Origin: Mactromeris polynyma | Taxonomy: Eukaryota; Mollusca; Bivalvia; Venerida; Mactridae | NCBI GenBank assembly: GCA_032209605.1 | Contig: JASFXZ010000001.1 | Location: 15,022,256 to 15,086,255 of the forward strand | Reading direction: 5' to 3' | Length of the DNA stretch: 64,000 nucleotides | Shown here: positions 1 through 64,000 of the stretch, in pieces | Position numbering within the stretch: the first letter of the stretch is position 1 | How the letters are laid out: each line of letters opens with the position of its first letter | Notes under the pieces: model-generated | Database searches by the model: none | What the model was told of the DNA's origin: nothing | Seen by the model: only the letters and a program-made list of their open reading frames with translations | Translations under genes and position numbers: made by a program

Positions 1-894
1 GCTATTTTACAATTGAATAATCATTAATTCACTGCACGACGAATTATGTCATATGCAATACACATATTATCTAGAAGGCGGTTGTTGAATTCAGGGTGGT
101 TGCTTCACAGAATTAAAGACATAAACAATTCTATCGAGTAAGCAATTTGATAATTTACTTTGATTATAAATATACGCTACACGCATATTTCATATTTCGC
201 GAGGAATGTACTTTCACTACAGCAGAACTGGTTGTTTAAATGCACTGAACGGTTGTATGTTTCTTGACGCTTTTGGTATGATTTTAATTTGTGAGAGTTA
301 GGTGTCACCCATCAGCCGATAACAAAACCACAATGACACCAAGGATAATAGTTTCACGACCAAAATGAAGTAAAGATACCACTGAAATATACGTGGGTGC
401 AATCTATAACGTAAATGACACTTTAATGATACCAAACCGATTTATGGCATTAAAATTGTAACTTACACCTATTGTGATAATGCTGGGTATGAAAATATTT
501 GTGTACCTTTCTGACAGTTAATGATTTTGACATGAATAAACACTCATCGATCATTCGCTCGGGGTTTGGTAAATACTGCTGACAAGCAACGCGGGGTTGA
601 CACGACATAGAATATTAGTGTTGGTATACGTGGTTTGGTATGATTATCTTGGAGACCAGTCAGAAGATTCTAGCCGCTGATTGGCTTGTCCTGGACATAA
701 TAGTGAAATTGGCCAATAGTAAGGCTGCAATTTGAGACTGGTGTCAAAACATCAGTTTTATAACGTTGTATCCAAAGACTCAAAGAAATATCAAAAGACA
801 ACTAAAAAGAAGAATAGAGTTCGAACATCGGAATTGCATTATGTTCTAGTCGTGAGAATTTGACTGGAATTGATACATTAAAGGTATATTACAG
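1..894. other. Gene-free AT-rich segment
   Basis: I see no reading frame, splice-flanked exon, RNA gene or clear repeat here on either strand. Confidence 0.5.
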
Positions 895-1112
895 AGAGGC
901 ACAGTGGTCGAGGGGTAGAGCGTCTGACTCCTGATCGAAAGTCGTGGGTTCGAACATTACGAAAAGCGGGGTTCGGTCACGAACAAAACAATCCTTTAAA
1001 TTTTGGGCGAGTACTGTTTGGTAGCCAGGAAGTAATCATCGAGAGTGGTTAGTTCTAACACGGACCTATATAGGTCCGTGGTTCTTAGATAATGTAAAAT
1101 AAATAAATTTAA
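895..1112 (+). repeat. tRNA-derived SINE, copy a
   Basis: The head has a pol III box A-like GTGGTCGAGGGGTAGAGC and a box B-like GTGGGTTCGAAC, spaced as in a tRNA. A body ending near TGGTAGCCAGGA and an A/T-rich tail (AAATAAATAAATTT) follow. The same head, body and tail recur in reverse orientation at 20455-20668, and a headless relative lies near 47000-47140, so this is a dispersed family. Head and tail match a tRNA-derived SINE; the family name is unknown to me. Confidence 0.75.
1059..1080. other. Perfect 22-bp palindrome in SINE tail
   Basis: CACGGACCTA at the left is mirrored exactly by TAGGTCCGTG at the right with no unpaired centre beyond TA. It lies in the 3' body of SINE copy a and is not conserved in copy b, so it probably arose within this insertion. 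Confidence 0.6.
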
Positions 1113-3260
1113 ATGTATATTACATCTACCCGACACACTTATACACACAACTATAGAAAACATTTAACATTTCAGTTTGTACCTTTCAAAGTTTGTGAAT
1201 ACAAGATCAAATGATATAGGTATGTCGGATGTAAACAAAATGTCATTTTGTAAATACATTTGGTACACTCCACTTGTATCTTAATTGTTTACGCGACAAA
1301 GGTCTCAGGTGTCAGTTTAATGTACCTTTTAATACTATGAATACTAAATGAAATCCTTACAGTTGTTATACAAACATAAAATTGATGTTAACCCCAACAT
1401 AGCGTTGAAGGATAAACAATCGAAAAGATACGAATGCCAAAACCACCACTCATTTTTCATATCGCTTCATTAGTTCACTGGTATTTTGTTCATTGAATAA
1501 TATCAGACCGTCCTTAATAATGTGTTTGTTTGTTGTACACGCACAGCTAAAGATGAATTGGCCCCGACTGTTTTCTTAGCTCTTCCATGCAGGACTTCCG
1601 GGTCATGTCTACCATTCGTAACAGGTGTACATGAAATATTTTCTTTAAAACTTAAACTACTGACAAAACCTTAATATTGTTGATTTGAGCTCCCGCAAAC
1701 TAACAATTTATTAATTATGGCCTTTATGAGTCATAACCGTAATTTCGTTACAAATAAAGCTTGAATAAAATCATTAAGTCACGACTAACACCATATGAAA
1801 ACAATCATATATTTCAATGTCAACATTTTAGTGTAACAGCGAAATTATAACAGTCAGTTAAAAGCTTTCAAAAAAGATTTAATTTTTTATATATTTTGGG
1901 ATCAACTTTTCGGTAATGTTGATCGTTTTCATATGGCATTATAATAAATTTGCGGTGTGGTTTGAAAACATAAATGTTTGTCCAATCTACTGGCTAGCGG
2001 TACAGGCCGCAATCAAATTATTGTACAATGACAAATGTAATCCAATACCGCAACGTCCTGTATCAGCAACGGGTTAAGAATTCATGCTACTCATTCGTAA
2101 ATATCAGCTCAAGTATTAACATTATGTGGAGTCGCATCGATAATAGTAAATGCAATTCCTCACATTGGCATATTATTTTGTGGTGACTATATGTTTACGC
2201 TATTTTGATAGGTATTCCTAGGAACTGTATGACGGTTTTATAGTAGAAAAGAAGCTGGTGTCACATATCACGTGTCCTCGGGCTGGTTATCAGAACTAGT
2301 ATTTTATCTCGACGTGCAACGGTACGACGCGGCGCGCTACGGGACTATGCTAAGCGTCTCGCGTCGAATCGTACCTGTACATTGCACCATCGCTCTGCGT
2401 AACGTCGCTTACGATGGCATGGCTTCACGATGTATCAAACAAGCATCCGTATACTAGTTACCAAGTTATGTTGTTACATGCAGTATTGTAATGGATTTTA
2501 TGTTATTAATATACATGTGTTAACTTACAGTTTTTCGACATCACTTGCTGATGTATTTGTGTATATATTTGTTTATGACGATGACCTGTTATTGCTTATG
2601 TCAATAATAAACTTTCTGTTGTGTTCTGTTCTGTTTCTACCTCAATATATCGGGATAAACTGGCATGTGAGAATGTTAACCGTTTGGTGAAAATGCCACA
2701 ACTAAAACCAGTCTGAATGTAAACTAAGCTAGGATATTGCGTCCAAATAAACTTGAAACAAAATTACACAGTAAACATGAGTAATTTATTCAGATCTTTA
2801 TCGAGTGTTACAAACACGAACCACATTTCCGACGTCTTAATGTCTTCGACGGTTTACAAGCATATCAGTTGACGACGAAAACTATATTGAAAAAAAAACG
2901 GCAAAGTATATTGGAATCTGTTCAAGCAAACAAAATGTTTACGAAGGATTATTATTCAGAATGTTATCTTTTTTGTGAAAATCTCCACCCTCTTTACTTG
3001 CAAATGTGAAGTTGTGACTTAAGAAATGATAAAGAAAAATACGACAATATCCTCGTCAACTTATACAAGTGGAGAATGAAGTCACAAACACATCATAGCA
3101 CATCTTTATGCGATTCAATCTTTTTTTTATTAGTTATATAGATGAGTCAAATTGATACCACGTTGCTTGTAATTAAATTTATTACCCATACTTTAAATCA
3201 TAGAAAAGCAAGAGAAGGCGGGTGGTATCGGGTCCCCAAGTGTGGTTTCTAAAACAACTT
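1113..3260. other. Gene-free segment with one CpG-rich patch
   Basis: No supported gene. 2270-2440 is distinctly richer in G, C and CpG than its surroundings, and an AATAAA hexamer lies at 2606-2611 on the plus strand. This could be part of an old element or LTR, but I found no terminal repeats or target duplications to support that. Confidence 0.4.
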
Positions 3261-3381
3261 CAGTAAAACCTCACTTAAAGACCGCCTCAATAATAAGACC
3301 ACCTCAATAATAAGACCACCTCAATAATAAGACCAGTTGTCAAGGGTCCCAAGGGTGGTCTTATAATTGAGGTTTTACTGT
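3261..3381. repeat. MITE family 1 (CAGTAAAACCTCA termini)
   Basis: Begins CAGTAAAACCTCACTTAAAG and ends AATTGAGGTTTTACTGTA, so the ends are inverted copies. The interior repeats a unit close to AATAAGACCACCTC three times. Relatives lie at 9438, 10903, 12531, 13500 and 13854. The TA next to the outer CAGT is compatible with a TA target site; Tc1/mariner-like mobilisation is inference. Confidence 0.7.
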
Positions 3382-4639
3382 ACTTTTAAAATGATACCGG
3401 CTTTGCGTATTAAAATACGAAGTCCAAAGGGTCAACGAGTCAGTTCCAGGGTCCTCATTAAGACTGAAACTCAGACTTATACATTCAATATTAAATGTTC
3501 TGTTTACCCTACGTTGTTAGAACAGTATAGATTTTAATACAAAATGGCTGTACTTTAGAGTGGGTAACAATAATTATTTAGACAACATAAAAACGAAAAT
3601 AAATGGCTGGTTAATGTATTTTTTGCAAATTTAAAGTTTCAATTGAAATTGTACACTTTATTGGTAATAGTAGTAGTTAGTAGGCTGTGTTTGAAAGTAC
3701 ATGAAAAGCTATAAAATGTATAACACATTTTGAATGGTACGTGATCGATGAAGAACCGGAAGACAAATTGTTAAGCTCTGGTGAGCGCTGTGATGCCTCC
3801 ATAACGAGACCGCCATTGGTTCTGAGGAGAGGCGGACTTATCTTGTGTAATGTTCTGATGATCGAGTTAAAATATTGAAGAAAAATGGAAAACTGGTTCA
3901 TGACAATATGGTCTTATTAATGAGTTAGTCTTTATTTAGAGTCGGTTCCTAGGTGTTTTGTTTGGTAACCGGTTTAATTCTAGACAGTATCATGAAATTA
4001 ATTTTGGGAAGAACCATTTCAGGTATGCGTTTAAAAGTAAGGAATGTATAATTATGTCACTTAAAACGAAAATCGTGTGACAAAGATCAGATTGATTCGC
4101 TTTAACTGTTTTGACTCATATGTGCATTATTAATCAATCTCATCGCAAAATGCTTTCATACGGATTACGAGTTAACACGCCATTATAGACTGAACAATAC
4201 TTTTATCCATTAACATTGAAGCTAAGGGACCGGTTTTTTCATCAGTATTTGTGTCTAATAAGTAGTTAGCTGTGAACTTTGTCGGGTTCGATCCAACCAT
4301 CGCCAGGTTGAGAAGCCAACATATGTTTCACTTACTGACAACCTCAGGTACACTACCGCATAGCAAACATAGTGAATCTCGATGATGTTAAGTGGAAGTG
4401 TTAAACATAATACAACATACTCCTTAAACAAGTGTGCATCACAATGGCAAACAAGTACTTCTGAATGGACACTTGATGGGGGGATTATATCAAACATTCT
4501 TGATGAGCCTTTTCATCTCTGCTTTCTGCAGATAAAGCCCTTTCCTTTGTTTCTGGATTCGGTAAATCCCGGATGCAAATAATCCCGGTATTGTAACGAT
4601 ATCGGTATTCAAAACACATCGGAAAGAATAAGCTGAATC
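3382..4639. other. Gene-free segment with repeat fragments
   Basis: No gene seen. Near 3909 a short TGGTCTTATTAATGAG piece resembles MITE family 1. Near 4280-4300 a box B-like GGGTTCGATCC suggests a decayed tRNA-derived fragment. Confidence 0.4.
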
Positions 4640-4802
4640 TACAGACGCACCTCATTTATTCGACAACCTTTTATCACAATACTTGGTATCATCCGACATA
4701 AATATCAGTCCAGATGTATTTCTTATGCCCGTCGATTTAAAATGGGCTTTTCGAAATAAAATATCGAACCCAATGAATTGGAATGAAGGAGGTCCGACTG
4801 TA
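4640..4802. repeat. MITE family 2 (CAGTCGGACCTC termini), copy A
   Basis: The left end is a degenerate ACAGACGCACCTCATTTATT and the right end is GAGGTCCGACTGTA, inverted relative to each other. The interior carries the family marker TTGGTATCATCCGACATAAA. It is followed after about 40 bp by copy B, and both are preceded by the same CTGAATCTACAGACGCACCT, so the pair may be a local duplication. Confidence 0.7.
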
Positions 4803-4840
4803 AACGTATAGTGTTATATAGTGGGAGAATAAACTGAATC

Positions 4841-5019
4841 TACAGACGCACCTCGTTTATTCGACAACCGTCTATCAGAAAAATTGGTATCATCCGAAAT
4901 AAATATCAGTCATGACGTATCTTCAAATGCACGTCGAATTTAAATGGGCTATTGGAAACCATGCATTATTCCAAATAAAATTTCGGACCAGTGAATTCGA
5001 TTAACGAGGTCCGACTGTA
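4841..5019. repeat. MITE family 2, copy B
   Basis: Starts ACAGACGCACCTCGTTTATT, ends ACGAGGTCCGACTGTA. Interior TGGTATCATCCGAAATAAAT and CACGTCGAATTTAAATGGGC match copies A, D and the ones in the 1,884-bp array. Confidence 0.75.
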
Positions 5020-5491
5020 GTTGTATTGGTATAGGTAAAGTATGTGACGGAGAGTCGCAAGAATAACAGCAAGCGTCAGTTTTCTTTTTCACAAAAAAAA
5101 CATTCCTACGTACATGACTACTAAATGTTACAGTGTTAATTTTGGCAAGTTGCAAACATGTCCGATCGCGAAGCGTCTGCGCCGGATCGCGAACATTTTA
5201 ACCCGCGAAAATACCCACTAATACGATAGTAAAGAGCGTGTTTTGACTGGATTACTAACGAGGAAACAACTTGACTTTTGGGTGGTTACTTTCTACGTGT
5301 TGCGGATAAACTTCAAGTAGTTATATCGAATATTATACTAATTAGCCAATAAGTACGTGGTGTTTTAGTGAGTGGCTGTCGAAATACGGAGTAGTTCAAG
5401 CTCAAAACTTACCAGCAAACTACGTCACACAAAAATAAGTTATGAAGCTTACGGGAGAAGCTTCACAAAGGTCAGGGACCGGTTGATGATA

Positions 5492-5653
5492 TAATCGGAC
5501 ATTGTCGTTCATCTGAATTCTTCGAATAATACATAGTTCGAATAACCCATTTCAATTCGACATGTATAAGAAGATACAGCAAGAGTGATATTTATTTCGG
5601 ATGATACCAAGTATTCGGATAGAAGGTTGTCAAATAAACGAGGTCTGACTGTA
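5492..5653. repeat. MITE family 2, copy C (reverse orientation)
   Basis: Interior TTATTTCGGATGATACCAAG is the reverse complement of copies A and B, and the right end AACGAGGTCTGACTGTAA matches the family terminus. Confidence 0.7.
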
Positions 5654-5654
5654 A

Positions 5655-5835
5655 TTTATCCGGGTTCGATCCCCACGCGGGACAGGTGACGTTTGGCTAC
5701 GGTCACTAACCAAAGTTTGTCATCAACCTCTGATTCATGCGGGGAAGTTGTCGGCTGCTTGCAGAAGGGTAAGTAAGTATCGGTTGATAATTAATTCCAG
5801 GAAAACTGGAAAGGTCAACCAGCTTTAAGAATAGA
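5655..5835 (+). repeat. SINE-like fragment with tRNA box B
   Basis: Starts with box B-like GGGTTCGATCCCCACGC, lacks a visible box A, and continues into a body with GTTGTCGGCTGCTTGCAGAA and a CAGGAAAACTGGAAAGGTCA tail. It looks like a 5'-truncated tRNA-derived SINE joined directly to MITE copy C. Family unknown. Confidence 0.55.
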
Positions 5836-6152
5836 CATAGATGATTCATAACAGGAAGTATTTGTCTTTGACATTTTTAAGTGTAATGTTGTTAACCAAT
5901 TAACTACATTATGTCACACCCGAATAAATTACAAAGAACACTCGCATAAGGAAATAAACAAACTAATACATTTTAAAAATAACTAAAACAGCTTAATTTA
6001 TCAGACTTAACGAATTAAGCTCGCCCTATAGCATAACAATTCAAGGACAAATAAATATTTATTAACGACAATTCAAATAAGACAAATAAATTCATGATCA
6101 TTACTTTTACAATTTGTGCTCACATTTTAATTATGGGAATTTGAACCTAAAT

Positions 6153-6258
6153 GCAGTCTAATCTCGTTTATTCGCCAACCTTTTATCCGAATACTCGGTA
6201 TCATCCGAAATAAATATACGGTCCCGATGTATCTTTTTATGCACATCGAATTGAAATG
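6153..6258. repeat. MITE family 2, copy D (left part only)
   Basis: CAGTCTAATCTCGTTTATTC starts the element and TCGGTATCATCCGAAATAAA matches the interior. The right half is missing; the sequence runs into a 21-nt minisatellite instead. Confidence 0.65.
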
Positions 6259-6260
6259 GT

Positions 6261-6386
6261 CTATGGAAAAGGACCAAGGTGCTATGGAAAAGGACCAGGG
6301 TGCTATCGAAAGGTCATCGGGTGCAATGGAAAAGGAACAGGGTGCTATAGAGATTGGACATGGTGACATGGATAGGGATTGGGCGG
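6261..6386 (+). repeat. 21-nt minisatellite, six units
   Basis: Units like CTATGGAAAAGGACCAGGGTG repeat six times with increasing divergence. The frame stays open on both strands because 21 is a multiple of three (plus strand reads roughly MEKDQGA). No start context, splice sites or neighbouring exons suggest it is translated. Confidence 0.75.
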
Positions 6387-8850
6387 TTTGTGACATCGTA
6401 GCAGCATATAAAGCTACATATTGAAATATTAAAACATTAGATTTGTAATTAAATTGTATTTTTTATATGACAATGGACATTTTTTTCCATTTTCACCAGC
6501 GGATTAGTTATGTTGCTTAAAACAGGCGACACCAGCGTTTGAACAGAACTTTGATCTAGAATCAGACGGATTAATTGCACGGTTAGTACGGTCTGTATGA
6601 AACTCCGAACATTACTTATCAATTTAAGCGTAAATGACCAATTTATATATTACACCATTAGAACACATTACTTTTATTACTTTGCTCACACGATAAAGTT
6701 TCAAGTCTAAAACGAATTTATCTGCTAATATTGTAATTGCAGCTTTAGCAAATTGATACAAGTTATGTAGATGTACATAAAATAACGTATCATTTGCCTT
6801 GAATGTTATTTTTCAGAGCGACTCTCTCTCTTAAGCAACCACCCCCGCTCTTCAACAACGTTATCATTTTTTCTTGTAGTTCGATTCAGCTATCAATTTA
6901 AATTCTCTATAGCAACAACCTCTCGGGGGCCAACGGCAGCAAAGAGTGCATCCCAGAGGGCATTGCTCTGGAAAGGTTTGCTCTGTATAGTGTAACAAGC
7001 AAGCATTTTATATTTTATAAACAGTTGGCATCCAACCAAGCAATCATTAGGGCACTTCGTTATTTCTAACCTACTGACTGACTGTCGTTTGGCTGAAAAT
7101 GACGTGGTAGAACATTTGTTTTTAACGGTTTTGTAAGTATCAGACGATTCATATCACTTAACGCAGATAATCTTCAATTTTCGCGAAGGTTTGATATAGT
7201 AATTAACAGTTTATAAAAGGAATCCTTTCTAACTTCCAAACTATCGAACAATCATAGCGACTTTACAGGAAGTTAATTCTAAACAGACGACAATATCCTT
7301 ATACTTGATTTAGTTTCCCGATTAGAGTAACATAACCAAGATTGGGTGTCTCGAAAACTGGTGATATTAAAGTATCTTATAATCATCAATAAGTATCTGA
7401 TGAATCATCAGAAAACGAACCATTTTTGAGACACATATAATATTTAAATGGTTTTAAAGAGTCTGTTAATTGGATTTTCAACGCCCGCATTTTCAGTCCG
7501 TACTGATGCGTCAAGTAATTTACACGCTATAGAATAAAAACTCAAAGCCCAAGTTTTGTGTGCACATAAAATGCAAATTAGTGAATTAATCACACTGCGA
7601 TAGAAATACACAGTTAACGCTGTCTTGGGACGACATGGTATGCGAAGTATTTTAAAAGTCCTACATAAAAATATAACACCGCAATTTATACATTTCAGAG
7701 TTTACGTTCCGATTAGTTATATCTATAATTATTCTTTCAAATCCATGCCTAATTTCAGATTCAGAAGACCTGTAGTCGACTTATACCGTTATATATTAAA
7801 GATCACCTTTGAAGTTTATATGAACAAGTTTGTGTTCTTACATATTGGAGCTCGTTAATCAGACCTGCACACAACTAAGGCCGACTTTCTTCACAACCAA
7901 TGCTGGTCGCATCATAGGGATATAACTAAATAGTTTATATACATGCATGGATATGTGCATGTCTTGTGAATTTTAGGTACATGTACTCCAGTTTATAGTT
8001 TTCACATAAAATTATTCTGTTTAAATACTCACATGCGTTCAATGTTTGTACACTTTTATGATTGGCGGAGTTATGTACTTGGTAAACACAACATTAGTGT
8101 TGGCGGTGTAGATACATGCTATTATATTCCTTATGATGTCCTTTCATCATAAATTTAAGCAATACGTTTGTCTCCATTCGAAGAAGGCGGCCAAAAACCA
8201 CTCTCTCGAATCTCTACGATAATGTTAGTCCGGTGTTCAGGCAAACACATCTCTTTTTTTATTTTTTTAAAGGCACTTGTCCCAGACTAATGGAAATGTC
8301 AAATTTGACTTTTCCGACATAGGAAGCTGGATGTCCGGGAATATCAGTCAATTTAGTAACAAATATGCATACACAAATGATAGCGCCACAATCTACAATT
8401 AATTATCGCATGCATGTGTTTGTGGGATTCTAACGTTTGACTTACATCGTGACAATTGCTGATGTTGGTTAGCTTAAAAAACTTCAACTATACTGTTTCT
8501 GTCTGGTCGAATGACACGCACAAGTACATCATATTTAAATTCTGACTACATTTTAAGGTACATGATACTGAATTAACCAGTAAATACACACACACGTACA
8601 TCATTTATGGTGTCCAAAATACATTAATACATGTACATGTACACAAGAATATATGTATACCAGATTCAGCATTAGACTAGTACTGGACATCGAACTGGTG
8701 GATTTCTAGAGCCCTGCTTATATTAGCAGTATGTTTTAAATCATTGTTTGCGTTTCCCGATAGGGTACCAGTGCCGATAGACTTACAGAATCCTACTATA
8801 ATATTACACTTAGCGCTCAGTGGTCTCTAGAGTTGCAGAAAGAAAATATT
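6387..8850. other. Gene-free segment
   Basis: No supported gene. 6830-6960 contains AGCAACAACCTCTC-type sequence resembling the 58-bp tandem repeat at 14304. Short frames at 7625-7858 have no features of a protein I recognise. Confidence 0.4.
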
Positions 8851-9049
8851 TAGGCCATCAGTAAAAAATGTTTGTTTGACATACCTCTACCTACCCATGA
8901 ACATGGCCCCTGACTGCAAAACAATAAGGGGTCTGAGTAGAATTTTGTTTAAGCCATGTATTAATAGAAAATTAATTACCTAATTACCTACCCACCTAAA
9001 TTTTGCTGGGTAGGGTTAGGCCAACAAACATTATTTTAAGGATGGCCTA
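8851..9049. repeat. MITE family 3 (TAGGCCATC termini)
   Basis: Perfect 9-bp inverted ends, TAGGCCATC and GATGGCCTA, extended imperfectly inward (AAAATGTTTGTTTG against its complement). The interior is rich in CCTACC and GGGTAGG. A diverged relative ends at 39252. Confidence 0.65.
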
Positions 9050-9437
9050 GTATTAACTTGACATTTTCAACATCACAAATGTTGTGCATCGATTTTCACG
9101 ATCTTACGTGCGGCAGGTTTCCATTAAAAACGTCAATAGTCAATCACATCACCTGAAATTTTAGTTTGTCTCAACGAAAACTTAATTATCTGATTAAATT
9201 CAGTTGCACTAATTACAGTGTAGCTGTACTACATGCGATCACGCGCAAGTGTTGGATATTAAGTAAATATGTATTGGATATCTATTCGGATACATGTTAT
9301 TCTATGTTGCAGCACATTTTAATCACACATAATTGTTCAAAACTACTGTGACAATTAAGTTATTCTGAATACATAATAAAACCACCATTATCCACATATA
9401 TCAAGAGATATATCGTACTCATATTGAGAAACATATA

Positions 9438-9598
9438 CAGTAAAACCTCAATCATTCTACCATATGGTCAATGGTTTTATTATTGAGTTAATATTAGGAA
9501 TGAATGAATAGCAAAACAGTGAAAATGGACTTGAAAATCGTGTTCCTAATTTTGAAGTGGTCTGATTATTGAGGTGGTCTTTAAGTGAGGTTGTATGT
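9438..9598. repeat. MITE family 1, second copy
   Basis: CAGTAAAACCTCAATCATTC at the left and GTCTTTAAGTGAGGTTGTAT at the right. The interior GTGAAAATGGACTTGAAAAT also occurs in the copy at 10903. Confidence 0.65.
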
Positions 9599-10902
9599 AT
9601 AGGAAAAAGGTAAAGCATTTAGTGACTACAGTCTGACTTTTTGAAACATTCGACGCTTTTCGTATAAAATCTACTTTTATTTGGTAATTTGGAACTCTTG
9701 TTGGCTAGTTAACATTCATTCAAAGACATTATGGTGACGTCGACAATTTTCGACACATATTGACAAATTTCGACCGTTTCCGTAGCATTTGTGACCGTCG
9801 TTCGTCACAATTCGTGACACGTGTATTGTAATACACAGACACCTAAATTATATACTTTCACAATATTAGTTTCCAGTCAAGTATTTATTTGATGAAAGAT
9901 ACGTCAAGAGTAAATGTGTGATTTTGTATGTTTTACTTAAGTAAATTCTGACCAACACTCGTACATGACTCTTGTCTACTTCCGTTCCCATTTCCTTTGT
10001 ATTAACATCATTATAGTTTCTTGCCCTCTCAGTCGTTCTTTAAATGCTTTAATACAGACGTTTGCTATTATTCGATAGCTTGCTTAAATATAACGAGAAA
10101 GAAACTCAAGTTGCAGAATGGCAACATATTGAGATGATACGATAGATTGCACTCATGGGTAAATCTATCACGAACACCTGGATATCAAGACATAACGTTC
10201 CTGTTTTATGGAACGTATTGTAACACATTGTCTCATAATTTCATTGTTCTACAAAATCGATGCTATTTATACAACACTATTCATGAGCTTTCATTCGTGA
10301 TTATGAAAATCGCTGCTATGCAGATTTCACAGACTCTCATAACAATTACCTTGTGATCAGGTTACAATGCCAAACACTACTGTTGGCGGCAGCTGTGCGC
10401 GATTGTTAGCAAATGTTTGCTTTTTATTTCCAAATGACCTGTTAAAATATCAACCAAAAACAGCTGATACATATCTTGCTCGAGTTTATGGAAATATCGA
10501 ACGATGAATGATAAAGTCCGAAGAAAAGCAGCACTCGAAACAGTTCAGCACTGAGGGCCCGTATTCACTAACATTTTCAGACTGAAACTCAGACTTAGAC
10601 TTTAAATTTGCAAAATTTATATTTACCATTCTTTCGTTTTCATTAAATCTACATGAAAGAAATTTTGTCTGAATAATTTGTATCACCCACTTCACACTTT
10701 AGCCAGCTCTTATTGAAATCTAGACTGTACTAGCAACCTGGGACCAAAAAGAACATTTAACATATTAAAGTCTAAGTCTCAATTTCAGGCTTAGGAATGT
10801 TAGTGAATACGGACCAGGTTACATTACAGTTCTATAAGTCATCCTTCGTTTTTTTTTAATTTTGGTTATGGTTACAATAAACCCTTAACACTGCTATCAC
10901 CT
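9599..10902. other. Gene-free segment
   Basis: No gene or family-level repeat recognised. Around 10555-10620 and 10765-10815 there is an imperfect inverted pair (AGACTGAAACTCAGACTTAG-like text and CTAAGTCTCAATTTCAGGC), suggesting another decayed foldback element bounded by CCCGTATTCACTAACATTTT and its complement. Confidence 0.4.
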
Positions 10903-11028
10903 TTGAGAACCTTGAAAACTGGTCTTCTTATTGAGTTGGTCTCAATATTGAGGTTAAATAAAGACTGAAAATGGACTTGAAAATTGTGTTCGTAATTTTG
11001 AGGTGGTCTTTAGGCGAGGTTTTACTGC
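10903..11028. repeat. MITE family 1, partial copy
   Basis: Interior TGGTCTTCTTATTGAGTTGG and right end GGCGAGGTTTTACTG match the family. The left terminus is eroded. Confidence 0.6.
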
Positions 11029-11665
11029 ATTTAAGTTTCAATGATTAATATGCAGTCCCCCAAACGATTCCCCTTTCAGACACTTCATTTTTAAGTAGGG
11101 GCCGTTTTCAATAGTAAGTAGGGTTTTGTCAAAGAATCATGTTTTTATAGATGACATAATATTTGAATTTGTAATAATATTACATCCAACAACATGACTA
11201 CTCGATGGCAAGACGATCTGTTCCACTGTTTGAGGATTTATCGCCGGGATTTAACTTAGTTATATTGTTCATATGAAAGACGTTATAAATAAGTTAACTA
11301 TATCGTTACTCAGCAAAGAGAAGTCCCTCCACAGACTCCGTAATTTCCAAAGTGTATAAAGCCCGAAGTCTATTACATCGATTAATATAATCTGCGTGTT
11401 TCTCTTCGAGTTACAAATTGAAACATTAGAAGTGCAGCTACACAAGTGCAGTGCTACATGAGATGTTCTCTCATCACTTTCAATAAATGCTCGGCAGATT
11501 GTGACGTTGTTCAAGGAAAATTTGCAATTTTGTACACAGAATTTTCGTAGTTTCAATAAAATTGACTGATATGTAGGCATTTTCTTTCCTGATACATGTA
11601 AACGATTCAATGGTGTGTGATAATTCTTTCGTAAGGCAAACATTATAAGCATAAACAAATATTTC

Positions 11666-11938
11666 TCCATGGCCGAGTGGCAAGACATCCGCATTGGGAG
11701 CGAGAGGTAGAAGGTTTGAATTCCTGTAGGCGTTTCTGTCCGATATGACCGATTGGTGAGCCACCAGATCGTAAAGTAGTGGTTACTGTTTGCCTACCCG
11801 CCTGATGTCTGGCATTAAAAGATAGGAATCTAGAAGAAAATATGCTCAGAAAGAAGGGGTCTCATAATTCAGAAACCGCAGTAACGTCCCTTTTAAATAG
11901 GGATGACGCAATAATAAATGAATACTTACTCACTAAAA
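11666..11938 (+). repeat. Second type of tRNA-derived SINE
   Basis: Box A-like ATGGCCGAGTGGCAAGAC and box B-like AGGTTTGAATTCC, spaced as in a tRNA with an extended variable region (Leu/Ser type). A body and a simple TAATAAATGAATACTTACTC tail follow. It differs in sequence from the 895 SINE family. It lies downstream, on the opposite strand, of the signal-peptide exon at 12890. Confidence 0.65.
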
Positions 11939-12530
11939 AAATAGCAAAACTGATTTTAATCGATATAATTCACTCAAGCATGCATTTCAAAACGATAAAA
12001 ATAAAATAGCTGGGTATGTGATTCATTATAAGACCTTGGGTGTGACTTCAATGAACATTCAACTTAGATCAAATAAAACACGGAAATCTCTATCAATAAT
12101 TGAAACTCGCTATAAATGCGTCTTATGTCATAGGTTTAATTATAGTAGATACCTAATGCATGTCAATACACGATCATACAAGCAAACGATACACCCACAC
12201 CTGGGGCCTAATTCATACTTGAAAGCTACAACTCTTGATTTGGACGATAAAATGTTAATATTCTTTTCGCTCCTACGTTGTTGTGACAATTTATATTTCC
12301 AATAAAATCAGTCGAATTGCACAGTGGGTAACAACAAAAAGGAAACACAAGGCTGGAAAATACATGTTTTACAAGTCCGAATCTAAGTCTCAGTCTTTAA
12401 AACATATAAGGCCCTTGACTAAAGGTAGATGAGTATTTATTTGAGGTAAAATGTATTATCGGTGCTTGTATAAAGTTAATAGAATAAAATACCTAAATCG
12501 CATGTTTTACACAAACATGTACAATATTTG

Positions 12531-12747
12531 AAACCGCAATAATAAGACCAACATTGGTTATGAAGAAAGTCAGTCATGAAGAAAGTCAGTCATGAAGAAA
12601 GTCAGTCATGAAGAAAGTCAGTCTTAATTGTGAGTGTTCTGAGTTTCGAGTTAGTAATGGAAGAATAAAGTGGTCCATGAAAACACGGTCCTATTAATGA
12701 GGTGGTTTCAATTTTTGAGGTGGTCTTTCAGTGAGGTTTTACTGTAC
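12531..12747. repeat. MITE family 1 copy carrying a 16-bp tandem repeat
   Basis: AATAATAAGACCAACATTGG on the left and GGTCTTTCAGTGAGGTTTTA on the right match the family. At 12561-12624 the 16-bp unit TGAAGAAAGTCAGTCA occurs four times in a row, a local expansion absent from the other copies. Confidence 0.65.
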
Positions 12748-12889
12748 AGCTATTCAAAGCTATCGTACCGGGCTGTACTGATGTCAACTACGACATGGAG
12801 TAGACATATTGAAATATATTACGAATTTCATACATACTAGTTTTCGTTGCTATGACAACTTAAATATAAAATAAATAAACGGGACTTAC

Positions 12890-12947
12890 CAGAATATTCA
12901 AGTAATATTAAAAATATCCAAATCACATATTTAACACTCGTTCCCAT
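12890..12947 (-). CDS. First coding exon: signal peptide of an unidentified secreted protein
   Basis: Reading the minus strand, an ATG at 12947 opens 19 codons and one extra base before a consensus donor G|GTAAGT. The peptide begins MGTSVKY, then a hydrophobic run VIWIFLILLEYS, as in a secretory signal. The exon ends in phase 1, as does the signal exon of the secreted genes at 47976-64000, but the peptide is different. A TATA-like GATATAG lies about 75 nt upstream. Downstream exons should lie below 12880; a 141-codon open stretch at 11269-11694 was considered but has no recognisable domain and overlaps a SINE. The product is unknown and the gene may be broken. Confidence 0.45.
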
Positions 12948-13499
12948 GTTTTGTTATTACACACACCCAAGAAGCTGACGACAATATTCCCACTATATCA
13001 GTATTTTGCCAAATAATTTAAACAACGGCTATGATTCCTCGTAAATTTCTGAATTTAAACCAGAATAATGCTTCAGTCGTTTTATACCAACAGCTTTCGA
13101 GAAAAACACTACAAAAAGAGGTGAATTAACCTCGCGTATACCATGTGGCTTAGTAGCTTGTAGTTAAATGAAAAGTTAGAACGTTCACTAGCGATGTTTA
13201 CATTAGCCGTACCGAACCGTGTGTTTATCGTTCTCCGCATGATTGGGTTTCGACTCAGCGACGAAAAAAAGCGTAGGATGACGAATATTACCGAAGCGTA
13301 CTTCACGTTTTATGAATTATTCAAACGAATATCCATCATTTATTATGACGTTATGTATCCTGTTTGCTATCAGATAAACAATTATTTTTAAAATTAAAAA
13401 AATGCTCCAATTAAACTACTACTTACTTCTATAATTATGCACACTTTCGTGCAGTATATGACATCATTAATTAGTTAAAGTAAACAACCCAAACATTAA

Positions 13500-13646
13500 G
13501 AGAATCTCACTAGTAAGACCACATTGTATGTACCAGTTATCAATTATTATTTCGCAAGCAAATAATTCAGTAATCAAAACACCTCATTAAGTAGACCGAC
13601 TTTCATTGGAACCACAAGCGGTCTTATAATTGAGGTGTCACTGTAA
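13500..13646. repeat. MITE family 1, diverged copy
   Basis: CTCACTAGTAAGACCACATT at the left; AGCGGTCTTATAATTGAGGT and CACTGTA at the right. The end is altered (GGTGTCACTGTA instead of GGTTTTACTGTA). Confidence 0.55.
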
Positions 13647-13853
13647 ATGATACATTGTGATGAAACACTGTAGTAGTGATCAATAAAACGTTAGATCAGC
13701 ATATAATCAATACAGGGCGTGGTCAAGTCTGCATTCCGATGATCGTAGCTACTTTCTAGTAAGAAATTTAATAGTAATCTACAGTAGAAACTCACGCACA
13801 ACTTCGATATTATGACTACATTATTTAATTATGTTGAGATTTCAACCGGTTAC

Positions 13854-14272
13854 AGTCAAACTCCACTTAAAGACTACATTGAAATAAAGACCACCTCATC
13901 AACATGACAGTATTTTCAATGACAAGTTTTTAAGTTTTCCGCCATATCTGAACTCCATAATCAGACCAACATCATCTAAGATAACGATCATGAATATGTT
14001 TAATGAAAAATAGAACCAAGAACAACCTGAATATTCATTTATCTTATTCAGACCCCCACCCCCCCCCCCCTCAATCATAATTCATTAGTACATTCAAACC
14101 TCAATTAAAATCAACCTCATTTTAAGACCACCTCAAAATTAAGAACACAATGTTCAAGTCAAAATTCACTGTTTTGCTCTTAACTGAACCCCGATATTTA
14201 GACCAACTCAATAAGAAGACCAGTTTCAAGGATCCAAACTGTGGTCTTACTATTGGGGTTAAACTAGACAGT
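13854..14272. repeat. MITE family 1, long or double copy
   Basis: CAGTCAAACTCCACTTAAAG opens it, and a second start-like TCATTTTAAGACCACCTCAA occurs near 14115. ACCAGTTTCAAGGATCCAAA and TGTGGTCTTACTATTGGGGT close it. It includes a run of C residues at 14047-14070. Probably two overlapping insertions. Confidence 0.5.
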
Positions 14273-14303
14273 GCAACCTTTCCAAAGCAACAATCTTTTG
14301 AGC

Positions 14304-14490
14304 AACAACCTCTCTCCCCTTACATAGTAAGGAATTAGTACAAACCTAACTTCTCTAAGTCAACAACCTCTCTCCCCCTACATAGTAAGGAATTAGTACA
14401 AACCTAACTTGTCTAAGTCAACAACCTTTCCCCCCACATAGCAAGGAATTAGTACAAACCTATCTTCTCTAAGTCAACAACCTCTCAACA
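14304..14490. repeat. 58-bp tandem repeat, about 3.2 units
   Basis: AACAACCTCTCTCCCC recurs at 14304, 14362, 14420 and 14476, with CATAGTAAGGAATTAGTACA in each full unit. No coding context. Confidence 0.8.
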
Positions 14491-15189
14491 GGAGTCATTA
14501 TTTTAACTCTGAAGACATTGTTGCTCGGGAGATGTATTTGATGGAGCTACTATTAGTATCGCATCTCAAAACAATGTGGTTGTGGAATATTGTTCCATTC
14601 CATTGACAATGCTGTGACGTAGGGTAGCTCTGTGACGTCTTCCTGTTAGTCCTGCTAACATGTCATGCAAGTTTCAACTGAAGCCAACTATGTTGATAAG
14701 GCCCCAGACAATCTATATGTACACCAGACAGCTGGATAAACTAGGTTGCATGGTAGCGCCATGATGGACTCCTGTTGTGATGAATATCCCCAGGAAGTTC
14801 AGACATAATAGCGCATGAAAACGCACTACTACATGTCGCTTTAAGAGAGGTTTATACAAGTATTGCGTTACTAATGTATTGCGAGATATGTAGACAAGGC
14901 TGCAAGATTCAAGCATATAACATTAGATTTCTACACTTTATGAATGGAGATACCTAATACAAGACGGTCGTTGTCTTTCCATCTACTTCCTAGCATAAGG
15001 TGACTTTTAGTTTAATCTAAACCATAAAATTGCACCTCGATTCTTCAGGCACATTATTAATTATTTTCTTCAAAGGGAAATAATTAAACCAATCATATGG
15101 TTCAGACTTCTAGCAGTAACCTCCCCTGAGAGCTTTCGTACCACAATATGCACACCTCAAAGAAATCTCAGAAGAGCTTGGAACCACGA
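14491..15189. other. Gene-free segment
   Basis: No gene or clear repeat seen. Confidence 0.4.
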
Positions 15190-15790
15190 ACATCACTTTG
15201 ACTTGTTATCATATAGGGGATATTAATGGACAAAAGAGAATAAGCAGTTTTGAGACTGACAACAGACACTCTGATCTTGACCTAGTCATATACTACCCAT
15301 GCATACTGTACTTTATAAGTTTGATGATCACAAGTCAAGACTGTTCTCCCATTATTGGGCGGAACGGTTTTCATACTGTGACATTAGGCGTCATCTGCTG
15401 TCAAAGATCAATGTACCAACTAATTGTTTGAGAACACTGGGTCAAAGTATTCTCCAATTATTGTGCAGAACCAAATTTTGAACTGACAGCGTTACCTTTG
15501 ACTTCAAAATTGATAGATGCATCTACTGCCCACGACTCTACTTATCATTAGAGTATCATATGTGATTGCGTTGTTCTATTATTGAGCAGAGAGAATATTG
15601 GTACCAATAGTCAGTGACTTCGAAATCTATAGTCATCAACTGGAAAGTAACAGCTTTCCCACTATTGTTAATATCATTTTTGGACGGTACCGCTCAGGTG
15701 CCGTCTATAGTAGTGGCAATTTGAGAGGCAATACAACAATTGGTTCCCGTTTTCAAAACACGAAAAGGACTGAAAGCCGGTAACATGTCA
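15190..15790. repeat. Dispersed repeat with internal near-repeats
   Basis: Phrases such as TTAGGCGTCATCTGCTGTCA, AAGTATTCTCCAATTATTGT and GTTACCTTTGACTTCAAAAT recur in diverged form within the block and again at 17600-17830. They resemble a dispersed repeat I associate with invertebrate genomes (family name not recalled). Short frames through it are not convincing genes. Confidence 0.45.
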
Positions 15791-16123
15791 AAAACGTCCA
15801 CATCGGCCTAATTACTACGCAAACAAAATAGTTCCAAAGTTCACCGAACGAAATATCATAAACGTTTCAATAAAGTGAAATGTTGAAAAGGTGACCTGCT
15901 CAAGTGGTTTGTGAACTAATTAGCTGTTTCTGTGGAGTTCAGATGGGGTTTAAAGCAATGTATTAATACACACGAGTTTGTTTGGTGTCGGCCCGGTGCT
16001 TTTTCGCCCTCTTTATTCTATAGTAAAACTACAAGATTTGCACTGGAATTGTGAACTCCACAATATGGCCCCAGCTATTTGCAATATCTAGTCTTCAAAT
16101 ACAACACTAGCACAGTAAATCCC

Positions 16124-16395
16124 AATCTCATTGAAATCAGCCCTAACTTCAGCTCCATTATTTTCCGCTGTTAGGATCTGACTACACTACACGTAAGAGG
16201 TCACGTTCATATAACCTGAGAAAGACGACAAATACGGTTTTGTAAGGAGAAATTTCATTGGACCACAAACGAGCACCTGGTTACGCATATCTATTTTTAG
16301 AGAGGTTATATGAACGTGACCTCTAACGAAGTGTAGTCAGATCCTAACAGCGGAAAATAATGGAGCTGAAGTTAGGGGCTAATTTCAATGAGATT
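16124..16395. repeat. Foldback element with ~94-bp inverted arms
   Basis: The left arm 16124-16217 and right arm 16303-16395 are near-perfect reverse complements (for example CGCTGTTAGGATCTGACTAC against GTAGTCAGATCCTAACAGCG). They are separated by about 85 bp. A MITE or foldback transposon is the likely origin; I saw no clear target duplication. Confidence 0.8.
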
Positions 16396-16778
16396 GACAT
16401 GTAACCATGACCAAAATAAAGTATTTGGTATTGTATTGTTTATACTGTTATTTAACGTCCTTCCTGCCGCTTCCGGTTATAAGTATTTCCAAAAACGAAC
16501 CACCTCATAAACAACACCGATTAACTAAAGAATGTTGCCGTGTAGGAGTTGCAGTTGTGTCCATGGGCGCAGCCATATTGAAATTGACGAAAATACGTAA
16601 TCGGAACGTCTTGGTGATCTACGCTCAAATAGAATTTACGGAGCTCGTAAATTCAATGTATACAGTATCTGTCAAAATTTTCAATACACAAGAGCCGACA
16701 CCGTTTACAGTTTTGGATTTATCGTAGATATGGTCTCGTTGCGCACGACTACGAAAATTATCGGTGTCATCTTTCTAC

Positions 16779-17100
16779 GTACACCAGAGGCGGATCTACC
16801 AGGGGGGGGGGGGGCACGTAGGACCCGTGCCCCCACCCCCAGCAAGTAATGATTTTTGGGCACATCTTTATTGATTTAACTGTACAAATAAGTTGTTTTT
16901 TCACAATTTGAAGTTTATATAATTGAGCAAATAAACAATTGAACCTGATTCTCGTGTTCCGTTATTTATGGTATGCCAATTTCAAAGTATAATATAGTAT
17001 ACATTATATGATTAAAATAATGCATTCAAAAAGTTGTATATGTTTATAATTAGTTGTGCCCCCCCCCCCCATTTAGAAAGTCCTGGATCCGCCACTGTAC
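16779..17100. repeat. TIR element with GGCGGATC ends and G/C homopolymers
   Basis: The left end GTACACCAGAGGCGGATCTA and right end GATCCGCCACTGTAC are imperfect inverted copies. Long G (16802-16813) and C (17057 onward) runs sit symmetrically inside. GTAC appears at both outer edges and may be the target duplication. It resembles non-autonomous cut-and-paste elements; superfamily not assigned. Confidence 0.6.
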
Positions 17101-17599
17101 ATCTCACTCTCAGTGCTTGGAAAATTAATTGGAAAATACCCCCACTACAACAAGATAACTCATAACCTATGGCAAGCTAGTGATATCATAACTGCATGCC
17201 TGGGCATACTGATTTTACTCTCAAGTCCGTGCTGATATAATTTTATGTCATTTTATAATTAAATATCCACAAACGTTACATAAAGGGGGATATCTTTGTA
17301 TTTATTTTATTTAAAATCGTGACAAACATTTCACTTGTTTTACAATTTAAATTATTTTAAGGTTCTACCATTATTACTGACCATTTTTCTTTATTTCGCT
17401 TTGAAAATCTAGCATTTCTAGAACAAATCGGACTGAAGATCTTTTGGAAAAAATGTTTACTATTTTTCAACAATTTTTTATTCTTTTTCGCAATTCTGTC
17501 TTATGTTTTAGTTTTGTTTCATATTCCATGCAAACCGTCTTACCTATTTACACATACTTTGATATTATAAAACTGTTTAGTTACATAACTTGTATGCAC

Positions 17600-17830
17600 C
17601 TCGTTGCCAGCTTGGCTACAGAGACGAGTGGTACCGTCCCACAGCACTTTTGTGCTTTGACTGTACTAGCTAACAGTGTGACTTTGGTCTTTGAGCCAGT
17701 GACCTTAAAATTAATGGAGTCACCGCCATGGCCAGTTTGCCTACTAAGTTTGATCGTAGGTCAAAATCAGTGCTCTCCAGTTTTTGGGTAAGAACGGTTT
17801 TTATACCAAGTTTATGTACATACATGTACA
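17600..17830. repeat. Dispersed repeat related to 15190-15790
   Basis: TTTGAGCCAGTGACCTTAAA, GTTTGATCGTAGGTCAAAAT and GTGCTCTCCAGTTTTTGGGT match the same repeat wording. The 115-codon plus-strand frame that crosses it is therefore not credited as a gene. Confidence 0.45.
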
Positions 17831-19709
17831 GGTAAGAAATAATTATGTAGCAATTTCCAATTTTTTTGCTTGCATGAGCTTGCAATCACTCAAATGTAAC
17901 TAGGAATATGAAAACGAGTGACTTCTGTGGAATTTGTAGTATTTCAGTTAGATCAAGTGCAAACAATAGGCTTAAGTGCCAAGCGTCTCAACTTTTATAT
18001 TTATTTTATGCGATATATCGATGGCACTCTTCTAAAAACCTGTAACTGTATTTTGGCACAAACTCGTTTTTTGTAGATATGGACAGAATTCACCTTCATG
18101 CTTCTTTAAAGACATCTAATCTAATTACCAATGCGACCACTGAGAAATCCTCAAATGACAAAATACCTAATTCCGAGAGGACTAGATCACTATGTGCTAA
18201 AAATTGCCGATTCGGGACGTTCACGTGGCAATGTTGGACTTGTCATCAGTTCCAAGGTCAGGATATTAATTTTTCAGCCGTTTTACATTTTAACCAGAAT
18301 TTTATATCGACGATGCACAAACATACATGTACTACCAAACCATAGGAAGTTACATGAACATAGAAAATATCGACCTATAGATTCTGCAAACTGTTTCCAA
18401 TAGAACATTAAGCGTTATCAGATATATCTACCGTTTGTATAATATGACTTATTTGTATATCCACATAAAAATATAACAAAAACATGTAAAGAACGAAGCA
18501 CTTTTACTACTGACCACTATAAAGATATCCACATGCGAGTGTTTGATAAAAAAATCTACGAAGAAATCAATGGATGCTGAACTGTCTTTAACAAAGATCT
18601 GAAATGTCTGGCAGCATTATAATTTTGAGATTTTTCCCTGAATACAGATGCCGTCACAAAATTATTTGTTTAAAAAAGTGGAAAAAATAATAAATATGTG
18701 TACGGGACATAATATATATATATATAATGTAAATGAAAATGGTAGACCCGGACATGCCAATGACAAATATGGGCGTTACCATGGTAATGGAACATTCATA
18801 ATGATGAAAATCACAAACATTATTTTAAGCAAGCCATTCCACCAAAGTTTTCATACAGCACATTAAAACGATATATTTTCCTCAAACGATGTCGTTGTTA
18901 TTTCAAAATTTTTACTCCAATTAATATTGTTTTAAAACATTTGAATTGCTATGTTTTGCAAATTATGAAGAATAAAAAAGCTCACAGGACACAACAATGT
19001 ACCAACTAGGATGGCAAGAAAGCAAAATCTTAGTCGCAGTCAAATCTTATGGATCAGAATTTCAACTACCCTTGGCAAAAACAAGAGTGAATTAAGCAAG
19101 TTAAATAATGTAAAAGATATGATGCATTCTACAAAATTTAAACAGATTTGATTCAAGTTATTATTGTAAGTTTGTTAGATTTAAAGAGCATAATGTGGGT
19201 TTAGGGCAAAACAGTAGTAACTACTTCTTCACAAAGAGTTACGACAGTAAGGCACTAAACCCTAAAGACTGAAAAGCCAGGGAGGAAATCATCCAGATAA
19301 AAGAATACATATAAATAACACAGATACTTTCATATCATTTCTTTCATTCAATGGCTGACAGAGCACATACAAAAAATCAAGATCTTCCCTTCTGTCCGCA
19401 TCAGTTGTTTGGACACCACCCATCTGACAGTGCATGTTCAAATGTTTCACAGTGACAATATGACAATATTCCTCAACAGTTGAATAAATTTCAAACATCT
19501 GCAGCAATGTTTTTTTTCCACACATTTCCTTCTATATACATTCAGTTTTTTCCAGTATGTTACAAAATGTCCGCAGTCATCTCTTCTCACAAGTAATAAA
19601 GTCAGCATTCATTTATCTGGATAATTGTTCTACTAGCTTATGAACTACTCAATTAAGATGATAATATTGACAGACTTTTAGGCTGTTGCTCTATTGTTGC
19701 TTTTGCTCA
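17831..19709 (-). other. 3' flank and probable 3' UTR of the FKBP12 gene
   Basis: Directly downstream of the FKBP12 stop codon in transcription direction. No canonical AATAAA was found close to the stop, so the transcript end is undefined. A 35-bp phrase starting near 17948 (TAGATCAAGTGCAAACAATA) recurs near 21834, marking another dispersed repeat. A TATATA run lies at 18713-18726. Confidence 0.35.
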
Positions 19710-22700
19710 TTATTTAATGGCGATAAGTTCTACATCGAAGATCAGTGTAGCCTTTGGCGGGATAGTACCAAATGTTAAGGTAAACAAAATACAAACTAAT
19801 AAAACTCTTAAACTAAACATTCTGCGATGCCAACAACTTTGTTTTTAACATTGCACCGAGTGGTTCATTTGAAAATAAAATTCCCAATCGATAACATGGT
19901 TTTAACGTTTATTGCAAGAAATACGGCAATGTCATGAAATCAGGTTTTCTACATGGCTATGGAATACCAAATTTATATCCAATGATATGGTTGCAAACAT
20001 GTATAACAAGAGGGCAATAAAGGCCCTGAATGGCTCACCAGAGCGTCCGAAATGTTTGGCACTATTGTCCTTCGTCATAGGGTGCAAAATTTTGTTAAAG
20101 TAAAGATTCTCACAAAGATAGCATAAAATTTGATTTCCAGCATGTCAAGAATAGCACATGCATGAGAATGCAAAATTTCAAAATCGGCTGAAAATTCGGC
20201 AAGGGGTCCAGGGGGCCGCTGAAGCTCCTGGGTTTTAAGCATCTAAGATGGCTTAAATTGTCTAAAAACGGCCCTAGATCCCGTATAATTCTCATGCCCC
20301 GTATCACTATAGTTATAATGTACAACTATCGGGAGAGTGACCCGCACCCTGGCAGCCATGTTTTCAGGCAATACAAAATGAAATCAGACACCCAATTAGA
20401 AAAACTTGACATTAGTTCCATGAAAATTGTCTCTGTTCTTCATAAAAGCAATAAAACCTATTTGTTTATTTAACATCGATTGTGAAACAAGTTCTTACAA
20501 CTTATACTAGTCACTCTTGATGAATGGTTCCTGGCTACCAACCAATACTTGCACTAAATTTAGGGATTGTGAAGTATGAGATCAAATCCCGCTCATAGGG
20601 GGGCCAGAACCCACAACCTTTGGATCAATAGTCAGACGCTCTACCCCTTGACCACTGTGCAACCTAACAGCAATATTAAACCCTGCTGCAAAACTCTAGA
20701 GCAGTCACCATGAACTGACTAAATATCCCCCTATGAACCTTTTGTGGACCATGAATGTACCATATAGCATACTCCTAAAGTTGACCATTTGACACAACTC
20801 TGTTAACACATGTGACATCATGGTAGCAAGTCTGCCAGGTTTGAACAAAATCCATTTAAAGAATGTGTCTACAGACAGAGGGATGGACGGTCAGACAAGC
20901 TTTACGACCCTTATAACTTGTGTGTGAGGGGTAAAATAAAATCCCATCCTAATTCTCTGCATTTACCAAATATGGTGACAATATGTCAACCTGAAAGGAA
21001 GTTATTAGCCAAACGTTTTTCTATTGTTAGAAAAATCGACCTTGCTGCCGCAAATTTCATCCTAAACAAGGTCTCAATATAAGCTTGCTAGACACTGTAT
21101 GAAGACAGTAAGTCAATATAAACTGAAAAGACTCTTTTTTAAGTATAATTATACAAAGGATATACTGGTGGGTGACCTCGCTCGCCATAACCATAGTCTG
21201 GTGAGATGGTCAGCTTAGCTTGTTCACCGACCTTCATCTGAAAGTATAAGAACACGGAATTGATGATCCAGTTTACAGCGACCAGCAATATCTAAACCAC
21301 AATGGAACTTTGTTTTATTTCTATGCAGTCATTTGATTTACATGGTATACCAGGGGTTGCATCAAAACGAATATTACATTACTGATTCAAACAAGTTCAT
21401 CTGAATTTTGAGATATTTATGAAAATAAAGAAATTTCGTTTCTTTACTAAGCTGTTGTTTCAAAATTTATGCGATATTTTTTTCTGTTGTCCTCCACTCT
21501 CTGTATAGTGTGCATTTTTAAGTCATAATGGTTGCCAATATAAACAGAATGGCTGTGATCAGGGGCTGGCTCAACAACCCCATTAACATCCCAGCTTAAT
21601 ATAACAGTGAATATGTTGCATCACATGTGGAATAAACACCATTTATGACATACCATACAGTGTAGAGTGGTAATAATACCCATGTATTATTTTCAATATT
21701 TCACTAGTGAAATAACAACTCATGTGCGTGCGACGTCACAACAAAACAAACATGACATGGACGCGCTCAAATGATGTTGACATTGTTGGATGCAGTTAGA
21801 CATTTTATTTCATAGAAAATCATTGCCTTTATTAGATCAAGTGCAAACAGTAGGCTTAAGTGCCTATCGGAATTAGGTATTTGTTGTTAATTTGAATATG
21901 ATATTTGATATTATCATTTGAATTTGTATCTTGTGGCTGAAAATTAAAAAGAAAAATGTCGGAACTACTTTTTGATGCACCGAAATACACACGTCATACT
22001 TTGCTTGCATATAAGGGGTTTATGTAATGTTTTGGCAAAAATCGGCCGATTCTGCCATTATGTCATAAATAGATAAATAAATACCTCGTCTTTATCGTTT
22101 CTAGAAGACTCTTTTAATAAATTCAATAAATAATGACAATGATACTTTATTCAACATCTTTTAAATTTTAACATTTTAATTCTGTATACAAATATAGGTA
22201 CACCGTCATTACATCTGACTTGTTATATAAATAGACTTGGCCACCTACGACATCCCTAATGCATACACAGAAGTAAGACCGCACTATAGTGGTTCTTCTC
22301 CTTTTTTTTTAATCCACTAGTGCTTTTACATATAAGCTTAACTTTTAACTGAATTTCTCAATGAATAATTCGGAGCATGGAGTGAAATTTGTAGTATAAT
22401 AATGTCATGCAGGTAAATGGAACATACCTGAATCACACCTTCGTCCCAACCTGAAACAAGAATACATATTTCAATAATGAATACTTTCAAGATAGACAAA
22501 TCAAGTACAAAGTCCATCTGTCTGAATATCCACCCGCCATGTACACGTCTTGTTCCATTCACAGCAAATATAAATGAAACAACAATTTTTTACATTCAAA
22601 GAATTTAGAGCATTCTGGTCTTTTCATTGTTTGCATTTTTTTTCAATACCCACCATCATAAATTGGCATATATGGGATTAAAATTAGTGTCCGTAGACAT

Positions 22701-25700
22701 TAAGCAAGCCAAAAAACCATTTATGATTAGAAATGAAGCCTGATATGAGAAACTGAGAATACCAGACAACAGAATTTGAATCTCACACTAATCTGTCAGT
22801 CCTGTGCCCACGTATTTCACTGCAAGACTACCTTGCATTTGAAGTTAAAAAGTCCAGTGAATTAGTTGATTTTTGAAACATAAACAATCAAAAGTACAAA
22901 CAATACAATAAAAACATAACATGTTTCATAGCAACATAATGAAGTGCATTATGTTGAAAAAATAGCATCACACCCCATAGTTTCTCACTAACTGACATTT
23001 TATATTTTGGTACTGGTCACTCTCACTGCTTTATTAGGACCACCTAATTTACAGAAAGACTACTTGATTTTGAAATTCACTTGCCCTAAGGACCACAAGG
23101 TTGGAAATGTTAGTGGCATACTCTGGCATACTCAGGCACTAGCCCGAACCAAAGTTACTTTTTAACAGAGAAATATCAATATTTGTATCATTTTATCTAA
23201 ACGGCACATTATTACATTAGTTTTAAAACATGCTTGCACAAGCGTATGCATTTCTCATTATGATAACCAGTTTGTCATGTTCTGACTTTTTCAACGTTAC
23301 AAGTACTTTATCAGCCTTACTCTTGAGCACTGGCTTGTGTTCAGTAATTTCCTGCTTAATTATCTTAATAGCTAATTTCAAGTGCCTTAATTCCTTCAAC
23401 TCTGATTTAGTGCCCTCAAAAAAAGCATTAGCATTGAATGGTGTTTATTGTTGACAAACTTTGCAAGTCAAAATACCTTGCCAGTAGTAAAACCTGGTAA
23501 AAACCAGCAAAAACTGTGCCAAACTTATGGTCACAAAAAAGAGACACAAATCATTTTAAGAAATAATAAACATTCACTACATATAACAAATCTTATAATA
23601 CTGCAAAGCAAAATCCAGTAATTTCATTGGTTAAAGGCTCGCGTATAGGATTCTATATACACGGCGCTGACAGGGTATATGACGTTTTTCCCTTCATGCG
23701 CCTCGCAACAATTTTCGCTGACAGCTCGGCTCGAAAAAACTTTCATCTCTTGATATCCGCAAGTTACTAGAAATTGACAATTGATTTTCACACATGATTC
23801 AATAAATATTGAACAGAGTACATGTGTGCTAGTATTATTATTCAAAACGATAGATTTTTTAAGGTTTGAGCCAAATTCAGTTTGATAAAGTCCATGAGAT
23901 CAGACGCTTGAAAATAAAATTTAGAGTGCAAGCGCGCTTAACCATGTGTATTGAGGTACCTTACGGGGTAATGCAATTAATTTTCAGGCATTATAACGTG
24001 TGAGTGAAATAAAAGAAATTTGATCTACAACAAGTAATTCCCGATATATTTTTAAAGGAATACGTTTCAATAACTGATATTTTACAAAACTAAAATACTC
24101 TAAACAATTTTATGAACCAAAAATACACAGATCTAATTATTAGATATAGAGAGCTAGGCATCGAAACATTGCTTGTTTAACTAAATTCGTATGAAAACAT
24201 GGAATTGCAGTATTATAAATTCGTTATACAGGTTGTTGACAGGGTATATGGGGAATATAACCAGTCTGCGATTCATATAACCCTCGGCTAACGCCTCAGG
24301 TTATATGGCACACAAACTGGTTATATTCCCCCATATACCCTGTCAACAACCTGTATAACTAATATTATACACTGCCCTTAGTTTCTTCTAACATGAATAT
24401 TTTGAATTTCATTACTTTTTCATGCAGAATTTCAAATAAGCAAGTATGACTATGAAGTAAAATTCATCATCCCAACTCTGTGATGGATAGTAAAGAATTA
24501 ACAATTTGCACATCTCAGCATATACTTTGTAGACTGCCCATCTCCATCATGTATACATAATCATTATGCATTATCTTGGGATCAATATATAACGTTTTAG
24601 ACATAAAATAATTTATTTAGTATTTAGCCTTAAATTTCTTACTTAACACATTTATGCCAATTCAAGTTTTGTTTTTGCGACCCAATTGTTTCATTGCCAT
24701 TTTTTACCATGTTTTTTTCCGCCAATGGCAAAAACTTGCAACTCTGTTTACTATTGATTGATTTGCTGTAAAGTGCGTTAACCCAGCCTCAGTGCATGCT
24801 TCAGCTGTGCATATTTCAATGTGTCTAGTGACAGTTTTATACACTACCGATAGGTACAGACTTTCGATTAAATTATTCTTCCTGGTTTTTCTCTACATGA
24901 AAAAATGCTCAACCAGTCGGGCTAGTGACTAGAATTTTCAATTGACTGATCGAGTTATGTAGAAGACTGCTCCCCTAATTAATGCCACCCAAACCAAGAT
25001 GATACTGTAACGTAGACTAAATACGCTTATAAACTTGGTGAACTGAGCCAAATGACAAAGGTCACAAAGGAACATGCAAGTCACACAATACTGCAATCTG
25101 TGACACTGTGATATTTTAGGCTAGTGAGTACACATTTCAACACTTTCGGTTTAGTTCAAAGGTTAGACCAGCTAATCGTTACAGTACTTGTTCTAATACT
25201 TATAGATGCATATATGACTTAAAAATAAGTGACTTGTAGTGTTTTTTATCACCTTTATATTAAACACCTTTCTCAAAATGTTAAATCCCTGGTGATGTTT
25301 ATTAGGGAATTATTCCAAATTCACAAAGAACACACTTACTTTCATGCGTAAGATACATTATATAGATAGCAACCGCAGAAGAACTGATAAGCCCATTGGA
25401 ATTAACTAATTATAGAGTTATTTTCAGGGGGTAGAACTTTGTCTTTCATCAAAGATTTTGAAAGTTTCTTGTTTCTTAATCATGATAAAAGTTATATATT
25501 TGGATAGTTTATAAAACACACTTTCTAATGATATAAATTTTGTTAATATCCTTTGTATAGCGACCACAATGATAATTTTTTTTTCCAGAAATCATGGCAT
25601 TGTGTTATATCAATGGAAAGCAATTGACAGGAGAAAAACAAAAATGTATTTTTTTTTTTAATCGGACCACCCTATATAGAGTTATTGCCCTTTGAAATTA

Positions 25701-26214
25701 GACAAAATTGGAACTTTTCTGCCGTTTTCCCAATTAAAATGTAATTAAAAGGTAGCAAACAAAAGAAAGCAACAATAACGTTAGATATCTTAAAATACAT
25801 GAATGAAATAGCTTATATATTTCAGTGTTTGTTGAAAGTTGATATTTGGTGATTGATAAAATGATTGATTTGCTGATTAATTGATCGATTGATTGACTAA
25901 ATGATTGACAAATACATAAACATATGTTTAGTTAATTTGAAAGCGACATACATGTACAAAAGAATAAGGATTAAGTGATTGCGATAAAGTCCATGCTAGG
26001 TTATACCATAGTCATGACTGGATTCGCTTTCACAATGGAATAATTTGATTGATTGATTGATTGATTGATTGACTAAATGATTGACAAATCCATAAACATA
26101 TATTTCGTTAATTTTAAAGCGACATACAAAAGAATAAGGATTTAGTGATTGCGATAAAGTCCATGCTAGGTTATACCATAGTCAGGACTGGATTCGCTTT
26201 CACAATGGAATAAC

Positions 26215-26250
<36 letters not shown>

Positions 26251-29200
26251 CTAAATGATTGACAAATCCATAAACATATGTTTCGTTAATTAGAAAGCGA
26301 CATACAAAAGAATAAGGATTTAGTGATTGCGATAAAGTCCATGCTAGGTTATACCATAGTCATGACTGGATTCGCTTTCACAATGGAATAACTTGATTGA
26401 TTGATTGATTGATTGATTATTAGACAACTGTTTGGTACGTTAAGCTTCAATGATAACGTCTCCTGCTTTATACTCCTCTCCTAGTTTTGAGGTATATATT
26501 GAGTCGTCATCTTCGTATTTTACATTAAACCATTGTGGAAATCCCGGCACCTGAGAAATTACATAACCATTGTACCACTTGTCTTCTTTATTTACTATCC
26601 ATTTATGACTTATTTTTTTCCTTACTAGTATATGTGAACGATCAGGTGGTGGTGTTACATATGCATTAGTTATTAATGAAAGGACATTAGATTTCAGTTC
26701 ATCAACACCTAAACTGACTCTATTTCCGTCAATTAATTTACTGAAAAGATACACATTAGGGATGCTCGCACAAGTTTGTTTAAAAACATTTTTTCTAAAA
26801 CGTAACTGGACTTTCAAAGCCTCTTCTTTTTCTGTTTTTGATTTTATTTTTTGTAATTCATCATCAACCTGTTGGGCATTTTGCCACAGACCATAAAATA
26901 ACATGTCATCAGTTTGAAGTTCTAATTTTTCTATCCTTTTTCTTTCAGTTTCTTCCTTTTTTCTGAAGTCATCTTGTTGCTTTTCTATTCTCTTTGCCAA
27001 AATGACACTTTCTCTCATTTTAAATATATTTCTTTCTTTCTTAACCCGAGACCTACTTTGTTTAATTATGCTTTCAAAATTTTCTTGATGTTCCAGCCAT
27101 TCAGAGGTTTTATTTAGGGAGAAGGATATTTGTGCCTCTAGGGCAAGAGTTTTAATGTTTGGTTTGGATGACAAAATATGATCAACATATGAGAACATTC
27201 TTTCAGGGAATTTGTTATGTTTATCAACACTTTGTGTTTCTACTACATTAATTTCTTCATGGTGTCCACCAGGAAGGTGATCAGCATACTGACGTTTAAG
27301 TAATTTGGAAAGGGCTGGTAATATAACAGAGAGTATCAAATATACATGATTGTCATAATCAGATTCATTGACAAGACTGTCATATATTTTGTCTTTTTTA
27401 ACTGGAACATCACTATATAAAATTAGATTTCCTTTCATGAATTCTTCTAAATTGTTCAAAACAGTGTCCAAAAATTCTACAAGCTGTAAATAACGTCCAT
27501 TCATTTGCGAAATGGAAATGTCCTTACTTTCTATTACTCTCCACAGTGGAGTAGTTAAAAATTTACACACAAGGCCTAATGCTTTACATCCAGCTAAAAA
27601 GAAAGGGACTTTCAAATCATGTAAAATACTCTTTTGTAGACCATTGACGACACTTGACTTTTCTAAAAATTCAATCATATTGGTGTGTAAAAAGTAAACA
27701 TGTCCAGCATTTGAAAACAGAATATTAAATCTGTTTCCTTTTAACGGTTGTAAAGGCAAAGCCAAAATGTTATTAACTTTCAGAAAGTCTTGTATAAAGA
27801 TTTTAAATGATAGGTGACAGCCATTTTTTTGGTCGCCGCGTCTTGCAAACGCTTTGCATGCAGAAAGGATCAGTCTAACTGTCCCTGGCTGTCCAGATTT
27901 TACAAATGTGGGGTTGTCAATTGGTATATTATTGTCAAAATGTTGCTTCTCAATTTCGTAAATAGTTTTCTGTGAAACATCGGCCATATGCACCAGGGTA
28001 TGTAAACCACAAAAAAAATTGTTCATCCTACTTATTGCTAACTGGGACTCTTCAGACATATCATTATAGTTTTGTACAATCTCGGGCAAAACACTTTCTC
28101 TGTATTCAGACAATAATCTATTAAATTTAGTCTCGGTTGCAGCTCTGTCACTCATTGTATTTTTTATATTGGTTAATAACTTTTTTCCACTTTCAGATTC
28201 ATTGGAACAAACATTTTCTATATCATATAAAATTTCCTTAAAAGTATCAAGTGTGTCACTAGAAGACTTGGTGGCCATATCTCTGAGTCCTAAAACCATA
28301 TAATTGCCCTCAGAATCCCGTGTTGCAAAAGCCCCCCACTTTGATCCGTATTTGGATGCTTCATCTGTATGAAGAGTAGTGTTCGAACTATTACATTGTT
28401 CCCCAACTTGAATTCGAGATATAATTCCTCTTTCTATAGACCAATTGTTTACAGTACTTGGAGAAGGAAGTTTATTAGGATTTTTGTTGCAAAGTTTTAG
28501 GACAGATCTAATAACATTACTTACATTTTGACATGACACTTGATTATCAAGTAAAGAATAAACACATGAATGTAAGGGGGCTACATATGTTTTACTCTGC
28601 TCATCAAACAGTTCCAAATTTTCAATTCTTTTAAGTTCAACATTTTCAAGTTTCAATTCATCATTTCCCTGTTTTAAATGTTTTATTTCATTATCTTTCA
28701 TAATTAAAATTTGCTTCAGTTCAAGTACTTCAGTTTTCAGTTGAGCCTGTCTGTCATTAACATCAAAATTATTATTGTCATCTAGTTTCATACATTTATC
28801 TCGCCAATAATTCTCGCGATTTGCCGAGCGTTTTAAAACCTTTTTTTGACTTTCAATTTTATGAACTTGTTTTTCAAAACTTTCATTTAACTGATCTTTT
28901 TCCTGTACTACAACATCCAAATGTTGTTCAATTTTTTCTTTTTCTGTTTGAGTACTGATAAGTTCCTCCCCAAGTTTCACAGCAACAGTTTTATATGTCT
29001 CAGCCATTAATTCAGGATTATCACCAGCAGCAAATAAACTCTTGTCACCAATTGTGACACTATCATTATTTTCATTTCCCATAGAAAATGTATCAGGTAC
29101 AGGAAATTCGTATGTTGCATTCAAAAATCTGTCAAGGTTTTCTTTTCCTTTTACACGAGTTTTACTCTTATTTAAATGTTGGTATTTTTGAAACACGCGT

Positions 29201-32200
29201 GATATATCTTTCTGCAATGTTTTGTATGACAATTTGGTTCTGAAGGTGGACAGCAAAAATGTGCATGTTTTGTCAATATTCCTACTTTTAATATAGTCAA
29301 TGATAGTATTGTTACTAAGAGGTTGAGATTCCATCATTAATATTGGTACTGATATTAATTATGGAACTATCCAGTGAAAAAGATAAAGATGAAAGAAGAC
29401 TGTACAGAGAGATAGTAAAGAGGACAAAAATATGACAAGTGTTACACAATACCTTATTTTAATGATAAAGAATACTTATGCAGAAATGATAAACATGTAT
29501 TTCATCATAAAAGTGTCCAGTGACAAGGGATGTTACCTTTAACACATAGCCAAGGAAAGAGATAAAGATGAAAGAAGACTGTACAGTGAGATAGTAAAGA
29601 GGACAAAAATATGACAAGTGTTACACAATACCTTATTTGATAAAGAATACTTATGCAGAAATGATAAACATGTATTTCATCATAAAAGTGTCCAGTGACA
29701 AGGGATGTTACCTTTAACACATAGCCAAGGAAAGAGATAAAGATGAAAGAAGACTGTACAGAGAGATAGTAAAGAGGACAAAAATATGACAAGTGTTACA
29801 CAATACCTTATTTGATAAAGAATACTTATGAAGAAATGAAAAACATATATTAAAATTTCATCATAAATTGTCCAGTGACAAGGGATCAGGATGTTATCTT
29901 TCAGTTTAACACAAATCTGGTGAAAAAGATAATGATGAAAGAAGACTGTATAGTAAATAGTAGAGAGGATAAAAATATGAAAGTAGAAGCAAGAGTGAAC
30001 TTTCAACTTGTTCTATGGTTTAGGGGGGGGTAGCAAAACGATTGCTTTAACCCTCTAAATTTGGTTGTTAATAGTTACTGATGAACAATCATAAGAATTA
30101 TTTTATACTAACTGTAGGAAACAATATGTTATAACTATATAAAACATGAATGACAATATCTATGTTCATTCACAATTACACAGTACTGAAAAAAAAATGA
30201 AACCGAAAGTAACAAATTTACATGGGATGGGTCAAACTGAAAATAACGTGGTATTAAAACGCCCGAGAACCTAATATTTATGAATTTCGTACATTCAAAC
30301 ACTAAAAGATAATTAAATATCACATAAAATGCATCGCAATTGAAACATACGTTATATTCTGGCGTTAATATTGCTAAATTTCGATTGTTTACATCGTCCG
30401 AATAATTCTACATGCGCACCGTTTCAAATTCGGATACACTTCCGGTAACGGTCCGGGAATACCCCAGTCTTGAATTAGACCTGCGCAAAAATATGCGCAG
30501 CGGTTTACAGTTATGACCTCGGCGTAGTTGGATGGAGAAATGTTTAAAATACACGAAAAACAAATAAAAACAATGCCGGGTCCCTAGATACAGTGACAAG
30601 ACATAAATTTAATACCACCTGACCGCTAATTATAGCTTTTTTGTGAGTTTTATACGAAATTTTCGTATTTTTTTTACTTCAAAAGATGCGCAGACACGTC
30701 GGCGCCTTTGATGATGCAATGTTTTCTCGTGATGCAACGTAATCGCGCGCGAACGAGAGATTATTTATGACGATGTTTTCCCGGAAAATGGCACGCGCGA
30801 AACCGAAAGTTAGATTTATGGACGTGAAATATTGGCTCGCATTACAAAATATGCATTTGCAAGTGCACTTATAAAATGATGTTAAGGAAGAAAATTATAT
30901 ATCCAGTAAGATTATTATCTATAAATTATCCGTACGCGTATTTTATCGATTGAAATCCGATTTGTATCACATTGATATTTGGCTGCAGGTAGAAGGTAAA
31001 TTCAAAATGGCGTCGAACGTTGCGGTCGCTACTTTGTATGCACGTAGAATGTTTATTTTGTAAACTGAATCGTGTATTCGAAAATTGACTTGGCACTATC
31101 GGCCCGTTAACATGGACGCGCTATGTTATTGAGGCTATTTTTAAACACAAATGCGAAGGCGGTTTTGTAGAATATGCAAATGAGACCAAATGGACCAATC
31201 AGAGAAGAAAATTGTCTTTCAAATGGTATGCGCCGATACGTCTTGCGTCTAAAAATAAGTGAGAAATCACTAGTCAAACTTACAGACCTTTCACACAAAA
31301 ATGAAATTTTATTTTGAAATCCGGCATACACCATCATTAAAATCAATTTCTACTCTTTAAAATGACATAAACGGCTAAAATCGGTTAGGAATTGACGATT
31401 GCATCTAAATTCTAAGTTGAGAGGTCACGCGGTTGACACAAATTTTCAGTAGACGCCATTTTGAAAAAAAACGTCGTTATCTAACGATAATGGAAACAAG
31501 AATCTTCTCGATGTTACAGCTCCTTATAGGTAATTATCGCTGATAAACTAACCCGTTTAAGTATATTTCCTTATTTAAATCGCATATTACTTCATCGATT
31601 GATTATTTATATGAAAAATAATGGGGATCTCGAGGTGACGAAATCGTCATAAATATTGGACTTACGACACATGAATTTGTTCATTGGTTCTCTTCTTCTC
31701 GATTTTTTAATGTAAATTATTTGTACGCAATTGTCTTTAAGAAACCCTTGAAGATGTAAGAATTCTAAATGAATGGCTATACTTCTTGAATTAGCTCATT
31801 GTTGCCAAAAATATTCGTATTGGGAGGCTCATTTTTCTCACGACGATCAAATGTGTCCATATTCCGGATATGGCGATTTCGGATAAAATATAATCAAACT
31901 CATTTGTGTACATATTTACGCAAAGCAGTACAATAATAAAGACATGATTTTAAGTAAAGTATCATTAGTATGGAATTTACCCACGTATGCTAAGTGTCAC
32001 TTACTTTAATGTCATTTTTAATATGGTTGGCTGATTGCACATATCTTTTTGTTTTTTAGTTTTTTATTTTGCTTCTAAAACTGATATAATTTCTACTTTT
32101 CTATTACATTACATAGCCTGGCATGCATATGGAGCTTCAATGATCAACATGCTGTCTGGCAGTGCAAGAAGAAATTCTCCAATTGATTGAGAATGGTTTT

Positions 32201-35200
32201 TGTTGTTGAATGATCAGAAGGTGAGGCGGCGCAAGCTGGATGACAGAGATGGTGAGTGAGACATCCAATTTGAAGAGCACTTGGTCAAGATGTTACCACA
32301 GATGAATGACGGTTTCAGAAGAGAGAATATGTTGTAGTGGCGTACCAGGATGCCTGGTATTCAGGCTGTGTACTAAGTGTGCAAAGTCTGATGATACCAA
32401 TGTTAGCTTTATGGTACCATGCCACAAAGCGGGGACTTACTTCTAGCCTGCCAGGAAAGATGTGCAAATGGTGGATAAAATATTGGTTATTTAAATGAAA
32501 TTCTTCTCGAGAGTCTCAACTCAAGAAGACTGTGGTTCTTTAAAGAATTCAAACATATAAATGAAATCTTTTTAAAGTGCAAGACTGATTTAACTTAGAC
32601 TAATATTAAACTGTTGTCACCTTATGTCAAGCAAGTTTATTTTTTGTCAAGAAAGATTTTTATATTTAACTTGTATGCAATACAATGTCAAGGGATATAT
32701 GAACCATGTATGCTGTTAAGAATATTAACTTACATAGCAAATAGAAATACTGGGATATAACTGTTTAACATACATGTCAGATCCAAAATAGTGACTCTTG
32801 TTACAGTATGCTGTTTTCAACAAGAATGTCTGATTTCAAGTACATTTTAAGTTTGTTTTTTGGTTACTTTTAGCATGATGATGTGCATATTTTAATTTAT
32901 ATACCATAAATTTTGAATTACTTAAGGATGTTTTATGGAAAACAATTATATTTAAATGACAGATTGAATTTGATAAAAATGTTGTTATCAAAATAAATGA
33001 AATTATTGTCGGAGAAGATATATTAAATGATCAAAAAGTTAACTTTTCTCTCTTTTATATTGCATAATATCTTACTAGAGAATCATTGTACTTGAAAAAT
33101 AATAGCATAATCAGAAAGATCATGAAAAAATACATAAGAATGGAACATTTTAAATAAATATCTTCAAAAACAAAGAAGATATCACAATATATGTGAAAAA
33201 AATACATAAACGAGTTTGCTAATATAGAGGAAACACCAATTTTGAACTTCAAAACAGCATACATGTCTTGTTTTTTTCGGTTGATGAAAAGAGCAATGTA
33301 TATCAAAATGGTTTGTGAACAACTTTATCAAATAATTTTCATTTATGCAATAAATAATAAAAAATAAACAAATACAATTGACGAAAATTGACAGAAGCCT
33401 TTTTTCGACGCAGGTAGTTTATTATAAATTTTAAAAAAGCAACATTTGCGCATTGTGTTTATCATTGACAAAAACAACAATGTATAATTATGCTTTGATA
33501 GAAATTCATTACGTTAAAACTTGGATGTCACGATTTGACCATCTTATTTGATTGAACAACTCCACACAAACGCAACGTATCTTATGCAATGCAGAATACA
33601 TAATTATGTACATGTAACAAACTTCATAAGATGATTAATTACTAACAAGAGGGCCATGTTGGCCCTATATTGTCCACCAGAGTACACTGCCATTCGTATT
33701 TAAGAAATAATAATTCATTTTGACAAAATAATAGTTTGTTTTTACAAAATAATAATTCATTTTTACAAAAAAATGATTCATTTTCACAAATACTTTTTTG
33801 TATTTACAAAATAATAATTTGCATAGACAAAAATAAGTTGTTTTTACGAATTTATTCGTTTTTACGAAATAATAATTGTTTTTTATGAAATAATAATTTG
33901 TATTTACGAAATAATTATTCATATTTACAAAAAATAATTCGAACCCTCGAAAGGGGACCACCTTAGGATCATTTCTGCAAAATTTAATAAAAATCTAGCA
34001 AGTAGTTAAGGAGGAAATGTCATTTTATAGTTTCCACTATGTCATTTTATAGTTTCCACTTTATACATATAGGGAACACCTGTAGATCCTGTGACCTACT
34101 TAATGAACAGACCGGAACCATTTATATAACTTCGAAAGAAGACAACTTCTGATCTATAATTGGCTATGTTTTAGGTATATTCTAAAACTAAAATGTACTT
34201 CCAACTAATTACGTTTGGACTTCATTCCTTAAGCTGAAGTTGCATAACATATCTTACTCTGAAAGTCGGGACAAAGGACTGTCATTCACATTACAAAAAT
34301 ATCATGTCAAACAAGGGAAAAGTAAGATAAAAATTCAAACTTCACCTTATAGTTCCATCATTTTAGAAAATGTACGTAATGGTTTTGTCCATAAATATTT
34401 TGCAGCAGAGCTTGCAACATACACACCTATCGGAGGGACAGGCAAAAATGGCAAAAAATTAGCTTTTTGTGATATTATCAAGTAAGCTTATATATTACAT
34501 GTAAAGAAATTGGTGTCTGTGTATCATCACATTACTGTCCTCCATTATACACACATTTACATGGATACCAAATGTCTTATTTTCAAAAATATAACCGTGG
34601 GACAGGTAAAAACCTGTAATTCGACTAGTTAACGTAGAATGAATGATGAATGCCCAAATTTCATTGATCACAGACTATTTTCAACCTAAATCTAAGGTAA
34701 GCAAGATGAACTAGTAGGATACAATGTTTTCTCAAGCAACAAATATGTGTATTTATTTGCAAATTTACAACATATTTTAGAACAAGTTTAGATCGAGGTA
34801 TTATTAATTAAATCATTATTTATGAGAAACAAGAGTGGCAAACTGTCACAAAATATGCCCGTCATAAGTCAGAGCTCAGAGTTAAAACAAGACAAATTTT
34901 AGGTAATTTCTAAAACCAAAGGGTGATAACTCCCGAGTGACTTGCGTGATATGGCGGGTTATCGAACTTGGTCGAGATAATATGCCCACAAACATTTTAA
35001 CCAAGTTAGGTAAAGATCGGAAGAAAATTCTTTGACTTAAAGAGCGGACAATGCTAATTTAGCCAATTTTGGATAATTCAAGGGCCATAATTCCTAAGTG
35101 CCTGGGGCGATGTTGCTGGTTATCGAATTTAGCAAAGATATTATGCCCACAAACATTTTCACCAAGTTAGGTGAAGATCAGATGAAAACTGTTTGACTTA

Positions 35201-38200
35201 GAGAGTGGACAAGGCTAATTTGGCTGATTTTGGATAATTCAAGGGCCATAAAGGGCCGAAGTGCCTGGGGCGATGTGGTTGGTTATCGAACTTGGCCGAG
35301 ATATTATGCCCACAAACATTTTCACCAAGTTTGGTAAAGATCTGATGAAAACTCTTTGACTTCGAGCGGACAAGGTGTGGACGACGCACGCCACGGGTGT
35401 TCCCATAATACGTCCCATTTTTCAAACGACTCGTGACAGACGATGTTATCAAGAGTGGTCCAGAATTCTAGAAACCCATTTCATTCCTCTGAGTCCTACT
35501 TTGATTCAGAATCCATTTGTTCAATAATGAAGCTATTGCTAGTGGCAGCACATGCAATTTGTTGTTGGCATAATTTATATTGCACAACAACAAGCAAACT
35601 TTACGTAATTAAGAAAGCATTCAATCTGATCTCAGTCATATGATTTCAGACCATGCCTTTTGGTTTCACGAAACGTGTTATGAACAGCATATATTATTCT
35701 CTTAGATGCACGTATTCAATGTTTATACGTAATCCGGTATGTTTACCAGTTTATCTATAGATCCTAGTTTCTGCTTGATAACTCCCTTCATCGACATTTT
35801 AACGTGAGAATTTCATCCGAGGCGCGCTAACCCGACATGTGTATCTAGCTTGACCTTGAACTGCATTACTAGCCTACTGTTTACACTGAATAGATTATTG
35901 GCTTGGAATAATAACTGTTTTGAAGAAATGTTATAATATTTTAAAACAATATGAAATATGGCCACTGTTATGGTCTGAAAATTATTTTCAAGAGTTTTCT
36001 TGACTGTTCAACTCAGTACCAATTTTGTATGTATTTATCGGAGCATTCATTCGCCACTGCGTAATCCTATAATATTAGGTACCGTATATTACCGGCCATA
36101 AGGCGATCTCAGCCATAAGTCAAGGGTGTAGTTTTTGTCTGTAAAAAGGGAAATTTAGGCTTACCCCTACCATAAGTCGAGGGGGGATGAAAATAGACTC
36201 CCAAATTCGACAGCCAACTCGCGATCTACCGATTTTCAAAGTAAACATTGTAAATTTTTGTTATGGGGTATTTTTTAGTTCATTCCTGACTGGTTCACTG
36301 CAATTATTTGCCAAACTGATAACCGAAAGTGTAAAATCAGGATACCAGTCAGAAATAATATCTAAACCAAAATACCATGCGACTCTCACTTGTCATCTTG
36401 TTTATTCAAGTTTCACACGTTTCTATTGTATTCAGATATGACAATTGGCAATAAAATTGTTAATTGGCGACTCTTTAAAAAGGGATGAACCCCAGATTAT
36501 GAGTTAAATTGCAGAATATAGCTATTCAATATGGATGAAGACACGACATGGTATTGGCAATATAGCAGTGATACGGTGGTGTCAGTTCTTAATTTTAAGC
36601 CTGGTTTATGTTACCAACTGGTCGTATTTTGTTTGATCTTCATCTGTTACTTGTCCATAAATCGACCAGTGACTTTTGGTGATTTTTTTAGTAAAAAAAA
36701 CTCGACTTATGGCCGGTATCTGGAAAAGTGATTGACTACCTTATGACCATAACCCTGACAAATCTAATAATCAAAACAATATTCAAACATGTAGTCATCA
36801 AGGAACAGTTGGGTGAAATTATTTTAAAATTAGGCAAGTAGTTTCTAACAAGGTTTGTATTCTTGTTAGGTACAAATTGCTAAAATTTTCATCCTATAGA
36901 CAAGGAGCATTTTCACTGCTTGACATGATGATGGCTATGGTAGCAAAGCCACAAGAAACTTTTTCTAAATAAAAATCAAAGTACCTACCCCTTATAACTT
37001 GGCCCACACCAATAGTAAATTCAAATGGCTTTCCTCTGTCTCTAGAGCTGTCAAATTTTTTCCCATCGCTTAAAGTTCCTGCAATAAAAATGACAACAAG
37101 AGGGCCATGATAGATAAGACAAAACCCATTAAGTGGTTTTGGAGAAGATGTTGTTTAAGGAAATGTTGACACACACCGTACGATGGACAGCCAATGACCC
37201 AAATAGTTCACCATGCCACCCACTTTGTGCTCACGTCAGCTATAAAAGTCTAAAATCTGTCCTGGGATGTTTCAGTCCAAGATTCAATAAAAAACTAGAG
37301 CTATCACTGAAGGTGATTAATACCCCCACAATACCGCTTTGTCAGACATATTTTTGATAAATTCAAAGATGGCCGCCAGTCAAGACAATGAAATTATCTA
37401 TCACTATCTATCACTACAGGACCACAATCAGAATGTGCCGACAATATACACAACTAGGCTTGGTAGAAATAATTCATGGAAAACCATGACGGAACAAGTG
37501 GTGATTCCCATATAGCCCCCATTGCATATTTTGAAGTGGGGTTATAATAAGAATTGTGTACATTTTAATATTTCGGAGGTGATATGAATACCACAGTATG
37601 GGAGTCAGGTCAAAATCAATAAAATAGAAAAAATGAACAGTAATATATAGCACTTTGTCACAAAGAAATATAATGATACATTCGACTAGAGTATGAACTA
37701 GTAACACCAATATATTTGATTTTAACTCCCAAGATCTGAACATTTTGCATTCAAATTCGAACAAATATAGCAACAAAGCGTATTAAATTGATACAATTTA
37801 TATTCGCAATCAAGACATTTTGTTCCATTGTCCTTGACTGCAGTTTCACAGATTTAATCAAATAATCAAACTACCTGGATATAACATTATATTATGCATT
37901 ATTTCAATGGATTTTAAAAGAAATCCCGTTATTTTCACTGAAAGGCGAGTCTTCAACAACAAAAACAAACCATTTGCTAGTATCTGAATGTAATAAACCA
38001 AAAATGCTGCCAACAGAACAGTAAGAACTAATCAACAGTTCCTGTGAAATAAAAAACTGAACTTGTATAGAATTGCTCACAAAAAGCTGGGCAAAATGGA
38101 ACTAAATCAATGCAAAATATATCAAACAATATGCTAGAAATAACAGTTATTTTCACAGAAAGATAAGTCGTTTACAACTAAAAACAAACCATTTGCTAGT

Positions 38201-41200
38201 AAGTGAAAGTAAGAGAAACTATTTTTAGTAACAGTGACCTTGACCTTGGCCCCACCAGCCCCAATATCGAACTTGACCTGTATCTTCTGATGTTACACCT
38301 GTGTACCAAAAATTTTTCAAATCTGTCTAGCCTTTCATGAGTTATCGTCCGGAAACCATGAAAACCGACCGACAAGCTCACTCCTATATACCCCCTCAAA
38401 CTTCGTTTGTGGGGGTATAATAATGTCCATCTGAAATTCAAAATGGTAATTTTGGAAATCTTAAAATTCATGTTTTCTGGATTATAATCCTTAATTGCGG
38501 AAATGCTCAATTGTCAATAAAATATGATTCGGAGATCAGTTATAGAAGTCAGAAATATACATTTTAAGGCGAGACTCCTTAACTGTGTAATACCTGTATA
38601 GTGCATAACAAGCTTATCTCCTTTTTTTGGTTGAGCACCATCTGAAAAAAATCAAAAATTTAAATTACAAAAAGAACACCCAAGTACAAAATTAATATCA
38701 TAACTCAGTTTGTTCTTCTTAGTTATCAAAAGGCAAAACAATGACTAATATTGTTTCATTATGTTTGCCTTATGATAACTTCCTCTAGCTAGAAAGACTT
38801 TGGAACACAAAGTTAGAAAAAAGTATGACACAAAAATGGTCATAGTTGCCCTTATAATATTTTCATCAACAATTATTGAAGCCTCGTGCTCATACTCACT
38901 AAAACAGACGGGCTATATAAAGTATTAAAAATAAGACCACATAAAGGTGTCAATTTTGCTTTCATTTTACCAACATTAATTTTATCTGAATTGATTTGAG
39001 CTTATGTTAACCATGTTTTTGTCAACCACATGTCATTTAACTGTATCTTTTTTAATATTTACAATTATTTTACTGTACCCGCCCACCCAATGTACCACGT
39101 GCCGAAATTACCACGCACCAACAATACATTTCGACTAAAACATATTAAAATTTCCACAATAAAAAAAAATATTTTTCCTACCTATCTACCCACCTCTAAA
39201 ATATAGGGTCGGTAAAGGGCAAACAAAGACTTTTTTAAATTTTGGCCTTACTGTATTTTTACATTACCTAACAAACGTATCTGCAAAGAATGTAATTTTT
39301 AACAACAAGTTTTCGGTTAGTCCAAACAATTAAGACAACCATGCTAGATCCTTCATGTTGACCTTCAATTTTCAGTATTTGTTTTTTATCTTTTACCTTC
39401 ATTGTCAAGCATGGAGTCTAAAAGCATCTCATCAAAAACGCATAGCAAAGTCAGTCTGAGTACAAATTTAAAGACTTGGATTAAATTGTTTTTCGGATAG
39501 ATATGTCAAATGCTGCCATAATCTGATTTAGTTACATGCACAACACCAATGAAAAACGCAATAAAATGGCAATTATCACTAGGGCTGTAACAATTATCTG
39601 AATATCCGAATGCCAGCGATTGGTCCACAATAAGATTGTCGATTCGCGAATCATAAATAATTCATGTTTACCATTTCATCGATAGATAATTCCAGAAACA
39701 TGAAACTCTTTGGTATCTTTGTATTGAAACAGAACCTAAAGTAGGTCACATGACACATGCAGAGCTAGAGGAAGCATAGTTTCGAAAGCAAAGGAATCAC
39801 GAAATAGCTAATATTCTAACTATCCATTCAATACTAAAATAAATTTGAACATTAATTAAATAACATAGGTAATCGTTCGACGCACAAAATAAGTTGTTGT
39901 TTTTTCAAATCAAAACCAATGTCCTACATTTTGTTGACTTTGCATGTATCATCACGTCGTCTGCATACACCCCTGCCAAGTTCATGTCAAACGTGTGGAA
40001 ATACTTCTGTATTTCCGTCAAAAGTGACCAAAAGGCTGTTTGTAAAACATGCTTAGGTGTGATGGCATACTCATGGCACTGAACACCGGTGGTAACCGAA
40101 AATGTCCAATTGCTATGTGAGTTTTCGTCGCACATTTGTTTACATCTTAGTGTTAAGCAATTTTAGTTCATCCAGAAGAAATTGTTGTATTTGCAGACAA
40201 AAGTATTTTTCAAAACATTATACAAGTTCAACCTCTTTTTCTATGATATGTGTTAGTTTTTTAAGCACCTTCGCTTACATTGCAATTTTGGATCACGCAG
40301 TTTCGAACTGTCACTAAGTAACTTGATCATCATTTTACATACTGCTTGTGCTAGCAAACTACCCCAAAGTAATTCAATCAAGTATAAAGAAGATTTTACA
40401 AAATATCACTTTTGACCTTTACACTGGTATTTCGAGCAAACATAAATAATCATGGCGGCGAGTGATTGGCTTTATTGAAAGTGAATTTTATCTAAAATAC
40501 AGATTTAATTAAGTTATAAGGCCACACCAAATTGATCAGTAGTTCTTCGGATTTTTTGAAGAAAAAGATGGGGCGAGCGAGCGAAATTTTTTTTTTAATT
40601 TTTTTTTTTACTTCTCAGAATTTCACAGGCGGCGAGGTTTTTTTTACAATTTTATTTTTCTTATATTTCTCAATATTTATATTGACGGCGCTTTTTCCCC
40701 AATTCTATTCTTTTTAATGAGTAGCAAATACAAAAACATTGAGCAATGCTGGTTGCAAACTTAAAACTAGACATCAGGCAACTACATAAGCTTGCATTAA
40801 GCACTTTGTGCGTATGTGAGCTACCCACTTTGACTTGAATGTTACCATGAGATGCACAACTAGTTTCTGTTTAATGGGTCATAAATTCTCCTTAAAAGTA
40901 CCTTCATGGATAATATGCATTAGATGTCTTATACATCCACACATCTGATTGCTATGTTTGCCAAGTTACTTTTCCTTGAGAACTGAGTATTTCTTGCCTT
41001 AAACTAAATATTAAATACCTGGACACACCGACTGACAGGGCGATTCTTAACCATGTGAAAAATGTATAGCTAGTCTTCTTATGGCATTTCAAGTTTAAAA
41101 GTATTATGTTCAATAGCACCATGTTAGTCTTGGCTGAATTTCAACAGCTAACTTCAGAATTTCAGTTCCATCTGATGTCCTCTGTTTTGGACAAAATAAT

Positions 41201-44200
41201 GGTTATATTGTAAAGCCTCAGAGTAAGGGGGCTTACCATTTTGTTTTCTAATTTCTAGTTGTGAGGCTTTTCTTCTTACCTATATTAATGCATTTTTCCA
41301 ATCAAGATGTTTATAACGAAGCATCGAATCGTACACATATGTGTTGATCAGAATTAAAGACTGACCAAACTCATATTATACAGCTCCATGCTCGCTTTAT
41401 TCTATCCGAATTCGTTTACATTTTCTATTGTCATCTGTTTTCGCGACTGTATGAATTTTCCAGTATTCGTATGATTTTCCAAGCTTGTCACAAGTATTTC
41501 ATGTTACACAAGTATCCCAAACCTTTAAATGTCTGTGTGTGTATCAACGTTCATTTAAATCATAAAGTTTTGATGCATTGAATATAAATTTCCTCCACAT
41601 TGTCTACGATCCTTGTAGGTACTCCCATGTTTACAATGCATTGTGGGAGTGTTAACTACGGCATATATTTAATATCATTGTCGTCTTTAAGGATGTACAT
41701 ATGTGATTTTAATGACAGATTATATCATCGATGTTAATTGTGGGCCAGTTTAGAGGAGCTAACTGTAATATTATCACGACACCATGTGTGAAATGCAAAG
41801 CGATTTATTTATAGAATTTGGAAGTCAATGAAAAGATGTTACGAATGACATTCAAGAACGACTACTCTTGAAAGCTTTAAATATTTGACTGACGATTTTC
41901 GGAAATCGTGGGATCTCCCGAACGCTTCAGCAAACGGTAGCATTTGTTCCAAAAGGTAATTAAATGAATGAGAGTACCTTTAAATGCGAATAGTAGCCTT
42001 TATTAGCGCCGAATTTCGCGCACAGCAAAAAATAAAATTTGATTTATGACGGAGGTGCGAGCGGGTAAATTTTTATTTTATTTTCTACTCTTGCATTTTA
42101 AAGGAGCGGTAAATCCGACGAACTATAAATCAATTTGGTGTGGCCTAAGGTAAAAATTTCCATTGTGGTTTGTGGATCGATTTATGATTTGCTTATACTG
42201 ATTTGCGATTCGGATCAGATTGCCATTGGCCAGACAATCAACAGCACTAATTATCACGATGTAAACAACATGCTGTATGTCATTGCCCACCATTACAAAG
42301 AGATGTTTATTCGACTACCCATCGTATTTAAACTCAATTTGCATTATCAAGGTGTTTTATTCATGGTTTTTGTTGCAACTGTACCATAATTGCTTATTTA
42401 TTACCGTGTCATAATTTTTATTGGTGAAATACATGCATAAAATCATCCCAACCAAATTTCAATCGGCCCCTTTATAAAAAGTGCTACAGGATATCCCAGA
42501 TGATTTGGCATTTGACAGAAAATGTAAAATATCATCAAAAATGAAGGTAAAACGTGAAGAATACAAATGCTTGGAGTTATGTGTATCCTCATTTCTCGTA
42601 TTCTCGGGGTTTCTCATAGTCTTGTGACATAATGTGAACAGATCGAAGCGACGCTCGTGACGTTCAGTACTATACGGCATTACTATATTCAGCACATCAA
42701 CTTTTTCAGCTCATTATTTTCAACGAATTTATCTTAAATTGAAGAAAAATGCGTAAAAAACAGGTATAAACCCGTAAAATATGTACACAAATGGCCTAAA
42801 AATTGCAAATAAATTTACAAAATAAACAAATTTTATCCCAAAATACTGATTGAGCTGTTCAATATCGTCTTCAAACACATACGACATCATTCTCCATCTA
42901 TATCAACGGATGCTTATAAGTTATAACAGCTTGGTAGCCAACAACTTATAATACAGTGCAGTTCACCAGTTGCGTTCTACACCTGCTTTATTTTGTTGAC
43001 GCAATTAAGACCCAATTACGAAGTGTTTATTTTTCATCATGCATACGTTTTTGTATTAACCATGATACTAGTATAACTACTTTTGTAATTTTGCGATGTT
43101 GTATACAAATAAAATATTTGACATTTATGTGTTTTGTATTTTATTTAAATATAATGAATGAAATGGCCAAAGGTCAGTATGGGCGAACTGAAGGTCAAAT
43201 CGTATGATGGCAGCCCAGTTTGCAACTTCTGTGGTTTAAACTTAAGATCAAAACTTTATTGGGAGGGACCAAATTGTAGTACATTTTATTGTGTGCTTAA
43301 GTTTATAATAACCACACATTCAGTAATATATATCGTACGAGTTAAGATGAGGACATTCCATGTTGTGTATATGGGAAGACTACACACCCGAAGTTGAGTG
43401 AGAACCAAAACATCAAAATTGTCACGTGGGCACAGTGCGATATCTACAATCACTGTATGGGTGCATCTTAGTTTTTGCACAGAAGTGCATGTTGTAAGAC
43501 GCCACAGCGGATTCCTGTGCATTCATTGCCAAAATTAGATTGTGAATAAACAAAGTTTCATTATATTAAACAGTTGTTGTTGTTTTTAAGGAAGGTCTAA
43601 ATTGCTGTTTATTTTTTAACTGGATAATGTTTACTCGTTAAATATGTTATGAAATTAAATTTACATTCACTTTATAGACATTAAACCATGTTAAAAAATA
43701 AACTAAATAGAAAGCTGCTGATGCAAACAGATCTCCCAAGGGTTAATGATAAATGACACTAAACAACTGAAACGAAATGTAGAACATTACACGCACATAG
43801 TGACCAGCTTTAGCAACCAATGAGAAAGCGCACTGTTGATCCCGATCATGAAGGTTTGTTTGTGTCAAGATAAAATATGCAACACACATGTTAGATTTAC
43901 ATTGTTGATATTGATTGCAAGTTCTATTTGGAGGATGTATTTATGTCTGAATACAATCACAATAATTCTATAATGTTTTCGAAACTGTTGGTAGACAGTT
44001 TACTCATTAAAATGATTAAATCCCCGAGAATACGAGAAAACGGGATAGGACTAGTTTTCAGTTTGTATTCGGTCTGACAAGTCTTGGAAATCATTCGCCA
44101 CGACTGCATTATGTATTTTTAAGTAAAATGTTCCATGTTTTCCAGTGTTTTTTTATGCACGACACATATTGTCGGACCCGTACGAAAGGGCGAGGGTACG

Positions 44201-44537
44201 ACTTGCCCAGATCCCATAAAATGGGCGCAACTTTGATATAAGTTAACCTACTTAGATGTGGTTTGTTCAAATACCATATTAATACGTTAAACTATTAAGC
44301 AAATCTAAAATAAGATCTTACTATACACTTATTATTTCTAAATCATGAAATGTCAGTCCTAGGCCTAGGGCTTATCTCTCTCTCTGCCGGTGTTGACGGC
44401 AAGCAAACTTCCGACAGCGTCCGACTGTTCTCAGAGTCAGTTTACGCGATCTTCAACGAATAATGGCTTCAAACATAGAAGGTTAAAACGAACTACTCAC
44501 TCTGTTCTTCTTTCACTTTTTCCACTTTTACGCCCAT
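19710..44537 (-). CDS. FKBP1A-like: FKBP12-type peptidyl-prolyl cis-trans isomerase, six coding exons
   Basis: Coding exons: 44537-44501, 38641-38594, 37078-36989, 22450-22428, 21237-21164, 19764-19710. They sum to 327 nt, 108 residues plus stop, the length of human FKBP12, and align without gaps. The protein starts [20 protein letters not shown] and ends [13 protein letters not shown]. The pocket residues known in FKBP12 are all present: Tyr27, Phe37, Asp38, Phe47, Val56, Ile57, Trp60, Tyr83, His88 and Phe100. Family knowledge: a cytosolic prolyl isomerase, binding target of FK506 and rapamycin, and a modulator of TGF-beta type I and ryanodine receptors. Introns 1-4 are GT-AG (GTGAGT, GTATTA, GTAGGT, GTATGT donors); intron 5 is AT-AC. 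Phases match at every junction. The start lies below a CpG-rich promoter with an NRF1-like site. Intron 3 (14.5 kb) hosts a nested ORF. FKBP1A versus FKBP1B cannot be settled here. Confidence 0.95.
20005..20130 (+). repeat. Dispersed repeat with AACAAGAGGGC start
   Basis: AACAAGAGGGCAATAAAGGC followed by GCTCACCAGAGCG. The same opening, AACAAGAGGGCCATG, occurs at 33644 and 37095. I associate this opening with a very abundant bivalve repeat. It lies in FKBP12 intron 5. Confidence 0.5.
20455..20668 (-). repeat. tRNA-derived SINE, copy b
   Basis: On the minus strand it reads CACAGTGGTCAAGGGGTAGA, GTTGTGGGTTC, TTGGTAGCCAGGAAC and a TTAAATAAACAAATA tail, matching SINE copy a from head to tail. 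It sits inside the U12-type intron. Confidence 0.75.
22428..22450 (-). other. 23-nt microexon of FKBP12 (exon 4)
   Basis: Flanked by TTTCAG acceptor and GTATGT donor. It enters in phase 1 and leaves in phase 0, encoding the end of a Gly codon then WDEGVIQ, which includes the pocket tryptophan (Trp60). Skipping it would shift the frame and remove Trp60. At 23 nt it is very small for a constitutive exon. Confidence 0.9.
23222..23450 (-). pseudogene. Possible coding remnant, Lys/Glu-rich
   Basis: A minus-strand open stretch of about 70 codons contains [20 protein letters not shown] and [20 protein letters not shown], a more protein-like composition than the opposite frame. There is no start, splice site or known domain. 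It may be a transposon-gene relic in FKBP12 intron 3, or chance. Confidence 0.2.
24224..24358. repeat. Foldback element, ~42-bp arms
   Basis: Left arm 24224-24265 (TTATACAGGTTGTTGACAGG...) and right arm 24316-24358 are reverse complements with one indel. A second inner pair (ATATAACC and GGTTATAT around CTCGGCTAACGCCTCAG) nests inside. A short MITE-like palindrome in FKBP12 intron 3. Confidence 0.8.
25855..26420. repeat. Tandem repeat, three ~175-bp units with GATT microsatellite
   Basis: ATTGCGATAAAGTCCATGCT and GGTTATACCATAGTCATGAC recur three times at intervals of about 170-178 bp, with growing GATT runs between units. It ends 20 bp beyond the stop codon of the 965-codon ORF. Confidence 0.9.
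26440..29337 (-). CDS. 965-residue single-exon protein, transposase-like with Tudor-like C-terminus (unassigned)
   Basis: An uninterrupted 965-codon frame nested in FKBP12 intron 3 on the same strand. Seen: a basic N-terminus (1-70), heptad-rich coiled coil (about 115-240), and a central region with [13 protein letters not shown] (Asp325), [14 protein letters not shown] (Asp397), [13 protein letters not shown] (Cys443, His446, His450) and [10 protein letters not shown] (533-541). A second charged coiled coil follows (about 755-850), then a Tudor-like end with [13 protein letters not shown] and [10 protein letters not shown] (921-945). Spaced Asp residues followed by a C-x2-H motif recall RNase H-fold transposases such as hAT, but I cannot assign the catalytic Glu or the superfamily. 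From memory, similar intronless proteins are multicopy in molluscs and cnidarians; this is unchecked. The frame is intact, so it is either a recent insertion or under constraint. No terminal inverted repeats were found. Confidence 0.8.
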   Translation of the reverse strand: MMESQPLSNNTIIDYIKSRNIDKTCTFLLSTFRTKLSYKTLQKDISRVFQKYQHLNKSKTRVKGKENLDRFLNATYEFPVPDTFSMGNENNDSVTIGDKSLFAAGDNPELMAETYKTVAVKLGEELISTQTEKEKIEQHLDVVVQEKDQLNESFEKQVHKIESQKKVLKRSANRENYWRDKCMKLDDNNNFDVNDRQAQLKTEVLELKQILIMKDNEIKHLKQGNDELKLENVELKRIENLELFDEQSKTYVAPLHSCVYSLLDNQVSCQNVSNVIRSVLKLCNKNPNKLPSPSTVNNWSIERGIISRIQVGEQCNSSNTTLHTDEASKYGSKWGAFATRDSEGNYMVLGLRDMATKSSSDTLDTFKEILYDIENVCSNESESGKKLLTNIKNTMSDRAATETKFNRLLSEYRESVLPEIVQNYNDMSEESQLAISRMNNFFCGLHTLVHMADVSQKTIYEIEKQHFDNNIPIDNPTFVKSGQPGTVRLILSACKAFARRGDQKNGCHLSFKIFIQDFLKVNNILALPLQPLKGNRFNILFSNAGHVYFLHTNMIEFLEKSSVVNGLQKSILHDLKVPFFLAGCKALGLVCKFLTTPLWRVIESKDISISQMNGRYLQLVEFLDTVLNNLEEFMKGNLILYSDVPVKKDKIYDSLVNESDYDNHVYLILSVILPALSKLLKRQYADHLPGGHHEEINVVETQSVDKHNKFPERMFSYVDHILSSKPNIKTLALEAQISFSLNKTSEWLEHQENFESIIKQSRSRVKKERNIFKMRESVILAKRIEKQQDDFRKKEETERKRIEKLELQTDDMLFYGLWQNAQQVDDELQKIKSKTEKEEALKVQLRFRKNVFKQTCASIPNVYLFSKLIDGNRVSLGVDELKSNVLSLITNAYVTPPPDRSHILVRKKISHKWIVNKEDKWYNGYVISQVPGFPQWFNVKYEDDDSIYTSKLGEEYKAGDVIIEA
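29370..29990. repeat. Tandem repeat, ~176-bp units upstream of the 965-codon ORF
   Basis: GATAAAGATGAAAGAAGACT recurs at 29382, 29561, 29735 and, diverged, 29928; each unit carries GACAAGTGTTACACAATACC. The array begins within about 40 bp of the ORF start codon. Small frames crossing it are repeats, not genes. Confidence 0.9.
30400..31060. promoter_or_regulatory. CpG-rich promoter-like segment inside FKBP12 intron 3
   Basis: In contrast to its AT-rich surroundings, this block is rich in CpG. It contains an ETS-like ACTTCCGG (30438-30445), a perfect inverted repeat CTGCGCA/TGCGCAG (30481-30500) resembling NRF1 half sites, and a YY1-like CAAAATGGCGTC (31003-31014). It lies about 1.1 kb upstream of the 965-codon ORF on the minus strand and about 1.1 kb before a coding relic on the plus strand, so it could drive either or both. 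Function is inferred from motifs only. Confidence 0.4.
31061..32099. other. Gene-free segment after the CpG-rich block
   Basis: No exon recognised. A second YY1-like motif in the opposite orientation (GACGCCATTTTG, 31452-31463) lies here. Confidence 0.35.
32100..32500 (+). pseudogene. Decayed coding relic with Tudor-like segment
   Basis: Plus-strand translation gives [18 protein letters not shown], then after a one-base frame change [18 protein letters not shown], a stop, and [14 protein letters not shown]. The W-Y-x-G-x-V start and F-M-x-P motif suggest a Tudor-like module of the kind found at the C-terminus of multicopy invertebrate element proteins. Several in-frame stops upstream ([14 protein letters not shown] is readable) show it is dead. 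Parent family not identified. Confidence 0.4.
32501..33643. other. Gene-free AT-rich intron segment
   Basis: Nothing recognised on either strand. Confidence 0.4.
33644..34080. repeat. Dispersed repeat with AT-rich ~30-bp minisatellite
   Basis: Opens AACAAGAGGGCCATGTTGGC, then 33700-33930 repeats units like TTTTTACAAAATAATAATTC about nine times. It then continues as CGAAAGGGGACCACCTTAGG. The 98-codon minus-strand frame here is only the minisatellite read through. Confidence 0.6.
34836..35430. repeat. Element with three ~160-bp internal tandem repeats
   Basis: GATATTATGCCCACAAACAT and GGATAATTCAAGGGCCATAA recur in diverged tandem copies of about 160-165 bp. The unit is preceded by ACAAGAGTGGCAAACTGTCA and followed by GTGGACGACGCACGCCACGG. 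A core of about 160-bp tandem repeats recalls the 'pearl'-type, Helitron-related elements of bivalves; that assignment is inference. Confidence 0.55.
36079..36728. repeat. TIR element (CCGGCCATAAG ends)
   Basis: Left ATTACCGGCCATAAGGCGA and right TCGACTTATGGCCGGTATCT are imperfect inverted ends about 640 bp apart. Two short frames inside have no recognisable domains. A non-autonomous DNA element in FKBP12 intron 3. Confidence 0.5.
37095..37400 (+). repeat. AACAAGAGGGCCATG dispersed repeat
   Basis: Opens AACAAGAGGGCCATGATAGA and runs into GAGCTATCACTGAAGGTGAT. It lies only 17 bp from the 3' splice site of FKBP12 intron 2, so the element reaches almost to exon 3. Confidence 0.5.
38190..38424. 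repeat. Dispersed repeat ending GTTTGTGGGGGTATAATAA
   Basis: AACAGTGACCTTGACCTTGG, GAGTTATCGTCCGGAAACCA and the end GTTTGTGGGGGTATAATAA are repeat wording I associate with bivalve genomes. A related ending, AGTGGGGTTATAATAA, lies near 37540. Confidence 0.5.
39080..39252. repeat. MITE family 3, diverged copy
   Basis: Interior CTACCCACCTCTAAAATATA and end GGCAAACAAAGAC...TTTTGGCCTTA parallel the copy at 8851. The left terminus is not recognisable. Confidence 0.4.
40519..42146. mobile_element. 1.63-kb non-autonomous DNA transposon with ~35-bp TIRs
   Basis: Left end AGGCCACACCAAATTGATCA then GTAGTTCTTCGGATTT; the right end is its reverse complement (AAATCCGACGAACTATAAAT then CAATTTGGTGTGGCCT). 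GGCGAGCGAGCG-like and GTGCGAGCGGG-like sub-terminal blocks lie inside each end. No transposase frame is present. Inserted in FKBP12 intron 1. Superfamily not assigned. Confidence 0.75.
42147..44400. other. Gene-free part of FKBP12 intron 1
   Basis: No exon or repeat family recognised; short frames show no domain. Confidence 0.4.
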
Positions 44538-44660
44538 TATGCTTCTTTGACGCTGCTCCTGCTTACAACCTCGTGTGGCTCTTGGATTTTTCCACTAACG
44601 CAGTACGCATGCGCGCAGAGTTGATGCGCTGTCGGACTCTGTCTATTTCGTACCCTCTAA
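44538..44660 (-). promoter_or_regulatory. FKBP12 promoter region
   Basis: Just upstream of the FKBP12 start codon the sequence becomes GC- and CpG-rich. It contains an NRF1-like ACGCATGCGCGC (44605-44616, read on plus) and no clear TATA box, as expected for a housekeeping promoter. The transcription start is not determined. Confidence 0.5.
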
Positions 44661-45512
44661 ATTTTGGTCAAAGTCATATCCATTTTGATTTCGCGTGGTC
44701 ACAGTTGACAAATACCTTATTTGTCTATCGACGGTTCTATTTGTCGTTCTGGTGTGTTAGCATCCCATGTTTCTTGTTGTCAAACTGACGTGTATGAAAT
44801 GCCGTATTCTGAATCTGAATTGGTACGTTGAAGAAACCAATATAGACAATACTGGCAATTCAACGGGGGGGGGGGAGCTGACTTTAGTGTTTTTGTTCAC
44901 AATATTATCACTGACTTTATTCCAGTCTAGCACAGTTCTTGACAAGAATGAGTTCGTAATATTGGCGCTCTTGTTTTATAAGATCTTAATTTGAAAATAA
45001 ATTTCAATGAGTAGATCTATATGAGAATAACATTTTTGGTATTTTTACTCTCACTTTTAATCTTGTACATTATTTAAAGATTTGCTTTCTTAGACTAACT
45101 TTCCCTCTCCCGTTCTCCACCATAAGACTAGGCAGCGAAACGAAAAGGCTAAACCTGGGGCGGCCAATATATACATACACGTAGCCTACTAGTATATTGG
45201 TCCCAGGCTAAACCACCTGAGATGGTAAGAGATATTTAGTTTTGTGAATTGTAAATAAAATAATTATTTAATTAAACACTAAAGGTAAAAGATTAAAACA
45301 TCTCTGCAATTATTATAGTCGCCGTTGTTATTTGCAAAGAAGTATTCTAACATTTGCTTAACCAAATGACAAAAAATATAAAATATGAAAGACGTCTGGT
45401 GGGTGGTTTGAGAATTAACAAGAACTGTAGAAAATGCTGAAAAGGAAATGAACGAGCAAATGAGCGGCCTACCATGATAAATATACAATAGTGCAATTAA
45501 ATAGTAACTTAC

Positions 45513-45589
45513 CCCGTTCCGTGATGTGTATAATTTCTACCAAAGGAGCCCAAACATTTTTTTCATGCCACTTTTCAATGCATTTTTTT
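45513..45589 (-). other. Exon-like stretch upstream of FKBP12, doubtful alternative 5' exon
   Basis: A TTTATAAAACAG acceptor-like end, 25 open codons ending VEIIHITER, and a consensus GGG|GTAAGT donor in phase 1, the same phase as FKBP12 exon 1. Spliced to exon 2 it would give [14 protein letters not shown]. However it has no start codon and exon 1 at 44537 already completes a 108-residue protein, so this is probably chance or a rare alternative. Confidence 0.2.
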
Positions 45590-45725
45590 CTGTTTTATAA
45601 TATATTCGTTTACTTGATTTTAAATGAATCGATACAAGGAACAGATGAATTCCCTTTGCATTGATAAATATGATATTTTGCAACAATAAGTACTTCATTT
45701 ATGACAGTTTGCACAGTCTTATTTC

Positions 45726-45764
45726 CTAGAAGCAAAGACCTAAAACCATGTAGGTCTTTGCTAG
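45726..45764. other. Short hairpin-forming inverted repeat
   Basis: CTAGAAGCAAAGACCTA and TAGGTCTTTGCTAG flank AAACCATG. The 14-17-bp arms would form a stable hairpin; no associated function visible. Confidence 0.6.
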
Positions 45765-46121
45765 AAGTATATCATGCTTTGTCCAATTGACTTGTATGTT
45801 TAAGGACAATTTACATATATGTTTTAATTGTATCCCTTTTGCTTTTGCAAGGCTGAAGCGTATGTACGAGTACATGTAAGTATATTTGTTCATGTGTTCT
45901 TGTACTTTTGGTGTTCTTTTTTGAGAAGATTGTACCATATTGTAATGTTCACGCGTCAATTAATTAATTCATAATTTATTTTTTGATGTTCCAACCTGTC
46001 GGCCTTTAGACAGACACGCCTTTGAGTTGGTTGGTTTCCGGGTTACTCTGTAGATCTTTGTTACTTTTCGGCTCTTCGGAATACGGAACGAATTGCGATT
46101 TTTTTATATAAATGTGCATTT

Positions 46122-46223
46122 ATAAGTAATAATGAATGGGATAGTCTCCATTTAGCGATAAGGTTCACTCACTATTCAATATATGGCTAATAAAGGAAGA
46201 CTATCCAATTCATTATTACTTAT
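46122..46223. repeat. Foldback MITE, ~28-bp arms
   Basis: ATAAGTAATAATGAATGGGA at the left and TCCAATTCATTATTACTTAT at the right are inverted copies extending through ATAGTCTCC / GGAAGACTAT. Confidence 0.75.
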
Positions 46224-46370
46224 GATTGTTGATAATTCTCATACGATGAGGTCCGAGATAATATAAAGCAGAAATATATTAGACCACTAATTGAAGATCA
46301 TGATCATGAACAACAAAACTTACATACATGAATGACAGATGAAGAAAACTAATCTGGGTAAGTTGTGTTA

Positions 46371-46938
46371 CAACCCGTTTTGTGATAAAAACCCGTTTTG
46401 TAATAAAATGTTCGAAGTTGACAGAAACGTTTTATATCATCATGAAATAACTTGATTATTTCAGAAGACTGAACAGGAAACATCGTGCAGTAAAGACATG
46501 ATTGTAAAGAACCCGTTTGGTAATAAAATTTTATAAGCTCAACCCGTCTTGATTTCCCCCCAAAATGCACAGAAATGATTATTTGCAACACTAAAGTAAA
46601 AAGAAACATATATACACAAATGTAAAATAAGTATTTTTTTAAAGCCAATGTGCAAATGTAAAATAATATTTTATATTAAAGTCTTTTGTAATATAATGTT
46701 GGAACTACTCATTTCTGTGATTATTACATAACGGGTCGTGTCAAGAAAATCTTTTAAAATCAGGGCTTTGTAGCGCAAGTTTTCCTTTTTCAAACTTCTG
46801 AAATGAGACTGATTTTACATTTGTGCTTCGGTTTCCCTTTAATTTAGTTTTGAAATAAAATATTTTTGTTAACTTTGAATTTTTATTACAAAACGGGTCG
46901 AGTCTCAAAAAAATGGTATTACAAATCGGGTTCTTGAA
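46371..46938. repeat. Element with clustered CCCGTTTTGTAATAA motifs
   Basis: AACCCGTTTTGTAATAAAA-like motifs occur at 46372, 46390, 46508 and (shorter) 46539 in one direction, and as ATTACAAAACGGGTC-like motifs at 46724, 46886 and 46919 in the other. The direction flips at the middle, so this is a large imperfect inverted-repeat structure. The 99-codon minus frame inside is not credited. Confidence 0.6.
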
Positions 46939-46999
46939 TTTCATACGTTTCTTGATATTAAAAACATAAAGCCGTTTGTGTAATTTACAAGAGAGAGGT

Positions 47000-47140
47000 A
47001 TGGGGTCCCAAATGTTGTGGTCGAACCCCGTATTGTGCAGGATTAAATTGAAACTTCACAATCCACTAATTAGGCATGAGTACTGGTTAGTAACAGAGGA
47101 AGCAGACACCGAGAGTGATTGATAGAAGTTTTAAAATTGT
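47000..47140 (+). repeat. SINE fragment related to copies at 895 and 20455
   Basis: TTGTGGTCGAACCCCG, AAACTTCACAATCC and GAGTACTGGTTAGTA follow the order of the SINE body; the tRNA head is missing. Confidence 0.4.
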
Positions 47141-47975
47141 TTAACAATTGACGCAAAATTAATAAGTTTGAACTGAAACTAAATAAACATACAGTCCCCA
47201 AATTACAATATAGGTTGGATTTGTAGCAGAAACCAATGTTCTACTGAATTAAAACGGTTCAACGTATGCCGAGTGTAAAAACACATTGTTAAATACCGAC
47301 ATAAGGTGACGAAAATTATCCTTGAATATCCATTGAATATGAAAACTGGCTATCATAAGATTTTCATAGTTCGCATGTACAGAAACCTCAACAACGTCGG
47401 GTTTTTTGAATGCGAGAATAACAGCTGCGGTCTGTACTTAAATACAAAAATTCGTAAATGATGATTATATGATGTTTATGAATCATTGTAATACGTATAC
47501 TTATATAATAAACGTCCATACGTCTTAATGTAATTTAATAACAACTTAGGTATGTGAATGTAAGGTATTTCTATTCTGTGCCTACATACTGATAAATGTG
47601 TCTATTATTACGTTAACAACGTGAATGGACTCTATCATTTTAACTAGCATTCAGGAATTTAAAATGCAGTACCGAGCCTAACAATACACTAATTACTCTA
47701 CAGCTAACATGATGTCAACATTGTTGTGTTATGCAGCCGTCATTCATGTTTCGTGTACCTATTCATACTGCCCACATTTACAATATTTACCTCCCATTGT
47801 TCTGAATAGTCGGATATTTTGATATCGATTTTCTCAATTATCACATATTTGGGAATTACTCCTATAAGTCCTTATCAGTTATGCCTATCAAAATAGCTGA
47901 TGATTAAGAACAAGGGAGATAAATGTTGTAGATGTTGGAACTATATACTGAGCATCACTCAGTGGAAGCTAGAGG
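47141..47975 (-). other. 3' flank of secreted-protein gene copy 1
   Basis: Unique sequence just downstream of copy 1 in transcription direction. It is absent from the other copies, which are joined differently. No clear AATAAA close to the stop was found. Confidence 0.4.
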
Positions 47976-49908
47976 TCACACTGCTGCTACATCAAGTGTT
48001 TCTACTGCTGCTACATCAAGTGTTTCTACTGCTGCTACATCAAGTGTTTCTACTGCTGCTACATCAAGTGTTTCTACTGCTGCTACATCAAGTGTTTCTA
48101 CTGCTGCTACATCAAGTGTTTCTACTGCTGCTATATCAAGTGTTTCTACTGCTGCTACATCAAGTGTTTCTACTGCTGCTACATCAAGTGTTTCTACTGC
48201 TGCTACATCAAGTGTTTCTACTGCTGCTACATCAAGTGTTTCTACTGCTGCTACATCAAGTGTTTCTACTGCTGCTACATCAAGTGTTTCTACTGCTGCT
48301 ACATCAAGTGTTTCTACTGCTGCTACATCAAGTGTTTCTACTGCTGCTACATCAAGTGTTTCTACTGCTGCTACATCAAGTGTTTCTACTGCTGCTACAT
48401 CAAGTGTTTCTACTGCTGCTATATCAAGTCTTTCTACTGCTGCTACATCAAGTGTTGCTACTGCTGCTATATCAAGTGTTTCTACTGCTGCTACATCAAG
48501 TGTTTCTACTGCTACTATATCAAGTGTTTCTACTGCTACTATATCAAGTGTTTCTACTGCTGCTACATCAAGTGTTTCTACTGCTGCTACATCAAGTGTT
48601 TCTACTGCTACTATATCAAGTGTTTCCACTGCTGCTACATCAAGTGTTTCTACTGCTACTATATCAAGAGTTTCTACTGCTGCTACATCAAGTGTTTCTA
48701 CTGCTGCTATATCAAGTGTTTCTACTGCTGCTACATCAAGTGTTTCTACTGCTGCTATATCAAGTGTTTCTACTGCTGCTACATCAAGTGTTTCTACTGC
48801 TGCTACATCAAGTGTTTCTACTGCTGCTATATCAAGTGTTTCTACTGCTGCTATATCAAGTGTTTCTACTGCTGCTACATCAAGTGTTTCTACTGCTGCT
48901 ACATCAAGTGTTTCTACTGCTGCTACATCAAGTGTTTCTACTTCTGACCAGTGCATCTCAAACTTGTATGTTTGCGAGCAATTGAAGTACAACTGACACT
49001 CAAGTGTATGTGGATAAATTCCAGTATTGTCGGGCGAACACGGATCTTCAGCGCCAAACACAGTCTCGGCAACTGTGGAAAAAGAATGTATTAGGCCGAA
49101 ATTCATAACGTGTATATTTGCTGTCTCTCTACCGACCAAATAAGCAGCACCCCAATATAGTATTGGCTCACAACAGGTAATTAATACCTTTATTTAGTTT
49201 AATTTTGGTTGTAATTTCTAAGAGAATTCAAAATACAGTCGGACATCCTTCATTCGATTTTTTCGGGTCCGAAATTTTATTTCGACTAATACAATATTTC
49301 AAATAACCCATTGTAATTCGACGTGCCTTAGATACATCGGGACCTGGTATTTATTTCGGATTATACAAGTCTTCGGTTAAAAGTTTGTCGAATAAACGAG
49401 GTCCGACTGTATTTATTGACATAGGTGTGGATAAATGATTGAAAACTGTTTCGTTTATTGCGCCCAATATGCGTGTAGTTCCTTTATCATAAATAGTCGT
49501 CATACTTATAATTTATATTGTAATTGTTCATACTGTCATGTGTAACATGAATTTCGTCATTTAATAGAACTTGTAATGCTTCATTCGCCTACAATTTATA
49601 TAATATTTCGGACTTGAAACTTCAATGCTTTTAGTCCAAATGTTTATGGTATTAATGTAATCCAGTGCAAAATAAAAATGCATTTATAATCATTGAAACA
49701 CATATATTTACACAATGACATCATAGGATATCTATAACCCCATACACTTTACGCGAGACGCTGCTTCACAACAACGAACCAAACCACTATAACGATTGAC
49801 AGAGTATATTTATGAAAAGTACAACTCACGAATTACGGCAATCATGTGACTTGACAGCAACATTAGGCATGTCGCAAAAATCTTGCTGGAGATCGTCGAA
49901 GTTTTCAT
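47976..49908 (-). CDS. Secreted peritrophin-like protein with 40 VETLDVAA repeats, copy 1
   Basis: Exon 1 49908-49830, exon 2 49072-47976; 391 residues. Exon 1 begins MKTSTISSKIF and encodes a hydrophobic signal (to residue 26), ending at a GTGAGT donor in phase 1. Exon 2 follows a TTCTTTTTCCACAG acceptor and reads LAETVFGAEDPCSPDNTG. Cys38, Cys52 and Cys58 (spacing C-x13-C-x5-C) with GIYPHTLECQLYFNC match the first half of a type-2 chitin-binding (peritrophin-A, CBM14) domain. The second half, with three more Cys, is absent: residues 71-391 are forty octapeptides plus Val, then TGA. The repeat is acidic (two charges per eight residues). Role inferred: extracellular, perhaps matrix, mucus or shell associated. 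This copy alone has the long array and its own 3' flank, so it looks like the founder. Confidence 0.75.
47979..48945 (-). repeat. 24-nt minisatellite, 40 units, coding VETLDVAA
   Basis: On the minus strand the unit GTAGAAACACTTGATGTAGC + AGCA repeats 40 times in a row. Common variants change GTA to ATA (V to I) in the Asp-Val position and GCA to GTA; rare ones give VERLDI and VATLDV. As the unit is a multiple of three with no stops in the relevant frames, several frames on both strands are open. The minus frame is preferred because it continues a spliced, signal-peptide-bearing exon. Confidence 0.95.
49234..49411. repeat. MITE family 2 in the intron of every secreted gene copy
   Basis: TACAGTCGGACATCCTTCAT at the left and AACGAGGTCCGACTGTA at the right. 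It lies within the single intron (49073-49829) of copy 1 and at matching places in all later units (51118, 53002, 54886, 56746, 58630, 60514 and 62398 onward). The insertion therefore predates the array. Confidence 0.85.
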
Positions 49909-49998
49909 GTTGTTAAATGTAGCACTTGAACGTTAGAATTAAACGTAACCTTGCACAAAACCACGACGTGGTATGACGTGTTTAGAATGTGATTGGGT

Positions 49999-50005
49999 CT
50001 TTTAT
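49999..50005 (-). promoter_or_regulatory. TATA-like box of secreted gene (repeated in every unit)
   Basis: ATAAAAG on the minus strand, about 91 nt before the ATG of copy 1. A start site 25-30 nt downstream would leave a 5' UTR of roughly 65 nt. The same sequence recurs at the same offset from each exon 1 (for example 51883-51889). Motif-based only. Confidence 0.4.
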
Positions 50006-50110
50006 CAGACTCTGAAACGGCGAAGATGATTGAGTGGTCAAGGCTGGTGTGTAGCTTGCTTTTAATAAACTTGATATCAAATGAAAACCCCTTTCGTTAG
50101 TGTATTTGCG

Positions 50111-50116
50111 TTTATT
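50111..50116 (-). terminator. Candidate polyadenylation signal AATAAA for copies 2-8
   Basis: AATAAA on the minus strand about 400 nt after the stop of copy 2 and about 200 nt before the start codon of copy 1. The same signal follows each short copy at 1,884-bp spacing, so each unit could be a separate transcription unit. Confidence 0.4.
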
Positions 50117-50323
50117 TTTCGTCGCCACCGGTTTCCCAAATGGGCGATGCCTCCGGAAGAATGCTAGTCATTTTTTTAGAATTTTGGAGGATAGTGCATG
50201 ATACAAAAGATGCCCCAGTTTCAGAAGCACCCCTTGTTCAATTAGGTGCCCAGTGTAAAGCATCGTACACGGGACCTCGGTTTTTCATAGTCTCGTCCGA
50301 AAGACTGTTAGTACTGTCAGTAG

Positions 50324-50392
50324 TGGAGCGGAAGATCGAACCTGTGATCCCTGAATTACTAGTTCAGCGCATTACCACTGGACCACGGATCC
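50324..50392 (-). repeat. tRNA-like sequence (Thr-AGT-like anticodon arm), one per unit
   Basis: The minus strand reads GGATCCG, box A-like TGGTCCAGTGGTAATGC, an anticodon arm CTGAA-CTAGTAA-TTCAG (anticodon AGT) and box B-like GGTTCGATC. The anticodon stem pairs perfectly, but the acceptor stem has two mismatches and the T stem barely pairs, so it is a tRNA relic or SINE head rather than a working tRNA. Repeated at 52208, 54092, 55976, 57836, 59720, 61604 and 63488. It falls in the 3' region of each short gene copy. Confidence 0.55.
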
Positions 50393-50516
50393 GCTACAAA
50401 CCTCATTCTTGATCCGAACATATATTTATAAGTAGCCCCGACATGCCTTAGGAATAACGGAGTGACCTAATTTAACGGCATTGAAGCCAATGTCGATAAA
50501 CTACGTTATCAAATAC

Positions 50517-51792
50517 CTAAAGGAATCGAATAAATACTGCTACTATATCAAGAGTTTCTACTGCTGCTACATCAAGTGTTTCTACTGCTGCTATATCAAG
50601 TGTTTCTACTGCTGCTACATCAAGTGTTTCTACTGCTGCTATATCAAGTGTTTCTACTGCTGCTACATCAAGTGTTTCTACTGCTGCTACATCAAGTGTT
50701 TCTACTGCTGCTATATCAAGTGTTTCTACTGCTGCTATATCAAGTGTTTCTACTGCTGCTACATCAAGTGTTTCTACTGCTGCTACATCAAGTGTTTCTA
50801 CTGCTGTTACATCAAGTGTTTCTACTTCTGACCAGTGCATCTCAAACTTGTATGTTTGCGAGCAATTGAAGTGCAACTGACACTCAAGTGTATGTGGATA
50901 AATTCCAGTATTGTCGGGCGAACACGGATCTTCAGCGCCAAACACAGTCTCGGCAACTGTGGAAAAAGAATGTATTAGGCCGAAATTCATAACGTGTATA
51001 TTTGCTGTCTCTCTACCGACCAAATAAGCAGCACCCCAATATAGTATTGGCTCACAACAGGTAATTAATACCTTTATTTAGTTTAATTTTGGTTGTAATT
51101 TCTAAGAGAATTCAAAATACAGTCGGACATCCTTCATTCGATTTTTTCGGGTCCGAAATTTTATTTCGACTAATACAATATTTCAAATAACCCATTGTAA
51201 TTCGACGTGCCTTAGATACATCGGGACCTGGTATTTATTTCGGATTATACAAGTCTTCGGTTAAAAGTTTGTCGAATAAACGAGGTCCGACTGTATTTAT
51301 TGACATAGGTGTGGATAAATGATTGAAAACTGTTTCGTTTATTGCGCCCAATATGCGTGTAGTTCCTTTATCATAAATAGTCGTCATACTTATAATTTAT
51401 ATTGTAATTGTTCATACTGTCATGTGTAACATGAATTTCGTCATTTAATAGAACTTGTAATGCTTCATTCGCCTACAATTTATATAATATTTCGGACTTG
51501 AAACTTCAATGCTTTTAGTCCAAATGTTTATGGTATTAATGTAATCCAGTGCAAAATAAAAATGCATTTATAATCATTGAAACACATATATTTACACAAT
51601 GACATCATAGGATATCTATAACCCCATACACTTTACGCGAGACGCTGCTTCACAACAACGAACCAAACCACTATAACGATTGACAGAGTATATTTATGAA
51701 AAGTACAACTCACGAATTACGGCAATCATGTGACTTGACAGCAACATTAGGCATGTCGCAAAAATCTTGCTGGAGATCGTCGAAGTTTTCAT
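50517..51792 (-). CDS. Secreted peritrophin-like repeat protein, copy 2
   Basis: Exon 1 51792-51714, exon 2 50956-50517; 172 residues. Signal peptide and three-Cys half-domain as in copy 1, but only 12 octapeptides, then VFIRFL and TAG. The tail comes from sequence beyond the duplication junction at 50536/50537. Two differences from copy 1: Tyr55 is His (ECQLHFNC) and the first repeat reads VETLDVTA. Copy 3 shares both. A potential AATAAA lies about 400 nt after the stop (50116-50111). Confidence 0.72.
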
Positions 51793-52400
51793 GTTGTTAA
51801 ATGTAGCACTTGAACGTTAGAATTAAACGTAACCTTGCACAAAACCACGACGTGGTATGACGTGTTTAGAATGTGATTGGGTCTTTTATCAGACTCTGAA
51901 ACGGCGAAGATGATTGAGTGGTCAAGGCTGGTGTGTAGCTTGCTTTTAATAAACTTGATATCAAATGAAAACCCCTTTCGTTAGTGTATTTGCGTTTATT
52001 TTTCGTCGCCACCGGTTTCCCAAATGGGCGATGCCTCCGGAAGAATGCTAGTCATTTTTTTAGAATTTTGGAGGATAGTGCATGATACAAAAGATGCCCC
52101 AGTTTCAGAAGCACCCCTTGTTCAATTAGGTGCCCAGTGTAAAGCATCGTACACGGGACCTCGGTTTTTCATAGTCTCGTCCGAAAGACTGTTAGTACTG
52201 TCAGTAGTGGAGCGGAAGATCGAACCTGTGATCCCTGAATTACTAGTTCAGCGCATTACCACTGGACCACGGATCCGCTACAAACCTCATTCTTGATCCG
52301 AACATATATTTATAAGTAGCCCCGACATGCCTTAGGAATAACGGAGTGACCTAATTTAACGGCATTGAAGCCAATGTCGATAAACTACGTTATCAAATAC

Positions 52401-53676
52401 CTAAAGGAATCGAATAAATACTGCTACTATATCAAGAGTTTCTACTGCTGCTACATCAAGTGTTTCTACTGCTGCTATATCAAGTGTTTCTACTGCTGCT
52501 ACATCAAGTGTTTCTACTGCTGCTATATCAAGTGTTTCTACTGCTGCTACATCAAGTGTTTCTACTGCTGCTACATCAAGTGTTTCTACTGCTGCTATAT
52601 CAAGTGTTTCTACTGCTGCTATATCAAGTGTTTCTACTGCTGCTACATCAAGTGTTTCTACTGCTGCTACATCAAGTGTTTCTACTGCTGTTACATCAAG
52701 TGTTTCTACTTCTGACCAGTGCATCTCAAACTTGTATGTTTGCGAGCAATTGAAGTGCAACTGACACTCAAGTGTATGTGGATAAATTCCAGTATTGTCG
52801 GGCGAACACGGATCTTCAGCGCCAAACACAGTCTCGGCAACTGTGGAAAAAGAATGTATTAGGCCGAAATTCATAACGTGTATATTTGCTGTCTCTCTAC
52901 CGACCAAATAAGCAGCACCCCAATATAGTATTGGCTCACAACAGGTAATTAATACCTTTATTTAGTTTAATTTTGGTTGTAATTTCTAAGAGAATTCAAA
53001 ATACAGTCGGACATCCTTCATTCGATTTTTTCGGGTCCGAAATTTTATTTCGACTAATACAATATTTCAAATAACCCATTGTAATTCGACGTGCCTTAGA
53101 TACATCGGGACCTGGTATTTATTTCGGATTATACAAGTCTTCGGTTAAAAGTTTGTCGAATAAACGAGGTCCGACTGTATTTATTGACATAGGTGTGGAT
53201 AAATGATTGAAAACTGTTTCGTTTATTGCGCCCAATATGCGTGTAGTTCCTTTATCATAAATAGTCGTCATACTTATAATTTATATTGTAATTGTTCATA
53301 CTGTCATGTGTAACATGAATTTCGTCATTTAATAGAACTTGTAATGCTTCATTCGCCTACAATTTATATAATATTTCGGACTTGAAACTTCAATGCTTTT
53401 AGTCCAAATGTTTATGGTATTAATGTAATCCAGTGCAAAATAAAAATGCATTTATAATCATTGAAACACATATATTTACACAATGACATCATAGGATATC
53501 TATAACCCCATACACTTTACGCGAGACGCTGCTTCACAACAACGAACCAAACCACTATAACGATTGACAGAGTATATTTATGAAAAGTACAACTCACGAA
53601 TTACGGCAATCATGTGACTTGACAGCAACATTAGGCATGTCGCAAAAATCTTGCTGGAGATCGTCGAAGTTTTCAT
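52401..53676 (-). CDS. Secreted peritrophin-like repeat protein, copy 3
   Basis: Exon 1 53676-53598, exon 2 52840-52401; 172 residues. Coding sequence appears identical to copy 2, including His55 and VETLDVTA, so copies 2 and 3 are probably the product of one recent unit duplication or of gene conversion. Confidence 0.72.
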
Positions 53677-54284
53677 GTTGTTAAATGTAGCACTTGAACG
53701 TTAGAATTAAACGTAACCTTGCACAAAACCACGACGTGGTATGACGTGTTTAGAATGTGATTGGGTCTTTTATCAGACTCTGAAACGGCGAAGATGATTG
53801 AGTGGTCAAGGCTGGTGTGTAGCTTGCTTTTAATAAACTTGATATCAAATGAAAACCCCTTTCGTTAGTGTATTTGCGTTTATTTTTCGTCGCCACCGGT
53901 TTCCCAAATGGGCGATGCCTCCGGAAGAATGCTAGTCATTTTTTTAGAATTTTGGAGGATAGTGCATGATACAAAAGATGCCCCAGTTTCAGAAGCACCC
54001 CTTGTTCAATTAGGTGCCCAGTGTAAAGCATCGTACACGGGACCTCGGTTTTTCATAGTCTCGTCCGAAAGACTGTTAGTACTGTCAGTAGTGGAGCGGA
54101 AGATCGAACCTGTGATCCCTGAATTACTAGTTCAGCGCATTACCACTGGACCACGGATCCGCTACAAACCTCATTCTTGATCCGAACATATATTTATAAG
54201 TAGCCCCGACATGCCTTAGGAATAACGGAGTGACCTAATTTAACGGCATTGAAGCCAATGTCGATAAACTACGTTATCAAATAC

Positions 54285-55560
54285 CTAAAGGAATCGAATA
54301 AATACTGCTACTATATCAAGAGTTTCTACTGCTGCTACATCAAGTGTTTCTACTGCTGCTATATCAAGTGTTTCTACTGCTGCTACATCAAGTGTTTCTA
54401 CTGCTGCTATATCAAGTGTTTCTACTGCTGCTACATCAAGTGTTTCTACTGCTGCTACATCAAGTGTTTCTACTGCTGCTATATCAAGTGATTCTACTGC
54501 TGCTATATCAAGTGTTTCTACTGCTGCTACATCAAGTGTTTCTACTGCTGCTACATCAAGTGTTTCTACTGCTGCTACATCAAGTGTTTCTACTTCTGAC
54601 CAGTGCATCTCAAACTTGTATGTTTGCGAGCAATTGAAGTACAACTGACACTCAAGTGTATGTGGATAAATTCCAGTATTGTCGGGCGAACACGGATCTT
54701 CAGCGCCAAACACAGTCTCGGCAACTGTGGAAAAAGAATGTATTAGGCCGAAATTCATAACGTGTATATTTGCTGTCTCTCTACCGACCAAATAAGCAGC
54801 ACCCCAATATAGTATTGGCTCACAACAGGTAATTAATACCTTTATTTAGTTTAATTTTGGTTGTAATTTCTAAGAGAATTCAAAATACAGTCGGACATCC
54901 TTCATTCGATTTTTTCGGGTCCGAAATTTTATTTCGACTAATACAATATTTCAAATAACCCATTGTAATTCGACGTGCCTTAGATACATCGGGACCTGGT
55001 ATTTATTTCGGATTATACAAGTCTTCGGTTAAAAGTTTGTCGAATAAACGAGGTCCGACTGTATTTATTGACATAGGTGTGGATAAATGATTGAAAACTG
55101 TTTCGTTTATTGCGCCCAATATGCGTGTAGTTCCTTTATCATAAATAGTCGTCATACTTATAATTTATATTGTAATTGTTCATACTGTCATGTGTAACAT
55201 GAATTTCGTCATTTAATAGAACTTGTAATGCTTCATTCGCCTACAATTTATATAATATTTCGGACTTGAAACTTCAATGCTTTTAGTCCAAATGTTTATG
55301 GTATTAATGTAATCCAGTGCAAAATAAAAATGCATTTATAATCATTGAAACACATATATTTACACAATGACATCATAGGATATCTATAACCCCATACACT
55401 TTACGCGAGACGCTGCTTCACAACAACGAACCAAACCACTATAACGATTGACAGAGTATATTTATGAAAAGTACAACTCACGAATTACGGCAATCATGTG
55501 ACTTGACAGCAACATTAGGCATGTCGCAAAAATCTTGCTGGAGATCGTCGAAGTTTTCAT
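54285..55560 (-). CDS. Secreted peritrophin-like repeat protein, copy 4
   Basis: Exon 1 55560-55482, exon 2 54724-54285; 172 residues. It has Tyr55 and VETLDVAA like copy 1, with one private change: the fifth repeat reads VESLDIAA (an A in place of T on the plus strand near 54491). Splice sites and tail as in copy 2. Confidence 0.72.
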
Positions 55561-56168
55561 GTTGTTAAATGTAGCACTTGAACGTTAGAATTAAACGTAA
55601 CCTTGCACAAAACCACGACGTGGTATGACGTGTTTAGAATGTGATTGGGTCTTTTATCAGACTCTGAAACGGCGAAGATGATTGAGTGGTCAAGGCTGGT
55701 GTGTAGCTTGCTTTTAATAAACTTGATATCAAATGAAAACCCCTTTCGTTAGTGTATTTGCGTTTATTTTTCGTCGCCACCGGTTTCCCAAATGGGCGAT
55801 GCCTCCGGAAGAATGCTAGTCATTTTTTTAGAATTTTGGAGGATAGTGCATGATACAAAAGATGCCCCAGTTTCAGAAGCACCCCTTGTTCAATTAGGTG
55901 CCCAGTGTAAAGCATCGTACACGGGACCTCGGTTTTTCATAGTCTCGTCCGAAAGACTGTTAGTACTGTCAGTAGTGGAGCGGAAGATCGAACCTGTGAT
56001 CCCTGAATTACTAGTTCAGCGCATTACCACTGGACCACGGATCCGCTACAAACCTCATTCTTGATCCGAACATATATTTATAAGTAGCCCCGACATGCCT
56101 TAGGAATAACGGAGTGACCTAATTTAACGGCATTGAAGCCAATGTCGATAAACTACGTTATCAAATAC

Positions 56169-57420
56169 CTAAAGGAATCGAATAAATACTGCTACTATAT
56201 CAAGAGTTTCTACTGCTGCTACATCAAGTGTTTCTACTGCTGCTATATCAAGTGTTTCTACTGCTGCTACATCAAGTGTTTCTACTGCTGCTATATCAAG
56301 TGTTTCTACTGCTGCTACATCAAGTGTTTCTACTGCTGCTATATCAAGTGTTTCTACTGCTGCTATATCAAGTGTTTCTACTGCTGCTACATCAAGTGTT
56401 TCTACTGCTGCTACATCAAGTGTTTCTACTGCTGCTACATCAAGTGTTTCTACTTCTGACCAGTGCATCTCAAACTTGTATGTTTGCGAGCAATTGAAGT
56501 ACAACTGACACTCAAGTGTATGTGGATAAATTCCAGTATTGTCGGGCGAACACGGATCTTCAGCGCCAAACACAGTCTCGGCAACTGTGGAAAAAGAATG
56601 TATTAGGCCGAAATTCATAACGTGTATATTTGCTGTCTCTCTACCGACCAAATAAGCAGCACCCCAATATAGTATTGGCTCACAACAGGTAATTAATACC
56701 TTTATTTAGTTTAATTTTGGTTGTAATTTCTAAGAGAATTCAAAATACAGTCGGACATCCTTCATTCGATTTTTTCGGGTCCGAAATTTTATTTCGACTA
56801 ATACAATATTTCAAATAACCCATTGTAATTCGACGTGCCTTAGATACATCGGGACCTGGTATTTATTTCGGATTATACAAGTCTTCGGTTAAAAGTTTGT
56901 CGAATAAACGAGGTCCGACTGTATTTATTGACATAGGTGTGGATAAATGATTGAAAACTGTTTCGTTTATTGCGCCCAATATGCGTGTAGTTCCTTTATC
57001 ATAAATAGTCGTCATACTTATAATTTATATTGTAATTGTTCATACTGTCATGTGTAACATGAATTTCGTCATTTAATAGAACTTGTAATGCTTCATTCGC
57101 CTACAATTTATATAATATTTCGGACTTGAAACTTCAATGCTTTTAGTCCAAATGTTTATGGTATTAATGTAATCCAGTGCAAAATAAAAATGCATTTATA
57201 ATCATTGAAACACATATATTTACACAATGACATCATAGGATATCTATAACCCCATACACTTTACGCGAGACGCTGCTTCACAACAACGAACCAAACCACT
57301 ATAACGATTGACAGAGTATATTTATGAAAAGTACAACTCACGAATTACGGCAATCATGTGACTTGACAGCAACATTAGGCATGTCGCAAAAATCTTGCTG
57401 GAGATCGTCGAAGTTTTCAT
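56169..57420 (-). CDS. Secreted peritrophin-like repeat protein, copy 5 (11 repeats)
   Basis: Exon 1 57420-57342, exon 2 56584-56169; 164 residues. One octapeptide (a VETLDVAA) has been lost, which accounts exactly for the 1,860-bp unit. The loss keeps the frame, as expected from slippage or unequal exchange within the 24-nt array. Confidence 0.72.
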
Positions 57421-58028
57421 GTTGTTAAATGTAGCACTTGAACGTTAGAATTAAACGTAACCTTGCACAAAACCACGACGTGGTATGACGTGTTTAGAAT
57501 GTGATTGGGTCTTTTATCAGACTCTGAAACGGCGAAGATGATTGAGTGGTCAAGGCTGGTGTGTAGCTTGCTTTTAATAAACTTGATATCAAATGAAAAC
57601 CCCTTTCGTTAGTGTATTTGCGTTTATTTTTCGTCGCCACCGGTTTCCCAAATGGGCGATGCCTCCGGAAGAATGCTAGTCATTTTTTTAGAATTTTGGA
57701 GGATAGTGCATGATACAAAAGATGCCCCAGTTTCAGAAGCACCCCTTGTTCAATTAGGTGCCCAGTGTAAAGCATCGTACACGGGACCTCGGTTTTTCAT
57801 AGTCTCGTCCGAAAGACTGTTAGTACTGTCAGTAGTGGAGCGGAAGATCGAACCTGTGATCCCTGAATTACTAGTTCAGCGCATTACCACTGGACCACGG
57901 ATCCGCTACAAACCTCATTCTTGATCCGAACATATATTTATAAGTAGCCCCGACATGCCTTAGGAATAACGGAGTGACCTAATTTAACGGCATTGAAGCC
58001 AATGTCGATAAACTACGTTATCAAATAC

Positions 58029-59304
58029 CTAAAGGAATCGAATAAATACTGCTACTATATCAAGAGTTTCTACTGCTGCTACATCAAGTGTTTCTACTGC
58101 TGCTATATCAAGTGTTTCTACTGCTGCTACATCAAGTGTTTCTACTGCTGCTATATCAAGTGTTTCTACTGCTGCTACATCAAGTGTTTCTACTGCTGCT
58201 ACATCAAGTGTTTCTACTGCTGCTATATCAAGTGTTTCTACTGCTGCAATATCAAGTGTTTCTACTGCTGCTACATCAAGTGTTTCTACTGCTGCTACAT
58301 CAAGTGTTTCTACTGCTGCTACATCAAGTGTTTCTACTTCTGACCAGTGCATCTCAAACTTGTATGTTTGCGAGCAATTGAAGTACAACTGACACTCAAG
58401 TGTATGTGGATAAATTCCAGTATTGTCGGGCGAACACGGATCTTCAGCGCCAAACACAGTCTCGGCAACTGTGGAAAAAGAATGTATTAGGCCGAAATTC
58501 ATAACGTGTATATTTGCTGTCTCTCTACCGACCAAATAAGCAGCACCCCAATATAGTATTGGCTCACAACAGGTAATTAATACCTTTATTTAGTTTAATT
58601 TTGGTTGTAATTTCTAAGAGAATTCAAAATACAGTCGGACATCCTTCATTCGATTTTTTCGGGTCCGAAATTTTATTTCGACTAATACAATATTTCAAAT
58701 AACCCATTGTAATTCGACGTGCCTTAGATACATCGGGACCTGGTATTTATTTCGGATTATACAAGTCTTCGGTTAAAAGTTTGTCGAATAAACGAGGTCC
58801 GACTGTATTTATTGACATAGGTGTGGATAAATGATTGAAAACTGTTTCGTTTATTGCGCCCAATATGCGTGTAGTTCCTTTATCATAAATAGTCGTCATA
58901 CTTATAATTTATATTGTAATTGTTCATACTGTCATGTGTAACATGAATTTCGTCATTTAATAGAACTTGTAATGCTTCATTCGCCTACAATTTATATAAT
59001 ATTTCGGACTTGAAACTTCAATGCTTTTAGTCCAAATGTTTATGGTATTAATGTAATCCAGTGCAAAATAAAAATGCATTTATAATCATTGAAACACATA
59101 TATTTACACAATGACATCATAGGATATCTATAACCCCATACACTTTACGCGAGACGCTGCTTCACAACAACGAACCAAACCACTATAACGATTGACAGAG
59201 TATATTTATGAAAAGTACAACTCACGAATTACGGCAATCATGTGACTTGACAGCAACATTAGGCATGTCGCAAAAATCTTGCTGGAGATCGTCGAAGTTT
59301 TCAT
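58029..59304 (-). CDS. Secreted peritrophin-like repeat protein, copy 6
   Basis: Exon 1 59304-59226, exon 2 58468-58029; 172 residues, predicted protein as in copy 8. It carries a synonymous Ile codon change (ATA to ATT) in the fourth repeat, shared with copies 7 and 9 but not 8. Confidence 0.72.
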
Positions 59305-59912
59305 GTTGTTAAATGTAGCACTTGAACGTTAGAATTAAACGTAACCTTGCACAAAACCACGACGTGGTATGACGTGTTTAGAATGTGATTGGGTCTTTTA
59401 TCAGACTCTGAAACGGCGAAGATGATTGAGTGGTCAAGGCTGGTGTGTAGCTTGCTTTTAATAAACTTGATATCAAATGAAAACCCCTTTCGTTAGTGTA
59501 TTTGCGTTTATTTTTCGTCGCCACCGGTTTCCCAAATGGGCGATGCCTCCGGAAGAATGCTAGTCATTTTTTTAGAATTTTGGAGGATAGTGCATGATAC
59601 AAAAGATGCCCCAGTTTCAGAAGCACCCCTTGTTCAATTAGGTGCCCAGTGTAAAGCATCGTACACGGGACCTCGGTTTTTCATAGTCTCGTCCGAAAGA
59701 CTGTTAGTACTGTCAGTAGTGGAGCGGAAGATCGAACCTGTGATCCCTGAATTACTAGTTCAGCGCATTACCACTGGACCACGGATCCGCTACAAACCTC
59801 ATTCTTGATCCGAACATATATTTATAAGTAGCCCCGACATGCCTTAGGAATAACGGAGTGACCTAATTTAACGGCATTGAAGCCAATGTCGATAAACTAC
59901 GTTATCAAATAC

Positions 59913-61188
59913 CTAAAGGAATCGAATAAATACTGCTACTATATCAAGAGTTTCTACTGCTGCTACATCAAGTGTTTCTACTGCTGCTATATCAAGTGTT
60001 TCTACTGCTGCTACATCAAGTGTTTCTACTGCTGCTATATCAAGTGTTTCTACTGCTGCTACATCAAGTGTTTCTACTGCTGCTACATCAAGTGTTTCTA
60101 CTGCTGCTATATCAAGTGTTTCTACTGCTGCAATATCAAGTGTTTCTACTGCTGCTACATCAAGTGTTTCTACTGCTGCTACATCAAGTGTTTCTACTGC
60201 TGCTACATCAAGTGTTTCTACTTCTGACCAGTGCATCTCAAACTTGTATGTTTGCGAGCAATTGAAGTACAACTGACACTCAAGTGTATGTGGATAAATT
60301 CCAGTATTGTCGGGCGAACACGGATCTTCAGCGCCAAACACAGTCTCGGCAACTGTGGAAAAAGAATGTATTAGGCCGAAATTCATAACGTGTATATTTG
60401 CTGTCTCTCTACCGACCAAATAAGCAGCACCCCAATATAGTATTGGCTCACAACAGGTAATTAATACCTTTATTTAGTTTAATTTTGGTTGTAATTTCTA
60501 AGAGAATTCAAAATACAGTCGGACATCCTTTATTCGATTTTTTCGGGTCCGAAATTTTATTTCGACTAATACAATATTTCAAATAACCCATTGTAATTCG
60601 ACGTGCCTTAGATACATCGGGACCTGGTATTTATTTCGGATTATACAAGTCTTCGGTTAAAAGTTTGTCGAATAAACGAGGTCCGACTGTATTTATTGAC
60701 ATAGGTGTGGATAAATGATTGAAAACTGTTTCGTTTATTGCGCCCAATATGCGTGTAGTTCCTTTATCATAAATAGTCGTCATACTTATAATTTATATTG
60801 TAATTGTTCATACTGTCATGTGTAACATGAATTTCGTCATTTAATAGAACTTGTAATGCTTCATTCGCCTACAATTTATATAATATTTCGGACTTGAAAC
60901 TTCAATGCTTTTAGTCCAAATGTTTATGGTATTAATGTAATCCAGTGCAAAATAAAAATGCATTTATAATCATTGAAACACATATATTTACACAATGACA
61001 TCATAGGATATCTATAACCCCATACACTTTACGCGAGACGCTGCTTCACAACAACGAACCAAACCACTATAACGATTGACAGAGTATATTTATGAAAAGT
61101 ACAACTCACGAATTACGGCAATCATGTGACTTGACAGCAACATTAGGCATGTCGCAAAAATCTTGCTGGAGATCGTCGAAGTTTTCAT
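59913..61188 (-). CDS. Secreted peritrophin-like repeat protein, copy 7
   Basis: Exon 1 61188-61110, exon 2 60352-59913; 172 residues. It shares the synonymous fourth-repeat change with copies 6 and 9. A private C-to-T lies at 60531 in the intronic MITE. Confidence 0.72.
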
Positions 61189-61796
61189 GTTGTTAAATGT
61201 AGCACTTGAACGTTAGAATTAAACGTAACCTTGCACAAAACCACGACGTGGTATGACGTGTTTAGAATGTGATTGGGTCTTTTATCAGACTCTGAAACGG
61301 CGAAGATGATTGAGTGGTCAAGGCTGGTGTGTAGCTTGCTTTTAATAAACTTGATATCAAATGAAAACCCCTTTCGTTAGTGTATTTGCGTTTATTTTTC
61401 GTCGCCACCGGTTTCCCAAATGGGCGATGCCTCCGGAAGAATGCTAGTCATTTTTTTAGAATTTTGGAGGATAGTGCATGATACAAAAGATGCCCCAGTT
61501 TCAGAAGCACCCCTTGTTCAATTAGGTGCCCAGTGTAAAGCATCGTACACGGGACCTCGGTTTTTCATAGTCTCGTCCGAAAGACTGTTAGTACTGTCAG
61601 TAGTGGAGCGGAAGATCGAACCTGTGATCCCTGAATTACTAGTTCAGCGCATTACCACTGGACCACGGATCCGCTACAAACCTCATTCTTGATCCGAACA
61701 TATATTTATAAGTAGCCCCGACATGCCTTAGGAATAACGGAGTGACCTAATTTAACGGCATTGAAGCCAATGTCGATAAACTACGTTATCAAATAC

Positions 61797-63072
61797 CTAA
61801 AGGAATCGAATAAATACTGCTACTATATCAAGAGTTTCTACTGCTGCTACATCAAGTGTTTCTACTGCTGCTATATCAAGTGTTTCTACTGCTGCTACAT
61901 CAAGTGTTTCTACTGCTGCTATATCAAGTGTTTCTACTGCTGCTACATCAAGTGTTTCTACTGCTGCTACATCAAGTGTTTCTACTGCTGCTATATCAAG
62001 TGTTTCTACTGCTGCTATATCAAGTGTTTCTACTGCTGCTACATCAAGTGTTTCTACTGCTGCTACATCAAGTGTTTCTACTGCTGCTACATCAAGTGTT
62101 TCTACTTCTGACCAGTGCATCTCAAACTTGTATGTTTGCGAGCAATTGAAGTACAACTGACACTCAAGTGTATGTGGATAAATTCCAGTATTGTCGGGCG
62201 AACACGGATCTTCAGCGCCAAACACAGTCTCGGCAACTGTGGAAAAAGAATGTATTAGGCCGAAATTCATAACGTGTATATTTGCTGTCTCTCTACCGAC
62301 CAAATAAGCAGCACCCCAATATAGTATTGGCTCACAACAGGTAATTAATACCTTTATTTAGTTTAATTTTGGTTGTAATTTCTAAGAGAATTCAAAATAC
62401 AGTCGGACATCCTTCATTCGATTTTTTAGGGTCCGAAATTTTATTTCGACTAATACAATATTTCAAATAACCCATTGTAATTCGACGTGCCTTAGATACA
62501 TCGGGACCTGGTATTTATTTCGGATTATACAAGTCTTCGGTTAAAAGTTTGTCGAATAAACGAGGTCCGACTGTATTTATTGACATAGGTGTGGATAAAT
62601 GATTGAAAACTGTTTCGTTTATTGCGCCCAATATGCGTGTAGTTCCTTTATCATAAATAGTCGTCATACTTATAATTTATATTGTAATTGTTCATACTGT
62701 CATGTGTAACATGAATTTCGTCATTTAATAGAACTTGTAATGCTTCATTCGCCTACAATTTATATAATATTTCGGACTTGAAACTTCAATGCTTTTAGTC
62801 CAAATGTTTATGGTATTAATGTAATTCAGTGCAAAATAAAAATGCATTTATAATCATTGAAACACATATATTTACACAATGACATCATAGGATATCTATA
62901 ACCCCATACACTTTACGCGAGACGCTGCTTCACAACAACGAACCAAACCACTATAACGATTGACAGAGTATATTTATGAAAAGTACAACTCACGAATTAC
63001 GGCAATCATGTGACTTGACAGCAACATTAGGCATGTCGCAAAAATCTTGCTGGAGATCGTCGAAGTTTTCAT
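61797..63072 (-). CDS. Secreted peritrophin-like repeat protein, copy 8
   Basis: Exon 1 63072-62994, exon 2 62236-61797; 172 residues. It lacks the synonymous change of copies 6, 7 and 9. Two private intronic substitutions: A at 62428 and T at 62826. Confidence 0.72.
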
Positions 63073-63680
63073 GTTGTTAAATGTAGCACTTGAACGTTAG
63101 AATTAAACGTAACCTTGCACAAAACCACGACGTGGTATGACGTGTTTAGAATGTGATTGGGTCTTTTATCAGACTCTGAAACGGCGAAGATGATTGAGTG
63201 GTCAAGGCTGGTGTGTAGCTTGCTTTTAATAAACTTGATATCAAATGAAAACCCCTTTCGTTAGTGTATTTGCGTTTATTTTTCGTCGCCACCGGTTTCC
63301 CAAATGGGCGATGCCTCCGGAAGAATGCTAGTCATTTTTTTAGAATTTTGGAGGATAGTGCATGATACAAAAGATGCCCCAGTTTCAGAAGCACCCCTTG
63401 TTCAATTAGGTGCCCAGTGTAAAGCATCGTACACGGGACCTCGGTTTTTCATAGTCTCGTCCGAAAGACTGTTAGTACTGTCAGTAGTGGAGCGGAAGAT
63501 CGAACCTGTGATCCCTGAATTACTAGTTCAGCGCATTACCACTGGACCACGGATCCGCTACAAACCTCATTCTTGATCCGAACATATATTTATAAGTAGC
63601 CCCGACATGCCTTAGGAATAACGGAGTGACCTAATTTAACGGCATTGAAGCCAATGTCGATAAACTACGTTATCAAATAC

Positions 63681-64000
63681 CTAAAGGAATCGAATAAATA
63701 CTGCTACTATATCAAGAGTTTCTACTGCTGCTACATCAAGTGTTTCTACTGCTGCTATATCAAGTGTTTCTACTGCTGCTACATCAAGTGTTTCTACTGC
63801 TGCTATATCAAGTGTTTCTACTGCTGCTACATCAAGTGTTTCTACTGCTGCTACATCAAGTGTTTCTACTGCTGCTATATCAAGTGTTTCTACTGCTGCA
63901 ATATCAAGTGTTTCTACTGCTGCTACATCAAGTGTTTCTACTGCTGCTACATCAAGTGTTTCTACTGCTGCTACATCAAGTGTTTCTACTTCTGACCAGT
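63681..64000 (-). CDS. Secreted peritrophin-like repeat protein, copy 9 (cut by window end)
   Basis: Only the 3' part of exon 2 is in the window: 12 octapeptides, the VFIRFL tail and stop. It carries the same synonymous ATT codon as copies 6 and 7. Exon 1 and the chitin-binding half-domain should lie just beyond 64000. Confidence 0.65.
   Translation of the reverse strand, partial: WSEVETLDVAAVETLDVAAVETLDVAAVETLDIAAVETLDIAAVETLDVAAVETLDVAAVETLDIAAVETLDVAAVETLDIAAVETLDVAAVETLDIVAVFIRFL

Follow-up and report, generated by a model that had tools for sequence, protein, structure and literature searches.

The 64,000-nt window analysed here, from contig JASFXZ010000001.1 (C1) of the Mactromeris polynyma assembly GCA_032209605.1, runs into a tandem array of 28 gene copies. 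On the sequence evidence we read this array, with a probability of roughly 0.8, as a young chimeric gene derived from the gene of a secreted CBM14 (peritrophin-A) protein. It would then be one of two things: a nascent gene, as with fish antifreeze glycoprotein, or the product of neutral amplification.

Array structure and gene model

The copies stand head to tail over ~53 kb (C1:15070231 to ~15123608), joined by the same junction and bordered on either side by unique flanks, and the frame is open in 28/28. A preliminary description of the window had reported at least nine near-identical copies with a 1,884-bp unit. The array proved to be real and larger, running on past the window, and its complete units are 99.4–100% identical to the reference unit; one unit in the window measures 1,860 bp instead. 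The window holds eight complete gene models (genes 0–7), plus a ninth represented by its 3' part (Table 1). Across the 792.8-Mb genome, the start region of the array gene was found 30 times: the 28 copies on C1 and two dispersed paralogs, at C246 and C267.

Two kinds of copy were observed. The array-edge copy, gene 0, encodes 391 aa with 40 octapeptides; the other 27 are shorter, with 12 octapeptides in 25 copies and 11 in two (172, 171 or 164 aa), and have a fortuitous C-terminal end, ...VAVFIRFL. A single string forms the duplication junction; the array contains it 27 times, eight of them within the window. The downstream flank of gene 0 is homologous to flanks of both paralogs, and the upstream flank of gene 27 matches C267 at 93.4% over 610 bp and C246 at 80.4% over 465 bp, so both array edges are ancestral.

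Table 1. Features of the array within the window (positions count from the first letter of the window)
Feature	Position	Strand	Remarks
Gene 0 (array-edge copy), exon 2	47976..49072	-	5' half of CBM14 exon, then 40 x 24 bp (VETLDVAA); stop at the array's end
Gene 0, exon 1	49830..49908	-	Signal-type peptide (by eye); GTGAGT donor; counterpart in C246 and C267 paralogs
Gene 0, intron 1	49073..49829	-	757 bp, phase 1; 4.4% divergent from C267 paralog
Presumed MITE-like element in intron 1	49236..49409	.	Terminal inverted repeats CAGTCGGAC..., flanking TA
Proximal upstream region, in every unit	49909..50110	-	Presumed promoter
Presumed SINE-like spacer insert	50160..50405	-	tRNA-like head about 50328-50404
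Duplication junction	50535..50536	.	Upstream flank joined to the 24-bp array (start 50536) behind 12 units
Further junctions	52420, 54304, 56188 (11 units), 58048, 59932, 61816, 63700	.	Same joining of upstream flank to 24-bp array
Gene 1	50517..51792 (exon 2 50517-50956, exon 1 51714-51792)	-	172 aa; Y55H, A77T
Gene 2	52401..53676 (exon 2 52401-52840, exon 1 53598-53676)	-	Y55H, A77T as in gene 1
Gene 3	54285..55560 (exon 2 54285-54724, exon 1 55482-55560)	-	T105S
Gene 4	56169..57420 (exon 2 56169-56584, exon 1 57342-57420)	-	164 aa; one 24-bp unit fewer
Gene 5	58029..59304 (exon 2 58029-58468, exon 1 59226-59304)	-	
Gene 6	59913..61188 (exon 2 59913-60352, exon 1 61110-61188)	-	
Gene 7	61797..63072 (exon 2 61797-62236, exon 1 62994-63072)	-	
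Gene 8, 3' part only in window	63681..64000	-	Genes 9-27 beyond, to ~C1:15123608

The gene structure first proposed for these copies, with splice sites at 49830/49072, a GTGAGT donor, a TTTTTCCACAG acceptor and phase 1, was right throughout, as was the VETLDVAA octapeptide. Exon 1 has 79 nt and the intron 757 nt. The minus-strand model joins a signal-type exon, judged as such by eye, to a CBM14-derived half-domain and a tail whose acidity is borne out by a net charge of -79 over 322 residues in gene 0; both paralogs share its exon 1/exon 2 layout. The likeliest product of the array copies would be acidic and secreted, ~145 residues long, with three of the six CBM14 cysteines left, and would probably be unable to bind chitin because the second half of the domain is gone. 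The signal exon, donor, acceptor and upstream region are kept in the array copies, and since each copy has 627 bp of its own upstream sequence, each probably carries a promoter. The 200 bp upstream of the ATG are 16.5% divergent from C246, about the same as other alignable flanks (17–21%). A special conservation of these 200 bp, by contrast with 31% in the intron, was considered and rejected: the outer flank, without an array gene, is equally alike, and the intron figure includes poorly alignable inserts. Single-sequence AlphaFold2 models of gene 1 exon 2 (mean pLDDT 53) were too weak to use, both over residues 1–40, the half-domain (<50), and over the repeat part, predicted as strands with block means of 53–66.

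Two presumed mobile elements lie within the units. The intron 1 element, which we take to be MITE-like, has relatives at window positions 4640-6269. The spacer insert, presumably SINE-like, is present in C267 and has no clear counterpart in the alignment of C246; ARAGORN and Rfam gave no tRNA or Rfam match anywhere in the window, this insert included. Another ORF of the window has homologs in bivalves, which indirectly backs a molluscan source.

The broken domain and the source of the repeat

By homology, the half-domain is a broken CBM14 and not a new domain. A chitin-binding half-domain had been suspected from the outset, with an HMM comparison against CBM14 as the check; descent from a CBM14 exon is upheld, but the match falls below the Pfam cut-off. 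Pfam CBM_14 covers only the first 28 of its 53 profile positions in the array, at 13.4 (172-aa query), 15.0 (87 aa) and 17.2 bits (43 aa) against a cut-off of 22.1, while the C246 and C267 paralogs match at 53/53 positions with 23.4 and 22.7 bits. An HMM of 13 CBM14 exons from this genome, both paralogs included, found the array copies at E 6e-10 to 2e-8 when searched against a small ORF set, and the array exon is colinear with the paralogs. Both paralogs and the 11 other aligned exons have six cysteines and, where the exon ends, a seventh Cys codon. The array proteins have 3/6 left because the 135 bp holding cysteines 4–6 are missing. This length, divisible by 3, was measured against C267, and the matching stretch was aligned at C246; it replaced on alignment a figure of about 132 bp. 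PF01607 matches are common in the genome, with at least 128 at E <= 0.01 among the 150 of 257 candidates scored.

These results change one claim of the preliminary description, that no described family has this combination. The half-domain is a CBM14 exon whose second half was lost by the 135-bp deletion, and the repeat is former noncoding, probably intron, sequence; a family of its own kind is not supported. Searching a protein database with the half-domain gave one candidate and no match for residues 1-75 of the 172-aa form, and 7439 candidates, none at E <= 10, for residues 1-100 of the 391-aa form. An IMG/VR scan returned eight pattern matches, none confirmed, and PDB searched by sequence gave chance-level matches only (E 0.76 and above). 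Weak Pfam matches of the repeat to phage-protein families were taken as repeat artefacts. In the literature searched, outside which most subscription papers lay, neither a description of this array nor the string VETLDVAA was found.

The paralogs show where the repeat may have come from. At C246, a signal exon and a complete CBM14 exon stand without a repeat array; at C267, the same two exons are followed by ~42 copies of the 24-bp unit, frameshifts present. All 13 CBM14 exons examined (the further family exons were 12 sampled out of about 50, and L055 and L056 are near-identical copies) have a GT fitting a phase-1 5' splice site at one same codon just behind the domain. It follows the first base of a codon that reads as the seventh Cys, ten residues behind the sixth; this codon is TGT in 13/13 and half fixes the GT. 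An AG fitting a phase-1 acceptor lies 14–35 nt ahead of the domain in 13/13 exons (exactly 14 nt in 8). Because all 13 exons have the phase-1 GT just behind the domain, intron sequence is the probable source of the 24-bp unit.

The putative donor is GTAAGT in 9/11 other family exons and GTACGT, which is weaker, in both paralogs. The C246 exon might instead end at an in-frame TAG just behind its GTACGT donor, in which case the 24-mer would be former 3' UTR and not intron, noncoding either way. The splice sites of the other CBM14 exons favour the intron over a 3' UTR behind a stop codon, with the TAG as a standing caveat, and no third exon was found for either paralog. The single degenerate 24-mer copy at C246 lies between flanks shared with C267. 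Its seed match was reached by 17/5000 shuffles, and equal or higher scores (19–21) occurred at 4/12 other family loci of ~1.4 kb, which leaves its place amid the shared flanks to carry the argument. A collapsed array, and not the ancestral state, is another possible reading of this copy.

Proposed origin and competing readings

The parent would have been a gene with a signal-peptide exon followed by a CBM14 exon bounded by phase-1 introns, as the paralogs and 11 other exons suggest. A minisatellite would have grown, in one lineage, from 24 bp lying directly behind the CBM14 exon, probably in the next intron; its states are now one degenerate copy at C246, ~42 at C267 and 40 at the array edge. 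In the C1 lineage, the in-frame deletion of 135 bp took the second half of the CBM14 exon together with its 5' splice site, and with that site lost, the minisatellite would have been read on from the half-domain in the mRNA as (VETLDVAA)n. The 3'-truncated copies would then stem from a tandem duplication of the segment that runs from 627 bp upstream of the ATG through the 12th repeat. Its breakpoints, one of them inside the minisatellite, are present in the sequence, and the truncated copies were presumably amplified by unequal exchange.

As one branch of this reading, we give close to even odds to a neutral macrosatellite, in which a gene fragment and its upstream region were amplified by unequal exchange, frames are open from youth alone and the product is functionless. 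Divergence is low, 22 equal-length units differing on average at 1.97 of 1884 sites, and substitutions per site are equally frequent in CDS (6/519) and non-CDS (15/1365), without excess outside the CDS, once seven columns varying solely by gap placement in genes 4 and 9 are left out. With 2.9% of random CDS changes giving a stop, the probability of no stop in six CDS changes is 0.84; that of 3/3 single-base indels falling outside the CDS by chance is 0.38, and the conserved domain is broken. Speaking against neutrality are the 28/28 open frames, the two multi-base CDS indels, both multiples of 3 (3 bp, and 24 bp or one repeat unit), and the lack of any indel in the ~39 repeats of gene 0 versus ~7 indel events in ~42 at C267, although this last expectation was worked out by hand (about 2, chance about 0.1) and the A-runs of C267 favour slippage. 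That eight complete copies lack a disabling mutation, as first pointed out, is true and extends to all 28, but is weak as evidence with 21 substitutions in 28 units: intact frames prove little because the copies differ by ~0.1% and selection is not detectable. No purifying selection was seen between the array and C267 (dN/dS 0.57, bootstrap 0.20–2.30) or C246 (0.84, bootstrap 0.40–2.09). As a warning beyond this case, a frame that stays open through a 24-bp repeat or across a young, homogeneous array is weak evidence of function.

A functional nascent gene under dosage selection, its acidic repeat protein secreted in quantity, for example into matrix or mucus, is the other branch and on the doubtful side. 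The retained signal exon, splice sites and upstream region and the acidic tail fit it; the broken domain, an upstream region not specially conserved and the missing selection signal in array and paralog comparisons do not, and copy number is by itself no proof of selection. The preliminary description had suggested such selection, with a possible part in shell, byssus, mucus or defence; the equal substitution frequencies inside and outside the CDS lend it no support. Similar routes with known function are described for AFGP, AFPIII and Sdic (PMC3449122). More specifically, a secreted acidic repeat protein born in a mollusc from an intronic minisatellite behind an existing signal peptide, with 28 copies under selection for quantity, is a tentative and rather unlikely reading of the sequence. 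Coding from the plus strand is very improbable: a Ser/Thr-rich, mucin-like ORF of 354 aa, (STAATSSV)n, is open at 47932-48996, but it has no signal sequence by eye, and the minus-strand model fits the exon structure and domain of the paralogs. The 24-bp unit leaves 4/6 frames open, among them all three plus-strand frames through the repeat, so an open frame there is no evidence of coding. We also consider it improbable that the assembly expanded one or a few real copies. Identity is very high, and 16/27 units (genes 0–26) fall into six sets, each of identical units, the largest with six members; yet the same 27 comprise 17 distinct sequences, 11 of them unique. The 28 units have 21 substitutions versus just three single-base indels, variants are common to scattered copies (genes 4 and 9; 6, 19 and 21), as exchange among real units would leave, and both array edges enter flanks homologous to those of the paralogs.

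Comparison with known systems

Antifreeze glycoprotein (AFGP) genes occur in tandem arrays. The origin of repetitive secreted proteins is often untraceable, and here one genome has the parent gene, an apparent single-copy state of the repeat unit, an expanded noncoding state and the amplified fusion. Repeat growth, splice-site loss, partial duplication and amplification should therefore each be datable and testable for expression. Among known families, the array resembles CBM14/peritrophin-A (ChtBD2, PF01607) in that its exon 2 comes from a CBM14 exon, complete in both paralogs, and differs in having 3/6 cysteines and 28/53 profile positions. Bivalve C1q-domain genes are reported (PMC6835236) as likewise a case of tandem duplication of secreted-protein genes, whereas the array has a truncated domain and an added new tail.

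Three further systems are compared as PMC3449122 describes them. The Sdic cluster of Drosophila melanogaster is a chimeric gene with internal deletions in about 10 tandem copies, but it is testis-specific and comes from two adjacent genes, while the array would come from one gene and its own noncoding sequence. The AFPIII cluster of the Antarctic eelpout, from sialic acid synthase, resembles the array as a partly duplicated gene repeated in tandem more than 30 times, with one gene in each repeat; there the functional C-terminal exon is old and the signal exon new, and here the reverse holds. AFGP arose from trypsinogen in notothenioid fish (Chen et al. 1997, as described in PMC3449122), a secreted-protein gene that kept its 5' part, lost its core and amplified a short sequence into a coding repeat. 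The clam genes show each of these features: counterparts of exon 1 occur at C246 and C267, with the signal judged by eye; the 24-mer lies behind a conserved putative 5' splice site or, if the C246 donor is unused, still behind a stop codon, with one degenerate copy there; and the 135-bp deletion removed half of the domain, not all. The AFGP repeat grew from 9 nt straddling an intron-exon border, and the unit here has 24 nt, probably wholly intronic; the array also retains part of the old domain, and genes 1–27 have no ancestral 3' end. We consider it unlikely, as a conjecture, that the clam array is an invertebrate counterpart of the AFGP route whose intermediates (single-copy unit, intronic array, fusion and amplified array) all persist in one genome.

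Layout and boundaries of the array

The array consists of 28 copies of a recently amplified chimeric gene, in which a minisatellite, probably of intronic origin, has been exonised. The tandem array of near-identical genes reported in the preliminary description was borne out and proved larger, with 28 gene copies and a far end beyond the window, and its claim of frames without disabling mutation extends to 28/28 copies, all of them open. Each 1,884-bp head-to-tail unit contains exon 1 (79 nt, encoding a signal-type peptide as judged by eye), an intron of 757 bp, and exon 2, in which half a CBM14 domain is followed by the 24-bp repeat, translated as VETLDVAA. The variants of genes 24 and 25 comprise one change in the polypyrimidine tract and a 3-bp deletion in exon 1. 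Outside gene 0, the array-edge copy, 12 repeats were counted in 25 genes and 11 in two (proteins of 172, 171, or 164 aa), and these 27 shorter copies end in VFIRFL and a stop because the frame enters the upstream flank of the next unit.

The junction sequence was identical at all eight junctions within the window, and the exact junction string occurs 27 times across the array. Two dispersed paralogs of the array genes, on contigs C267 and C246 of the same genome, match both array edges: the downstream flank of gene 0 is 94.7% identical to C267 over its first 150 bp and matches C246 in blocks at 79 and 83%, and the upstream flank of gene 27 is 93.4% identical to C267 over 610 bp and 80.4% to C246 over 465 bp. 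The common junction and the matching edge flanks therefore show that one segment was duplicated in tandem; it starts 627 bp before the ATG and ends with the 12th repeat. To judge from these alignments, the ancestral outsides are preserved at both array edges.

Several other features of the window are listed in the table. Relatives of the MITE-like element (TIR CAGTCGGAC), itself present in intron 1 of each unit, occur in both orientations and are 73–80% identical. The C-terminal part of the 972-aa ORF matches Spin/Ssty (PF02513, E 5.6e-8), and 37 of the 8000 candidates scored proved to be homologs of the ORF; named homologs come from Mya (the best named score), Mercenaria, Dreissena, Saccostrea, Mytilus, Magallana, and the sea urchin Diadema, and one homolog is assigned to a Sedimenticola bacterial bin. 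The source genome is likely that of a bivalve. Tandem repeats of 178 bp and 175 bp flank this ORF, which is possibly a mobile element, but it showed no terminal inverted repeats that were both long and well matched.

Features of the array, the window, and related loci (positions without a prefix are in the window, C1:15022256-15086255 of the 792.8-Mb assembly)
Feature	Position	Strand	Description
Gene array	47976 to window end; far end ~C1:15123608	-	28 copies
Gene 0	3' edge of array	-	40 repeats, 391 aa
MITE-like element	49236-49409		within intron 1
MITE-like relatives	4640-6269	both
Single-frame intact ORF	26440-29358	-	972 aa
Palindrome-like long inverted repeat	16123-16396		77% identical to own reverse complement
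Palindrome-like long inverted repeat	24214-24369		84% identical to own reverse complement
C267 minisatellite	L014 (C267 paralog locus) 5940-6990		~42 x 24 bp, ~7 frameshifting indel events
Dense CBM14 exon run	C224:9.542-9.620 Mb	+
Dense CBM14 exon run	C157:2.842-2.873 Mb	+

Paralogs, the CBM14 exon, and the source of the repeat

Both paralogs begin with a signal exon, followed in C246 (locus L015) by an exon with six CBM14 cysteines and no repeat array, and in C267 by a complete CBM14 exon and frameshifted copies of the 24-mer. The Pfam CBM_14 model covers 53/53 positions in both paralogs, just over the cut-off, and positions 1–28 of 53 in the array copies, under it. Of the chitin-binding half-domain proposed earlier, the CBM14 origin stands, but the copies fall short of the CBM14 cut-off and of six cysteines. 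AlphaFold2, run on exon 2 from a single sequence, gave a low-confidence model. With the C246 domain as query, a genome-wide search returned 80 matches at E <= 1. Thirty of these are the 28 array copies and the two paralogs, the C246 query locus included; of the 50 others, two have an internal stop. The majority of these 50 lie on C224 and C157, where the dense runs, with phase-1 borders in 8/8 examined exons, could be numerous small genes or else parts of a single giant multi-CBM14 gene or of a few such genes. No further CBM14 exon was found in window positions 1–47976, the next best match from all sources having E 0.31.

We fetched 12 of the 50 other matches, of which 11 contained the cysteine pattern searched for; the twelfth (L054) lacks it, matches an HMM built from the family exons, and was excluded from the counts. 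The resulting set of 13 exons consists of these 11 (two of them, L055 and L056, near-identical) and the two paralogs. Besides the six CBM14 cysteines, all 13 carry a seventh Cys codon ~ten residues after the sixth, which is TGT in every case and never TGC. GT directly follows the first base of this codon in all 11 other exons (GTAAGT in nine, GTACGG in one, GTATGT in one), and both paralogs have GTACGT there. An AG compatible with a phase-1 acceptor lies 14–35 nt upstream of the domain in 13/13 exons, at exactly 14 nt in all eight from C224 and C157. The conserved GT behind the domain and AG before it argue that the CBM14 domain is most likely a single phase 1-1 exon.

Since the 24-mer sits 3' of the putative splice site, it would most likely be intron sequence by origin. 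In C246, which has one degenerate copy of the 24-mer between the shared flanks, an in-frame TAG directly follows the putative GTACGT site; if this weaker site is unused, the 24-mer would be 3' UTR, and in both cases noncoding. The C267 minisatellite would be intronic if the adjoining splice site is used. Array genes are missing 135 bp, a length divisible by three, between the ...W-S of the domain and the first repeat. This deletion removed cysteines 4–6 together with the splice site, and fused the half-domain in frame to the 24-bp repeat.

Artefact, selection, or neutrality

An assembly artefact is an unlikely source of the array, given that the units of genes 0–26 comprise 17 distinct sequences (11 unique, the other 16 units in six identical groups), that they differ chiefly by substitutions, and that scattered copies have variants in common (4 and 9; 6, 19, and 21), the pattern expected from unequal exchange. 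Between a neutral and a selected array, we consider the neutral one likelier. Selection was not evident from dN/dS, estimated at 0.57 (bootstrap 0.20–2.30) for the array vs C267, 0.84 (0.40–2.09) for the array vs C246, and 0.69 (0.38–1.33) for C267 vs C246. Across the 28 units, leaving aside seven columns that vary by gap placement alone, the 1365 non-CDS sites had 15 substitutions and the 519 CDS sites had 6, the latter being three amino-acid changing, two silent, and one adjoining a 3-bp deletion. All three single-base indels lie outside the CDS, and the CDS deletions are one of 3 bp and one of 24 bp. Stops would rarely be expected, the probability of none from six random CDS changes being 0.84.

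A hint of frame keeping comes from the repeats of gene 0, with no indels in ~39 repeats vs ~7 events in ~42 C267 repeats (expected ~two, chance ~0.1 by hand calculation), although the gene 0 array is more uniform and free of the A-runs of C267. Special promoter conservation was not evident, because the 200 bp preceding the ATG are 16.5% different from C246 and other alignable flanks only 17–21% (intron, 31%). Every copy carries the upstream 627 bp. The failure of the promoter argument slightly lowers the odds of a functional reading.

Comparison with known gene births

Among CBM14 genes, the array belongs by origin and lies outside the defining cut-off and six-cysteine pattern. In its route it would parallel documented cases in which a partial duplicate gave rise to a secreted protein. 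According to PMC3449122, AFGP arose from trypsinogen by loss of the core and amplification of a 9-bp sequence at an intron-exon border; further cases are the AFPIII array of the eelpout, with >30 copies, and the Sdic array of Drosophila. Compared with AFGP, AFPIII, and Sdic as described there, the present array differs in its 24-bp unit, probably wholly intronic, and in its retained half-domain and truncated 3' ends.
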